Assembly (NCBI GenBank): GCA_964017235.1
Contig: OZ024935.1
Coordinates: forward strand, 92,441,207 to 92,505,206
Length of the DNA stretch: 64,000 nt
From: Sabellastarte sp. h YS-2021
Lineage: Eukaryota > Annelida > Polychaeta > Sabellida > Sabellidae
Reading direction: 5' to 3'
The translations under genes were made by a program, and so were the position numbers. Position 1 is the first letter of the stretch, and each line of letters starts with the position of its first letter. Positions 1 through 64,000 of the stretch are shown in pieces. Under the pieces are notes generated by a model that saw only the letters and a program-made list of their open reading frames with translations, did no database searches and was not told the DNA's origin.

Positions 1-833
1 TGATCACACCGCATCATGATTCTCCAAAGTAGAGTACTCATTTCTATGTTTGTGTTGGTTACCACTGTTGGGTTTTCTGTGGCAATCAACACTGTCTGAT
101 TTTGGCTCTGCATCCTGAAAATTTTCAGGGCCAAAAATACAGCCTTTTGCTCTAGTACCTTTATATGTAGCCTTTTTGTCCTGTCCGACCACAGATTTTT
201 TGCTTAGTTTTGATCTAAATGAGCGCCCAAACATGCATTTCAGGAGTCAGTAAAGAAGCTGTGGCCTTTGGGATGAAGGTTACAACCTTCCAGTACATTG
301 ACGGGATTTTGCCACCAATCCGACCATGGAAGGAGGTTGTTCAGCAACTGAGGGAATTTCAAGTTCTCTTTGAGGTGCCACTGGAAAGGTAATTTCAACA
401 GGAATAGTTCCTGTATATCAGCTAAACACATCAACTCTTGATCATCCACACTTTACAACATGACCCCGATACAAATTTTATGTTATAAATTACGTCAAAA
501 ATATTTCTCTGTGAATAGCCACAAAAATAAGATTCTGTGCAGTTTCATAAACAAACTGATATAGTTTCAGTATTCAATGACATCCATGTCTACAAAAAAT
601 AATTAAATTTTTTCCTTACAATAAATTCATTTTACATTATATGGTGACCAATGGGAGTAAGGTATCTGTGTACTATGTCACTATCTATGTCATATCGAGG
701 CAGCAGGTACTGTCATTGCACACACAGTTCATCCGTTATAAGCTCATTTTTCTTGACTTCACCAGACTGTCTGTGGTCACCCGAGAGAGCACTCAGTCCC
801 AGATGGTAAGCTTATTGTAGCACAATAAAATAT
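1..833 (-). mobile_element. DIRS-type retrotransposon relic (DIRS-C), truncated and decayed
   Basis: Minus-strand fragments around 449-240 and 234-4 translate to pieces of the DIRS RT/RNase H region: QWHLKENLKFPQLLNNLLPW with DWWQNPVNVLEG and LHPKGHS, then a fragment close to SFRSKLSKKSVVGQDKKAT. They parallel the same segments in DIRS-A (18260-18000) in several frames, so the copy is frame-broken. At 770-833 a decayed DIRS terminus remains (ggtcacccgag, then gtcccagatggtaagct and gcacaataaaat), closely matching the outer end of DIRS-A at 21680-21737. No gag remains between them. The left part continues outside the window. Confidence 0.75.
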
Positions 834-1116
834 TGTGTTTTTCAGTGGGTATTTTTTCATTGATTTCTTTTGCTTACTCTGTTTTCAGTGTTTGGGGGAT
901 TTGGTATGATAAAAATATTAAGATGCCTTATTGTACTGAGGAGCAATGATTAATTGGGGACTCAATCATATTGCCTTTATATTACACACAGGAACAAGCA
1001 TTCTGACGCATGCATTTATCTCCCGCCGTATAAATTAGATGTACTAAAGACAGTGCAATATAAATTTTCTTGTGAGATGGAGGCACATGTAGAAGTGACA
1101 AGTTTAATGTTTGATT

Positions 1117-4100
1117 GCAATACTTTTAAAGACAAAAGGCATTTACTCCTTTTAGTAGCTATTACTCTGCCATCCAAATAGCTACAGTTCTGCAACTTTA
1201 TTATGCAGTAAATCAACCCAAAGTAGGTAAGGACGTATTTAGAAGAAATTGCCTATCTGTAACACTTTTAGAGATAAAAGACATTTACTTATTTTAGTGG
1301 CTATTACTCAGCTATCCAAAGAGCTACAGTTCTGCAACTTCACTATGTGGTAGATCACCCAAAAGTAGGTGAATGACTTATTTAGAAGAAATTGCCTACC
1401 TGTAATACTTTTACAGATAAAAGACAATTACTCATTTTTAGCTATTACTCAGCTATCCAAAGAGCTACAGTTCTGCAACTTCACTATGTGGTAGATCACT
1501 CAAAAGTAGGTGAATGACTTATTTAGAAGAAATTGCCTATCTGTAATACTTTTAGAGATAAAAGACATTTACTCATTTTAGTAGCTATTACTCAGCTATC
1601 CAAAGAGCTACAGTTCTGCAACTTCACTATGTGGTAGATCACCCAAAAGTAGGTGAATGACTTATTTAGAAGAAATTGCCTATCTGTAATACTTTTAGAG
1701 ATAAAAGACATTTACTCATTTTAGTAGCTATTACTCAGCTATCCAAAGAGCTACAGTTCTGCAACTTTCACTATGTGGTAGATCACCCAAAAGTAGGTGA
1801 ATGACTTATTTAGAAGAAATTGCCTATCTGTAATACTTTTAGAGATAAAAGACATTTACTCATTTTAGTACCTATTACTCAGCTATCCAAAGAGCTACAG
1901 TTCTGCAACCTCACTATGTTGTAGATCACCCAAAAGTAGGTGAATGACTTATTTAGAAGAAATTACCTATGTGTAATACTTTTAGAGATAAAAGACATTT
2001 GCTCATTTTAGTAGCTATTACTCAGTTATCCAAAGCGCTACAGTTCTGCAACTTCACTATGTGGTAGATCACCCAAAAGTAGGTGAATGACTTATGTAGA
2101 AGAAATTGCCCACCTGTAATACTTTTAGAGATAAAAGACATTTACTCATTTCAGTAGCTATTACTCACCTATCCAAAGAGCTACAGTTCTGCAACTTCAC
2201 TATGTGGTAGATCACACAAAAGTAGGTGAATGAGTTATTTAGAAGTAATTGCCTATGTGTAATATTTTTAGAGATAAAAGACATTTACTCATTTTGGTAG
2301 CTATTACCCAGCTATCCAAAGAGCTACAGCTGTGCAACTTCACTATATGGTAGATCACCCAAAAGTAGGTGAATGACTTATTTAGAAGAAATTGCCTGCC
2401 TGTAATACTTTTAGAGAAAAAAGACATTTACTCATTTTAGTAGCTATTACTCACCTATCCAAAGAGCTACAGTTCTGCAACTTCACTATGTGGTAGATGA
2501 CACAAAAGTAGGTGAATGAGTTATTTAGAAGTAATTGCCTATGTGTAATATTTTTAGAGATAAAAGACATTTACTCATTTTGGTAGCTATTACCCAGCTA
2601 TCCAAAGAGCTACAGCTGTGCAACTTCACTATATGGTAGATCACCCAAAAGTAGGTGAATGACTTATTTAGAAGAAATTGCCTGCCTGTAATACTTTTAG
2701 AGATAAAAGACATTTACTCATTTTAGTAGCTATTACTCAGTTATCCAAAGAGCTACAGTTCTGCAACTTCACTATGTGGTAGATCACCCAAAAGTAGGTG
2801 AATGACTTATTTAGAAGAAATTGCCTATCTGTAATACTTTTAGAGATAAAAGACATTTACTCATTTTAGTACCTATTACTCAGCTATCCAAAGAGCTACA
2901 GTTCTGCAACTTCACTATGTGGTAGATCACCCAAAAGTAGGTGAATGACTTATTTAGAAGAAATTGCCTATCTGTAATACTTTTACAGATAAAAGACATT
3001 TACTCATTTTAGTACCTATTACTCAGCTATCCAAAGAGCTACAGCTGTGCAACTTCACTATATGGTAGATCACCCAAAAGTAGGTGAATGACTTATTTAG
3101 AAGAAATTGCCTGCCTGTAATACTTTTAGAGAAAAAAGACATTTACTCATTTTAGTAGCTATTACTCACCTATCCAAAGAGCTACAGTTCTGCAACTTCA
3201 CTATGTGGTAGATCACACAAAAGTAGGTGAATGAGTTATTTAGAAGTAATTGCCTATGTGTAATATTTTTAGAGATAAAAGACATTTACTCATTTTGGTA
3301 GCTATTACCCAGCTATCCAAAGAGCTACAGCTGTGCAACTTCACTATATGGTAGATCACCCAAAAGTAGGTGAATGACTTATTTAGAAGAAATTGCCTGC
3401 CTGTAATACTTTTAGAGATAAAAGACATTTACTCATTTTAGTAGCTATTACTCAGTTATCCAAAGAGCTACAGTTCTGCAACTTCACTATGTGGTAGATC
3501 ACCCAAAAGTAGGTGAATGACTTATTTAGAAGAAATTGCCTATCTGTAATACTTTTAGAGATAAAAGACATTTACTCATTTTAGTACCTATTACTCAGCT
3601 ATCCAAAGAGCTACAGTTCTGCAACTTCACTATGTGGTAGATCACCCAAAAGTAGGTGAATGACTTATTTAGAAGAAATTGCCTGTCTGTAATACTTTCA
3701 GAGATAAAAGACATTTACTCATTTTAGTAGCTATTACTCACCTATCCAAAGAGCTACAGTTCTGCAACTTCACTATGTGGTAGATCACCCAAAAGTAGGT
3801 GAATGACTTATTTAGAAGAAATTGCCTATCTGTAATACTTTTAGAGATAAAAGACATTTACTCATTTTAGTACCTATTACTCAGCTATCCAAAGAGCTAC
3901 AGTTCTGCAACTTTCACTATGTGGTAGATCACCGAAAAGTAGGTGAATGACTTATTTAGAAGAAATTGCCTGTCTGTAATACTTTCAGAGATAAAAGACA
4001 TTTACTCATTTTAGTAGCTATTACTCAGTTATCCAAAGAGCTACAGTTCTGCAACTTCACTATGTGGTAGATCACCCAAAAGTAGGTGAATGACTTATTT

Positions 4101-4185
4101 AGAAGAAATTGCCTACCTATAATACTTTTAGAGATAAAAGTCATCTACTCATTTTAGTAGCTCTTGCTCAGCTATCTACTCACTT
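1117..4185 (+). repeat. 143-bp tandem satellite array, about 21 units
   Basis: Successive copies of TGTAATACTTTTAGAG start at 1542, 1685, 1829 and so on, giving a period of 143 bp with occasional one-base changes. Each unit contains TAGCTATTACTCAG, CTACAGTTCTGCAACTT and AAAAGTAGGTGAATGACTT. A variant (TTGGTAGCTATTACCCAG with CTACAGCTGTGCAACTT) recurs near 2257, 2543 and 3258, spaced 286 (2 units) and 715 (5 units), showing block duplication. Apparent 62-codon minus-strand frames recur with the same spacing and are by-products of the repeat. Confidence 0.95.
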
Positions 4186-5760
4186 AGCTATTGACCTATA
4201 TCTGCAAAAGCAACAAAAATATAAATGACACAGGAAAGTAGGTTATGAAAAACTAGATGAATAACAAATGAAAATATTTGCCGAACTTTAGTACTTGTGA
4301 AGGTATTTGACATTTATTTCCATCATAATTTTGCTACGAATAAGAAAATAGCTATTGCTCACTTATGACATGCAATGGAACCTCAAACGACATGCCATCT
4401 TATAGTTAAGGACAAAGTAGCTGAACAAATTATTTTAGGAAAATACTGTAACTGCAGTAGTTTTTGAGTTACAATGGATTTACTCAACAGTCACAATTTC
4501 AAAGTAGCTATTACTCAGCTGTCCAGTGTGCAACAGCTTTGAAACTTTACTATCTGATAGCTCATCAAAAACTAGATGAATAACATATTTGAAAAGAATT
4601 CCCTAACTTGAATACTTTTGAAGATATTTGAAATTTACTTATGTTGTTATTTTGCTACAAATAAGAAAATAGCTATTACTCACTTATGGCATGCAACAGA
4701 ACCCCAAACTATATGCCATCTTATAGTTAAGGACAAAGTAGCTGAATAACATATTTTAGGAAAATACTCTAACTGCAATAGTTTTGGAGTTACAATGGAT
4801 TTACTCAACAGTCACAATTTCAAAGCAGCTATTACTCCGCTATCCAATGTGCAACAGGTCTGAAACTTTACTATGTGATAGCTTACCAAAAACTAGATGA
4901 ATAACATATTTTAAAAGAATTCCCTAACTTTAATACTTTTGAAGATATTTGACATTTACTCATGTCATTATTTTGCTTCAAATAAGGAAATAGCTATTAC
5001 TCACTTATGGATGCAATAGAACCCCAAACTGTATGCCATCTTATAGTTAAGGACAAAGTAGCTGAATAACATATTTTAGGAAAATACTCTAACTGCAATA
5101 GTTTTGGAGTTACAATGGATTTACTCAACAGTCACAATTTCAAAGTAGGTATTACTCCGCTATCCAACGTGCAACAGGTCTGAAACTTTACTATGTAATA
5201 GCTTACCAAAAACTAGATGAATAACATATTTGAAAAGAATTCCCTAACTTTAATATTTTTGAAGATATTTAACATTTACTTATGTCATTATTTTGCTACA
5301 AATAAGAAAATAGCTATTACTCACTTATGGCATGCAATAGAACCCCAAACTATGTACCATCTTGTAGTTAAGGACAAAGTAGCTGAACAACATATTTTAG
5401 GAAAATACTCTAACTGCAATAGTTTTGGAGTTACAATGGATTTACTCAACTGTAGAATTTCAAAGTAGCTATTACTCAGCTATCCAATGTGCAACAGATC
5501 TGAAACTTTACTATGTGATAGCTTATCAAAAAGTAGATGAATAACATATTTGAAAAGAATTCCCTAACTTTAATACTTTTGAAGATATTTGACATTTACT
5601 TATGTCAATATTTTGCTACAAATAAGAAAATAGCTATTACTCGCTTATGGCATGTAATAGGACCCCAAACTATGTACCATCTTATAGCTAAGGACAAAGT
5701 AGCTGAATAACATATTTGAAGAAAAAGTTGTAATTGCAATAGTTTTTGAGTTATGAGCCC
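4186..5760 (+). repeat. 320-bp tandem array, about 5 units
   Basis: The string AACTAGATGAATAAC recurs at 4251, 4571, 4891, 5211 and (as AAGTAGATGA) 5531, a constant 320-bp step. Each unit is itself two diverged half-units of about 177 and 143 bp, both containing a TAGCTATTACTC block and a TTACTCA/TTTACTT block, so it is a fixed dimer of the same ancestral monomer as the 143-bp array next to it. Confidence 0.93.
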
Positions 5761-5917
5761 TTTACTCCAAGTAGCTAAGATTGCTATTACTCACTTATCT
5801 TTAGGCCTAAGTCCATAAAACCCAAAAAATTTTCAAGGACGTGAAAATTCATTGGGACAATTAATTTACAAAAAATCTGTAGTTGTAGTAATTTTGGAGA
5901 AATCTGCGTGACTAACT

Positions 5918-5949
5918 AACGCACGCACACACGCACGCACGCACACACA
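5918..5949 (+). repeat. (ACGC)/(ACAC) microsatellite before the HEL-1 hairpin
   Basis: Runs of acgc and acac tetramers precede the terminal hairpin by about 12 bases. The same arrangement recurs in HEL-2 at 14345-14396, so the microsatellite is part of the element structure. Confidence 0.9.
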
Positions 5950-5960
5950 GGCATCATTTC

Positions 5961-6000
5961 ATAATCTCCCTCCCGGGCTAAAGCCCGGCGGGAGATAATA
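5961..6000 (+). repeat. Terminal hairpin of HEL-1
   Basis: TAATCTCCCTCCCGGGCT, a two-base loop region, then AGCCCGGCGGGAGATAATA: an inverted repeat with 6 + 8 paired bases around single mismatched positions. A strong GC-rich stem at the extreme 3' end is expected of rolling-circle elements as a termination signal. The same structure with a different loop closes HEL-2. Confidence 0.85.
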
Positions 6001-6584
6001 AACACAAGCCTATCTGTTTAGCCAGCTGGCCGAAAGAGGAATCCCAGGAAGTGCAGGTGTTAACTGAACCAATATTCCTGAGGATATTACAAACAAACCC
6101 TCAAGAAAAAGACCCATTACTTACTCATTTGTGAGATGGGGGAATGTGAGGCATGCCACCATGCACTGTTGAGTAATTATTTATTGCCTTTGTTGTGACT
6201 ATATTCCACCGCCTTTGGAATACACATAGAAACAAACATGAGTCTAGTTCTTCAGCCAGCTGATCTAAATGGGAATACAATGTTCTGAAATCATAATATC
6301 TAGGTTTTGATCCAGTTTACCTGCATGATATCAAAATAAGATTTGTGCTAGTAATAATATTAACACCAGAATTTTTTGTGGGACATTTGCTATTGCAACA
6401 GATCTCCATCAAAGATTATCAGCCTTTCATATCTAATATTGCTCTCTGCAAGCCTCAGGCAATATTAGATGCATCAGGTCGGTAAACACTGATGGCAGTC
6501 ATTTTCTACAAGATATATGGTCTTCATACACTTGTGGTATTGTACTATATTAATAACAAGTAATTCACATTCATCTATACTTAC
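6001..6584. other. Intronic or flanking sequence, no gene recognised
   Basis: Unique-looking AT-rich sequence downstream of HEL-1. It should contain the last part of the host gene if that gene ends inside the window, but no membrane-spanning terminal exon or polyadenylation context could be recognised. Confidence 0.4.
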
Positions 6585-6614
6585 GTGAAGCATCAGAATT
6601 ACCTGAATCATTTC
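6585..6614 (-). CDS. Probable 30-base microexon of the VWA/Cache gene
   Basis: A consensus acceptor preceded by a pyrimidine tract (ttttgcttttcag/GAAATG) and a strong donor (TTCAC/gtaagt) delimit 30 bases. Joined in phase 1 to the 7934-8055 exon they read GNDSGNSDAS, a short polar linker, and leave phase 1. This fits an ectodomain linker before a membrane anchor. No family match is possible at this length, so the call rests on splice sites and phase. The terminal exon (expected transmembrane helix) was not identified to the left. Confidence 0.5.
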
Positions 6615-6987
6615 CTGAAAAGCAAAATAACGGTTAACAGTATTAAAATTTGAATTTATACCAACCATATTGAAAACCATGATATTTTCTGTATGCTTGC
6701 TATGTACAGTGCAGTTGTCTGATGGCAACACTATCTTATTTTCCTGTGATGGCCATTGTAACAAGAACAAAAGGACTGATAGATCTGAAACACCGTTGAA
6801 TTCCCTAGGGGCCAGAAATGTTTCTTCTTGACTTCCACATAACAGACTAAACGTCAGTTGCAAAACCAAAAGGAAAAAGCTATGATAATGGAATTTGTAA
6901 TAGCTTTCTACTCTGGCAAGAGATATTTATCACATTTCCAGAAGCCTCTAAACTCAGAGACATGAGTCTGGAGTTAAAATTTTTTGG

Positions 6988-7511
6988 TATACGAGCATCT
7001 CGTGACCACGGCAGCTCGTGACCAACAACTCGTACCCACAACTTGTTCCCAAATATTGCAGGAAACCCCACCGACTTCTGTCTGCTCACGTTTTTTTTTC
7101 CAATTTTACAAACGCATATTTTATTTTAAAATATTGCAGGAAAATCCACCGTCTTCTGTCTCCTCACGTTTTTTTTAAATTTTAGAATACTTCTAGGAAG
7201 TTCTCTGGGAATTCCATGACCTCACGTTTTCTAATCTGCATATTTTATTTCATAATATTGCTAGGCAACCCCCACGGAAGTACGATAATTTGAAGTATTT
7301 GATCTCTAACTGAACAAACGTTCTTACATAAAACCCGACGTAATTGGGTGATCTCGTATTTCTTCATGAATATTATGAGCTGCATATACAAGTACTCAGT
7401 ATTTGATATTCAAGCAGAAAAATAATGTTTATTCTTATAAAATGTTTGTGTACGAGTTGTGGGTACGAGTTGTTGGTCACGAGATGCTGTGGTCACGAGT
7501 TGCATGTAAAT
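6988..7511. mobile_element. MITE with about 60-bp terminal inverted repeats, copy 1
   Basis: The left end includes CTCGTGACCAACAACTCGTA and CCCACAACT. The right end (7448-7511) carries the inverse: ACGAGTTGTGGGTACGAGTT, GTTGGTCACGAGATGC and GTGGTCACGAGTTGC. The interior is AT-rich with repeated TTTATTTTAAAATATTGCAGG blocks separated by ACTTCTGTCTSCTCACG. It has no coding capacity. A second copy lies at 51072-51597. No convincing target-site duplication was seen, so the superfamily is undetermined. Confidence 0.82.
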
Positions 7512-7933
7512 CAATTTTTTTTCTTTAAAATAACCCCGGAATCAAACAAATAAAATATAAACAACATGAAGAGTGACAACAAAGAAGTGTGGAATGGTCA
7601 ATTGTGTCAAATGCTCCAAGCAAGTCAAGTAACACCAGACTATTGGGCTCACCTTGGGTCACAGACAAGTGAACCTTATTTTTTAACCTTATTTAGAAAG
7701 CAATGTGGTGTGAGTGGTGTGTTTCCTTTTATAGGCAGATTGGTGGAGGATGTCAAGGCCACTGATGTCTATGTGTTAATTAAGCTGTGCCACCACAACA
7801 TGCTAAATCATGTTTGACCAGGGATATCTTTAGGCACAGAGGATTTTTGATCATACTGGTAATAATATAATATTACAACAATTAGAGCTACTTATTGTTA
7901 AGTGAACAAGATTGTCTGTATTTTTAAACCTAC

Positions 7934-8055
7934 CTTTAGAATATGGCAAATTCCCTCCAGGACAGAATTCACTTACAGTACAGTTGGGTGATTCTAATGG
8001 TGTGCCATCCTTATAATAAGCACACCATCCACAGGTCAGGACACTGCTACACTTC
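7934..8055 (-). CDS. VWA/Cache gene, cysteine-rich exon 3 (CGWC)
   Basis: Reads from phase 2 as GKCSSVLTCGWCAYYKDG, followed by NCTVSEFCPGGNLPYSK, ending in phase 1. The C-x-x-x-x-x-CGWC pattern resembles a PSI/plexin-like cysteine knot and the C-x-W-C motif near the end of alpha2/delta and CACHD1 ectodomains. The acceptor is ttgatcag/GAAGTG and the donor TAAAG/gtaggt. It lies between the MITE at 6988-7511 and the satellite element starting near 8391. Confidence 0.8.
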
Positions 8056-8390
8056 CTGATCAAAAGTGGAGACACATAAATAAATACTGGAACACTGTGA
8101 GGAGCTATGTTGCATTGAATAGATCATATAGCACCTTACCACAGTTAGCAGTTCAATGGAAGAACAAATGATTAGTGTAGAAATCATTGATTTACAGTCA
8201 ACGGTTATAGATCAGAAAGCTGGTAGCAGCTTTGCCAGTGTCTCTGGATCGGGAGCACTGAAGTCCTGACTAGCAATTATTAAGAATAATGAAACATTTT
8301 TTTCAGAATTCAAATTGTTATCCTGATGAAAGAAAGAAATACCTAAAACATATTTATCTTTATGTATTTTCCTGTAATAAACAAGACCAC
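8056..8390. other. Intron stretch upstream of exon 7934-8055, no clear gene
   Basis: A minus-strand stretch at 8284-8218 following a good acceptor (attgctag) would read QDFSAPDPETLAKLLPAF, but it runs into TGA without a donor. It is listed under rejected observations. Nothing else is recognised. Confidence 0.4.
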
Positions 8391-8514
8391 TGCCGCGGTA
8401 TGTATCTCCCGCCGAGTACCGCAGGGGAAGAAATACTACATTGAAATTTTTCCCCTTTGCATAGGACACCGTTGTACCATCCTGCAGGTCGAAAATTCGC
8501 TTGAAATCGCTCTA

Positions 8515-11500
8515 TCTGGAAACTTCACCATGTGAAAGCTCTTTCAAAAGTAGATGAATGAGTTATTTGAGAAAAATTGGCTATCTGCAATACTTTTAGA
8601 GATAATTCTCATTTACTCATTTTGAGTAGGTGAGTAATTAGCTATGGGTCTGAAACTTCACCATGTGACAGCTCTTCCAAAAGTAGATGAATGAGTTATT
8701 TGAGAAAAATTGACTATCTGCAATACTTTCAGAGATAATTCGCATTTACTCATTTTGAGTAGGTGAGTAATTAGCTACAGGTCTGAAACTTCACCAAGTG
8801 AAAGCTCTCCTAAAAGTACATGAATGAGTTATTTGAGAAAAATTGGCTAGCTGCAATACTTTTAGAGATAATTCACAGTTACTCATTTTTAGTAGGTGAG
8901 TAATTAGCTACAGGTCTGAAACTTCACCATGTGAAAGCTCTCCCAAAAGTAGGTGAATGAGTTATTTGAGAAAAATAGGCTATATGCAATACTCTTAGAG
9001 ATAATTCGCATTTACGCATTTTGAGTAGGTGAGTTATTACCTATGGGTCTGAAACTTTGCCATGTGAAAGCTCTTCCAAAAGTAGATGAATGAGTTATTT
9101 GAGAAAAATTGGCTATCTGCAATACTTTTAGAGATAATTCGCATTTACTCATTTTGAGTAGGCGAGTAAGTAGCTACGGGTCTGAAACTTCACAATGTGA
9201 AAGCTCTTCCAAAAGAAGATGAATGAGTTATTTGAGAAAAATTGGCTATCTGCAATATTTTTAGAGATAATTAGTATTTACTCATTTTGAGCAGGTGAGA
9301 AATTAGCTACAGGTCTGAAACTTCACCAAGTGAAAGCTTTCCCAAAAGTAGATGAATGAGTTATTTGAGAAAAATTGGCTATCTCCTATACTTTTAGAGA
9401 TAATTCGCATTTACTCATTTTGAGTAGGTGAGAAATTAGCTATGGGTCTGAAACTTCACCATGTGAAAGCTCTTCCAAAAGTAGATGAATGAGTTATTTG
9501 AGAAAAATTGGCTATCTGCAATACTTTTAGAGATAATTTGCATTTACTCATTTTGAGTAGGTGAGTAATTAGCTACGGGCGTGAAACTTCACCAAGTGAA
9601 AGCTCTCCCAAAAGTAGATGAATGACTTATTTGAGAAAAATTGTGTATCTGCAATTCTTTTAGAGATAATTCGCATTTACTCATTTTGAGTAGGTGAGTA
9701 ATTACCTACGGGTCTGAAACTTCACCAAGTGAAAGCTCTCCCAAAAGTAGATGAATGAGTTATTTGAGAAAAATTGGCTATCTGCAATACTTTTAGAGAG
9801 AATTCGCATTTACTCATTTTGAGTAGGTGAGTAATTAGCTATGGGTCTGAAACTTCACCATGTGAAAGCTCTTCCAAAAGTAGATGAATGAGTTATTTGA
9901 GAAAAATTGGCTATCTGCAATACTTTTAGAGATAATTCGCATTTACTCATTTTGAGTAGGCGAGTAATTAGCTATGGGTCTGAAACTTCACCAAGTGAAA
10001 GCTCTTCCAAAAGTAAATGAATGAGTTATTTGAGAAAAATTGGCTATCTGCAATACTTTTAGAGATATTTAGCATTTACTCATTTTGAGTAGGTGAGAAA
10101 TTAGCTACAGGTCTGACACTGCAAGTGAAAGCTCTCCCAAAAGTAGATCAATGAGTTATTTGAGAAAAATTGGCTATCTGCAATATTTTTACAGATAATT
10201 AGCATTTACTCATTTTGAGTAGGTGAGTAATTAGCTACGGGTCTGAAACTTCACCAAGTGAAAGCTCTTCCAAAAGTAGGTGAATGAGTTATTTGAGAAA
10301 AATTGGCTATCTGCAATACTTTTAGAGAGAATTCGCATTTACTCATTTTGAGTAGGTGAGTAATTACCTATGGGTCTGAAACTTCACCATGTGAAAGCTC
10401 TTCCAAAAGTAGATGAATGAGTTATTTGAGAAAAATTGGCTATCTGCAATACTTTTAGAGATAATTAGCATTTACTCATTTTGAGTAGGTGAGTAATTAG
10501 CTACGGGTCTGAAACTTCACCAAGTGAAAGCTCTCCCAAAAGTAGATGAATGAGTTATTTGAGAAAAATTGGCTATCTGCAATACTTTTAGAGAGAATTC
10601 GCATTTACTCATTTTGAGAAGGTGGGTAATTAGCTATGGGTCTGAAACTTCACCATGTGAAAGCTCTTCCAAAAGTAGATGAATGAGTTATTTGAGAAAA
10701 ATTGGCTATCTGCAATACTTTTAGAGATAATTCGCATTTACTCATTTTGAGTAGGCGAGTAATTAGCTATGGGTCTGAAACTTCACCAAGTGAAAGCTCT
10801 TCCAAAAGTAAATGAATGAGTTATTTGAGAAAAATTGGCTATCTGCAATACTTTTAGAGATATTTAGCATTTACTCATTTTGAGTAGGTGAGAAATTAGC
10901 TACAGGTCTGACACTTCACCAAGTGAAAGCTCTCCCAAAAGTAGATGAATGAGTTATTTGAGAAAAATTGGCTATCTGCAATACTTTTACAGATAATTAG
11001 CATTTACTCATTTTGAGTAGGTGAGTAATTAGCTACGGGTCTGAAACTTCACCAAGTGAAAGCTCTTCCAAAATTAGGTGAATGAGTTATTTGAGAAAAA
11101 TTGGCTATCTGCAATACTTTTAGAGATAATTCGCATTTACTCATTTTGAGTAGGTGAGTAATTAGCTATGGGTCTGAAACTTCACCATGTGAAAGCTCTT
11201 CCAAAAATAGATGAATGAGTTATTTGAGAAAAATTGGCTATCTGCAATACTTTTAGAGATAATTAGCATTTACTCATTTTGAGTAGGTGAGTAATTAGCT
11301 ACGGGTCTGAAACTTCACCAAGTGAAAGCTCTCCCAAAAGTAGATGAATAAGTTATTTGAGAAAAATTGGCTATCTGCAATACTTTTAGAGAGAATTCGC
11401 ATTTACTCATTTTGAATAGGTGAGTAATTAGCTATGGGTCTGAAACTTCACCATGCGAAAGCTCTTCCAAAAGTAGATGAATGAGTTATTTGAGAAAAAT

Positions 11501-12226
11501 TGGCTATCTGCAATACTTTTAGAGATAATTCGCATTTACTCATTTTGAGTAGGTGAGTAATTAGCTATGGGTCTGAAACTTCACCATGTGAAAGCTCTTC
11601 CAAAAGTAAATGAATGAGTTATTTGAGAAAAATTGGCTATCTGCAATACTTTTCGAGATATTTAGCATTTACTCATTTTGAGTAGGTGAGAAATTAGCTA
11701 CAGGTCTGACACTTCACCAAGTGAAAGCTCTCCCAAAAGTAGATGAATGAGTTATTTGAGAAAAATTGGCTATCTGCAATACTTTTACAGATATTTAGCA
11801 TTTACTCATTTTGAGTAGGTGAGAAATTAGCTACAGGTCTGACACTTCACCAAGTGAAAGCTCTCCCAAAAGTAGGTGAATGAGTTATTTGAGAAAAATT
11901 GGCTATCTTGTATACTTTTAGAGATAATTCGCATTTACTCATTTTGAGTAGGTGAGAAATTAGCTAGGGGTCTGAAACCTCACTAAGTGAAAGGTCTACC
12001 AAAAGTATATGAATGAGTTATTTGAGAAAAATTGGCTATCTGCAATACTTTTAGACATGATTAGCATTTACTCATTTTGAGTTGGTGAGTAACTAGCTAC
12101 GCGTCTGAAACTTAACCAAATGAAAGCTCTCCCAAAAGTAGGTGAATGAGTTATTTGAGAAAAATTGGCTACCTGCAATACTTTTAGAGATAATTCGCAT
12201 TTACTCATTTTGAGGAGGTGAGTAAG
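8515..12226 (+). repeat. 133-bp tandem satellite array, about 28 units, with 6-mer higher-order repeats
   Basis: TCTGAAACTTCACC recurs at 8649, 8782, 8915 and 9048: exactly 133 bp. Diagnostic variants (AAGTAAATGAATGAG followed by GAGATATTTAGC) occur near 10015, 10810 and 11608, about 795-798 bp apart, that is 6 units. GAGAGAATTCGC variants near 9796, 10590 and 11390 show the same step. So three copies of a hexameric higher-order unit are stacked between about 9.8 and 11.9 kb. Confidence 0.94.
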
Positions 12227-14240
12227 TAGGCCAAAGTTCACCAAACCATTTTCCCCTTAGCATAGGATACTCTAGTACTACCCTGTGGTTCAAAATGTTT
12301 GCTCGAAATTTCTCTATCTCTTACAGTTTGAGAGATATTTCTGATTTTTCACATTTTCACTAAAAGTAGCAATAAAGTAGCCATTACTCACTTGTACATT
12401 GAGCAACAGTTGTGAAACTTAAATACGTTACAGTTCACAAAAAAGTACATGAACAACATATTTGAGAGAAATTGTGTAGCTGCAATACTTTTGAAGATAT
12501 AAGCCATTTACTCATTATGGTTATCATTAAAAATTGAAAAAGTAGCTATTACTCACTTAGCTTTGGAGATACACTTCCAAATTACTGACCATGTTGTAGC
12601 TGTGGAGAAAGTAGCTGAACATCATATTGGAACAAAATTGTGTAGCTGCAATACTTTTGAAGATATAAGCCATTTACTTATTGACAGTTAAAAGTCATAT
12701 AATTATATTAGGTAAAAGCGCTATTACTCACTCAAAAGTAGGCCAAAGTTCACCAAACCTTTCCCCCCTTAGCAATAGGATACTCTAGTACTACCCTGTG
12801 GGTCAAAAATTTGCTCGAAATTGCTCTATATCTTACGGTTTGAGAGATATTTCTGATTTTTCACATTTTCACTAAAAGTAGCAATAAAGTAGCCATTACT
12901 CACTTGTACATCGAGCAACAGTTCTGAAACTTAAATATGTTACAGTTCACAAAAAAGTACATGAACAACATATTTGAGAGAAATTGTGTAGCTGCAATAC
13001 TTTTGAAGATATAAGCCATTTACTCATTATGGTTATCATTAAAAATTGAAAAAGTAGCTATTACTCACTTAGCTATGGAGATACACTTCCAAATTACTGA
13101 CCATGTTGTAGCTGTGGAGAAAGTAGCTGAACATCATATTGGAACAAAATTGTGTAGCTGCAATACTTTTGAAGATATAAGCCATTTACTCATTGACTGT
13201 TATAAGTCATATAATTATATTAGGTAAAAGCGCTATTACTCACTCAAAAGTAGGCCAAAGTTCACCAAACTTTTTCCCCCTTAGCAATAGGATACTCTAG
13301 TACTACCCTGTGGGTCAAAAATTTTGCTCGAAATTGCTCTATATCTTACAGTTCGAGAGATATTTCTGATTTTTCACATTTTCACTAAAAGTAGCAATAA
13401 AATAGCCATTACTCACTTGTACATTGAGCAACAGTTGTGAAACTTAAATATGTTACAGTTCACAAAAAAGTACATGAACAACATATTTGAGAGAAATTGT
13501 GTAGCTGCAATACTTTTGAAGATATAAGCAATTTACTCATTATGGTTATCATTAAAAATTGAAAAAGTAGCTATTACTCACTTAGCTATAGAGATACACT
13601 TCCAAACCACTGGCCATGTTGTAGCAGTGGAGAAAGTAGCTGAACAACATATTGGAACAAAATTGTGTAGCTGCAATACTTTTGAAGATATAAGCCATTT
13701 ACTCATTATGGTTATCATTAAAAACTGAAAAAGTAGCTATTACTCACTTAGCTACGGAGATACACTTCCAAACTACTGACCATGTTGTAGCAGAGGAGAA
13801 AGTAGCCGAACAACATATTGGAACAAAATTGTGTAGCTGCAATACTTTTGAAGATATAAGCCATTTACTCATTATGGTTATCATTAAAAATTGAAAAAGT
13901 AGCTATTACTCACTTAGCTATGGAGATACACTTGCAAACTACTGACCATGTTGTAGCTGTGGAGAAAGTAGCTGAACAACATATTGGAACAAAATTGTGT
14001 AGCTGTAACACTTATGAAGATATAAGCCATTTACTCATTATGGTTATAATTAAAAATTGACAAAGTAGCTATTACTCACTTAGCTATGGAGATACACTTC
14101 CAAACTACTGACCATGTTGTAGCTGTGGAGAAAGTAGCTGAACAACATATTAGAACAAAATACTGTAAATGCAATAGTTTCAGAGTTATAAGCCATATAA
14201 TTATATTAGCTAAAATAGCTATTACTCACTCAAAAGTAGG
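12227..14240 (+). repeat. 512-bp composite repeats and 166-bp monomers
   Basis: TAGGCCAAAGTTCACCAAAC recurs at about 12226, 12740, 13251 and 14236. The first three steps are about 512 bp. Within the last block a shorter unit, marked by TATGGTTATCATTAAAAA at 13541, 13707, 13873 and 14039, repeats every 166 bp. The 512-bp unit joins a segment like the 169-bp satellite (CCCTGTGGGTCAAAAATT, GAAATTGCTCTATATCTTA) to monomers of the TAGCTATTACTCACTTAGCTA type, so it is a chimera of two satellite classes found separately elsewhere in the window. Confidence 0.9.
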
Positions 14241-14344
14241 CCAAAGTTCACCAAACCCCAAAAATATTGAAGAGCAAAAAAATTCATTAGGACTTGTGAT
14301 TTACCAAAAATGTGTAACTGTAGTAGTTTCAGAGAAAACAGCGT

Positions 14345-14396
14345 GACACACGCACGCACGCACGCACGCACCCATGCACGCACGTACACACGCACA
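14345..14396 (+). repeat. (ACGC)n microsatellite of HEL-2
   Basis: About 50 bases of acgc tetramers with cccatg and tacac interruptions immediately before the terminal hairpin, matching HEL-1. Confidence 0.92.
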
Positions 14397-14406
14397 TGGT
14401 GCAAAT

Positions 14407-14443
14407 TATAATCTCCCTCCGGCGAGCCGGGCGGGAGATAATA
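14407..14443 (+). repeat. Terminal hairpin of HEL-2
   Basis: TATAATCTCCCTCCGGCGAG followed by CCGGGCGGGAGATAATA forms a stem with CTCCC/GGGAG and CCGG/CCGG pairing. It closes the element at its 3' end. Confidence 0.82.
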
Positions 14444-14709
14444 TCACATTTTTTACAATCTATCATACACATTTGAAAATATTTCACCAAGCTACAAAAG
14501 CATCTAGGTCAAGCAAAAATTAAAAAAAAAACATAGAGTAATCTTTGGCAGCATATTCAATAATTTGGGAAAGGTCCCCAAATTGCCTATTTCATTTCTG
14601 TACCTATGGGTAGTCAGCTACTTACGGTAAAAATGTTGTGACATTACACTTAATACATTACATTGATAACTGTAACTATTGATTCGGCATTTAACCCATC
14701 TTTCCTTAC

Positions 14710-14847
14710 CCTGGGGATGTTTTGTCCGAGCTCCCACAGTTGTAGTTTGTACAAGCAGACAGGCCTTCCTTTCTCAGCACATCTTTGTTGTTTACCTCGG
14801 TAAAACTCACTGACGGAATGGGAGGAGTACACGGGGGCAGTGTGTCA
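14710..14847 (-). CDS. VWA/Cache gene, cysteine-rich exon 2
   Basis: Reads from phase 2 as SDTLPPCTPPIPSVSFTEV and later LSACTNYNCGSSDKTSPG. Cysteines and proline-rich spacing suit an extracellular stalk. The acceptor is ttcatag/TGACAC and the donor CCAGG/gtaagg. It ends in phase 2. Similarity to a particular vertebrate paralogue is weak here, but the exon keeps the frame. Confidence 0.78.
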
Positions 14848-15393
14848 CTATGAATATAGAAACAAAGAGAAAAGTTTGAGAAATTCAAAATAGTATGTTT
14901 TATTCTCCATTTAAAAGTACAAAAAAAAAACAATCCATTTGTTTATATTTTACTTCAGTAAAATTCAAAGACATCTATGTTATCGCAAAAATGTCACATT
15001 GATTAACATTTAGTTAACAATAGTTAACAAATCAATGCAATAGGGATGACGTCCACACTGTTAAGAAAAGACCAGCCAGTGGAAAGCCATTCTTTTCATG
15101 TAGGATTACTTTCTGATGTATTGTCTAATATGTAGGCTGGATTTAACATAATGGATTGAATTTGTGGAAGCCATACCCTTTCATGTTGATTAGTTCACAG
15201 GGAAAGATAATCAGTTTATAAGATTTACCCCCTTTGATGTACAAATCACATGTCTATTCACAAAAGGATGCATTTCAAACATTTAGAATGTGTCTACTTC
15301 AAACACCATGTGCAGTGAGCTTTTTCCCCAAGGACAACTTTAATGAAATGCAAATGTCTATAAATAAGTAATGTACAAAGGAGGCCTGTTAAT
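14848..15393. other. Intron sequence between HEL-2/exon 14710-14847 and DIRS-A
   Basis: AT-rich with GTTAACAATAGTTAAC short repeats near 15010. No coding or known repeat signal was recognised. Confidence 0.5.
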
Positions 15394-15596
15394 TTGGAAA
15401 TTTTAATTACTTAAATGTAGCTTTTATAAGCTACAAGCTTACCATGTGGGACTTAATGCTGTTCTCGGGTTGCCACACCCGGGGCCAACGTCTTAGAAAA
15501 AAAGATCGTTCTTGTTAGCCACCGGATATACTGGTAGTTGTCGTCACGTGATAACTTCTGACCAATCGCCCTACTTTCTCGTTGAAATTTTTTAAA
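15394..15596. repeat. DIRS-A left (3') inverted terminal repeat
   Basis: Begins TTGGAAATTTTAATTAC and runs through CTTACCATGTGGGAC to CTTTCTCGTTG. From 15436 it is inverted relative to 21571-21697. It contains a CACGTG E-box at 15545-15550, mirrored at 21606-21611. Confidence 0.9.
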
Positions 15597-15642
15597 CCTA
15601 CCCTTCAGCTGTAAACAGCGGGGAGGCAGGGTGGGACTCTCC

Positions 15643-15747
15643 TAAGTCCCACATGGTAAGCTTGTAGCTTATAAAAGCTACATTTAAGTAATTAAAATTT
15701 CCAATTTTATTACGCTACAATAGCTTACCATGTGGGACTTAATGCTG
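15643..15747. repeat. DIRS-A internal complementary region
   Basis: Its first half (AAGTCCCACATGGTAAGCTT to AATTTCCAA) is the reverse complement of the left terminus at 15394-15450. Its second half (TTTTATTACGCTACAATAGC to GACTTAATGCTG) is the reverse complement of the right terminus at 21690-21737. In DIRS1-type elements this region templates joining of the ends into a circular intermediate, so its presence next to the recombinase gene is a strong family mark. Confidence 0.92.
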
Positions 15748-16136
15748 AATTCAACCGCCCGGTGGCGGGATTACAGCTGAGACTGGAAGATATGTCATTT
15801 TTTTCTAAGATTTTGAATTAAAAGTATAGAATAGTGCCAGAAATACCAGTCTGAGGCCCATTTACAGTGCCCCGATCCCGAAAGCCGGGCCTGTAACGAG
15901 CCAAAAACCTAAGTAAATGAGAGACAGTGCTAAAACTGTCTAGATGTTTGATTGTAGGACGGAAGTGCAGCAGTGCTCACTTCGAGGTCTAAGGGTCCCA
16001 AAGGGCCCTTCACGTGTGACTGACCAACAAAGTGGTTGGGCCTCTCATAAAATTTTTTAAAACCTGAATATGAGATTAATGACAACTAAATAAGTCCTTA
16101 ATAGAAATTACTTGATAATTAAAGGATAAAATGACC
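15748..16136 (-). other. DIRS-A segment between internal complementary region and recombinase end
   Basis: Non-coding part of the retrotransposon. It includes GC-rich tracts (CCGCCCGGTGGCGGG near 15769) and no open frame. It probably includes the 3' untranslated part of the element transcript. Confidence 0.6.
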
Positions 16137-16168
16137 TTACCCGTAACATCTTGAAGGTAAAGGAATAC

Positions 16169-17330
16169 CTAGATCCTGGGAATGACTCCTGAAGACTTGG
16201 TTGTAGCGGATGTGCCCCCCCCCCCCCTTTTTTCTTTCCGAGGACAACTGGTCTGAGGGGAAGGATCTAGGACTTGTTGTGCAGCCACTACGGGTCCCAG
16301 GTACAAATTGTTGTCGGTGTCCGACCAAGTAAGGTCTTTTAGGTAAAAATTTGTAAATGTGTTGTGAGCTTTCCAGTGACAGGCTTGCATGATTTGGTCC
16401 ACCGTAAAAGGCCTTAGAGGCCGCGAAGGCCCGGATGTCATGCGTTTTGACTTGGACCAAGTCCAAGGCTTGTTGATCTGCTTGTTTGTAACAAAGTAAG
16501 ATGGTTTGTTTCAACCATGAAGAGAGTGTAGCGGGTCTGATGTCTGAGGTATGTCCTTTCTTAAAGGAGATGAAAAGGAGAGAACGAGACCCTCTCAGGT
16601 CTTTAGTTCGGTCCAAATAAAACCTCAGGGCCCGCACGGGACACAGGGTCCTGTCTTCTTTAAACTGTCTATCTACAATGGTAGTCAAAGCAGGAATAGT
16701 CACTGGTGACACACTTTGAGAACCTTCTCTTGCTAGTTGGTTTTTGGCTATGAAATCAGAAGAAGGGAACAAGGCTACCTTTTCCCATTGGCCTAAATTA
16801 GCTACTTTGTTAGCGACCCAGGCATGGATTTCGCTGCGGCGCTTGCCGGAGGCCAAGGCTAGCAAGAAAGCAGTTTTAAGAGTAAGATGTTTGAGGTCTG
16901 AGTCTTTCATGGGCTCAAATGGTGCTTTGGTGAGCTCATTAAGGACAACAGAAAGGTTCCACTTGGGTAAATTTCTGGAACTTTTAGGACGATCCCTGTG
17001 AAAACTGGAGAGTAACCTATGAAGGTCTGCATTGTGCGCAATGTGTTGGGCCGTTGGGCCCAAAGTGTCAACGATAGCAGTCCTGTAACCATCAATGGTC
17101 GAGGGGTGCCTGTTTAGGTCTTGGTACAGGTACATGAAAAAATCTGAGATTTGTTTCACAGATGGAGTGGAGAAATCCACCGAATTTTCTCTGCACCATT
17201 TTTCAAATAGGGCCCACTTTGACCTGTAGATGGTCCTTGTTGATGACCGCTGAGGGGCAGCAATTCTCTCTGCCACCTCCACAGAGAAGCCTTGTTCTTG
17301 GAGTTGTCCGCTCCTAGACACCAGGCGTGG
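16169..17330 (-). pseudogene. DIRS-A tyrosine recombinase, frameshifted
   Basis: The lambda-type integrase fold begins near QEQGFSVEVAERIAAPQRSS and continues through PSTIDGYRTAI, then LASGKRRSEIHAW (first catalytic arginine, about 16835), CPVRALRFYLDRT, and HDIRAFAASKAF (catalytic HxxR, about 16440). The final block, with CHWKAHNTF and FYLKDL (nucleophilic tyrosine, about 16350), is in a different frame. A small deletion near 16405, just after SKAF, therefore breaks the gene. Apart from this the domain is complete. It would act on circular cDNA to insert the element without target-site duplication. Confidence 0.88.
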
Positions 17331-19110
17331 AGGTTCAGCTGTTGTGGATTGTTGTGGAACACATAGTTGTGGGACTGTTTGAGTAGGGTCGTTGACACTG
17401 GGAGTTGTAGTGGGATCTCTGTTGAGAGCTGCACTAGGTCCCAAAACCAGGGCATCCCTGGCCAGCCTGGGGCTATCACGATGATCAGGCAATGGCATTG
17501 CTTGATCTTTTGGATCACCTTGTGAAGGAGAGCCGTAGGAGGGTAGGCGTAGGCCGTGAGGTTGGTCCAGTTTATGTTCAGAGCATCTATGTTCCAGGCC
17601 CTTGGGTCTGGGATAGGAGACACATATAGAGGGAGTTTGTGATTCAGGTGAGTGGCGAATAAGTCTACATGAGGGGTGAACCACTTTCGGCAGATTTGCT
17701 TGAAGACCTGAGGGTGCAGAGACCATTCTGTTGACTGCACTTGGTTGGACCTGGATAGGAGGTCGGCCATCACATTCAGACACCCTGGAATGTGCCTGGC
17801 TTTCAATGTTATATGGTAGTGATGGCACCAGGTCATGATTTTCCACAGGAGAGCGCACATCTCTGCTGAGTGAGTTCCCCCCTGCTTGTTGATGTAGGCT
17901 ACCACTGTTGAGTTGTCCGTCGCAACTAACACTGTTTGATTCTGGCACTGGTCCTTGAAGTCTCAAAGGGCCAGGGAGATCGCCTTCAATTCTAGGACAT
18001 TTATGTGTAGCCTTTTTTCCCGCTCTGACCACAGCCCTTTTGTAGAATTTTGATCTAAGTGAGCGCCCCAACCTTCGTTTGAGGCGTCGGTAAAGAGTTG
18101 GATACTGTGGTCCTTGGGATGAAGGTCTGCGCCTTTCATCACATTTGAGGGGTTTTGCCACCAATCTAGGTGGGCTACAATGGCTTCTGTCCAAGGAAGG
18201 AGGTTGTCCAACGACTGAGGATATCTCCAGTGCTCCTTGAGATGAAACTGAAAGGGCCTCATGTGAAGGCGTCCCTCCGGGACCATTTTCTCCGTTGAGG
18301 CTAGCAACCCAATTAGAGACATCAAACATCTTGCAGTCAAAACACGTTTTGACTTGAGTCGTAGGATCAAATCCTGAAGTTTGAGCCATCTCTCGTGAGT
18401 GGGTCTTACAAGGGCTGAATCTAGGTGGTATTCGTAGCCCACGAATGAAAACACCTGAGTAGGTTTCAGTTCTGATTTTTCCTGATTTATTATCCACCCC
18501 AAGGGCTGAGTTAGGTCTACCACTGCCTGAGTGTTCACTTGGGCTTCCTCCTGAGACTGGGACCTGATCAGCCAGTCGTCCAGGTATTGGTGAATTCTGA
18601 GTCCTCTTGAGAGGGCCATTAGTTTCACTTCCTTTACGATCATTGTAAAGACCTGGGGGGCTGTGGCTAGCCCGAACGGGAGGGAGGTGAACTGGAACAC
18701 CTGAGCCTTGTAGCAAAACCTTAGGTATTTCCTTGAGCTTGGGTGGATGGGGATGTGCAGGTAAGCGTCCGACAGATCTATCGACGATACCCACTCCACT
18801 GGAATCAGGGAGGTCCTGATGGACGTGTAGAAAAGTGTTGAGCCTGCTTAAGTCTATGACTGGCCTCCACCTTTGGTGAGGCTTGGGTACTAGGAACAGG
18901 CGACTGTAAAACCCGAGAGATTTTACATTGTCTACCCTTTCGATAGCGTTCTTTGACAGGAGAGACTGGATACAAGTAGCCAAGGCTTGGTCTTTTTGTT
19001 GGGCCTTGTACTCTGACAGAATCAGAGGAAATCTGATCAAGTTTGGCTTTGAAAGGAATGGCAGAACGTAGCCATTGGTGATAATGTTTAACACGTTTTG
19101 AGAACATTTG
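17156..19110 (-). pseudogene. DIRS-A reverse transcriptase / RNase H, frameshift and stop
   Basis: The N-terminal fingers (FLVPKPHQRWRPVIDLSRLN, about 18870) are in one frame. The palm is in another: VSSIDLSDAYLHIPIHP, SLPFGLATAPQVF and the catalytic YLDDWL. So a short deletion near 18830 removes the usual K-M-E-T segment and shifts the frame. RNase H follows with LFTDASNEGWGAHL, NVLELKAI and VATDNSTVVAYIN. A TGA at 17963-17965 interrupts it between the second and third acidic residues. The downstream part continues with LFATHLNHKLP, typical of DIRS and Ngaro pol. The active-site residues are all still readable. Confidence 0.88.
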
Positions 19111-19182
19111 TTTGTGAGCCAGTCTCTCCTGAAAGAACGGAGGCGACCTCCTACTGGTGGACTGAGTGAGGCTTTGGAGGAG

Positions 19183-21348
19183 TCATTGGGGAGGGGGGTT
19201 TCCACGCCCCCTTCCTCTATTGTGGGGTCGAAAACGACCCCTGGAGCCTCTGAAGTTGGATTTTCCTCTTCCCGAGGGAAAGGACTGGTTACTGCTTTGA
19301 GAGGTATTGCCCCCATAGGGGCATTTCCTGTAGGAGCCTCTTTTCTTGTGGGGACCACGAAAGGGCTTATTCTGGTAGGGTACAAAACCCTGAGAATCTT
19401 TTGAGGTGCCTTTTTTGAGAAGGAAGTCCTCACCTTCCTTCACTAATTGAGACTCGAACAAGGAAGGGCCCCAAAAGGACGAGTTCCTGAGTTCTTGACG
19501 TCTCGTTTCTCCTAATTGTGGATGTAATAGAGTCATCTCGGCTTCGCGTCTGAGCAAGCCGGTATTAGCCATAGAGTATAATTCCCTCTGCAAAATATGG
19601 GCTAGAGATTTGCTGAGACAAGTGAGGGCCCTGTGTTGGACAAGTACTGTCTTGTTCCAAAAATCTAAGTAGTCAGCTACTTCCTCATATCCGCGCTTTG
19701 CCGCTTTCTCAGGATTGGCACCTTTCTGAATCTGAGATTTTATCTTCTTGACCGTAGATTTGATGCTATGTTGGCATTTTTCCAATGAAGCATTGCAAGA
19801 AGAGGAGGTTTTGGCAAATGCAGCGGTGAAGTTGAGGGTAGAGATATTTTGTCTAGCCTGAAGTTCCAGCTCCTTGAGAACTGGCAGGGGAACTCTGGCT
19901 ACTGGGGGCCCAGAAGGTCTAGGAGTAATACAGATCTTAGCGAAGTCCATATTCAACTCCTGAATTTTGTCCTGAAAAGTTGGTTGTCCCACCTTGTACC
20001 ACTTTGAAGTTGAGGGAGGAGGCTTGACATATTTTCCCTCAGATAAATTGGCAGCCTTAAAGTCATGTTGGAATTTATCAAAGGCGTCCTTGATAACTGA
20101 GCTAAGTGGAAGGATAGAGGAAGGACCTCTAGGTCTGAGCTCTTGACGGCCTTTTTCATCATCCAGACCCAACACTGAAGTGGACGACCTGGGCATAGAT
20201 TCCCTGGGGTCAGGGAGAGACAGAATACGCCTGAAGGTGTCTACTTCTTCAGAGTATTGTGAGGGCATGTCAGACAAAGCTACTTCCCTATAATAAGGGG
20301 GGTCTGGATCATGTTGTGGGAGGTCTTGATCAGAAGCTACTCCTGAGGGCTGAGCCCTAGAGGGCTTAGAAGACCTGTGTCTGGCTACAGGGGAGTGATC
20401 CTCCTCTGAGGAAAATGACACGTATCTAGATCTTGATTTATGTTTGCTCTTGTCAGAGTGTTTTTTGGATCTAGAAGAAGGGATCCGAGGTTCATCGGAA
20501 TCCTCAATTAGTTGGTCCGAGGCAGAGCTCGGGTCAACTGGCTGCTTATGGCTTTGCTTTTTGTGAGAGTACGAGACCTCTTCGGGATGACCTTCAGAGG
20601 GGGCAACGTACTGATCCGAGGAAAGTTGAGTAGATACTAGACGAGGAGGTAGTGCTGGACCGTAGTCCACATCCATAGCCTCGCTTGGGATGTTAGTACC
20701 AGATCTCGGAGGGGGCAAATCCAGAGGGGCAGCAGTATTACTGGACAAGCCAGGTTTTGAAGCAAGAAGCGAGGACTCTCCCTCGACTTTCTGTTTTGCA
20801 GCCAACTCCTCTCGGAGTGACTGAAAAGCTTCCAACATGGATGCCTGGAAGGTACCCATTTGCTGCTGTAAATGTATATTTAAGGAATCACCCAGTAATT
20901 TTTCTATGTTTTTCTGGATTTTATTTTGCAAAGCCGTGCCAGGGGTGGGTGGAATAGTCTTGGCTGGTGTTTTCAAGGACAGGGAACTGAAGGCAAGAGG
21001 TTGTGGACGGGGGGGTGAGGTAAAAAGGTTATCAGCAGCACACTCGAGGTCTGCATTGGATCCAGTGAAGGAATCCCCGTCGCCTTCACCCAAAAGATCT
21101 AGTTCATCTTTGGAACTAGTTGTCGCTTTTTGCTTTTTCAGATACCGCTTCCTGTTTGAAATTTTCTGTAATTGCTCATCTGTGAAAGACGTGCAAATTT
21201 CACAAGGGGTTTCAAAGGTGACACAGGGGTCATCTCCCTTGCCAGCCTCCCTACAGGTAGGGCAGAAATTATGTGTATCAAAACTAAAGCAAAAATGGCG
21301 GCATTTCTGAGCTCTCGGTTTGTCTTTATTTGCTTGATGGAGAGACAT
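19183..21348 (-). CDS. DIRS-A gag-like ORF, 721 codons
   Basis: An uninterrupted frame opening MSLHQANKDKPRAQKCRHF. A cysteine/histidine block (C-x-x-x-x-x-x-H-x-x-C-x-x-C, later C-x-x-C-x-x-F-T-D-E-Q) occupies residues about 16-60. A serine-rich, charged middle follows (about 250-330), then a helical region and a basic, glycine/arginine-rich C-terminus (RGSRGRFRPHNRGRGRG) that could bind RNA. DIRS gag-like proteins in animals have this layout. The 3' end overlaps the start of the pol frame by about 250 bases. It is the only intact frame of this element. Confidence 0.85.
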   Translation of the reverse strand: MSLHQANKDKPRAQKCRHFCFSFDTHNFCPTCREAGKGDDPCVTFETPCEICTSFTDEQLQKISNRKRYLKKQKATTSSKDELDLLGEGDGDSFTGSNADLECAADNLFTSPPRPQPLAFSSLSLKTPAKTIPPTPGTALQNKIQKNIEKLLGDSLNIHLQQQMGTFQASMLEAFQSLREELAAKQKVEGESSLLASKPGLSSNTAAPLDLPPPRSGTNIPSEAMDVDYGPALPPRLVSTQLSSDQYVAPSEGHPEEVSYSHKKQSHKQPVDPSSASDQLIEDSDEPRIPSSRSKKHSDKSKHKSRSRYVSFSSEEDHSPVARHRSSKPSRAQPSGVASDQDLPQHDPDPPYYREVALSDMPSQYSEEVDTFRRILSLPDPRESMPRSSTSVLGLDDEKGRQELRPRGPSSILPLSSVIKDAFDKFQHDFKAANLSEGKYVKPPPSTSKWYKVGQPTFQDKIQELNMDFAKICITPRPSGPPVARVPLPVLKELELQARQNISTLNFTAAFAKTSSSCNASLEKCQHSIKSTVKKIKSQIQKGANPEKAAKRGYEEVADYLDFWNKTVLVQHRALTCLSKSLAHILQRELYSMANTGLLRREAEMTLLHPQLGETRRQELRNSSFWGPSLFESQLVKEGEDFLLKKGTSKDSQGFVPYQNKPFRGPHKKRGSYRKCPYGGNTSQSSNQSFPSGRGKSNFRGSRGRFRPHNRGRGRGNPPPQ

Positions 21349-21570
21349 TTTATACGCAATAAAAGACGTACAATAGAATTGCCTGAACCGAGGAAAGCTA
21401 AAAACACGCGGAAGTCAAGAAATATTTAAGGTGGGAAAATCAGAATTTTACAGAATGATCTATAGCATAGAAATAAAGAAATATGCAAATATTAGCCTCC
21501 AACAATAAGTAAGAACTGAGAAATAAATAGAAATGTCTGTATATTTACAAACTGCTACCAGTCATCGTGG

Positions 21571-21737
21571 CCAACGAGAAAGTAGGGCGATTGGTCAGAA
21601 GTTATCACGTGACGACAACTACCAGTATATCCGGTGGCTAACAAGAACGATCTTCTTTTCTAAGACGTTGGCCCCGGGTGTGGCAACCCGAGAACAGCAT
21701 TAAGTCCCACATGGTAAGCTATTGTAGCGTAATAAAA
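21571..21737. repeat. DIRS-A right (5') inverted terminal repeat
   Basis: Runs from CAACGAGAAAG to GCGTAATAAAA. It is complementary to the left repeat except for the outermost bases. The terminal GYAATAAAA also ends DIRS-B and the DIRS-C relic. Transcription of DIRS elements starts near this end; promoter details were not resolved. Confidence 0.9.
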
Positions 21738-22336
21738 TGCAATTACACAAAGCAGTAGAATGGTTGTTCTCTTGAATTGTGGCTGGATGGCATACAAAAG
21801 TTTTCATTTTCTTAAGAGTCATAGAAATAGAAAGGAGACTTCTGGTCTATTATCAACTGATACAGAAGCATCGATGCATAATAGACAGATAGCTACAGCG
21901 TCATTGTCACCTCGCAGCTTTGCAATCATAAACAGTATGCACCATATTCAAAGATTTAGTTACTGGAACCTATTGGTGGCAACACATGACTATATATAAT
22001 CTGATCTTATCATACTTTCATAGAATTTAATACCTGTTTTAGATACCAGACCATCTGCTTTCCTTATGATATCTGATTTTATACCTTGGGGTCTTGTTAT
22101 GATCGATTCATTTAAAAAAAGTATGAGAAAACTTATATGTTCCTTGTGAAAAGATATGTCACATGACTTCTTAGATAATGTCCAGGCCTACATTATTAGT
22201 GTAGTGGGAAGGCAAACTGGCCACAGTGGAACAGGGCCATACAGTGTTCAAACAAAGTAACTATCTAAAATTCATTCAGTTGCTAGACAGGCACAAATTG
22301 TACATAAATTGAGCAGGCAAACTAAATCCGACAGAC
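21738..22336. other. Intron sequence between DIRS-A and the exon at 22337-22452
   Basis: No gene or repeat family recognised. AT-rich. Confidence 0.45.
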
Positions 22337-22452
22337 CTTGAGAAGTCAAAGATGGCCTCACAGTATCTGTAGATATCAGCCTTCACAAAACATTGACAGT
22401 AACAGGATTGAGAGGAAGCCCTGTTATACGGACACTCTGAGTAAGCATAATC
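22337..22452 (-). CDS. VWA/Cache gene, cysteine-rich exon 1
   Basis: Phase 0 exon reading DYAYSECPYNRASSQSCYCQ, then CFVKADIYRYCEAIFDFS. Five cysteines in 38 residues match the disulphide-rich region that follows the Cache domains in the family. The acceptor is attttcag/GATTAT and the donor CTCAAG/gtctgt. It ends in phase 2. DIRS-A lies in the next intron, between this exon and 14847. Confidence 0.85.
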
Positions 22453-22689
22453 CTGAAAATATAAAATCAGTGAAAATAATTTCTGTTGTATAAAGCAAAA
22501 GTGTGTCTACATCACTAAACATGATGTCAGTCGGTCACAGGGTTACTTTTCAAGCTAGTGTTTGTACCCATTTGTATTCTTGGGTAAAGAGGGATACATA
22601 TGAATATACAATACCTTGTTTATATGGGTAATCTTCATGATCTGGCAAAGGATAAATACCCAGACCTTCTCTTCTCAAGGTCAAAAATA

Positions 22690-23480
22690 GTATCAGAGAT
22701 GCCCGCACCCCACAGCCTAGGGAAATATTTTTAACACCATGAGATACAGAAGTACTGTATCAGTACAAAGTTCAGGATACTTTCAGAGCACTGTCAGTTA
22801 TATAAAGGTCCAAACAATGTTTTAATAGAGAAAATATTGTCAAAGAGAAAGATAATGCATGTAAAGATAAAGTATTAAAACAAGACAATTCAATAACAAG
22901 ATGACACATTACTTAGCAAACTAAACATTACGACACTCTTTATCTACATCTGGCATGGCCGAATTATGGTTTGGATGTTTGGAATAATACCATGCATACA
23001 GAAGTGGTAATACATTCAATGAATGCTTATGTGTGGTGTTGGAGCAAAATCTGTGGCTCACTTGATGAAATTCCATCTGTTACAATGGGAAGTTGTAAAA
23101 GTAAAATTCTAATATGACTTTAACAATGCTTAATCTACATCAAAAGACAGACCCAAAGGTGCATTAAGATTTTAAAGTCAAGGTCACTACGACAAGGTCA
23201 AAGGTCAAATGAAGGTCACACCATGATGCTGCAAACCTACAACCCCTAACCAATGTCCCTACCAAGCATCAACTTCCTACACCTTACAGTTTTCCAAGAT
23301 ATAGCCCGGACAAGATTTTATAGGTCAAAGTCACTACGGCAAGGTCAAAGGTCATATCAAGGTCACACCATGACGTTGCACACCTACATCCCCTAACTAA
23401 TGTCCCTACCAAGTATAAACTTCCTGCTCTTTACGGTTTCTGAGATATGGCTCGGATAAACTTTTTCCCGCCGCCCTATT
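22690..23480 (+). mobile_element. Composite dispersed element with AAGGTCA repeat units, copy A (short)
   Basis: Starts at CATCAGAGATGCCCGCACCC and matches, over several hundred bases, the left part of copy B at 30585. It ends in two 145-bp units and a GC-rich tail (TTTTTCCCGCCGCCC). No coding sequence. The differing unit number in the two copies shows that the core expands, as in the HEL elements. Superfamily unknown. Confidence 0.72.
23172..23460 (+). repeat. 145-bp units with nuclear-receptor half-sites, 2 copies
   Basis: Each unit carries TCAAGGTCACTAC or TCAAAGTCACTAC, then CAAGGTCAAAGGTCA (a direct repeat of AGGTCA spaced by one base) and a further AAGGTCACACCATGA. It then runs CCTAACCAATGTCCCTACCA and a gagatat block. 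Confidence 0.85.
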
Positions 23481-24404
23481 AGTGGTTCGGATTGTGTTAG
23501 AACAAACTGTTTTTGGTATCCTGGATTCGGTCTGTTTGATAGAAAATAATAACCTGCCCAATATCAGCTGATATTGAAATACTTTACATTGATAATATCC
23601 ACACAAACAATTTACCCACTATTTAAAAGATTAGGTAACCCTAAATTACTCTTCAGTAAATCCAAAATATTATTCTTGTATCATTTCAGAAATGAATTAC
23701 TTATAAAATCCTAAAATAACAAATTTCTGCCCATTTCATAAAATGAGCTGAACACAATAGATCTTATGCCAAAACAGGTTCTAGCATATTATTCCTGTGT
23801 GGATGAGTCAGAGGTTCAATTTGACGGTTGTTCTGCAACCATGGTCCAACATGTTGGAACAACCATCCACAAAACAATAGACTGGCCGGCACATTATCAG
23901 CCTTCTGTAGCTGACGCAAAGGACACCTTTTTCTGGTCACATGTCTGCCATTATTCAGCTTTCCTAGTGCTTCTGAGTATGATACGTTGTTGACTCATGT
24001 TTGTCCATAAATCTTGAAAGGCCAAGTTATTGTTGTATACAATTATAATAAGTCCATACTATCACTATAAAAAAATTGTTAAAACTAATATAATAGCATT
24101 ACCAGGATTTTTTACCATTTTTTTCGAAATATGCAGTGACAGATATTGGGTGCAACATACATACTGCATTTTATTAAGTTGTGGTTATCGGTTCCAGTTA
24201 AACTGGTTTTATGGTCTACTATCTACTTTTATAGTCTACTGTACACTTACACAAGAGTGGCAGCTGTCTAGGCTAGAATACTTTTTCACCAGAAGAAAGA
24301 GGTTGGTATTGCTTATATTATGGATTTCCAGATATCTATTAGTAAATCTCCCACTGTAGAAGCTGGGAAGCGAGATCTGAAACACATAAAATCCCTTTTA
24401 AAAA
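23481..24404. other. Intron sequence, nothing recognised
   Basis: AT-rich. A 109-codon plus-strand open frame near 24030 has low complexity and no family resemblance, so it is not called as a gene. Confidence 0.4.
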
Positions 24405-24640
24405 CATGTTTTTGGTAATGTGACTTCTGCTATTGGTTGAAATATTAAGACACCATATTCAGAAATCTTTCCCAGTTCTTCTGTACACATGTGGAAAATT
24501 TGAAGAAAATATCAGCCAGTGGTTGTTGAGCTATAGCCAATATAAATGTAGGAGCCAACAGAGCCAGAGGCCCGCCCTGCGTGAATTTCTCCTTTATACA
24601 AATAAGGGTCGCTTGCTGGATGCTTAATCATGAGTAATTA
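24405..24640 (+). repeat. Dispersed repeat fragment, paralogous to 49432-49650
   Basis: Both copies share a TTTTTGGTMATGTGAC start, a GATTGGTTGAAAT-like segment, CATATTCARAAA, a TTTGAARAAAAT block, an AGAGCCxGxGG block and a TTCxCCxATACAMAAWMARG end. The similarity is moderate, indicating old copies. Function unknown. Confidence 0.6.
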
Positions 24641-25318
24641 ACGTAACAGGAAAATTATTTCATTTGATTGTATTATAAACATGTTTAGGAGCTGTGAATG
24701 ACTGAATATTTTAAGTCACCTCTAAAGACTTGTCATATAACAATAGTTGTTGAGTTTCATTATAATTAAAAATGGCCCCTGTGATCGCACTTAGATTACA
24801 AATTAAACCTAGAAGCTTTGGAAATTATAAAAGTATATTTTCTATATATGTTTATTGCGCAAAAATGTTATATCCAAAGCTCAGAGCACTGGGCTAAAAT
24901 TTGAGACACACCCTGAGTATGCTTTAAGTTGAGGCCACAATTCAGCCAAAATCACAATTTTTTTAATTACTTTAATCTGAGTCCATCGATTCAGCTAAAT
25001 AGTGTTAAATATTATAGCCTAAAGTCTCAGATTTGAGTTTTAACATAGAACTCAGATTTGCTTTACTTGCAGTTAAATTGTATGGAAACCAGTTGTCTGG
25101 ATTATCCAAGGCAAAGTTTCTTTTTTAATCCTGACAAGAACATAATTAAACATTATTCTAAGTTATATAAATCATAATACAGACAAGTATTACTTGGATA
25201 TTGTTACAGATGTTACAATATTGTTACAGAGTAACCTATTGGCTTTACAACTATGGGTATTTCTCAAGAAATGTATAAAGCTTAAATAAACAAGGCCTGA
25301 AGGGTTTCCGGTCTACTA
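24641..25318. other. Intron sequence, nothing recognised
   Basis: AT-rich, with repeated short CTCAGATTTGAG-like strings near 25030-25060 that resemble the foldback arms at 30125-30250. Confidence 0.4.
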
Positions 25319-25440
25319 GCGTGAGCGCAAAGCCATCCAAGACATGAGTGGTGCACCGCGAAGAGGTCACCCATTCCAGTACTAAACCATTGCCGCTTAA
25401 CTTCAGTGAGAAGACCGATACTTATCACACTACCCCACAA
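25319..25440 (-). repeat. 5S rRNA-derived SINE or pseudogene fragment
   Basis: On the minus strand the sequence reads CACTGAAGTTAAGCGGCAAT, then GTTTAGTACTGGAATGGGTG and ACC. This closely follows the conserved 5S rRNA segment from the A box to the C box (GAAGTTAAGC...GTTAGTACTTGGATGGGTGACC). Several positions differ and the ends do not fit mature 5S, so this is a SINE head or pseudogene, not a functional gene. Confidence 0.82.
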
Positions 25441-25519
25441 TTCATGAAAGTTTGGAGACCAAAAAAAGAGCGATCTCTAGATGCGCGAACCTCTTAAAAA
25501 ATTAAAAACTGACACCCAC

Positions 25520-25721
25520 CAACCAAACATACTGATCCCGAAGTTCCACCAGATTCACACATCCTTCTGGTCTCATAAATCCCTCTTTTATCAGCTGACT
25601 GGCCAGGAACGGTTCATATTTGGCCAGGTGAATGTTTGAGGTGTCTCTTGTCTCACCAGCAAGTGGGGTTTCCCAGTCTTTGTGTGAGATGATCAAGCCA
25701 GCATTATCAATGACCATACAG
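25520..25721 (-). CDS. VWA/Cache gene, post-Cache exon
   Basis: Reads from phase 2 as DCMVIDNAGLIISHKDW, followed by NIHLAKYEPFLASQLIKEG and CVNLVELRDQYVWL. The C-x-x-x-D-x-x-G-x-x-x-x-H-x-D pattern and the E-P-x-x-A-x-x-L-x-x-x-G-x-x motif are conserved after the second Cache domain. The acceptor is gttgcag/CTGTAT and the donor GGTTG/gtgggt. It ends in phase 0. Confidence 0.9.
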
Positions 25722-26978
25722 CTGCAACACGAAAAGATATACAGATGAAGCTATGATAAATTTGCTGTAAAACCATGCTAAGTAGAATTAATTCCAGGTC
25801 TTAAACCAGCAATATGTTTAAATCAAGATGAAAGTCTCCTTGAATTATACTACACCTTAGCATACACACTAAATTACATACTACATAAATGTACAACTAA
25901 ACTGTGTAATCATATAACTCATACTGAAAAGACCAGCTTTATCTTTTAGAGTCTGTAAGTCTGCTAGCATAAATTGGATTTCATCTGTGATGCTGTAATC
26001 TCTGAGATGTAGTGAATACAAAATATTTCATACATTGTACTGGCATAATGCCTTTACCATAACGCAGTTGTAGTGCAAAATTCACCTTTTAAAGGAATGG
26101 GACCCCTTTCTGTCTGCTACAGTTTTTGGTTGTTTTTATTGTTCTCAGGAATAGTTTTTTTTAAAACTACTGAAACAAGTAAAATTTAATTTGTGGTATA
26201 TCAATTTTTAAATTCCATCCCGGCAACCATCATAAAGATGAAAGTACAGTGATAACATACAACCTTCTGACCTGAGACATATGTTATTGATTTATTCATT
26301 CATTTTACATACACAGAGTACAATCAAGTTTGTTAAACTAAGCATTCAAACAGATAAACACAAACACAGACACAAAAATGAAGACAGAAGTTTTACACTT
26401 TATACAAATATACAGTAGCTGTATTTTACGAAGTACATAAATCTGTTAACATGCACTGAATTTCTTCATAAAAAAAGATGTACAATTGTGGTGTCTGAGC
26501 TTCAGTAAATCTAGTATATTCCCCACATTTTGTTGACAGTCCTTTGATACAATTGCTTTATTACATATTCTAAAATGGTACGCTGCGCAGTGATCTTAGA
26601 CATGTCTTTTGCGCAATGCTTGAACCACGAATATAGAACGGTAAATAAAATAACGCTGTTGAATTCTATGCACATGGTCCCCTCACGGTAAAATTAGTTG
26701 TTAAAATATTCATAAAATTGTTATTTCTTGCTTGATTTTAATAAATAACATATCGTTTTAAAGCTTTCAACAAATTGAAAGCATCTACAGTGACAGTCTC
26801 TCAATATTTCATAACAAATTCTATGAAAATAGAGTGACAAAAATACTTACCTTTTTACCTTAGATATCACTATGTATGTTTCATTGATGGAAGAGCCAAC
26901 ATGGCGTTGGATTTGTTTTGATTTTTAAGTAAGGTTTACCTCTTATTTTGAACAAATATCAATGTAACCATTTTAGAA
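25722..26978. other. Intron sequence, mostly unrecognised
   Basis: AT-rich, with possible decayed retroelement 3' sequence at 26280-26700 (poly-A/AC-rich). No frame or motif was convincing. Confidence 0.4.
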
Positions 26979-27020
26979 TAGGAATAAAAGACAAATTCTC
27001 GAATACGTCTTTTATTCCTA
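26979..27020. repeat. Perfect 14-bp-arm hairpin
   Basis: TAGGAATAAAAGAC and GTCTTTTATTCCTA flank a 14-base loop, 32 bases downstream of the donor of exon 27052-27159. It could be a decayed inverted-repeat element or an intronic structure near the 5' splice site. Confidence 0.8.
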
Positions 27021-27051
27021 TAACATATAGTTCTGTTGTCATTTTACTTAC

Positions 27052-27159
27052 TCATACTCATTGCACACATCTATGGATTCTGTCATGAGGTTAAAGAAAT
27101 ACTGGATGGTGAAGTCAATGCCCAGAACTGCCAATATCTTATCATGAGTACCTCCTGGT
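27052..27159 (-). CDS. VWA/Cache gene, second Cache region exon 4
   Basis: Reads from phase 2 as APGGTHDKILAVLGIDF, then TIQYFFNLM and IDVCN. The V-x-G-I-D-F-T-x-x-Y-F motif followed by V-C-N is the end of the second Cache domain in this family. The acceptor is cttccag/ACCAGG. Two in-phase donors exist: AATGA/gtatga at 27058 and TATGA/gtaagt at 27052. The latter matches the consensus better. It ends in phase 2. Confidence 0.88.
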
Positions 27160-27344
27160 CTGGAAGTATGCATACAGTAGAACTATATCAATATTGTAGA
27201 TCAGAAAATGTCAATATACAGGAATATAATATTAATCATATGAAACATTCTTTCATAATATCTGAATTGAAATATATTAATGTAAACATGCATATGATTT
27301 CAATCTCCATTGAGAACTACATGTGAATCACAAAAAATGTACAC

Positions 27345-27535
27345 AAACTATGAAACAGAGAATAGCAATACTCAAGACAAAAACTTACCAAGGCATTTGC
27401 CACTATAACTCTGACATCATGTGAAAGAAAATGTTGGATGTAATGCAAATCACGTAGGTTAGCACAACAGGATTTGATCACAGAATTTACTTGATTGGTG
27501 AAACTAAATTTTAAGTCAAACAATACACCCACCCA
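27345..27535 (-). mobile_element. Minus-strand LINE relic, part 1 (RT C-terminus)
   Basis: Minus translation gives WVGVLFDLKFSFTNQVNSV, then LRDLHYIQHFLSHDVRV and ANALVSFCLEYCYSLF. This is the thumb/connection segment of CR1/L2-type reverse transcriptases (compare LGVIFD and ANSMISSRLDYCNSLL in the plus-strand LINE next to it). It ends abruptly against the plus-strand LINE, and its upstream part resumes at 30041-30105. Confidence 0.75.
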
Positions 27536-27539
27536 TATT

Positions 27540-30040
27540 GCAAACGTCAATTGGGGAGCGGCAGTTACCCAAAATGTTGACAGGGGAAGAATCTTTAAGC
27601 CATTTGTACCAAATGTAATATTAGGTGATTTAAATCTACACCTGGATAAACAGGACGGTTGGTCGCAGAAATTCAATGATTCCCTCTGCCAATATAATTT
27701 CACCCAAATTATTGATTCCCCAACACACATTCATGGCCATATATTAGATGTCATATGTGTGAGGGACACCTTTTCAAAGGCACTCTGCGCTAAGGTTATA
27801 GCTGGGCTATCTGACCATTTAGCCATCACTTTTTCGGTCAATATACCTATTGAGGTTCCCTGCAAATTTAGACAAGTTAATACCCGGAAAATTCACAAGA
27901 TAAACATCACGGATTTTAAAGAGGACATCCTGAATTCTGATCTAATCAAGCATCCTCACAGAACAGCCAGTTTGCTCAGTCACCAATATTTCAACACCTT
28001 GCGCAGCATTCTAGACAAGCATGCCCCAATAAAGAGGAAAATGGCTCCAGTGCACCCCGACAAAGGCTTTGTGAATTCAGACATCCTCTCAGCAAAGCGT
28101 CTGAAGCGCAAGTGTGAGCGAGTATGGCGCAGTAACAACTCTGCAATCAACCGGAGAAGATATCGAGCTGCTGTCAATCGCTACAATTTCCTACTGGAAC
28201 AATCAAGACGCAGGCACTATTCCACTGTCATTGCTGAAAATAATGGTAACCCCAAGGCTCTGTGGAACACTTTCAAGAAAATCTTGCACAAAACCTCAAC
28301 TATCATCCTACCCGATCATATTAGTCCTACTGATTTAGCTAACACTTTCGGTCATTTTTTCAGTGACAAAATTGTGAAAATCAGAGTTGCTTTAGAGTCA
28401 TCAGTGCCCGTTTCCCTCACAATACCGAAGAGTAATAGCAGTGCCCTGACCTCTTTTGAGCCTGTATCTGAGGATGACATCCTCAAAATCCTAAGGTCAT
28501 CCAACACCAAATCATCCGACCTGGACCCAATCCCTACCGCACTAGTCAAAGAGTGTGCGGACATTTTGGTCACTCCAATCACCAATATTATAAACTATTC
28601 ACTCAAAGAAGGGAGTTTCCCAAACTGTTTCAAAACAGCATATGTCACCCCTCTTCTCAAGAAACCAAACTTAGACAGAAATCTCCTAAAAAACTATAGA
28701 CCGGTATCCAACCTTAGTTTCTTATCCAAACTGATCGAAAAAGTAGTTGCCAAACAGTTAAATAATTATATCGATAGCGAGGGGCTCTCCAATGTCAACC
28801 AATCCGCTTACAGGAGACTCCATTCCACAGAAACAGCGCTGTTGAAAATCCAGAATGACATTGCTGCTTCGTTGGACTCTGGTAAGGCTGTTGCACTCAC
28901 ACTGCTAGACCTCTCAGCGGCATTCGACACTATCGACCATGACATTCTTTTTAATTCCCTAAGAGATTGGTTTGGGGTTGATGGCCCCTTTGATTTTACC
29001 CTTTACACAACCCCTCTCAGTAATATCATTTCCAATTTCAATGTCACCCACCATCTATATGCTGATGACACCCAAATATATCTAGCATTGGACAATAGGA
29101 ATTTTGATTCCAGTTTCGCTGAGCTTACAGAGTGTCTCACATGTATCCAAAACTGGATGGCTGGCGTGAAATTGAAACTCAATCCCGAGAAAACTGAATT
29201 TATTATAATAGGTGATAGACAAGCCAGAGAGTCCCTCATTAATAAATTCCCTACTCAACTTCTCGGAAATTCTATTTCCCCTACTGATACAGTCAAGAAC
29301 CTGGGTGTAATTTTTGACTCTGGAAACACCTTTTCCAACCACATAACTAATATGTGTCGAGCCTGCTACTACCACCTTAAGGACCTAAGACGTATTCGTA
29401 AATTCCTCAGTGTGGAAACTGCAGCCTTGCTTGCAAACTCAATGATCAGTAGTCGACTTGACTACTGCAATTCCCTACTTTATGGCATCAGTAAGTACAA
29501 TGTTGCTAAACTCCAAAAGATACAAAATGCCCTTTGTAGAATTGTTTTTAGACTTGATAGAACTAGCCATGTCACTCCTTTTCTTCAAAAACTACACTGG
29601 CTTCCTATCACTTACCGTATATTGTTTAAGTACAATCTAATTACTTTCAAGGCTATAAATTTCTCTCAACCCATATACCTATCATCCTTGATCAAAACCA
29701 GTTGTCTAACACGTGGAAATCGTCTTTCTCTTTCCTCAGCCTCTCACAAAAAGGCCATCGGTAGGATAGGTTTTGTAGTGGCTTCCCCCATAGAATGGAA
29801 CAGACTCCCACAATCAGTACGATCACAACAAACAATAACAGGTTTCCGTAGCCAGCTAAAGACCTACTTGTTTAGATTAGCATATCCTCCACCATAGTAC
29901 ATCTCCCTGGCGGGCGCTAACCTTGGATCATGACCTCGAACGTCCCTTGACTTTCCCTTTTTGATTTCAAGCGCATTAGAGGATGTTGCATCAATTTTGC
30001 GCTATACAAATGTTTCTATTCTATTCTATTCTATTCTATC
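27540..30040 (+). mobile_element. 5'-truncated CR1/L2-type LINE, inserted in an older LINE
   Basis: It begins within the apurinic endonuclease domain (GDLNLHLDK, then SDHLAITF), continues through the reverse transcriptase to FRSQLKTYLFRLA at 29890, and has a short 3' region ending in five TTCTA pentamers (about 30015-30040). A microsatellite-like 3' tail in place of poly(A) is usual for the CR1/L2 group. 5' truncation is typical of target-primed reverse transcription. The left junction lies somewhere in 27535-27620. Confidence 0.85.
27600..29897 (+). pseudogene. LINE endonuclease/reverse transcriptase ORF with RT deletion
   Basis: The frame is open for almost 800 codons. It shows the EN C-terminus, RT motifs NYRPVSNLSFLSKLIEK, then LLDLSAAFDTIDHDIL, YADDTQIY (catalytic YADD) and LKLNPEKTEFI. 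Between WFGVDG and PFDFTLYTTPL about 45 residues normally present are missing, including the PQGSVLGP motif that forms part of the active-site fold. The deletion is in frame, so the ORF looks intact but the enzyme should be dead. No methionine is meaningful because the copy is 5'-truncated. Confidence 0.85.
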
Positions 30041-30105
30041 CGTGGAACCAGAGACTATAAACTCTGTTTTGTCAGGATTTAATTTCAGCTTATTTTCAAA
30101 CATCT
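30041..30105 (-). mobile_element. Minus-strand LINE relic, part 2
   Basis: On the minus strand this reads LKLNPDKTEFIVSGST, the RT motif that lies immediately N-terminal to the segment at 27345-27535. The two pieces are separated by the plus-strand LINE and are in the expected order, so they are one element split by insertion. Confidence 0.78.
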
Positions 30106-30124
30106 AGGTATAGATGTCATTCAC

Positions 30125-30250
30125 ACAGGCCTTGTGAATCCCAGCTGAGCGAAAGGTCTCAAATCTGACAAAAAAATCTAAGAGAAAGCTTAGATTTGAG
30201 ACAAAAATCTCAGATTTGAGACTTAAGACCTTTCGTGAATCCGGCCCCAG
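30125..30250. repeat. Foldback element with nested inverted arms
   Basis: GCGAAAGGTCTCAAATCTGA pairs with TCAGATTTGAGAC and GACCTTTCGTGAATCC, and an inner pair AAATCTAAG / CTTAGATTT lies between. It ends ATCCGGCCCCAG, similar to the ends of the elements at 35209 and 38050. It sits about 35 bases downstream of an exon donor. Confidence 0.72.
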
Positions 30251-30284
30251 GCCTTTAAGACTGTCAATTACAACAATTACTTAC

Positions 30285-30395
30285 GCTCCTTCATACAAAG
30301 CTTTACTTAGTGTCACCACTGTTCCAGCTCCAAATGCATCTATGTATGGTGTGGATACAGTCACCTGACCTTTGTGTGCCCTTGACCTCAGGTTC
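30285..30395 (-). CDS. VWA/Cache gene, second Cache region exon 3
   Basis: Completes a tryptophan from phase 2 and reads NLRSRAHKGQVTVSTPYIDA, then FGAGTVVTLSKALYEG. The S-x-PY-x-DA-x-G-x-G-x-V-x-T-x-S block is the second-Cache signature. The acceptor is tgcctag/GAACC and the donor GGAGC/gtaagt. It ends in phase 2. A foldback repeat and nested LINEs lie immediately downstream in the next intron. Confidence 0.9.
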
Positions 30396-30584
30396 CTAGG
30401 CAACAGATATACACAACTGATGTATTGATGAATGTCCCTCATAAGTTTACTTGTTGTTCAGAAACTTTATGTATAACCCAATTTGAATTTTTTTTTCAAC
30501 AAACAGAAATAATGTGAAATGTGTGAAGTAAGGGCTTTTAATTTCTGAATCCTTAAGTAGCTGAAATTCAATTCAGAAAAATAG

Positions 30585-31910
30585 CATCAGAGATGCCCGT
30601 ACCCCACAGCTTGGGGAAATAGAAATCATGAGATATAGAAGCAGTGAAACAGTACACAGACTGGGATACTTTTAGAGTAGTGTCAGTGTCCAAATAATGT
30701 TTAAGTAGAGAAAATAACATCCAAGAGAAAGAAACTGCATGCAAAAATTAAGTATTAAAACAAGACAATTCAGTAAACTAAAAATTTTGAAGCTTTGAGA
30801 CCTCTCCCATTTTGATATTCATTTGTATTGTCGAATTATGGTTTGCAAGTTTTGAATATTACCCATACATACAGATATGGCAACACATGCTTTTATATGG
30901 AGTTGGGGCAAAACCTGTGCCTCACTTGATGCAATACCATTGTACCTTGTTACAATGGGAAGTTGCAAAAGTAAAACAGTTAATGAATTCTAATATGACT
31001 TTAACAGTGCTTAATCTACATCAAAAGACACCCAAAGGTGCAACAACCACGATTCAAGTAAAAGATATAAGAGAGATATAAGAGAGATAAAATAGTATTA
31101 GATATCCCTGTAGAGAGATAAAATAGCATCAGATATGCAAGATCAAAGGTTTAATCTAGGTCACACCATGACGTTGCACACATATAACCCCCCAACCAAT
31201 GTCCCTACCAAATATCAACTTCCAATTAACCACCTTATGGTTTCCGAAATATAGCCCAGACAAGGCATTATAGGTCAAGGTCACTACAGCAAGGTCAAAT
31301 GTCGGACAAGATTTTATAGGTCAAGGTCACTACAGCAAGATCAAAGGTCAAATCGAGGTCACACCATGACGTTGCACACATATAACCCCCAACCAATGTC
31401 CCTACCAAATAACAACTTCCAACCACCTTATGGTTTCCAAAATATAGCCCAGACAAGGCATTATAGGTCAAGGTCACTACCGCAAGGTCAAAGGTCAAAT
31501 CAAGGTCACACCATGACGTTTTACATCTACTCACCCTAGCCAATGTCCCTACCAAGTATCAACTTCCTACACCTTATCGTTTCCGAGATATATTCTGAAC
31601 AATATTTTATAGGTCAAGGTCACTACAGCAAGATCAAAGGTCAAATCAAGGTCAGACCATGACGTTGCACACCTACACCACCTAACCAATGTCTCTACCA
31701 AGTATCAACTTCCTACACCTTACGGTTGCCGAGATTTAGCCCGGACAAGATTTTATAGGTCAAGGTCACTACGGCAAGGTCAAATCAAGATCCCACCATG
31801 ACGTTGCACACCTACACCCCCTAACCAATGTCCCTACCAAGTATCAACTTCCTACACCTTATGGTTTCTGAGATACAGGCCGGACAAACTTCTTCACGCC
31901 GCCCGCCCAT
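30585..31910 (+). mobile_element. Composite dispersed element with AAGGTCA array, copy B (expanded)
   Basis: Same 5' part as copy A (CATCAGAGATGCCCGTACCC onward, including GTATTAAAACAAGACAATTC), but its 145-bp core is expanded to about five units at 31140-31890, followed by a GC-rich tail (CGCCGCCCGCCCATCCGG). Confidence 0.75.
31140..31890 (+). repeat. 145-bp tandem array rich in AGGTCA sites, about 5 units
   Basis: Units step by about 145 bp (TATAGGTCAAGGTCACTAC near 31468, 31612 and 31757). A typical unit has AGGTCAAGGTCA (direct repeat, no spacer), AAGGTCAAAGGTCA (direct repeat, one-base spacer), TCAAGGTCACACC and a TGACGTT string, all in one orientation. Confidence 0.88.
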
Positions 31911-32339
31911 CCGGACACCATGGGTGAAAACAATACCCCGACAGCCCTGTGGGGTAAAAACTGAATGAAAAATATATTTTACACATTGATCTCACTGAAC
32001 AAAACAACATTTTTATTAATACTTAGTAAAGTAGTACTTTCATATTAAAATTTTTTATAGAAGTAGCAGTGGAAGTAGAATAAGCAACCTCTGATAAAAT
32101 CACAAATTTCATTACTTTAAGGAAAAATAAACATCCAAGTAGTAAACTTTCTGGAAACTCCATGAGGGGTGCAAATAATATTTCTGCATTAACTTAACAC
32201 ACAGCCAACCAAAATGCAACTTACAAAAGCTTAAGTCTTAAGTAATTCTGATACGCTAATGGTTAAACTTATGGTTTACTTCCTGTTTATGCATATTTAA
32301 GGCATGTGCTACATTACAGAGCAAAGGACTATTCCTTAC

Positions 32340-32515
32340 CATCCTCTCAGTAGAGCATCATAGTTTTTGGGAATCTCCACTCCGGGGTAGTTTCTATGAA
32401 CACCATTGTCTGTACTCACATAAGACCAGGCCACGTTTAGCTCATAACCATGATCTCGATTTGCCATAAAATTGTCAAAAAAATCGGTCACTGCCAGAGA
32501 TTCCCTGATACCTTC
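32340..32515 (-). CDS. VWA/Cache gene, second Cache region exon 2
   Basis: Phase 0 exon starting EGIRESLAVTDFFDNFM. It contains VAWSYVSTDNGVHRNYPG, then EIPKNYDALLRG, and ends in phase 2. The block W-x-Y-x-x-T-x-x-G-V-x-R-x-YPG-x-x-x-x-K-x-YD is one of the most conserved segments of the family. The acceptor is ttatag/GAAGG and the donor GGATG/gtaagg. Confidence 0.92.
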
Positions 32516-32632
32516 CTATAAAACATATGAGGAAAATATCAACACTACTAAACTTTAAATTAAATATTTTATTGTCCTCCATATCGTTCCACAGCCAAAA
32601 GACTGGATTATGTAATTTTGGTGGAATCACTG

Positions 32633-32790
32633 TGGTCTAGTGGGCAATACACTTGCCTAGGTACAACAAGGGCATGGGTGCAATCCCAAGTATAGGCAGA
32701 TACAAAGTGGCTCAAATAACATGGTGTAACCGTAGTCATCCGACTTCTGATCCTATTCTTAGTGGCAGGAAAAAGATCCTTAGGGTTGTT
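32633..32790 (+). repeat. tRNA-derived SINE, plus-strand copy
   Basis: Box A-like TGGTCTAGTGGGCAA and box B-like GGGTGCAATCCC about 35 bases later give a tRNA-like head. The body GGCAGATACAAAGTGGCTCA and tail TAGTGGCAGG match the minus-strand copy at 39548-39712, so this is a SINE family and not a tRNA gene. Confidence 0.8.
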
Positions 32791-32877
32791 CATAAATGGT
32801 TCTTCATGAAACTCAGTCTTTTTACAAAAGGAATATCATTCACCAAAGCTAGGACTATACATGTGCAGCCAGAATGA

Positions 32878-34110
32878 TCCATTGGGGATCTCAGTCATGT
32901 AGCAAAAATATATTTTATTGCATATTCAGAGCAACAAGCAATTTCTTAGAATTGAGACTGCCCTTTGGGACAAAATTCAAACAACAAATATCACCTTGTT
33001 CAGTATGTTTATGTCGCCCTCGTGTGTATGACTAATACATCTATTTAGCAAAGCCTTACTTTAAATATTTGAAATCATTTTGTGGTGCTAAACAAATTAA
33101 AACAACTCACAATAATAAAAATAAAACAGCTGAAATAGTGCCTGAGTAAGTCTCTCAAATGATTGCTTTTGTAGTTCAAGAAGATCACATAATCAAAACA
33201 TAATTGGTTACCAAAGCAACTTTCAACAGATGACATATTATTGTTCTTGGATCCTGGCAAAAACCAAATTATGACCTCTCTCAGTTCACTTTCTCAAGAA
33301 AAGTGGCAAAAACTTCAGCAAGATGTCAGATAAATGGAGACAAACTCATGACAACAGAAGTGGGAGACAAAAATGGTTCATATTGGGTCATGTTCAAATT
33401 ATATAAAGTCTACACCTCTTCAAGGTACATTTTTTCACTAAATTTAATGGAAAATTATCAGAGTTGAGTGTATCACAACAAAAGCCGAAAATCTATATAT
33501 CTAAACTAAAACAGTTGCCATGAGATCAGTTTTCACAGGATCACTCATAATTACTGAGAGGTACATCTTCATAAGATACACCTTGTCGCCCAATTTAAAA
33601 AATATCTGCCAAAAGCTTTAGTGTGCAGGACAAAATATCTGCAACAGTTAACAAATGATCTTTAGCAAAACCTCACCACTTGTAGATCTCTTTGGGATAT
33701 ACTGGTTGACCAAATTTGTTGAAAGTCGGTTGGGAAGTTATGGGTGTTTGGGTGAAAATTTTGATGCATACTGATGAAAGGGCTGAAAGACAGACATCAC
33801 TGAGATTGTTTAGCCTGCCACTAGGGATGATTTTGTGTATTTAGCATCTATCTTAAATTTTCACTTTCTATAAATAATAAACAATCCGATCAATGTGATA
33901 AAGTTTCAAAAGAGCATTTAATTTTTATTTGCAAGTGAATTATCTATAGAATATTTTTGATATGTAATTTAAATTATGTAATACTTGTCATGGGTGTGTC
34001 AGAATGTTTAATTTGGCTTCAAGTTTAACAGGGGATAATGGCTAATTCTCAGCCTAAGACCTGGATTGACCCCTTGATTATATCTTTCAATACAATAAAA
34101 ATATGTTCAC
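32878..34110. other. Intron sequence with a SINE tail fragment
   Basis: Mostly unrecognised AT-rich sequence. At about 33800-33830 the string TTTAGCCTGCCACTAGGGAT is the inverse of the SINE tail seen at 39550-39570, probably a 5'-truncated SINE on the minus strand. Confidence 0.45.
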
Positions 34111-34247
34111 CTTAAACCCTGGGTTGACTTCAGTGAAACCTCTGAGGTAGGTCTCGTATTCATCCAGAGTACTGGAAGTCTCATCAGTGTAAAGATACAC
34201 GAACGGGTCCTTAAAAGCTCTTGCAGCAAAAGTTACGCTGGAGTCAT
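34111..34247 (-). CDS. VWA/Cache gene, second Cache region exon 1
   Basis: Continues in phase 1 with DDSSVTFAARAFKDPFVYLY, then a T-x-E-x-Y-x-x-Y-L-R-G motif and NPGFK at the end, phase 0. The segment P-F-x-Y-L-Y followed by Y-x-x-Y-x-x-G...NP-x-x-K is conserved before the second Cache domain in alpha2/delta and CACHD1 proteins. The acceptor is actgttag/ATGACT and the donor TTTAAG/gtgaac. Confidence 0.88.
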
Positions 34248-35208
34248 CTAACAGTACAAAATGAAAACGCTACCATACAACAGGAGAATTACCTTTGTGG
34301 TTCACATCAAATCAATACAATCTGAGTCTTAAGGATAAGGAATGTTTGGTTTCCATAAGAAGGCCAAATCTTTATCATGTATATATCATATACATAGTGG
34401 CAAGACCGTTATTTTAGTGTGTCTTTCAGAAACATGAAACATTAAGATATATATCAATGTACATGAGAGAGAAAATATCTAAACAGTGATGTATATTGGA
34501 AATATATAGACCCTAAAGCATTAATTTATTTAACTTTGTCGCACCTAAAGGTTTAAGAAGTTGTTAATTTGAACAGTTTTGGTCTAGTTCAGCTGTGTGA
34601 AAGGATGCCTCCTGTAGATTCCCTCAGACAGAGCAAGGCAAGGTATGCTGGCATATCATCACTGACTGCCTACCCAATGTTTTTTTTTTTTTTTCATCTC
34701 AATGGTTTTCATTCATCAAAAGAAAATACAATTTGATCTCTTGATAAGGTCAGATTTGTTATTACATACTTAGAACAAGAACTGCCCGAATGCACAATCC
34801 CTCACCTGGGAGTGGTGTAGAAGAAACACTTGGGAAAAATCCAAGTCAAGGTCAAGGTCAAATCTGGGGACTGGGCCACCCAAAATGACATATATGAAGA
34901 AATGTGTCAGAGACGATAATATATCACTAGAGCATAATAAGGATATGTATGTTTACATATGTCTGATGTCTTACTTTTACTGCCCAGTATTTTGTTGAAG
35001 TTATAATTATAATCAGTCAATATTTCCCAAACCAATGCCAAAATTAACTGTGGATTTATCCGTATCAGTTCATATCTTCTGATGCCTCACTGACAAAGAT
35101 GTTGAAAATAAGTTCACAGTTTAATCATTTGGCTATACCCTCTGTCAGCAGTGATTGGAACCCTGCTGATGACAACAAACAAGATGTACTTGGGATCTGT
35201 TATGATCT
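34248..35208. other. Intron sequence, nothing clear
   Basis: Contains a poly-T tract (34678-34694) and an isolated TCAAGGTCAAGGTCAAAT near 34846 that recalls the 145-bp unit. No gene. Confidence 0.4.
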
Positions 35209-35404
35209 GGGGCCGGTTTCATGAAGCCTCCTTAAGATAAAGGTCACCCTAAATTCAAGGATTTTCTTGAATTTATCCCTCCTTTAAAAACTCTCAGTTT
35301 CACAAAGCCTTCTTCCTTAATGAGACCTTGAAAACTCCCTTAAATTTAATGGGAAGCTAAGGACCTACCTTAAATTTCAGGAAGTGTCCTTCAAGGAATG
35401 TTTG

Positions 35405-35640
35405 ATGAGATACCCTGTGGTTCGAAAATTTCAACAAAATCGCTCTATCTTGCACCGTTAAGGAGATAGAAGCAAATTTGCGTCTTTGCATTTTTGGCCA
35501 AAATGCGAAAATTCAAAATTACATAGAGTAGTTTGCTAAGATACCCTGTGGATCGAAAATTTTGACGAAATTACTCTACCTCGCAAGGTTAAGGAGACAG
35601 AAGCAAATCTGCATTTTTGGCGAAAATGCGAAAATTCAAA
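35405..35640 (+). repeat. Two diverged units related to the 169-bp satellite
   Basis: GATACCCTGTGGTTCGAAAA and GATACCCTGTGGATCGAAAA, about 130 bases apart, each followed by AAATCGCTCTATCTTG or AAATTACTCTACCTCG and ending AATGCGAAAATTCAAAAT. This is the same text as the array at 47284-49255. Confidence 0.75.
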
Positions 35641-35817
35641 ATGGCCTGGGGCCGGTTTCACGAAGCCTCTTGTTTTTTCCTTCCTTAAAGTAAAGGAAGG
35701 GGGATTTCTAACCTCTGACAAGGTTTTCCTTAAATCCTGTGTCACAAAGCCTCCTTTATTCCACCTTACGAAAGATTTTCCTTAAAACAAAGGAAGGGCG
35801 ATTCCCTGTATAACCAT

Positions 35818-37230
35818 GTTAGGCCTAAACTTAAGATCGGTAAAATCTTAAGATTTCCTTGCTCAAACTTAGGATCCTAAGTTTAGGCAGAAATCTTAAG
35901 ATTGTGCAAAACATCCCAAGATTTTGCTGCACAAACTTAAGATGAAATCCTCTATACTTGTTTAGTGACAAATAAAGATAATTAAGGATAATATGAGGGT
36001 TGTGTAAAGTCAATCTGTAATGTATATAAAAATATGAAAATAGGAAATATTTTTAATTTACAGCATACAAAGGCTTATTCTATAGAGGGATTATATCCCA
36101 TTGTCACATATCTTACATAGGAAGGTCTTTACTAATTGTACTTCACAATTCTTTGGTGTGTAATGTCTTAAGTTTGTCAGTTTTATATATCTTACAATGC
36201 ACATATATTAACTGAGAAATTTCTTCTTACATTATATTTTTCAAGATTATTATCCATAGCAATTCTACACTTGTAAATAACAATTGTGTATTTGTTTTAT
36301 TGTTGTCAGGTAATTACCCTGTTGCAAATACTAATTGCACTTTCGACCCTGGGGTTGATTGAGGCAAAAGGGTAAAGTTTTAGCAATAATAGCAATAAAT
36401 ATTGAATTACAATTGTGCAAGCTTATAGAGGTTTGTAATAGTTTTAAACATCAGTGTAATAGTATTTGTAAAAGTGTGTAAAAGTATTTTATTGTAATTA
36501 AGAAATTGTTAATGGTAATATTAAGAATCCACAAATTGATAAAACCAAATTCATTTTTAATATTCTTCAAATGCAAATCCAAATAAAATATAAAATATTC
36601 ATAACTGGGCAAATGACATAACCCTGCCAGGGTTTACTATTATTATATTCCATTGATCTTGATTTGATTGTTTATTATTGGGATGGCTTCTAACAGGATT
36701 TTTGCTTATTGTCTAAGTATTCTATTGATGTTGATTTGTTTGTCTATTATTGGAATGGTTTCTTCCTATTGTCTTAGGGTCTCCTTGACCTTGATCTATT
36801 ATTGGGATGGTTTCTAATAGGATTAGTGTCTATTGTCTTAGCAGTCAATTCATTCTCCTTGGTATGAGTGTGACAAAAAGAAGACATCCCAATAACAAAG
36901 TGAAACAAATCAACATCAAAGACAAAATCCTGTACTTGATTTTATGAAGTCTGATTTTATTATGATTTATATATTTTTGTTACATACTTTTATTGCAATT
37001 ATAATAAGAAACATAGGCCCTCTTCACACAACCATTGATCAATCATAATAATCAACCAATCAGCCAACAATAGACCACCAATAAGAGGCCATTCACAGTC
37101 CAAGGCAACATCTTAAGTTTGGACTACCTAATCTTAAGATTGGGCAGAAATCTTAAGATTATTGCCTAAACTTAGGATCCTAAGTTGGAGCAAGCAAATC
37201 TTAAGATTTTACTGATCTTAAGTTTATGCA
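35818..37230. mobile_element. Inner inverted-repeat element nested in the 35209-38050 foldback
   Basis: The left arm (35824-35935: ACTTAAGATCGGTAAAATCT, ACTTAGGATCCTAAGTTTAG, GCAGAAATCTTAAGATTG) is the inverse of the right arm (37108-37225: CTAAACTTAGGATCCTAAGT, AATCTTAAGATTTTACTGAT). The interior (about 1.2 kb) is AT-rich and non-coding. Confidence 0.78.
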
Positions 37231-38105
37231 CAACAACCACACTGCTTGGAATTTCCCCCCATTACTTATATAACCTTCACACAATTTATTTTAAATATTA
37301 AGAGAGTAAATTGCATTTTAGCATTTTAACTATTTTAAACTTGGTACATTAGGTACATTTTAATTTTTAGATACATCATTTGCATTTTTATTTCTTTTGC
37401 GAGTTGTTTCCAAAACCTATAACCACACCAATGTTTTTCTTTCACTGTTAGTACATGTGTACTTGTGCACTTATTTTGTACCCAAATTACCTTATGGAGG
37501 CAATGTCCTTATTGTAACGCTGTTAAAGATCAGTAAAGTCAGTAAATCTATATTTTATTATATTTTAATAATTTTGTAAAATGCAGATTGGTTGTGAGTA
37601 TATTTTGCAAATTAATACAGTAGGTCACATGACAATTTTTTATCCAAAGTAAGGGAGGGGCCCTTTATGTTCAAGGAAACTCCATGAATATGTTTCTCAC
37701 TTCAAAAGTTTGAACATCAATTTTTCAAGAATTAAATAACCAAACTGTATGAAATAAACAGCAAAACATTGTTTGTGGATATAGGATTGACAATAATGTT
37801 TCAAGTTCTATATATTTAGGTGGATTCACCCTAAAATGTTCATTAAAGTTAATAAGCATTCCCTGAAGGACACTTCCTTAAATCTAAGGTAGGTCCTTAG
37901 TTTCCTTGAAATTCAAGGGAGTTTTCAGGGTCTCCTTTAAGGAAGGAGGCTTTGTGAAACTGAGATTTTTTAAAGGAGGGAGAAAATCAAGGAAATCCTA
38001 GAATTTAAGGTGACCTTTATCTTAAGGAGGCTTCGTGAAACTGGCCCCAGATCTTAGCTGTGGAAAGGGAAATAACTATAAATGTTTGATAAAGCATTGT
38101 TTCAC

Positions 38106-38268
38106 CTTTCAAGGCCACCCTGTTGAACATGGCACAGGTATCCAGAGGTTCTGAAGACAGATCCAGTCTATGGTAGGTGTAATCTGGATACTCAGTGTCC
38201 CAGTTGATTTCTGTTTTATAGTCTCCATCTCTCACCACTATACAGATTGAGAAGCTGGTACCTTTTAT
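38106..38268 (-). CDS. VWA/Cache gene, inter-Cache exon with SICIVV
   Basis: Phase 0 exon starting IKGTSFSICIVVRDGD, matching the family block (G-T-x-F/Y-S-x-C-x-V-V) that closes the first Cache region. It continues with YPDYTYHRLDL and ends CAMFNRVALK. The acceptor is gatttag/ATAAAA and the donor TTGAAAG/gtgaaa. It ends in phase 1. The foldback element 35209-38050 ends only about 55 bases downstream of the donor. Confidence 0.88.
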
Positions 38269-38940
38269 CTAAATCAGAATAATTCTAGTCACATGGTGAG
38301 CAAAGATGGACGAATTATTCATTTTTTACATTTTATTATAACCACAGTTATATTATTGAGTGGCAAAACAAAAAAAAATGTATCAATGGCTTGTTGACAA
38401 GTTACATTTCTCAAGCCTTTTTTATTTTGCTAAGTTTAGTTGATTCTACAATCACAAAAACTCCACATCAGAATATGGCATGAAATATAAAATATTCTGA
38501 TATCCATGTCTCAAAGCTTTCTCATATTTTGGTCATTTTAAGTAATATTGACATATAACATACCAACGTAAACAGAATGATAAGATCTGTTTAAATAGCA
38601 GCAGGTTACTATTTCAACTGTCATGTAGAGTAAGGATAGAAGTAAATTAAGTGTCAAAATATTTCCTTTTACTTCAAAAAACAATGGTCCAAAGACCATA
38701 TATATGTAGCTTTAATTCTCAAAGGTTCTTCTATTTACACTTACTTAAAAGAGAATTCTGTGTAAACTGGCTAGACCACAAAATCTTTTACTGCTAGTAT
38801 TTTACAAATTTGGCATCTAATCATCAGCTGTCATGTCTGTGTGATGTCAACTCCCAATAGTGACAATGTGCAGGGCCTGATTTAATATAACCATAGCTGT
38901 TTAACGGGACATAAAACATCTTCCTATTTGGTGTATGTGG

Positions 38941-39025
38941 CTAGACTAGTCCCCGTCCTACCACTGACGATAAGCAGCACTGGGCTTGATTAATACTTGG
39001 ATGGTTCACTGAGTTCTGGGCCAGG
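38941..39025 (+). repeat. 5S rRNA-derived SINE fragment, plus strand
   Basis: CACTGACGATAAGCAGCACT followed by GGGCTTGATTAATACTTGG and ATGGTTCACTGAG follows the 5S rRNA A-box to C-box region with about a dozen changes. Decayed, with no 5S terminator context. It lies 140 bases from an exon. Confidence 0.75.
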
Positions 39026-39162
39026 TATAGGCTGATACATTGTGACTTGGCTGATCATTTAAATGCTAGTGTCATTGCAATATAATACAAGCAAAATACT
39101 AGCTACGGCAGTAAACCAATCAACCAGTGGACATAACAGTAAACTGCAACCTTTGACCTTAC

Positions 39163-39274
39163 CGGGTGCCAGCTGTAATTGGATTGGATGTGACTCCAAT
39201 AAACACCTTCCAACTGCACATCCCCTCTGGAGACTACCTGCAAGGAGGTCTGTTCCATTGATCCATTCTGCCCA
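39163..39274 (-). CDS. VWA/Cache gene, inter-Cache exon
   Basis: Acceptor tggccag/TGGGCAG and donor CACCCG/gtaagg. Read from phase 2 it gives SGQNGSMEQTSLQVVSRGD and later VYWSHIQSNYSWHP, ending in phase 0. The pattern G-x-x-x-L-Q-x-x-x-S-R-G-D followed by Y-x-W-x-P is typical of the segment between Cache halves in this family. This exon was found by requiring phase continuity between its neighbours, which it satisfies exactly. Confidence 0.84.
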
Positions 39275-39547
39275 CTGGCCAAAATAAAATTTGTACATTC
39301 TGTATAATAGAGCTAAAAAGTAATGTAAAAACCACTAACATCATTTTTGTAATGATCACCTACTCTGTGATTATGACCCTATTGTTATGTATTTATACTC
39401 AGTGCAATATCTCCAAGTATCACAGGACTCAAAGAGCTATATCAACCCATCTGACAGCACAATAACAGCATAACTCTCAAGTTACTGACATTCCCCTAAC
39501 TGAAAGACAGAGGATCAAGGATGGCCATTTATTAACGCGGTTCTTTA

Positions 39548-39712
39548 GCCTGCCGCTGGGGATAGAACCCAATGATAGGGACCACCATCTTAAGTGGTCA
39601 TCTGAGCCACTATGTATCTGCCTCTACCTTGGTTTGAATCCAGGTCCTCTGTGGTCCTAGGTGGGTGTGTTACCCACTAGGCCACAGTGACAGTAACCCC
39701 TTCCCAACACCA
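39548..39712 (-). repeat. tRNA-derived SINE, minus-strand copy
   Basis: On the minus strand the box A-like TGGCCTAGTGGGTAACAC and box B-like GGATTCAAACC form a good split pol III promoter. The body GAGGCAGATACATAGTGGCT and tail CAGCGGCAGGCTAAAGAA match the copy at 32633-32790. Confidence 0.83.
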
Positions 39713-39719
39713 TTGACCC

Positions 39720-40654
39720 TCTATTTTCAGTGACCAAGGTTCAATAACTGAAGCCAACTGTGCCAAAAAGTGATAACCTGTGTGAAAGATCTGTAACATT
39801 TAGTTTTTCTGTTTAAAACTTCCTATCAAAACTTGGCAAAGCTTCAACACAAAGGTTTCTATTTATGCTTCTAATATGTGCAAATGCTGTGAAGATAAAT
39901 TTCTGTTCAAATTCAAATCAATAATATTTTACAGTGTATTTAAATGGCGATAATAAATTGTAATTCTACCTAATGCATTTTAATTCCTTTCGCACTTCCA
40001 CTTACAGGCAATTTTAACCTTTTGCATATGCAAAAGTATTGCTGATGGCAAACCAGAACAAACTGGTATTCCATATTGTTTTTGTGCCTAGTTAACAACA
40101 CACAGATAAATATATATACTTTTTTAACTTTAAGGATTCAACCCAGTACTCAAGGGTTTGATTGATTAGGGTTTTCAGGTGGACACAGACTTACACATTT
40201 ATTGATATACCATATTTATCTGTATTAATGCCCCCTCCCTATCTAGTGACCTTCCACCTTTGCAATTTCCAGGATTCCAAAACCGAAGTGTTTAAGTGCC
40301 CCCAACTCAAATAATTGCTGACCAGAAACAAATACGATTGAAACAGACATGGCAGTTTTGAAGAAAAATGCTTTATGTTCTACAAACTACAAAAAGTGTA
40401 CAATTTTCTGCATATTTGAGTTTTTTTCTAACATGTTAAGTTCCTCCACAATTAAATGTGCTGCCAATTGAGATGCTCGTTGTAAAGTGAGGGATATTAT
40501 GTGATTATCGCCCACTGCCGCTGGACTTGATAATTGTTTATATTTATAATAGTCTCCACCCCAATTTTTTTCTGAAAAAAATGCACGTCACCCAGGTCAT
40601 TAATACAGATAAATACAGTTGACACACTAACGATGAAATAATTTTAAGGCCCAC
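39720..40654. other. Intron sequence, nothing recognised
   Basis: AT-rich unique sequence. The segment near 40210-40340 (TATTTATCTGTATTAATGCC and inverse-like strings near 40600) may be a decayed short inverted-repeat element. Confidence 0.4.
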
Positions 40655-40928
40655 CTTCTCATACTCTGTGAGAGCTCATCAATGCGACTAATTGGTTCCA
40701 GAGAATCAATGTAGATGAAGTACGGGTTGTTTGTTATTTCTGATGGACTGGGTAGGAGAGGGTGGGTCAAAATCCTTGCTGAGGAATCGATGATAAAGGC
40801 GTAAGAGGATGACCCCTCTCTGAAGTACTCGATGTCGCTCAGCATGTCATCTACGGACAGGTCCATACAGGTGACACCCTCAAGTGTGTCAAAACTGGTC
40901 ACTGGCAGACACATGGATATGAGGAGAC
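40655..40928 (-). CDS. VWA/Cache gene, first Cache domain exon 2
   Basis: Continues in phase 1 as GLLISMCLPV, then VTCMDLSVDDML and SYAFIIDSSARILTHPLLPSP. The pattern (G-x-D-x-x-x-D-x-L, then Y-A-F-x-x-D-x-x-G/A-x-x-L-x-HP-x-L-P) is the conserved second half of the Cache domain. Two donors are possible: CACAGA/gtatga at 40665 and GAGAAG/gtgggc at 40655. Only the second keeps the frame into the next exon, so 40655 is chosen. It ends in phase 2. Confidence 0.86.
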
Positions 40929-41439
40929 CTGGGAACATATGGTGGGAAAATTTTCCACTTACTGTATATTTTAAATTTCTACCACAAGAAATGATTTACA
41001 GAGATGCAGTACAGACTGTAGGGCAATGGTTTTTAAATGTACAAATTTGCCTCATGCTTGGTATCTACACTTAGTTGTATGCTATGTTTCACTTAATTAA
41101 TTCATTAATTAATCACAGGTATTTCCTGTTAAAAACTAGGTTGGGCTTTAATTTGTTACATATCTGCTCGAGTTCAGAAACAAAACATGAACACATTCAG
41201 ATTCACTTCTTAACAAAATAGAGAAATTTGTCTGAAGACGCCTGAAAGTCTTATAATGCATAGCCCAGCATAGTATGATTCCTTGAGAACTGTATGTTTT
41301 TCCATCATTTGTTGATCAGTCTGTCTTTCAGCAGGATGGCTTATAAGGATTCACACCTTACCAACTGCAACCAGAAAATTAAACTAGGACACAGTTTTTC
41401 TGAGGCTTTTCATCTCCCTTTCTAACTCTAAATTCTAAC

Positions 41440-42271
41440 TCCAGTACTGTGAAGCTGACTGTCTCTCCTCTGTTCAGGAGTGGATTAACAGTGTGAAATA
41501 CTGAAAATTAATCCTAACAACACTAAATTCATTGTCATTGGTGATAGTCATACCAGATATTCATTTATACCAAAGTTTCCTGTAACATTTCTTCAAAGCT
41601 CGATCATTTTTCACAATTATATAGCTAAGGTCTGCCGTGCCTGTTATTATCACCTTAGGATTTGCAACGTACACGTAAATTCCTCAACACTAATACCGCA
41701 GTTCTTGTGGCAAATGCAATGATCAGTAGTTGATTAGACTACTGCAATTCCCTACTATATAGAGAGTATGAAGGGCAGTATTGTTAAACTTCAGACAGAA
41801 ATTTCCAAATGCACTCTGCTGTATTGTTTTCTGATTGGACAGAATGGGCCATGTCACACCCTATCTAGCAAAACTCCACTGGCTTCCTCTTTGATATTCT
41901 ATCCTTTTCAAATTCAACCTCCTCATTTTTAAAGCCATAAATTTCTCCCAACCCAAATATTTCTCATCTTTGACTAATTTTAGTAGTCCAACACATGGAA
42001 ATCAGATTCTTCAGTCTGTCCCAGAAAGTTCACAGGCAGGTGTGGTTTTGCTATGGCTGCACCAATGTTATGGAACAGGCTCCCACTTAGACCACTTTAA
42101 GGTTTAGAAGCCACCTCAACACTTACCTGTTTAAACTAGCTTACCCACCACCACAGTGATCCTCTACTGGGTACAACTTCCCTAGGTGTAAGGATTCACC
42201 CTTTTTAGGATTCCAATGCATGAGAGGTACTTCATCAATTTTGTGCTAGTCAAATGTTTCAATTCTATAGC
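41440..42271 (+). mobile_element. Decayed LINE 3' end, same family as 27540-30040
   Basis: It parallels the 3' part of the plus-strand LINE: AATCCTAACAACACTAAATT (KLNPxKTxFI), ACTGCAATTCCCTACTATAT (DYCNSLLY), CACTGGCTTCCTCTTTGATA (HWLPL) and the 3' region ATTTTGTGCTAGTCAAATG. It ends TTCAATTCTATAG instead of the pentamer run. Many stops and frameshifts; an old copy. Confidence 0.85.
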
Positions 42272-42993
42272 TGTGCTTTTGGAACTAGCGCTGCAACGAT
42301 TCTTCGGTTACTCGGAAATGAAACGATTCAGTTTAACACTCGAGGCAAGAAAAGTGAACCAGGTCTTAGAAAACAACTAAACATAGACGTAAAATCTACT
42401 ACAAAATTAATATATTTATATATTTTACTAATATAAGGTGCTGCCATTTCAGTTTTTATATTTTAAGCATTTTGCACACTTTAATTGTTTGAGTTAAAAT
42501 GTTTTTATAAGACGGCATTTTAATATAACGTATTTCGAAGACGCCTCAAGTCTCACAATATAAAAATAGTGAAAGTTTCCTGTAGTTTGCATTATTAATG
42601 CATCTTTTATCCAAAATTCAATGAATTATCAAAGTTCTTTCCTGTTGTATGCTTTTTAACCATTTGATAAGGTGTAAGTTTATTTTGTGGGCGATAATCA
42701 AGCGATTAACCGAGTCCGAGTTGGTCCTTCCAAAATGAGGAATTGAGGCGTATTTTCGGGCTTGCTTGCAGTCCAATTAGGAGCCAAACCAATTTCAATG
42801 ATAGCATACATTTAGAAAAAGCTGTGTAAGTCATGAAAATTACTGTCACTTTTTAGCGTGTTTATTTCTGTGACTGCAAATTTATGTCGTACCTAGAGCA
42901 TGTAATAAATAATAAAATACATTTAATGTACAACGCTAATGTTTTCAATATATCAGACTAATGGGTAGGTTTGAATTTTGAATACTATCTTAC
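42272..42993. other. Intron sequence, nothing recognised
   Basis: AT-rich with GCGATAATCAAGCGATTAAC near 42691. No gene. Confidence 0.4.
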
Positions 42994-43126
42994 CTGTTCC
43001 AAAAGCATCCAGGTATGGAATGCTAAACACTGGATCTGTGACTGCATCTTTCAGAAAGAAATCATAATAGGAACCCATGTCAGCTCTCAGGTTATTGGGA
43101 TTTGTCACAGCTGTGTATATTCCCGC
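42994..43126 (-). CDS. VWA/Cache gene, first Cache domain exon 1
   Basis: Phase 0 exon beginning AGIYTAVTNPNN and containing ADMGSYYDFF followed by PVFSIPYLDAFGTG. The M-x-x-YY-x-FF block and the S-x-PY-x-DAFG block are hallmarks of Cache (dCache-type) domains in alpha2/delta and CACHD1 proteins. The acceptor is ttcacag/GCGGGA and the donor GGAACAG/gtaaga. It ends in phase 1. Confidence 0.9.
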
Positions 43127-43519
43127 CTGTGAAAAAATGTAGAATGGCTTTCAATGTTTGAATTAATCTGATGAACAATACCATTATTTTACCTTGGCAT
43201 TACAAACTATACTTACCCAGCAGAAAACCCTTTAGTGATAATTTTCAGAAATACAAAAGTACATAGCAGTGAAAAGACCATTTAAAGATACCTGAATATT
43301 TTTCAGTTCTTCAATCTGGATATTACATATCGTACCACATAAACCACATAAACAAATATAACCACTTAAGTTTTATGCAGAAGCTGTCATCAATGAGGAA
43401 CATGCAGTAAAATCAGTTTAAGATAATTCCAATTGTAATTATATTGAACTGTTATGATGCTTAATCTTCACATTTATAATAGAGTCTCAAAGTCACAACA
43501 GATCAATAAGAAGACAAAA
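43127..43519. other. Intron sequence upstream of the Cache exon
   Basis: AT-rich, no recognised feature. Confidence 0.4.
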
Positions 43520-43999
43520 TTCAGTATCCAGGGACAGATGGGGGTCAAACATTGTGGATGAATGCCAGATATTAAAACTAGACCAAGGACGCATCTATGG
43601 CCAGATGCAAAACGTATCCACCGGCAAAGGCAAAAGTAGCGATTACTCAGCTATGTCACGAGCTAGAGGTCTGAAATTTTACTATGTTATAGCTGACCCA
43701 AAAGTAGGTGAATGACATGCACAAAATTCTCTAAATGCAATAGTTTTCAAGTTACAAGTGATTTTACTCATGATGGAAGTTAGTGAAAAATCCAAAAGTA
43801 GCTATTACTCACTTAGCTATTGAGATAGACACCCAAGTTACTCACAATGTTATAGCTATGCAAAAAGTAGCTGAATAACATATTTTAACAAAGTGCTCTA
43901 AATGCAATACGTTTCAACTTATAATTGATTTAGTGCATGATTTCATTAATTTTAATGCATTAAAAATTATTTAAAAAATTCATAAGAAAACTTTAGAAT

Positions 44000-44335
44000 G
44001 TGAAAGCTCTCCAAAATGTAGGTGAATGAGTTATTTGAGAAATACTGGCTATCTGCAATACTTTTAGAGATAATTCGCATTTACTCATTTTGAGTAAGTG
44101 AGTAATTAGCTATGGGTCTGAAACTTCACCAAGTGAAAGCTCTCCCAAAAGTAGGTGAATGAGTTATTTGAGAAAAATTGGCTATCTGCAATACTTTTAG
44201 AGATAATTCGCATTTACTCATTTTGAGTAGTGAGTAATTAGCTATGGGTCTGAAACTTCACCAAGCGAATACTCTCCCAAAAGTAAGTAAATGAGTTTTT
44301 TTGAGAAAAATTGGCTATCTGCAATACTTTTAGAA
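44000..44335 (+). repeat. 133-bp satellite block, about 2.5 units
   Basis: Units contain TTGGCTATCTGCAATACTTT and TTTACTCATTTTGAGTA, the same monomer as in HEL-2. Confidence 0.88.
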
Positions 44336-44800
44336 ATCAATACTTGAAATCGCTCTATCTCTTACAGTTTTCGGGATATTTGCATTTTTTGTATTTCGTA
44401 AAAAAACGGTCAAAGAAACACCCACGGCGGCCATCTTGTTTTTGTCCAGATATCCAGAATAACTAGAGGATCGCTCGCAAAAAAAAAAGATAATGTTTTT
44501 GCATAGCAAAAACAAAGCGTCCCGAAAAGGATATAAAGGTGAGTGCTAAAGTATTAAGAAAATGCTTCGTTTCTAGCCTTATACTGTTGTGGCAACCAAA
44601 GTCAGCGCAGTCTGCTCTATCTAGCACGGTTTTCAAGATATAAGCATTTTTGTGTTTTGCAAAAAATAAAAAAATTAAAAATGTCCGCTATATTTGGCGA
44701 GACAAAAATATTTTGAAAATTGGCATGGCTACTCTGCAGAGATACCCAGCAGGTCCAAAATTTTGTTGAGTTCGCTCCATATAGCACGGTTTTCGAGATA

Positions 44801-45374
44801 CTGTATAAGTGGTTATTTTCGTGTGGAATTAATTTTCGCTATATTCGTGAGTGACTACAAAACGCGAAAATAACTTCTAGCCAATATTTATCAGAACCAG
44901 TCTAGCGTGAGCGATAATACAAGATTGTGCAAGATACAATATTTGACACTGCCACGGAAACAATAAATTCCATTGCTTTATCAAATGTACCATTCACAGA
45001 AACGCCTAACTTCTTTGATCTTTATCACCAATAGGGAGGGATTAATTCAATTACACGACCCCGCTACACAACTTCTTTGATAATGCGCCGATCAATGAAA
45101 GTGTGTTCGATTGGGTTTCGTAAATTTATAATCTCCCAGAGTAGGTTCACACACTGACAACGTGTATAAAAGAAAAGACGTTAACTATGCATTTCCAATC
45201 AAACCAGCAGAAGTCCGCGTAATATTTTAATTTGAACATGCTGTTGGGCGATAACTGAATATAATAACTGAATAATAACTGAATATATTTCACCGCGAAA
45301 ATAAATTCTTGCGAACCAGGCCTACAGTGTACATTCGCAAACTTAAGTACCCGCGAAAAAAACCACTTATACAG
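44801..45374. mobile_element. TA-flanked MITE (mariner-like), 574 bp
   Basis: Terminal inverted repeats CTGTATAAGTGGTTATTTTC and (right, inverse) CTGTATAAGTGGTTTTTTTC. The flanks are TA on both sides: the left context is TTTTCGAGATA and the right is TATAAGCATTTTT. Removing the element and one TA restores CGAGATATAAGCATTTTT, which is the normal text of the 169-bp satellite nearby, giving a clean empty site. TA duplication is the mark of the Tc1/mariner superfamily. No transposase. Confidence 0.88.
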
Positions 45375-45451
45375 TATAAGCATTTTTATGTTTTGCAAAA
45401 ACTTTGAAAATTCAAAATGGCCACCATTTTTGGGGAGACAAAAATTTTTGT

Positions 45452-45486
45452 CAAGACCACTGCTGTGGTGTGTATCTCCCGCCGAG
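45452..45486 (+). repeat. HEL-2-type left terminus inside HEL-3
   Basis: CAAGACCACTGCTGTGGTGT then GTATCTCCCGCCGAG matches 8391-8416 through the bases preceding the TATCTCCCGCC motif. No matching GGCGGGAGAT hairpin was found downstream in this block, so the right end has been lost or replaced. Confidence 0.75.
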
Positions 45487-45540
45487 CATTAAAGCAGAAG
45501 AAATAGCTTTTCCGAGATATTCACAATTTTTCATTTTCGT

Positions 45541-47283
45541 GTGTGAAAGGTCTTCCAAAAGTAGGTGAATGAGTTATTTGAGAAAAATTGGCTATCTGCA
45601 ATACTATTAAGAGATAATTCACATTTACTCATTTTGAGTAGGTGAATAATTATCTATGGGTCTGAAACTTCACCAAGTGAAAGCTCTCCCAAAAGTAGGT
45701 GAATGAGTTATTTGAGAAAAATTGGCTATCTGCAATACTTTTAGAGATAATTCGCATTTACTCATTTTGAGTAGTGAGTAATTAGCTATGGGTCTGAAAC
45801 TTCACCATGTGAAAGCTCTCCCACAAGTAGATGAATGAGTATTTGATAAAAATTGGGTATCCGCAATACTTTTACAGATAATTAGCATTTACTCATTTTG
45901 AGTAGGTGAATAAATAGCTATGGGTCTGAAACTTCACAGAGTGAAAGCTCTCCCAAAAGTAGGTGAATGAGTTATTTGAGAAAAATTGGCTATCTGCAAT
46001 ACTTTTACAGATAATTCACATTTACTCATTTTGAGTTGGTGAATAATTAGCTATGGGTCTGAAACTTCACCAAGTGAAAGCTCTGCCAAAAGTAGGTGAA
46101 TGATTTATTTGAGAAAAATTGGCTATCTGCAATACTTTTAGAGATAATTCGCATTTACTCATTTTGAGTAGGTGAGTAATTAGCTATGGGTCTGAAACTT
46201 CACCAAGTGAAAGCTCTCCCAAAAGTAGGTGAATGAGTTATTTGAGAAAAATTGGCTATCTGCAATACTTTTAGAGATAATTCGCATTTACTCATTTTGA
46301 GTAGACAAATAATTAGCTATGGGTCTAAAACTTCACCAAGTGAAAGCTCTCCCCAAAGTAGGTGAATGATTAATTTGAGAAAAATTGGCTATCTGCAATA
46401 CTTTTAGAGATAATTCGCATTTACTCATTTTGAGTAGGTGAGTAATTAGCTATGGGTCTGAAACTTCACCAAGTGAAAGCTCTCCCAAAAGTAGGTGAAT
46501 GAGTTATTTGAGAAAAATTGGCTATCTGCAATACTTTTAGAGATAATTCGCATTTACTCATTTTGAGTAGGTGAGTAATTAGCTATGGGTCTGAAACTTC
46601 ACAGAGTGAAAGCTCTCCCAAAAGTAGGTGAATGAGTTATTTGAGAAAAATTGGCTATCTGCAATACTTTTAGAGATAATTCGCATTTACTCATTTTGAG
46701 TAGGTGAGTAATTAGCTATGGGTCTGAAACTTCACCAAGTGAAAGCTCTCCCAAAAGTAGGTGAATGAGTTATTTGAGAAAAATTGGCTATCTGCAATAC
46801 TTTTAGAGATAATTCGCATTTACTCATTTTGAGTAGGTGAGTAATTAGCTATGGGTCTGAAACTTCACCATGTGAAAGCTCTCCCACAAGTAGATGAATG
46901 AGTTATTTGATAAAAATTGGGTATCCGCAATACTTTTACAGATAATTCGCATTTACTCATTTTGAGTAGGTAAATAATTAGCTATGGGTCTGAAACTTCA
47001 CCATGTGAAAGCTCTCCCAAAAGTAGGTGAATGAGTTATTTGAGAAAAATTGGCTATCTGCAATACTTTTAGAGATAATTCGCATTTACTCATTTTGAGT
47101 AGGTGAGTAATTGGCTATGGGTCTGAAACTTCACCATGTGAAAGCTCTTCCAAAAGTAGGTGAATGAGTTATTTGAGAAAAATTGGCCATCTGCAATACT
47201 TTTAGAGGTAATTCGCATTTACTCTTTTTGAGTAGGTGAGCAATTAGCTATGGGTCTGAAACTTCACCAAGTGAAAGCTCTTT
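45541..47283 (+). repeat. 133-bp satellite array, about 13 units
   Basis: Same monomer as 8515-12226 (GGTCTGAAACTTCACCAAGT, AAAAGTAGGTGAATGAGTTA). Units in the centre (46180-46860) look more uniform than those at the edges. Confidence 0.94.
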
Positions 47284-49255
47284 GGGATAGCTGCTCTGCA
47301 GAGATACCCTGAAGATAAAAAATTTCGTCGAAATCGCTCTATGTAGCACGGTTTTCGAAATATTAGCATTTTTGTGTTTTGCAATTTTTGCGCAAAAATT
47401 CGAAAATTCAAAATGGCCGCCATTTTTGGCAAGACAAAATTTTTTTGAAAATTGGCATGGCTACTCTCCATAGATACCCTGTGGGTCAAAAATTTCGTCG
47501 AAATCGCTCTATCTAGCACGGTTTTCGAGATATAAGCATTTTTGTGTTTTGCAATTTTGCGAAAAATTCGAAAATTCAAAATGGCCGCCATTTTTTGCGA
47601 GAAATTTTTTGCTTGAAAATTGGCAGCTACTCTGCAGAGATACCCTGTGGGTCAAAAATTTCGTCGAAATCGCTCTATCTAGCAGGGTTTTCGAGATATA
47701 AGCAATTTTATGTTTTGCAATTTTTGCGAAAAATTCGAAAATTCAAAATGGCCGCCATTTTTGGCGAGACAAAATTTTTTTCAAAATTGGGATAACTACT
47801 CTGCAGAGATACCCTGCGGGTCAAAAATTTCGTCGAAATCGCTCTATCTAGCACGGTTTTCGAGATATAAGCATTTTTGTGTTTTGCAATTTTTGCATAA
47901 ATTTCGAAAATTCAAAATGGCCGCCATTTTTGGCGAGACAAAATTTTTTTCAAAATTGGGATAACTACTCTGTAGAGATACCCTGCGGGTCAAAAATTTC
48001 GTCGAAATCGCTCTATCTAGCACGGTTTTCGAGATATAAGCATTTTTGTGTTTTGCAATTTTTGCAAAAATTTCGAAAATTCAAAATGGCCGCCATTTTT
48101 GGCGAGACAAAAATTTTTTCAAAATTGGGATAACTACTCTGCAGAGATACCCTGTGGGTCAAAAATTTCGTCAAAATCGCTCTATCTAGCACGGTTTTCG
48201 AGATATAAGCATTTTTGTGTTTTGCAATTTTTGCAAAAATTTCGAAAATTCAAAATGGCCGCCATTTTTGGCGAGACAAAAATTTTTTGAAAATTGGGAA
48301 AAGTACTCCGCAGAGATATCCTGCGGGTCAAAAATTTTGTCGAAATTGCTCTATCTAGCACGGTTTTTGAGATACAAAAGCATTTTTGTGGTTTGCAATT
48401 TTTGCGAAAAATTCGAAAATTCAAAATGGCCGCCATTTTTGGCGAGACAAAAATTTTTTCAAAATTGGGATAACTACTCTGCAGAGATACCCTGTGGGTC
48501 AAAAATTTCGCCGAAATCGCTCTATCTAGCACGGTTTTCGAGATATAAGCATTTTTGTGTTTTGCAATTTTTGCAAAAATTTCGAAAATTCAAAATGGCC
48601 GCCATTTTTGGCGAGACAAAAATTTTTTGAAAATTGGGAAAAGTACTCCGCAGAGATATCCTGCGGGTCAAAAATTTTGTCGAAATTGCTCTATCTAGCA
48701 CGGTTTTTGAGATACAAAAGCATTTTTGTGGTTTGCAATTTTTGCGAAAAATTCGAAAATTCAAAATGGCCGCCATTTTTGGCGAGACAAAAATTTTTTC
48801 AAAATTGGGATAACTACTCTGCAGAGATACCCTGTGGGTCAAAAATTTCGCCGAAATCGCTCTATCTAGCACGGTTTTCGAGATATAAGCATTTTTGTGT
48901 TTTGCAATTTTTGCGAAAATTTCGAAAATTCAAAATGGCCGCCATTTTTGGCGAGACAAAAATTTTTTGAAAATTGGGAAAAGTACTCCGCAGAGATATC
49001 CTGCGGATCAAAAATTTTGTCGAAATTGCTCTATCTAGCACGGTTTTTGAGATATAAGCATTTTTGTGTTTTGCAACTTTTGCGAAAATTTCGAAAATTC
49101 AAAATGGCCGCCATTTTTGGCGAGACAAAAATTTTTTGAAAATTGGGAAAACTGCTCCGCAGAGATACCCTGCGGGTCAAAAATTTCGTCGAAATCGCTC
49201 TATCTAGCACGGTTTTCGAGATATAAGCATTTTTGTGTTTTCCTTATTTGGAAAA
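47284..49255 (+). repeat. 169-bp satellite array, about 12 units, with 340-bp dimers
   Basis: TTCAAAATGGCCGCCATTTT recurs every 166-171 bp, with TCTAGCACGGTTTTCGAGAT in each unit. A dimer of about 340 bp (one unit with AAAGTACTCCGCAGAGATAT, one with AACTACTCTGCAGAGATACC) is repeated nearly exactly at 48217-48556 and 48557-48896. Long open frames on both strands come from unit lengths near multiples of three and are not considered genes. Confidence 0.94.
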
Positions 49256-49260
49256 TTCGT

Positions 49261-49278
49261 AATGATTAATTAATCATT
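49261..49278. repeat. Perfect AT-rich palindrome at the array edge
   Basis: AATGATTAATTAATCATT reads the same on both strands. It marks the end of the 169-bp array. Confidence 0.8.
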
Positions 49279-49431
49279 AATTACTCGGCCATTTCTTGAC
49301 CAATCAATGCCAAAATCTAATGATTTCCAGATTTTAATAGAATGAATGTATTTGCCAAGTTTCAGGTGAATTGATAAAATTCCTTTCAAGTTATCATCCG
49401 GACAAGCTTCCCCATCAAAAAAAGACATTTT

Positions 49432-49650
49432 TGGTCATGTGACCTCTCTGATTGGTTGAAATGTCACTGCAGCATATTCAAAAAAATTCCCCAAGGCTAC
49501 TGCCTAAACCTGCCAAATTTGAAAAGAATCCGCCTAACGGTTACAGAGTTATAAGGAAAACAAAATGCAGAGCCCGCGGAGCCACCGGAGCCGGCGGAGC
49601 CAGAAGCTCTCCCATACACAAACAAGCGTCCCGCAAGGACTTGACCATGA
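49432..49650 (+). repeat. Dispersed repeat fragment, paralogous to 24405-24640
   Basis: GTCATGTGACCTCTCTGATT, CATATTCAAAAAAATTCCCC and GGAGCCACCGGAGCCGGCGG correspond in order to the text at 24405-24640. Here it lies inside the 3' part of HEL-3, followed by a GCG-trinucleotide run (49798-49810). Confidence 0.6.
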
Positions 49651-49830
49651 TGAACATATCCTGCAAACTTGAAAAGTGTACACTGCATGCCTTTTGATAT
49701 ACTGGGGCAGCAAAAGTCCCTAAAAATTTGAATGAAACGGCCGTGGCGGCCATCTTGTTTTTGGCAATGAGTGGGTAACGAGAAATCATCTACACTGCGG
49801 CGGCGGCGGCGTACCCCTGCGAAAACCATA

Positions 49831-49858
49831 GTATCCACCGGATGCATCCGGTGGATAC
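49831..49858. repeat. Perfect 28-bp terminal palindrome of HEL-3
   Basis: GTATCCACCGGATG followed directly by CATCCGGTGGATAC. It would form a 14-bp stem with minimal loop. Its outer half mirrors the left end at 43614. Confidence 0.92.
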
Positions 49859-49862
49859 AATA

Positions 49863-51071
49863 AGGTTAGCAGGCCTTGGTATTGAAGTAATGCTTCTTTC
49901 TTCAATAGGGAACAGAGGGGATGTGCAAACTTCATCCAGAAGAGAATCGAAACAGTGGGAGCTTCAAAAGCAAAGCTATAATCAAACTATTTGATAAATG
50001 TTTGAGTGAACAAAACCTTGGTACAAGAAGGAAATAATTACCAACACTCTGACTACACCTGGTACAGCAAGAATCACTACAAAAAAGACGGAGCAATATA
50101 TATATATGGAAAAAACAGTGTGAAAAAGCATGCAAACAAGTGTGGCTGTTTTAAAATCTCAGCAATGTTTAACAGGCTGACAAGGCAGTTTCTTTTGTGT
50201 CATCTAGGGATTGATAAAACCAAGTATACAATCCCAGTTTGATGTTGAAGGGCTTGGGTGAGGGATTGGCAATTGATGGCCTTTTTCGAATCACAGGTCA
50301 TGGTTTTCTATTTCCTCCCAATGCACTTCAAAGTTCTAAATCCAAAAACAAAATGGGTGTTCAACATTTTTATAATATCTTCCATGTATTTAATTGATTT
50401 TAGGGTAGCTTTACTTATAAATGCTTCTTTTGAAATTTATAAACCTAATTTTATATTAATGATAACATACTGAACCCATGTAAGCTTGTTAATGGGGATA
50501 TGCACAGCATTTCAAATGTTTAAAGTGGAGAAAAATAACAAGGCTGCCAAATTTATGTATCTTTCCACAAAGTGAAGGCCAAGCCTTAGACAAGAAACTG
50601 GGGTTGTAGACCCCAAAAGACAGGCTACTTCATCAGCATCAGAGATGGTAACACATGTAGAGATAACATTTCAAATATTAACCATAAAGAATGTGATTCT
50701 AAGAGATGGTTTGGTTACAGTCATACATATATGAATGTGTATCAATCATTGTTAGTAAATTGTTATTTTTTTTTCTTTTGGCTTGGGTTGCAAAACTTTT
50801 TATGAAACCTTCAAGTATAGTCTTTAACTTGGTTATTTCTTGCATACAATTCCAACAAATTACATTAAAATGTTTTATAATCAACAAAGTACGCTACTCT
50901 TCATTATGACTACAAGAATTTCATACATTTAAAAATCCAAGCTTTCAGGTGCAAATTTACATGATGATTACAATCTGATGCCTACAGTTATTAAAAGAAG
51001 ATGTATGAAAGACACACGGTTGTCAATAAAATGTCAGAGTGCAGTTCCGATCTCCTGTGTATTAAACTCAG
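49863..51071. other. Intron sequence with part of a dispersed repeat
   Basis: 49890-49995 resembles 57120-57235 (AGCTTCAAAAGCAAAGCTAT against AGCATCAAAAGCAAAGCTGT). The rest is unrecognised AT-rich sequence. Confidence 0.5.
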
Positions 51072-51597
51072 TATACGAGCATCTCGTGACCACGGCAGCT
51101 CATGGCTAACAACTCGTACCCACAAGTCGTTCCCAAGATTTTTTTTAAATATAGCAGGAAACCCCACCAACTTATGTCTGTTCATGTCTTTTTTTCCAAT
51201 TTTGCATATTTTATTTTAAAATATTGAAGTAAACTCCACGAACTTCTGTCTCCCCACATTTTTTTTTAATTTGCATAATTTATTTTAAAATATTGCAGGA
51301 AAATCCACGGACTTCTGTCTCCTAACGTTTTTTTTTCTAATTTGCATAATTTATTTTATAATAGTTCTAGGAAGCCCTCTGGGAATTCCATGACCTCGCG
51401 TTTTCTAATTTGCATATTTTATTTCATAATATTGCGAGGCAACCCCCACGGAAATACGAGAATTTAAAGTATTTGATCTGTAACTGAACAGGCGTTCTTA
51501 CATAAAATACTCATTACTAAATTCTATTTATTGTGTACGAGTTGTTGGTACGAGTTGTTGGTCATGAGATGCCGTGTTCACGAGTTGCATGTAAATC
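51072..51597. mobile_element. MITE with about 60-bp inverted repeats, copy 2
   Basis: Same ends and interior as 6988-7511 (ACGAGCATCTCGTGACCACG at left, TTCACGAGTTGCATGTAAAT at right; interior CCTCTGGGAATTCCATGACC). Internal differences and small indels show independent decay. Confidence 0.85.
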
Positions 51598-52379
51598 TTA
51601 AACTCTACATCCTGGTACTGAACCATTTCAGACTGCTTGCTTTCCATATTGGCAGTCGTGTAGCCCAATATAATGACCAGATTGATCTGTTCATTGAAAA
51701 ATAATACAATGTACCATGTACTTTTGAACCTTGGGCTAACTTTTGCTGTTCTGATAATAAGGAGTTTGGATAATCATGAATGCCATAAAATTGATCCCAC
51801 TTTGACAAAATGTGGAAAAGAACTGGGTGAAGAACATGCTTATCAATACATTTAAAAACTGGCACACTATCAGAAGCTGCATTGTTACACTATAAAATTA
51901 CACACTTACTCACTATTTTGGACACAAGTTACAGTCAAATTGTAGTGTTAATTATTAATTATAAGACTATTATTTGTTTGTGACCAGATTATAAGTTCAT
52001 TTGATAGAAGAATCTTTGCACTAAGTGTAGGAAAAAAAAAAATTTTTTTGGACTGAAGCTGACCCTTTCCACGACAGTTTATAAAACACTAATTTCACTT
52101 CATTTTACACTGTTTTGTATTGCAAACATTGAGTGCAGAGTTCTAAATCACCTTGTGTGACGTGGCACAGTTTCAAAGAGGGATCGGTTTGTTTTTCCCA
52201 AGTGTCAGATTTAACTGGCATTTAATGTGCTTTCTAGTGGGAGTTAGAAGATGGAACTTGGCAGGTGTGTTGTTACACACATAATCTGCACAGGGATGCA
52301 AAAAATTTTCATGCACTGTGGTCTTTAAAAAATGTTTCCAGTCAAACATAGTTTCTCAAGTGATTTCGTAAACAATAAT
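51598..52379. other. Intron sequence, nothing recognised
   Basis: AT-rich unique sequence, no gene. Confidence 0.4.
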
Positions 52380-53260
52380 TATTTATTTTCAGTAAAAACA
52401 TTCATATAGAGAATGTTTATAAAAGGTTTCATAAACATTACAGTGTGAATGTTTACTTGGAATGGTTTAGTAAACCAAAAGATAGGGTTTAAATAGGTTT
52501 CAAAAAACATTTTGTAAAAGTTTAACCCATTATAAAACGTTTTTAGTGTTTACTGGGTTGTTTTTTCAAATGGCACAAATTTCAAAATCAACCTAGCTTA
52601 GGTGGTGAAAGACCACCCTGTTAAGTTTCAAACTAATCAGTGGAAGTGTCTTCCAATTAGAGTCCAGTAAACATTACAAACGTTTATAAACATTTATGAA
52701 CCTAACTATCAACAGTTTAGACTACGTTTAAAATGATGGGTCCCTAAACATTCGCTTATAAACATTTATAAATGTTTATGCTTAAACGTTTATAAACGTT
52801 TATACATAAATGTTTATAATCATTTATACACGTGTTTAAAATCTGGAGAAATATTTCTGTAAGTATATCTTGCTGTATCACTGTTGTTTGAAGCCATCAT
52901 TACATTCTAAGTACATATATAGAAGTATATAATTTGATGATATTATATACTTTTATATCTCTACTTAGAATATAATGATGGCTTCAAACAACAGTGATAC
53001 AGCAAGATATAGTAACAGAAATATTTCTCCAGTTTCTCTCAAAATGGCTGTGCTGATGTCATCATCCCAAATGAAAGTGAGGTTAAGATATTTTTAACCC
53101 TTTGTAAACATTTTAAAACGTTTATAAACCAAATTAATGTTGCTGAAATGTTTATAAACCCATAATATTGAATAATTGTCAATATTTAGGTTTATATTTG
53201 GTTTAAAAAACGTTTATAGGTTTACTAAACGTTTATAAATGTTTGCTATGTTTACTGGGA
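52380..53260. repeat. Region rich in GTTTATAAACG-like motifs
   Basis: Many copies of AAACGTTTATAAA, TGTTTATAAAC and CGTTTATAAACG on both strands, irregularly spaced. Two blocks of another repeat (CAACCTAGCTTAGGTGGTG at 52591; related text at 53308 and 53455) flank it, and a hairpin element is inserted in it. Confidence 0.7.
52843..53032. mobile_element. Hairpin (foldback) element with about 85-bp arms
   Basis: CTGGAGAAATATTTCTGT, then TATCTTGCTGTATCACTGTT and GTTTGAAGCCATCATTA, are mirrored by TAATGATGGCTTCAAAC, AACAGTGATACAGCAAGATA and ACAGAAATATTTCTCCAG. The loop is short and AT-rich. The arms are almost identical, so insertion is fairly recent or the hairpin is maintained by conversion. 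Confidence 0.88.
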
Positions 53261-53600
53261 AGATGGCGGCCATACTGTTTTTTTTCCAAATTGCACTGAT
53301 TTTGAAAGCAACCTAGGCTGGGGATGCACTACAGCCTTGTTAAGTTTCAAATCAATCAGCACAAGTGTCATTGAGTAAGAGTCCGGAAACTGAATTTCAA
53401 GATAGCAGCTCTGGCAGCCATCTTGTTCTTCCAAATAACACTTATTTTGAACGCAACCTTGCCTAGGTGGTGTTGTACCATGCTGTTAAGTTTGTAATGG
53501 ATAGGTGGAAGCATGTTTGAGCTAAAGTCCAGGAAATATTGACAGACAGATGAACAGACATCAGACACATCAATCTAAGAGGGAATTTGGTTGCACCACC
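53261..53600. other. Repeat remnants and a C/A-rich tract
   Basis: Two units of a roughly 145-bp repeat (TGTTAAGTTTCAAATCAATC and related) related to 52560-52680, then a poly-C/poly-A tract at 53600-53660. No gene. Confidence 0.5.
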
Positions 53601-53820
53601 CCCCCCCACCCCCCAAAAAACGAAAAAAAAAGAAAAAAAGAATGAAAAAAAACATGAAATTTACTTAGTCTAAGACAGAAGGCCTAATTCTAAGTGCAGA
53701 ATAGGTTATTTTTAGAAAATTGCTACACTACAATTAAGGTGGAAAAAAAACGTTGTTGAACAAGTTTTAAGCTTTGATCTGCATTTCAATAGCCAAAAGT
53801 AAATAGAATGGAATACTTAC

Positions 53821-53891
53821 AGTAACTTCTCCATCTGCTTGATCATTATTAATTTGATATGCCATATTTCTTAGAATTGCACCAGCTGAGT
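53821..53891 (-). CDS. VWA/Cache gene, post-VWA linker exon
   Basis: A 71-base exon continuing in phase 1 as NSAGAILRNMAYQINND, ending DGEVT in phase 0. In the family this segment links the VWA domain to the first Cache domain (compare the typical L-x-E/N-M/I-A-x-x-N pattern). The acceptor tattcag and donor ACT/gtaagt are both strong. The next coding segment is 10.7 kb downstream, the largest intron in the window, which holds the third satellite-cored element. Confidence 0.85.
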
Positions 53892-53994
53892 CTGAATAGA
53901 AAAAGAAACAGTGAATACAATGACAGTTTTATTTTCTATATACATATGTCTGCCCTATTTTATTTTTTGAGCTGTAATAGCTTTTCTATTTTTC

Positions 53995-54182
53995 ATTTGG
54001 GGCTTTACGTCACTTTCATCACTGAGGAAACTAGTATATACAATTCATCGGGGTTCTGTACTGTAAACTGCAAGCAAGGGCAAGCAACTACCAGCTTTCC
54101 CACTTGAGGCCGTGCCGGGAACTGAACCCCGGCCTCAGAGGTGGGAGGTGAGAGTGTTACCACTCTGCCACTGTGGCCCCCC
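53995..54182 (-). repeat. tRNA-derived SINE of a second family, minus strand
   Basis: On the minus strand the head reads GGCCACAGTGGCAGAGTGGT then AACACTCTCACC (box A), and GGGGTTCAGTTCCCGGC (box B). The body continues to TGATGAAAGTGACGTAAAGC. It lacks a clean acceptor stem and is not a functional tRNA gene. Confidence 0.75.
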
Positions 54183-55181
54183 TTTAATAGCTTTTCTAAA
54201 AAGATATTCTATAAATGGAAGTTTCTTAGACCTTTCAATAATAGGGAGAGTTTGAAAAGTTTACAGACTTAATGAAGAAATTACTGGCTATTGGATTATC
54301 TAAGGAACCAATCCAAGAAAAGCATATTGGATTTGAACATATTGTTGCCACCATATCACTTCGCTTCCTCTCTTTATTAAAAATAAAATGTCAAAAATAT
54401 AGTAATTTATGTGAAAATGGATATTAGGTCAAAATCCAACAATCAGCTATAACCCATGTTATTTAACAAAGTATCCAATGTTTTAATCATTTTAGAACTA
54501 TCCTTTTCCGTAGTTTCTACTTGGTTTCTCATTAAAACCGGACCATTTTTAGGTAATCAAGTACCTCTTCAAAGATCCAATTTGAAATGAAACAAAATGT
54601 ATAATTCTTGGCTATTTTCCTAAGTTATATTATTTTACCATTTCAGTGCATTGGGCACAAATGTACTAATTTTTTTACTTTATAATTCTCTGACAATAGG
54701 AGGAGTTTTGAAGACTGGGATCTTTCTTTAGTACTTGGGAAATGTGATAAATTAAATACAGTTTACCTGTGCAGAAAACAAGTAGAATTGCTATTTTAGA
54801 AGACACACAGCAATCTGTTTGAAATAGTCAAAATCAAGCCATTTTAAATGGAAGGAAACAGTAAAAAAATTAAAAATTGGACTAGAAATGTCAAGTTTAA
54901 CTGGAGGTTTGTGTTATATATGCTGATGACATATACTGATCCAATTAAATTTGGGAGTCAAAAACCGTTTTTTTTTATTAGGTTGTATATTTTTAGTGTA
55001 TAATGATAATTTTTGTCACAACAGTTCAAACTGTATTATTGGATTGTATTGCACTAACTTATCAAACAATGTCATTGATGTGTACAAACTCAAGGTTATA
55101 TTGAAGGGTTAAATAAATGATTATTCTCCACAAACATTGTGAGGAGAAAACCTTTCTACAAGATATAATTTGCTTTCTTAC
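54183..55181. other. Intron sequence, nothing recognised
   Basis: AT-rich, no gene. Confidence 0.4.
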
Positions 55182-55322
55182 TTTGGTTCAGCTTTTCGCC
55201 CAGTCCATATGTAAGTATGACAATGGCATTGTTGAATTCTTTGTTTCTGTCTTTTATCTTCTGGTAAATTCCTTCAACATTTTCTGTAGGCTCTCCATCA
55301 GTGAGAAACAGGATCACTTGGT
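55182..55322 (-). CDS. VWA/Cache gene, VWA exon 2
   Basis: Joins the previous exon in phase 1 to form DQVILFLTDGEPTENV. The LTDGEPT segment carries the conserved MIDAS aspartate of VWA domains. It continues with an amphipathic helix and ILTYGLGE, the last VWA strand. The acceptor is attccag/ACCAAG and the donor CCAAA/gtaaga. It ends in phase 1. The intron separating it from the first exon is about 8.3 kb and holds the DIRS-B retrotransposon. Confidence 0.9.
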
Positions 55323-56944
55323 CTGGAATTCAAACACATAATAGGAAACTTTCCTGAATGACATATACAGAAAACATATATCACGAATGAAAATAACAAT
55401 GTTATACGAGTGCATAGCATGAGTTTAGTATTGTTAATCTTCATGAGTGATACATTTTTTCTGTATATGTCTAATAAGGGATGCCTTACTTTATTATCCA
55501 CCATTTTGTTACGATTTATGGGTTAAATAAGATGAATATTTAATGAAAGAACATGAAAAAGCTATCAAAAAGCACTGGCAACAGTGAATATAAAAACTTC
55601 AATCTTTAACTTGCAATATCTCAATCATTTCTGCATGGATTTGTATGTAATTCACATGGGCAGAAGTGCTGTAAGAATACCTAGGAAAGGCTATTTTTAT
55701 TCAATATTTGTTGGGAAAAAATTCCCCTTTTAGCGCACCCATCATGAAACACTTTCCAGGATGAAGTATAGGTCAATCTGGTAAGAATAACGGTGTTCCG
55801 ACATTTAGAATCTACCAAACATACCCACTTCCTGTAAATATGGCGGTAGATATAAACAAATGCGAAATTCATGGCAAAAATGTTAATTTAATAAGTAAAA
55901 ATACATACAATATATAAAAAATATGTGGATATTGTGGACTGTCATCGGGAAAAAGAGATTGGGTGCGGTTACAAGGGCGGATGCGCTAAATAGGTCATTT
56001 ACGGTAATACATATTTGTAAGTTACATACTTTGAGATATCGTTGAATATATGAAAGTTATTCACACTCATTATCCATAGTGCCAGGGCGCCGGTGTATAC
56101 ATAAAAAAAATCCCGGTCTGTATTTCGCCTGTATTTTGTCTGTATTTCGCCAAAAAGTACATAATTCAAAGTTTGGGCTGAGCCTTTGGCTTAGAGTCAA
56201 TTCCACCTTGGAGTGGGCTTAACTTTTGTAAACAAAGGCTTAAATGTGGTGCCATAAACTTTTCTCCAGTTCAAAACTTGAAATGTACAGAACACCTCCC
56301 TAAACTAGAGACTGCATCTCGATGCAGTGTATCCACGGATGGGACATGGTTGAAGCGTGATATACAGAGTATTATGTTTGCTGGATGTGACATGATGGAT
56401 CTTATATACATTTTATACTTACAGTAAATTCCCTCTATTTTGCACCAGCAGTATAAGATTCAGGGTAGAGGGTTTCATGTAAGATGTCTTCACATGTTAA
56501 AGCTGTAGTTACAGTAATAAGGAAATCCCAGCCACTGCAAGTGTGAAAGACCATATTCAACCCTGAAGATTTGGGGCACATAATATAAGATTTCTTCGCA
56601 TCTCAAATGTCTAAGACCACAAATAAGGGAAACATAGGCCATTATAAGTATGAAGGACCACATTCAAGCTCGAATGAGGGGTTCACCATGATAATGACCC
56701 CACCAAAAGATTCAAAGCACACAATTTTCTATAAGTTGTCTTCACAACCAAAAAAGCTACAATCTTTTATATAAGTGAGACACAGGCCACTATAGATATC
56801 AGGGACTAAATGCGACTTGCAAGGAGGGGTCAAAGCTTAAATCTGACCCCACCACAAGAATTGGTCCCAATCCTAAATGGACTTTTATAGCAATTAATTT
56901 CCCCTTAACTAAATGGGACTCTTAGGTGCAACAGCATAAAGAGA
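55323..56944. other. Intron sequence, nothing clear
   Basis: Low-complexity segments such as CCTGTATTTTGTCTGTATTTC (56126-56150). No coding signal or known element. Confidence 0.4.
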
Positions 56945-57235
56945 GTCAATCAGTTTCAGTATCCAGGGCCAGAGAAGAGGTCAAGCACCACAGAATACAC
57001 CAGGGGATGGTTAAGAGTAAGGTGGGTATGCTCAGATGTACAGGTGGATTTTAAGAAAGTTAAAAGGTCACACCATAATGCACATCTACGTCCCCTTACC
57101 AATGTCCCTTTTTGAAAGAGGCTAGGTAGGGGGACACACAAATGTCATTAGGAAGGGCATTACAAAACAGTTGGAGCATCAAAAGCAAAGCTGTAACCAA
57201 ACTGTTTGACAGACTTAGGAGTAGAACTTTGGAAA
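56945..57235 (+). repeat. Dispersed repeat matching both flanks of HEL-3
   Basis: TTTCAGTATCCAGGGCCAG matches 43527-43546 on the left of HEL-3. GGAGCATCAAAAGCAAAGCT with CCAAACTGTTTGACAG matches 49955-49995 on its right. It contains an orphan piece of the 145-bp unit (AAAGGTCACACCATAATGCA, CCTTACCAATGTCCCT at 57064-57109). Confidence 0.65.
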
Positions 57236-57651
57236 AACAAGGAAATTACCACCAGTATGGTATTTATTTAATAAATTGTTCTTAGCTCAGTCATCCTTTG
57301 CAAATCCATTTAAATCCCTAGACTTAGGTAAGACATGTGGCTCAGATTTAAGTACCTGAGACCTGCCCTTGGTTTCCTCCTTGCAAACTTGGCACAAAGT
57401 GTGATTATTTTGTCTTATTTTTAAAGGGGAGCCCCATTGGTGAATTCCATATACTGTGGTAAATCTCAAATTTCTCACTCCATGTGTCAGATCATGCACA
57501 TACATTAGTAAAATATAGTCAAACCAAAGGGCAAATTGAGGTTAAATCCAAATCAGTTATAAAATGTATAGATGTAGGATCTGACTTACTGATCCATTAG
57601 TAACATTACATATGCCTGTGTAGGACAGGTGAGGATAAATAGAGTAAGAAA

Positions 57652-57870
57652 TTGCAAATTTAATAAGTAAATTAAATTTTTATAAGTTAATACCCTATCC
57701 AATGGACAATAGCTTATCCGGTCGGCACAGACCGGCCCGCCAAACGTCAGAAAAAGACGTCCTGTGTTTCCACCGGCAGGTCGGTCCGTAGTACTAGTGC
57801 ACTCACCAGATGGCGTGTCGTACTTCCTTCCTGTCTAGACAGCATGACGTCATAGCATCTTTTTTGTTGT
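57652..57870. repeat. DIRS-B left (3') inverted terminal repeat
   Basis: Starts TTGCAAATTTAATAAG. From CTATCCAATGGACAATAGCT it is inverted relative to 63003-63140. Includes a perfect TGACGTCA palindrome at 57845-57852. Confidence 0.9.
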
Positions 57871-57927
57871 CTAAACCAATTAGACCCCTAGTAAGTTGAA
57901 AGCGGGGTCAGTGGGAGGGTCTTGTGT

Positions 57928-58009
57928 GTCCATTGGATAGGGTATTAATTTACTTATTAAATTTGCAATTTTATTGCGTTAATACATCCTATCCAATGGA
58001 CAATAGCTG
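57928..58009. repeat. DIRS-B internal complementary region
   Basis: GTCCATTGGATAGGGTATTA to AAATTTGCAA is the complement of the left terminus. TTTTATTGCGTTAATACATC to GGACAATAGCTG is the complement of the right terminus. They meet at 57967/57968, giving the same AA/TTTTATT junction as in DIRS-A. Confidence 0.92.
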
Positions 58010-58334
58010 AATAACTACCGCTTGGATGGCGGGTAAGTTACTAGGGACTTCGATGAACTCAGAAATAACTAACAACACTCCTCAAGCCTGGGTAGACCTT
58101 ATGGTCAGGAAACCCTTAAGGCTATAGTCGGTCAACACAGGCCGGATAACCGGTCCAAACCGACTTCCCCCCCCTTTTTTAAACAGACCTGCTCTGAGGT
58201 AGGGGAAGAGAGGGCTGAGTTCAGTCCCCTGAAGGAAAATAAACCTCCCGAAGGAAGCACGTCTGATTTTTTTTTAATGCTTCTTAACTGTATATACACT
58301 ATTTACATATCTACAAATCTCCTCTGGGTCCCGT

Positions 58335-59400
58335 TTATTGGTGAATCTGCTGAGCAGCCACTACAGGACCCAAATGGAAGAGCTCTGAGTCAGCCCAGGC
58401 CACATCCTTCAGATAAAATTGTGTGAAGGTATTATGAGACTTCCAGTGGCAGGCTGCTAAGATCTGATCTAAGGAAACTCCCGACTGGAAGGCCTTAGAG
58501 GCAGCAAAGGCCCTAACATCATGGGCTTTAACTTGATGTAGGGTGTGTGCTTGCTGATCAGAGAGCTCATAGCATATGATCACAGTCTGTTTGATCCAAG
58601 AGGAGATAGTGGCAGGGGAGATGTCTTTGTCAAAACCTTTCTTGAAGGAGACAAAAACCAATTCCTTATTCTGCCTTAGGTCTGAGGTCCTGTCCAAATA
58701 GTAGCGCAAGGCTCTGACTGGACATAGGGATCTGTCAGACCGGAGGGACTTATCCAGGGTAGGAGCCAGGGCTGGTATGACCACTGGGGCTACACTTCCC
58801 GGACCCTCTTTGGCCAGTTGGTTCTCGGAAAGAAAGCTGGGGGATGGATACAGAGACACCTTAGACCAGTCAGTTTGGTGTCTGATGTTTTTGTGCTGCC
58901 ATGCATGGATCTCACTCCTCCTTTTGCCAGAGCCCAGTGCCAATAGGAAAGTGGTTTTGAAGGTCAAATGCTTCAAAGATGCCTCCCTAAGGGGTTTGAA
59001 TGGAGCCTTTGTCAGCTGGTGTAATACCAGAGAGAGGTTCCTGGAGGGTATTCCCCTCTGACCTTTGGGCCTATCTCTATGGAAACTTTCCAAGAGACGA
59101 GTGAGATTATCGTCTTTGCTGATATTGACTCTTGCATTACCTAGTTTATCAGCAATGGCAGACCTGTAACCATCAATGGTGCTGGGTTGTAACTTCTTGT
59201 CCTCAAAGAGGTACAGGAGGAAGTCAGCAATCGACTTTATAGGTGGTGACCTGAAGTCCACCTGATGAGTGAAGTACCACTTTGTAAAAATGGTCCACTT
59301 TGCCTCATAGACTGATCTGATTGATCTTCTTTGAGGAGCCTCAATTCTTGACGCCACTGCCTCAGAGAAGCCCTGTTCCTTGATTGCTGTGGCTCTAGGA
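58335..59400 (-). CDS. DIRS-B tyrosine recombinase, apparently intact
   Basis: The frame reads through the whole domain: ATAIKEQGFSEAVASR (about 59385), PSTIDGYRSAIADKLG, LGSGKRRSEIHAW (first catalytic arginine, about 58907), CPVRALRYYLDRT, HDVRAFAASKAF (HxxR, about 58520), CHWKSHNTFTQFYLKD (tyrosine nucleophile, about 58420) and LGPVVAAQQ at the end. The three catalytic arginine/histidine positions and the tyrosine are all in one frame. The open frame extends upstream to 59942, overlapping RNase H in another frame, so the start is not defined. About 350 residues, normal for the family. Confidence 0.88.
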
Positions 59401-60713
59401 GCCAGGCATGGAGATTTAGATTTGTCAGATTTCTGTGAGGGATCTGATTGAAGGGCTGTGTCAACAGGTTGGTCATGTTGGGCAGGCTGAGAGGGACTTG
59501 ACTTGACATGGTCACCAAATCCCAGAACCAAGGCATGTTGGGCCAACCCGGTGCAATCAGAATGAGTCTCCTGCACGGGGAACCCTGCAATTTCTCCACC
59601 ACTTTGCCCAATATGGCGGTCGGTGGGAAGGCATATGCATCCAGATCTTCCCAAGTGAGAGTGAGGGCATCCACTGCTACAGCTAGGGAGTCCGGTACTG
59701 GAGACACAAATTGAGGTAACTTGTGGTTGAACCTCGTGGCAAATAGATCTATCTGAGGACGGTGCCATTTTCTGCACAGCCTTTGAAAGACTTCCGGAAG
59801 GAGAGGCCATTCGGTCTGGATGGTTTGACCCAGCCTGGATAACTTGTCCGCTATCACATTTAGATGGCCTGGGATATGTCGGGCTTTTAGAGTTACCTGG
59901 TGGTTGGTACACCAGGTCAAGATTCTCCATAGAAGGGCACAAAGTGGGCCTGACCTCATACCTCCCTCCTTGTTTATGTAGGCTACTACTGTTGTATTGT
60001 CCGTGGCCACTAGGACAATTTTGGCCGTACAGATTTCCCTCCTAGTTTATGTGCAGTTTGCTTTCGGGTACTGACCAGGAACCTCTTGCAGTATGTTGGC
60101 CAAGGTGAGCACCCCACCCTTCTTTTGACACGTCTGTAAAGATTTGCAGTGCGTGTTTTAACGGATGCAGTTGTTGACCTTGCAGTACATTGCGTTCGTC
60201 CAACCACCACTCCAAATGAGGGTGAAGGGATCTGGGTACTGGAATGATCTTCTCCAGTGCTTCCGGCACTCTCCAGTTGTTTTTGAGATGCCACTGTATG
60301 GGTCTCATGTCAAGCCGGCCAAGATAAACCTGCTTTTCTGTGGCTGTTAGCAGACCAAGCTCAGAGATGTTTGGTTTCTTACTATCTCGACTGCATTTTT
60401 GTCTATAAGCTGATGTAATGCCTCCAGTAGGTAGCTGGTCCTCTGGGGATTGACATAGCAGCTTATGACGGTCGGAAACCTTACTAGCTTTGGCCGGATC
60501 CGAAAGGGGAGGGTGTAGCCCTCTTTGAGGATTTGAACTACCTTTGGACCGGCGCCCAGATCTAGCCAAGTTTTCCAAAAGCTCTGAAGTCTGGCCCCTA
60601 CAGATAGATTGGGGGCAACATTTGGTACATTTGAAACAGGATTGACACAAGACAATTGAGTGACACACGAAACACTTTTCACAGATTTTAATTTGCATTC
60701 TTTGTACTGACAA
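59237..60713 (-). pseudogene. DIRS-B pol remnant: Cys-rich start, RT fingers, RNase H, RT core deleted
   Basis: A cysteine cluster (KICEKCFVCHSIVLCQSCF, about 60690-60620) leads into the N-terminal RT region in another frame (ARLQSFWKTWLDLGAG, RPKLVRFPTVISCY, LIDKNAVEIV). The sequence then jumps at about 60360 directly to LGLLTATEKQVYLGRLDMRP, which lies after the polymerase core. About 190 residues, including the YxDD motif, are absent. RNase H follows (IFTDVSKEGWGAHLGQH), but the segment with its second acidic residue (NVLELKAI in DIRS-A) is deleted near 60040. VATDNTTVVAYINKEGG and LFATRFNHKLP continue to 59237. Confidence 0.88.
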
Positions 60714-60840
60714 TTTACTGGCGCAGTAGTGACAAGAGGAACAACAGGAAACTTTACATTTAAAGTGTCTTTTGTCTGTGTGAAAATGTTGCTCCGGGCC
60801 AGCAGTCGTGTGTGGAGCTTGGTTATACAGTAACTGTCAT

Positions 60841-62937
60841 TTATATGACTGCTGGCCCTTGGCAGGTCGGGATGAGAATGAGGCAGAACGACCCTTTCCT
60901 ATACTGTCTCTTCCCGATGGTTTTCCATGCAGGTTTGTCCGGTCGTGTGTCTTTGTTGCCTGACTTCTTCTCCGGTCGTTCATACGGGTGGTACCGACCC
61001 TTGTTGTGACCAGAAGTAGAGTGACCTTTCGATTCAAACTGAGCTATGTCTTCCTCTGCTCGTTTGATGGTGGCATCCGGGAAAAGGGTTGGAAGGTGAA
61101 GAGGAGCCGTTCGCAATGCTGTGAGAGTGTCCTGTTTAATTCCTGTTCTGAGATGACTGAGATATGCATCACGGTGGACAAGAGTAAGATTTCCCATTGT
61201 GATGAAGACAAAGTCGGATAGATGCTCCATCGACTTGGCAGCCGCCTGTGAAATGCTTGCATTAAAATCTAGCAAATAGTGAAGCTCAACAACAGCAGGT
61301 GAAACCTTTGCCGACCCTTTTCCCTTATTCTCTGCTTTCAGTAGTTTGAGTTGTTCCTTCATATTCTGCTGAACTCGTACAAGGCAGCGATTAAAACTAG
61401 CAGTCTGGTTACATATGACTGAGGCCTCACGGGCCGACCTTTCCCATCTGCGTAAAGTCTCTTGAGAGATTCTACGGGAAGCAGGAGGGGTGGATCCCAG
61501 GCCCGTATATCTGGCTATGCGACTGTAACTACTGTTTAGCTTAACTGCGTCGCTGTGTCATGTGGAGACTTTTGAAGGGTCAGGTTTCTGGTCGGTGTGG
61601 AGCCCATACCACTTTGATTGAGAATGTGGTGGTCGGAGGAAAACGTCCTTGGCCAGTCCACCAGCCTCCGACCCCCTGGAAGGGTAACCCTCAGCTATGG
61701 TTAGGTTGAGCTTCCTAAGCTTTTCACAGAGCCACTCCTCTGTAGGCATTCTGACAGATACCTTGCCCGGAGTAACAGTCTTTGGTCCGGCGAAAGGGTT
61801 GTTATCTGATGTGGCAGTTGTATTGTCGACCTCAGGGATATGGGACCAACCCATATAAGAGCGGATACCTTGCATAGTGTCCCGGTAGTTTTGCTCTTCA
61901 GAGACCGGTTGGTCCTGGTCAGCTACAGAATGTTCCTCAGACCATTCTCCCTCTTCGGCATATAAGTCCAGGGGGGGCCTGTCCAACAGTTCACTACCAT
62001 CATTGGAGGAGAGGCTTGAAAAGCTGTCCTGTCTGGACCTATGTAAAGCCGGGGAGCCCGAGTCTGCTGTATCAGAGGGCATAGGTCGGTCGGTAGTTGG
62101 TGGTCGGTGAGTCTTGGTTGAGGAAGTAGGTCGGCTGGTTCTAGTTTGACTGGCCGGCTGATGCTTACTAGCAGAGGAGCCCGTACCAGGAAACTTGCTG
62201 CATGAAGACTGCTGACTGGTCAATGCTTTACTGGTCGGCTGATGCTTTTCAGCAGAGAAGCCAGTTCCAGGAAGCGCAGCAGATGATGAAGGTCGGATGA
62301 ATGGATCAGATACCTGTTCTACAGAAGCTGGAGGTGAATGGGTCGGAGTGACTTTAACATTTGCAGAAAACTGTGGTTCGAAGTTCTTAGACAAAAGCAA
62401 GGCTTCTATCCGGTTGAAACGCTCCGCCCATTTTGAATCTAAGTCTGCTATCTTGTCATCAGCAGAAGGAGGCTTTGAGACAGTAGCAGTAGGAGATTTA
62501 TCTTTCTTACCGACCTTTCTAGAGTCCCTCTTAACTTTCTTATCAGGCGGAGGGGCCTCCACAGTAGATTTGGAAGTACTTGGTTTCTCTACAGGCCCAA
62601 TAACAGACACGCTAGCTGGGTCAACTAAATCCTCACTGTCTTTAGTAGGAGTTGCTTCCAGTTTCTTGGCCTCCCGTTTTTCTTTTTTAATTCTATACGA
62701 GGGAGTGGCTAGCTGAAGGCGTTGTTCTTCAGAGAAGGCATTACAGATTCTGCAATCAGAAGTCTGGGGGTTTTTTACACAATCGTCTGTCCCCTTACCC
62801 TTCTCGCAACATCTTGCACAAAATGCATGAGAGTCAAAATTCGCCATAGCGTGTCCACAACTGCCTCTGCGTTGGCCAGGAGACGACATGATAGTCCTGG
62901 TATACGATGAACACAAATAATAATGAAGAAAAAACAA
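60841..62937 (-). pseudogene. DIRS-B gag-like gene with one internal stop
   Basis: From about 62889 it reads MSSPGQRRGSCGHAMANFDS with the Cys/His block (C-x-x-C-C, later C-R-I-C-N-A-F-S-E-E-Q) shared with DIRS-A gag. A serine/proline-rich middle follows. A TGA at 61558-61560 interrupts it, and the same frame resumes through MKEQLKLLKAEN, a helical region (LDFNASISQAAAKSMEHLSD) and a basic tail ending near 60841. About 690 codons overall, close to the 721 of DIRS-A. Confidence 0.82.
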
Positions 62938-63002
62938 AATGGTAGCAGGAAAACTCAGAAAACTTCTTTGAATAAAATTCCTTGTGCACTAGCACGCACC
63001 AA

Positions 63003-63166
63003 ACAAAAAAGATGCTATGACGTCATGCTGTCTGGCGAGTGCACTAGTACTACGGACCGACCTGCCGGTGGAAACACAGGACGTCTTTTTCTGACGTTTG
63101 GCGGGCCGGTCTGCGCTGACCGGATAAGCTATTGTCCATTGGATAGGATGTATTAACGCAATAAAA
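63003..63166. repeat. DIRS-B right (5') inverted terminal repeat
   Basis: From CAAAAAAGATGCTATGACG to GCAATAAAA. It holds TGACGTCA at 63018-63025 and mirrors the left repeat. Confidence 0.9.
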
Positions 63167-63635
63167 TCTAAAATTCGCCACATATCTGAAATTTGCCACA
63201 TGTGGAAATACTAATAAAATAAATGAATTTAGGTGAGATTCATTGAATGTACAGTAAATTAAGGCTTTTTGAACTGAAAATACCAAAAATGTCATTTTCT
63301 TCATAAAATCAAGTAAGGCTTTAGAGATGGTGAATTTTAGATTCCTGGCAAATTTTGGATTTCTTACTCTACTAACAGTGGTTTCAACCAAAAATTCTTT
63401 GTGGTTTGTACCACGTCCACTTTGTACTCACTTCCCACCCCTCAAGTTTTTTTTTGGGGGGGGGTTTTATTCTAAGCCACATTCTAAACTCGAGAGCTGC
63501 TTGCTATTGCCTGATGCTGTTCACTACAGAATCTCAACCAACTCAATGTGACCAAGGGCGTATATTGAACGAAACATTAATCTCAAATCAGTAAATCTGT
63601 CTAATAACTCTTAAACAATAAAATCTCATTTTTAC
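63167..63635. other. Intron sequence between VWA exon 1 and DIRS-B
   Basis: Contains near-palindromic AAATTCGCCACATATCTGAA / AATTTGCCACATGTGG and a G/T-rich tract (63449-63468). No gene. Confidence 0.45.
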
Positions 63636-63867
63636 CTCTTTTCACCGCTTCAATGGATATATCTGGTGAATTTGCAAAATAATCAAAAGCTGAATCCAAG
63701 CCTTTTGTGTACTTGGTTCCACCAGATGCACTGAGGCTAGAGATGAAGTCACGCAGATACTCTTTGTTCTGGCTAGAGGCTTTAGCCAGCTCGGTGCGGT
63801 AACACGTTGAGGTGTACACAGTTCCCGAGGGAGTGCGAACAGTGTTTGAGAAAGCTACTATGCCCAC
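63636..63867 (-). CDS. VWA/Cache (alpha2delta/CACHD1-like) gene, VWA exon 1 in window
   Basis: This is the most upstream exon visible of a large minus-strand gene. Translation gives the middle of a von Willebrand A domain: it opens with VGIVAFSN, continues through an RNKxxL-like helix (SQNKEYLRDFISSL), and includes GGTKYTKGLDSAF, whose threonine sits where the MIDAS threonine lies in alpha2/delta and CACHD1 proteins. The acceptor reads tttcag/GTGGGC and the donor AGAG/gtaaaa. It ends in phase 1. Upstream exons (signal peptide, VWA_N, MIDAS DxSxS) must lie past the right edge. In this family such proteins are extracellular, membrane-attached modulators of voltage-gated calcium channels. Assignment to alpha2/delta versus CACHD1 is not settled, because several invertebrate paralogues exist. 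Confidence 0.88.
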
Positions 63868-64000
63868 CTGAAATAAAAATTAAAAATGTTTCACTATCCA
63901 TACAATATTTATTGGTAAGATATTGTTTTGTACAAGTAATCTGGGGGGCAAAGCATTTTTCAAAGGGGGAGGGATCGAGGAATTATTACAGATAAAAATA

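Follow-up and report, generated by a model that had tools for sequence, protein, structure and literature searches.

The window, a stretch of 64,000 nucleotides from the genome of Sabellastarte sp. h YS-2021, contains at positions 43578-49858 what is very probably a set of nested rolling-circle elements of the non-autonomous Helentron type (HINEs), in which one element, here named I, lies inside another, O, and I itself carries a guest, H (Table 1). An earlier note on this DNA had described a single element of 6.25 kb, HEL-3, in which a 133-bp satellite was enclosed by an 11-bp motif on the left and a 28-bp palindrome on the right, and had suggested core capture or end replacement between two element families. 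A second carrier of the same satellite in the window, HEL-2, was used for comparison. All genome-wide comparisons were made with the window's own genome (1.786 Gb, 647 contigs).

Table 1. Features of the nested elements at 43578-49858 and of HEL-2. A slash in a sequence, here and in the text, marks the border of an element or its target point.
Feature	Positions	Strand	Remarks
O 3' terminus GTCCTTGGTCTAG (minus-strand reading)	43578..43590	-	target A/A = T/T; AA before 26/26 recognised termini
O 3' palindrome/hairpin GCATCTGGCCATAGATGC, 13 nt from terminus	43591..43608	-	fold alone z -1.11
O 3' subterminal inverted repeat (the left motif of the earlier note)	43614..43624	-	motif search, left-end loci
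O 3' subterminal region, degenerate relatives (~70%) of the 133-bp monomer	43625..43999	-
O's own 133-bp copies, 2.5	44000..44334	.
O 5'-side spacer to the nested insertion (CCAGAATAA/)	44335..44462	.
Nested HINE I; 3' end CTAG at 44463, 5' hairpin arm apparently lost at 49640	44463..49640	-
Left-hand 169-bp-type units of I, before the guest; divided by the TIR element	44548..45450	.
Short terminal-inverted-repeat (TIR) element inside I, TA on both sides	44801..45374	.	absent from L068 there
HEL-2-type (H) 3' end and subterminal region, guest in a 169-bp unit of I	45452..45541	-
133-bp array, 13.1 copies	45543..47281	.
169-bp array of I, 11.6 copies, resuming nearly in phase after the guest	47282..49241	.
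I 5' subterminal region ending ..AAGCGTCCCGCAAGGAC	49242..49640	-	diverged relative L004, ~71% over 729 bp
O 5' subterminal region, CGG-rich microsatellite-like stretch at ~49797-49812	49641..49830	-
O 5' subterminal inverted repeat + complement = 28-bp palindrome	49831..49858	-
HEL-2, which also carries the 133-bp array; for comparison	8382..14443	-

The individual sequence features named in the earlier note are indeed present. The left motif GTATCCACCGG stands at 43614-43624 of the plus strand, and the perfect 28-bp palindrome, GTATCCACCGGATGCATCCGGTGGATAC, is formed by two further occurrences of the same motif, at 49831-49841 on the plus and 49848-49858 on the minus strand. With up to two mismatches GTATCCACCGG gives 13 matches (4.97 expected), and 13 or more were obtained in 0 of 100 shuffles. 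The tandem-repeat layout confirmed the 133-bp array, the monomers of which are close to those of HEL-2 (approximately 90-94% identity between 45543-47281 and 8519-12229 over long alignments), and the HEL-2-type end at 45452 matches that at 8382 in 32 of 35 bases. The note was without the second array, of 169-bp units (47282-49241), and without the 2.5 additional 133-bp copies at 44000-44334.

The outer boundary and the polarity of the element had to be revised. Thirty left-end O loci, the window's own included, were available (40 scored of 3,509 candidates), and among them the sequence is conserved beyond the reported edge, ACTAGACCAAGGACGCATCTGTGGCCAGATGCAAGAT preceding GTATCCACCGG. These 36 bp outside the motif are common to the O copies, and the true 3' end of O is CTAG/TT at 43578. 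The terminus was recognised by its pattern in 26 of the 30 loci, always after AA; of the four others, one (L018) is truncated and three (L019, L023 and L031) have altered ends. On the minus strand, the order on this side is subterminal repeat, hairpin and CTAG/TT. At the far end, AA comes after the palindrome in all five copies that were not selected for AA, which on the minus strand gives T/TGTATCCACCGG. Since AA follows the palindrome and the hairpin and CTAG lie on the opposite side, the palindrome is the 5' end of O, as in HINEs, and its earlier placement at the 3' end was rejected. It is no chance item either, because the 1.786-Gb genome contains 94 exact copies of it (reversed control: 0) and its end folds with a z score of -6.55, equalled in 0 of 200 shuffles. 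The fold of the O 3' hairpin alone was not significant, and neither were the folds of the HEL-2 ends as excised for the test.

That motif and palindrome are paired ends of one family is supported by their co-occurrence at a consistent spacing, the check by which the earlier claim could have failed. Locus L016 is a complete, uninterrupted O of 1,330 bp with both, its palindrome carrying two changes, and it is approximately 91-92% identical to the outer pieces of the window in the three best-matching stretches. Among 50 listed palindromes (of the 94), 17 have an exact internal marker from the O family 290-310 bp upstream in the same orientation, and the other 33 have no exact marker within 2 kb. 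The O 3' end pairs with two types of 5' end: of the nine right ends seen among the 30 left-end loci, seven have a GTATCCCCG-type hairpin, GTATCCCCG being an imperfect match to GTATCCACCGG, and two (L016 and the window) have the palindrome, although other right ends would be missed by a search pattern that required GGATACAA. At L073 the O 3' end is joined to a different subterminal sequence. A CGG-rich stretch adjoins the palindrome in the window and in L001-L004, and 133-bp arrays were found in O copies. Module exchange between elements in this genome is real, and to this extent the idea of core capture or end replacement stands; a replacement of the HEL-2 ends by those of HEL-3 is not supported.

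The relatives of O further reveal that the window's copy is interrupted. L001, L002, L003 and L016 are continuous through CCAGAATAATTCCC, where the window has 44463-49640; they read CCAGAATAATTCCCAAG unbroken, and the window reads CCAGAATAA and then CTAGAGGATCGCTCGC. The 23-mer at the left end of the inserted element I has 7,732 exact copies in the genome (3,893 + 3,839; control 0), and its inverted repeats, AAG(T/C)GTCCCG, differ from those of O. An independent copy of I, L068, is 95.6% identical to 44461-44800 and 92.1% identical to 45375-46057, and is without the 574-bp TIR element found between these segments in the window. In the empty site of I, CCAGAAT-AA-TTCCC, a single AA is present, and AA is seen at both of the filled ends, a pattern that fits insertion at A/A with terminal A's or a 2-bp duplication. 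The window's I is without a clean 5' end, which counts against its being a nested HINE. On this side it stops at AAGCGTCCCGCAAGGAC, and as the diverged relative in L004 continues past that point (..CGTCCCTCACGGGACACTT/AATTCCC), the 5' arm was probably lost in the window, perhaps between two TCCC repeats. An exact, intact-looking I/O right junction exists at a single place in the genome, in the diverged I of L004, and was therefore rejected as a count of composites.

With these data it is highly improbable that HEL-3 is one real 6.25-kb family, the core of which was captured from HEL-2 or the ends of which were replaced. It speaks for such a family that the exact left O/I junction occurs at eight places on six contigs, so that the composite is no private accident, and that O ends combine with differing inner modules. 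The 109 exact uninterrupted sites, together with the complete L016, have nevertheless largely refuted it already (with L001-L003, these are the grounds on which the single element was rejected); in addition, the left end of I is mostly found elsewhere, and 133-bp monomers are present already in O copies without I. The data do not support the large 133-bp array as core of the GTATCCACCGG element; it sits in a nested element with other ends, and the termini that had been called unrelated all share, in plan, the HINE anatomy.

Within I, the 169-bp units stop at 45450 and restart at 47282 almost in phase, and the H end and the 133-bp array lie in between. L068 has both at the same junction as the window's I, while in the I copy of L004 a deletion has removed the H end and left the array; among the I copies read far enough, the array is thus present in three of three and the H end in two of three. 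The end at 45452, previously taken as a hint of core capture or end replacement, is a guest fixed in the nested element (window and L068). Elsewhere H-type ends occur at L015, on the minus strand of L016, at L022 and at position 8382 of the window. AA precedes three of the six H-type ends seen, which counts against the explanation proposed below.

The 133-bp monomer of the array is shared with HEL-2. For the monomer comparison 230 monomers were used, 180 from 33 O arrays, 23 from three I arrays and 27 from one HEL-2 array, after 63 further hits had been dropped as short or below 82% (an earlier run with 227 monomers was repeated with L068 added). The difference of between-family and within-family distances was -0.005 (permutation p 0.83, at low power given three I arrays and one HEL-2 array). 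In the monomer tree the end labels change 23 times, compared with a mean of 21.8 when whole arrays were relabelled, and 322 of 500 relabellings were as low or lower. One monomer subtype occurs in O (27 of 180) and in I (5 of 23) and in none of the 27 HEL-2 monomers. The monomers are thus not sorted by end family, as far as the few non-O arrays tell, and the 133-bp satellite is common to three end families, those of O, I and the HEL-2 type. In one case the sharing very probably came about by nested insertion and co-amplification, a transfer that is legible in the sequence itself.

It is also conceivable, if rather unlikely, that the satellite is independent of the elements, several of which picked it up or inserted into it, with no passing from one element to another. 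A common external pool would give just such monomers, intermixed among the end families. Against this, all 133-bp arrays seen sit inside elements with HINE ends, an observation biased by the choice of loci by those ends, and the 3' region of O itself consists of degenerate relatives of the monomer.

The kind of element is already known. In HINEs the 5' subterminal inverted repeat (subTIR) is described as paired with an adjacent complement (PMC7492417; PMC4067079). The subTIR of O has 11 bp (GTATCCACCGG) and lies 1-2 nt inside the T/T border, in agreement with HINEs (11-15 bp, the 5' one at 2-4 nt); the 3' one is 36 bp from the terminus, just under the quoted 38-60, and the palindrome at 13 bp falls within the range of 8-35. 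O also has the tandem repeats in its centre and the 5'-side microsatellite expected of HINEs. O is no canonical Helitron, as it has a 3' CTAG that fits the canonical CTRR but a 5' TTGTATCC and the target A/A, nor does it belong to the family of HEL-2 (CTAGACC..GTATCCACCGG versus CAAGACC..GTATCTCCCGCC). Cg_HINE of the oyster Crassostrea gigas is described with the same plan: a subterminal inverted repeat accompanied by its complement at the 5' side, then a microsatellite, satellite-like arrays in the centre, at times two in succession, and a subterminal repeat and a palindrome at the 3' side; there, too, the autonomous partner was not identified (PMC7492417). The oyster elements are also described with a T-rich or TT target without duplication (PMC7492417), with which the AA borders of O would agree. 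For the two-array elements the authors of that work consider an origin by recombination or insertion (PMC7492417). According to this work a satellite cluster is consistently associated with a single specific flank pair, though not vice versa, whereas here one 133-bp satellite goes with three different end pairs (PMC7492417). It is in this association of one satellite with different ends that the present elements depart from the oyster pattern. The bivalve Pearl elements CvA, CvE and CvG, MgE and DTC84 have, by their description, the same architecture with central repeats near 160 bp (PMC7492417; PMC11136912).

In DINE-1/HINE elements and Helentrons, subTIRs are likewise described close to the 5' terminus and some tens of bp before the 3' terminus, together with a palindrome 8-35 bp from the 3' terminus and central repeats (PMC4067079). 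O and I end in CTAG, in contrast to the plain 3' end given there for Helentrons and similarly to canonical Helitrons and to a Phytophthora proto-Helentron with 5' TT and 3' CTAG; the nested composite, too, sets the present case apart from the DINE-1/HINE elements of that account (PMC4067079). With canonical Helitrons, as presented in the work on Helraiser, they share the 3' hairpin approximately 11-13 nt before CTAG, but the 5' TC and the A/T target were not found, and subterminal inverted repeats are present (PMC4778049).

The Helitron Rep domain has 24 matches in the genome and none in 14 control genomes. One of these loci, L056, contains an intact open frame of 2,245 aa in which Rep and PIF1 helicase are followed, at the C-terminus, by an endonuclease-like match below the Pfam cut-off (21.4 versus 24.5 bits, E 0.00023); this order is the arrangement described for Helentrons (PMC4067079). 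None of the nine Rep loci examined, the 5' ends of which lay mostly beyond reach, proved to be an autonomous partner with the ends of O or I, which weighs against the explanation proposed below. The six stretches downstream of Rep domains (one of them without a match to the reference protein) and the 3' border shared by L056 and L057 likewise showed no O or I end. As no Rep locus examined has such ends, we infer the mode of movement, which would be by a Rep/helicase-endonuclease supplied in trans.

The boundaries, the relatives without insertion, the independent copies of I in which the same guest or array recurs, and the intermixed monomers are observed directly, and the following course of events is proposed. 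O, on the minus strand, would have had the palindrome T/TGTATCCACCGG at its 5' end, a few 133-bp monomers in the core, and the inverse motif, hairpin and CTAG/T at its 3' end. At an A/A it would have been interrupted by I, a second HINE whose family is very abundant. Earlier, an ancestor of I would have taken up, into one of its 169-bp units, a HEL-2-type HINE with the 133-bp array. Having lost its own 5' end, this guest would now be copied along with I, the copying of I passing through the foreign 3' hairpin of the guest. In Helraiser the 3' hairpin is described as the terminator, and its exchange for a foreign hairpin resembled deletion in activity (PMC4778049). Bypass of the hairpin with new 3' ends is also documented (PMC4778049), which makes passage through the guest hairpin plausible.

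The more general statement, that nested insertion lets satellite arrays move from one Helentron family to another, is a tentative one and in our judgement has somewhat less than an even chance of being correct. In this reading a guest that has lost its 5' end could not leave alone and would be amplified with its host, the machinery of which ignores the guest's 3' hairpin; the composites (H in I, I in O) would move as single units, and the satellites would be inherited across unrelated transposon families. The nest itself shows, with uninterrupted relatives at both levels, one concrete way for a satellite to enter transposons with different ends. As the satellite has multiple flank pairs here, its phylogeny and that of the elements are separable and can be compared. 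If the O/I composite is mobile, copying of an element can go on in spite of a foreign 3' hairpin within it.

This mobility is weighed against a hotspot, and the two readings are judged about equally likely. The exact O/I junction was found at eight places in the genome, the window included, compared with 109 exact uninterrupted sites. Three of the seven other places were read (L069-L071), and all have the O right-hand region and 133-bp units up to the identical base. Random insertion would give 117 x 7732 / 1.786e9 = 0.0005 such junctions by our own arithmetic, and a strong preference for a 7-base target could lift the expectation to approximately 1, still below 8, which argues against the eight junctions being eight or fewer separate insertions of I at one preferred target in O. 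Such separate insertions nevertheless come close to an even chance: I has thousands of copies, at L071 an I-type right end sits in a different TAATT context, and the O backbones of the junction copies differ. Upstream of L070, L073 has a complete O 3' end with another flank and the different subterminal sequence, and upstream of L069, L072 has a truncated O 3' end; the module mixing of these two loci is compatible both with a mobile composite that has undergone recombination and with a hotspot. The GTCCCG variant, present in four of four junction copies and in neither of two others, was considered as evidence that the composite copies descend from one ancestor and rejected, since with 6,586 copies it is the common form and carries no information.

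Judged from their sequence, two other elements of the window, HEL-1 and HEL-2, have the anatomy of HINEs (Helentron-type non-autonomous rolling-circle elements) and, like the outer HINE O, lie on the minus strand. They have the subterminal motif TATCTCCCGCC in common, and (CACG)-type microsatellites adjoin the right hairpins of both. On inspection by eye only, two long minus-strand frames of the window resemble DIRS-type retrotransposons, and one plus-strand region resembles a LINE.

Other ends also occur within arrays of the 133-bp satellite. At L068 the array is cut by another CTAG-type end (AACTAGATTGGGCC..ATATCCCCAGAC), which probably represents a further HINE family, and at L071 the array of O contains a right end of the type of I, the HINE nested in O (AAGCGTCCCTGACGGGCCGCTT). 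At L073 a different subterminal sequence is attached to the 3' terminal stretch of O, after which a 133-bp array follows again. An O unit is found twice at L018, head-to-tail with a spacing of 1,477 bp and with the 133-bp monomer joined to both units at an identical shortened terminus; the pair is possibly a tandem array of whole elements.

At L045 an O-type 5' end (GTATCCCCG) lies close to a match to the Helitron Rep domain and is oriented away from it. The Helentron-like elements at L056, L057 and L058 contain a long open frame and are mutually about 98-99% identical; the first two have a common end at ..GACCCTCTTG|T, and the third carries a large insertion.

Positions of the features described in the window and at other loci of the genome
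Feature	Locus	Position	Strand
HEL-1	window	990-5999	-
HEL-2	window	8382-14443	-
Long frame	window	16137-21414	-
LINE-like region	window	27495-29897	+
Long frame	window	58335-62988	-
CTAG-type end	L068	1050-1100	
I-type right end	L071	about 650-690	
O-type 5' end	L045	near 264	-
Paired O units	L018	24 and 1501	
O 3' terminal stretch joined to different subterminal sequence	L073	297-560
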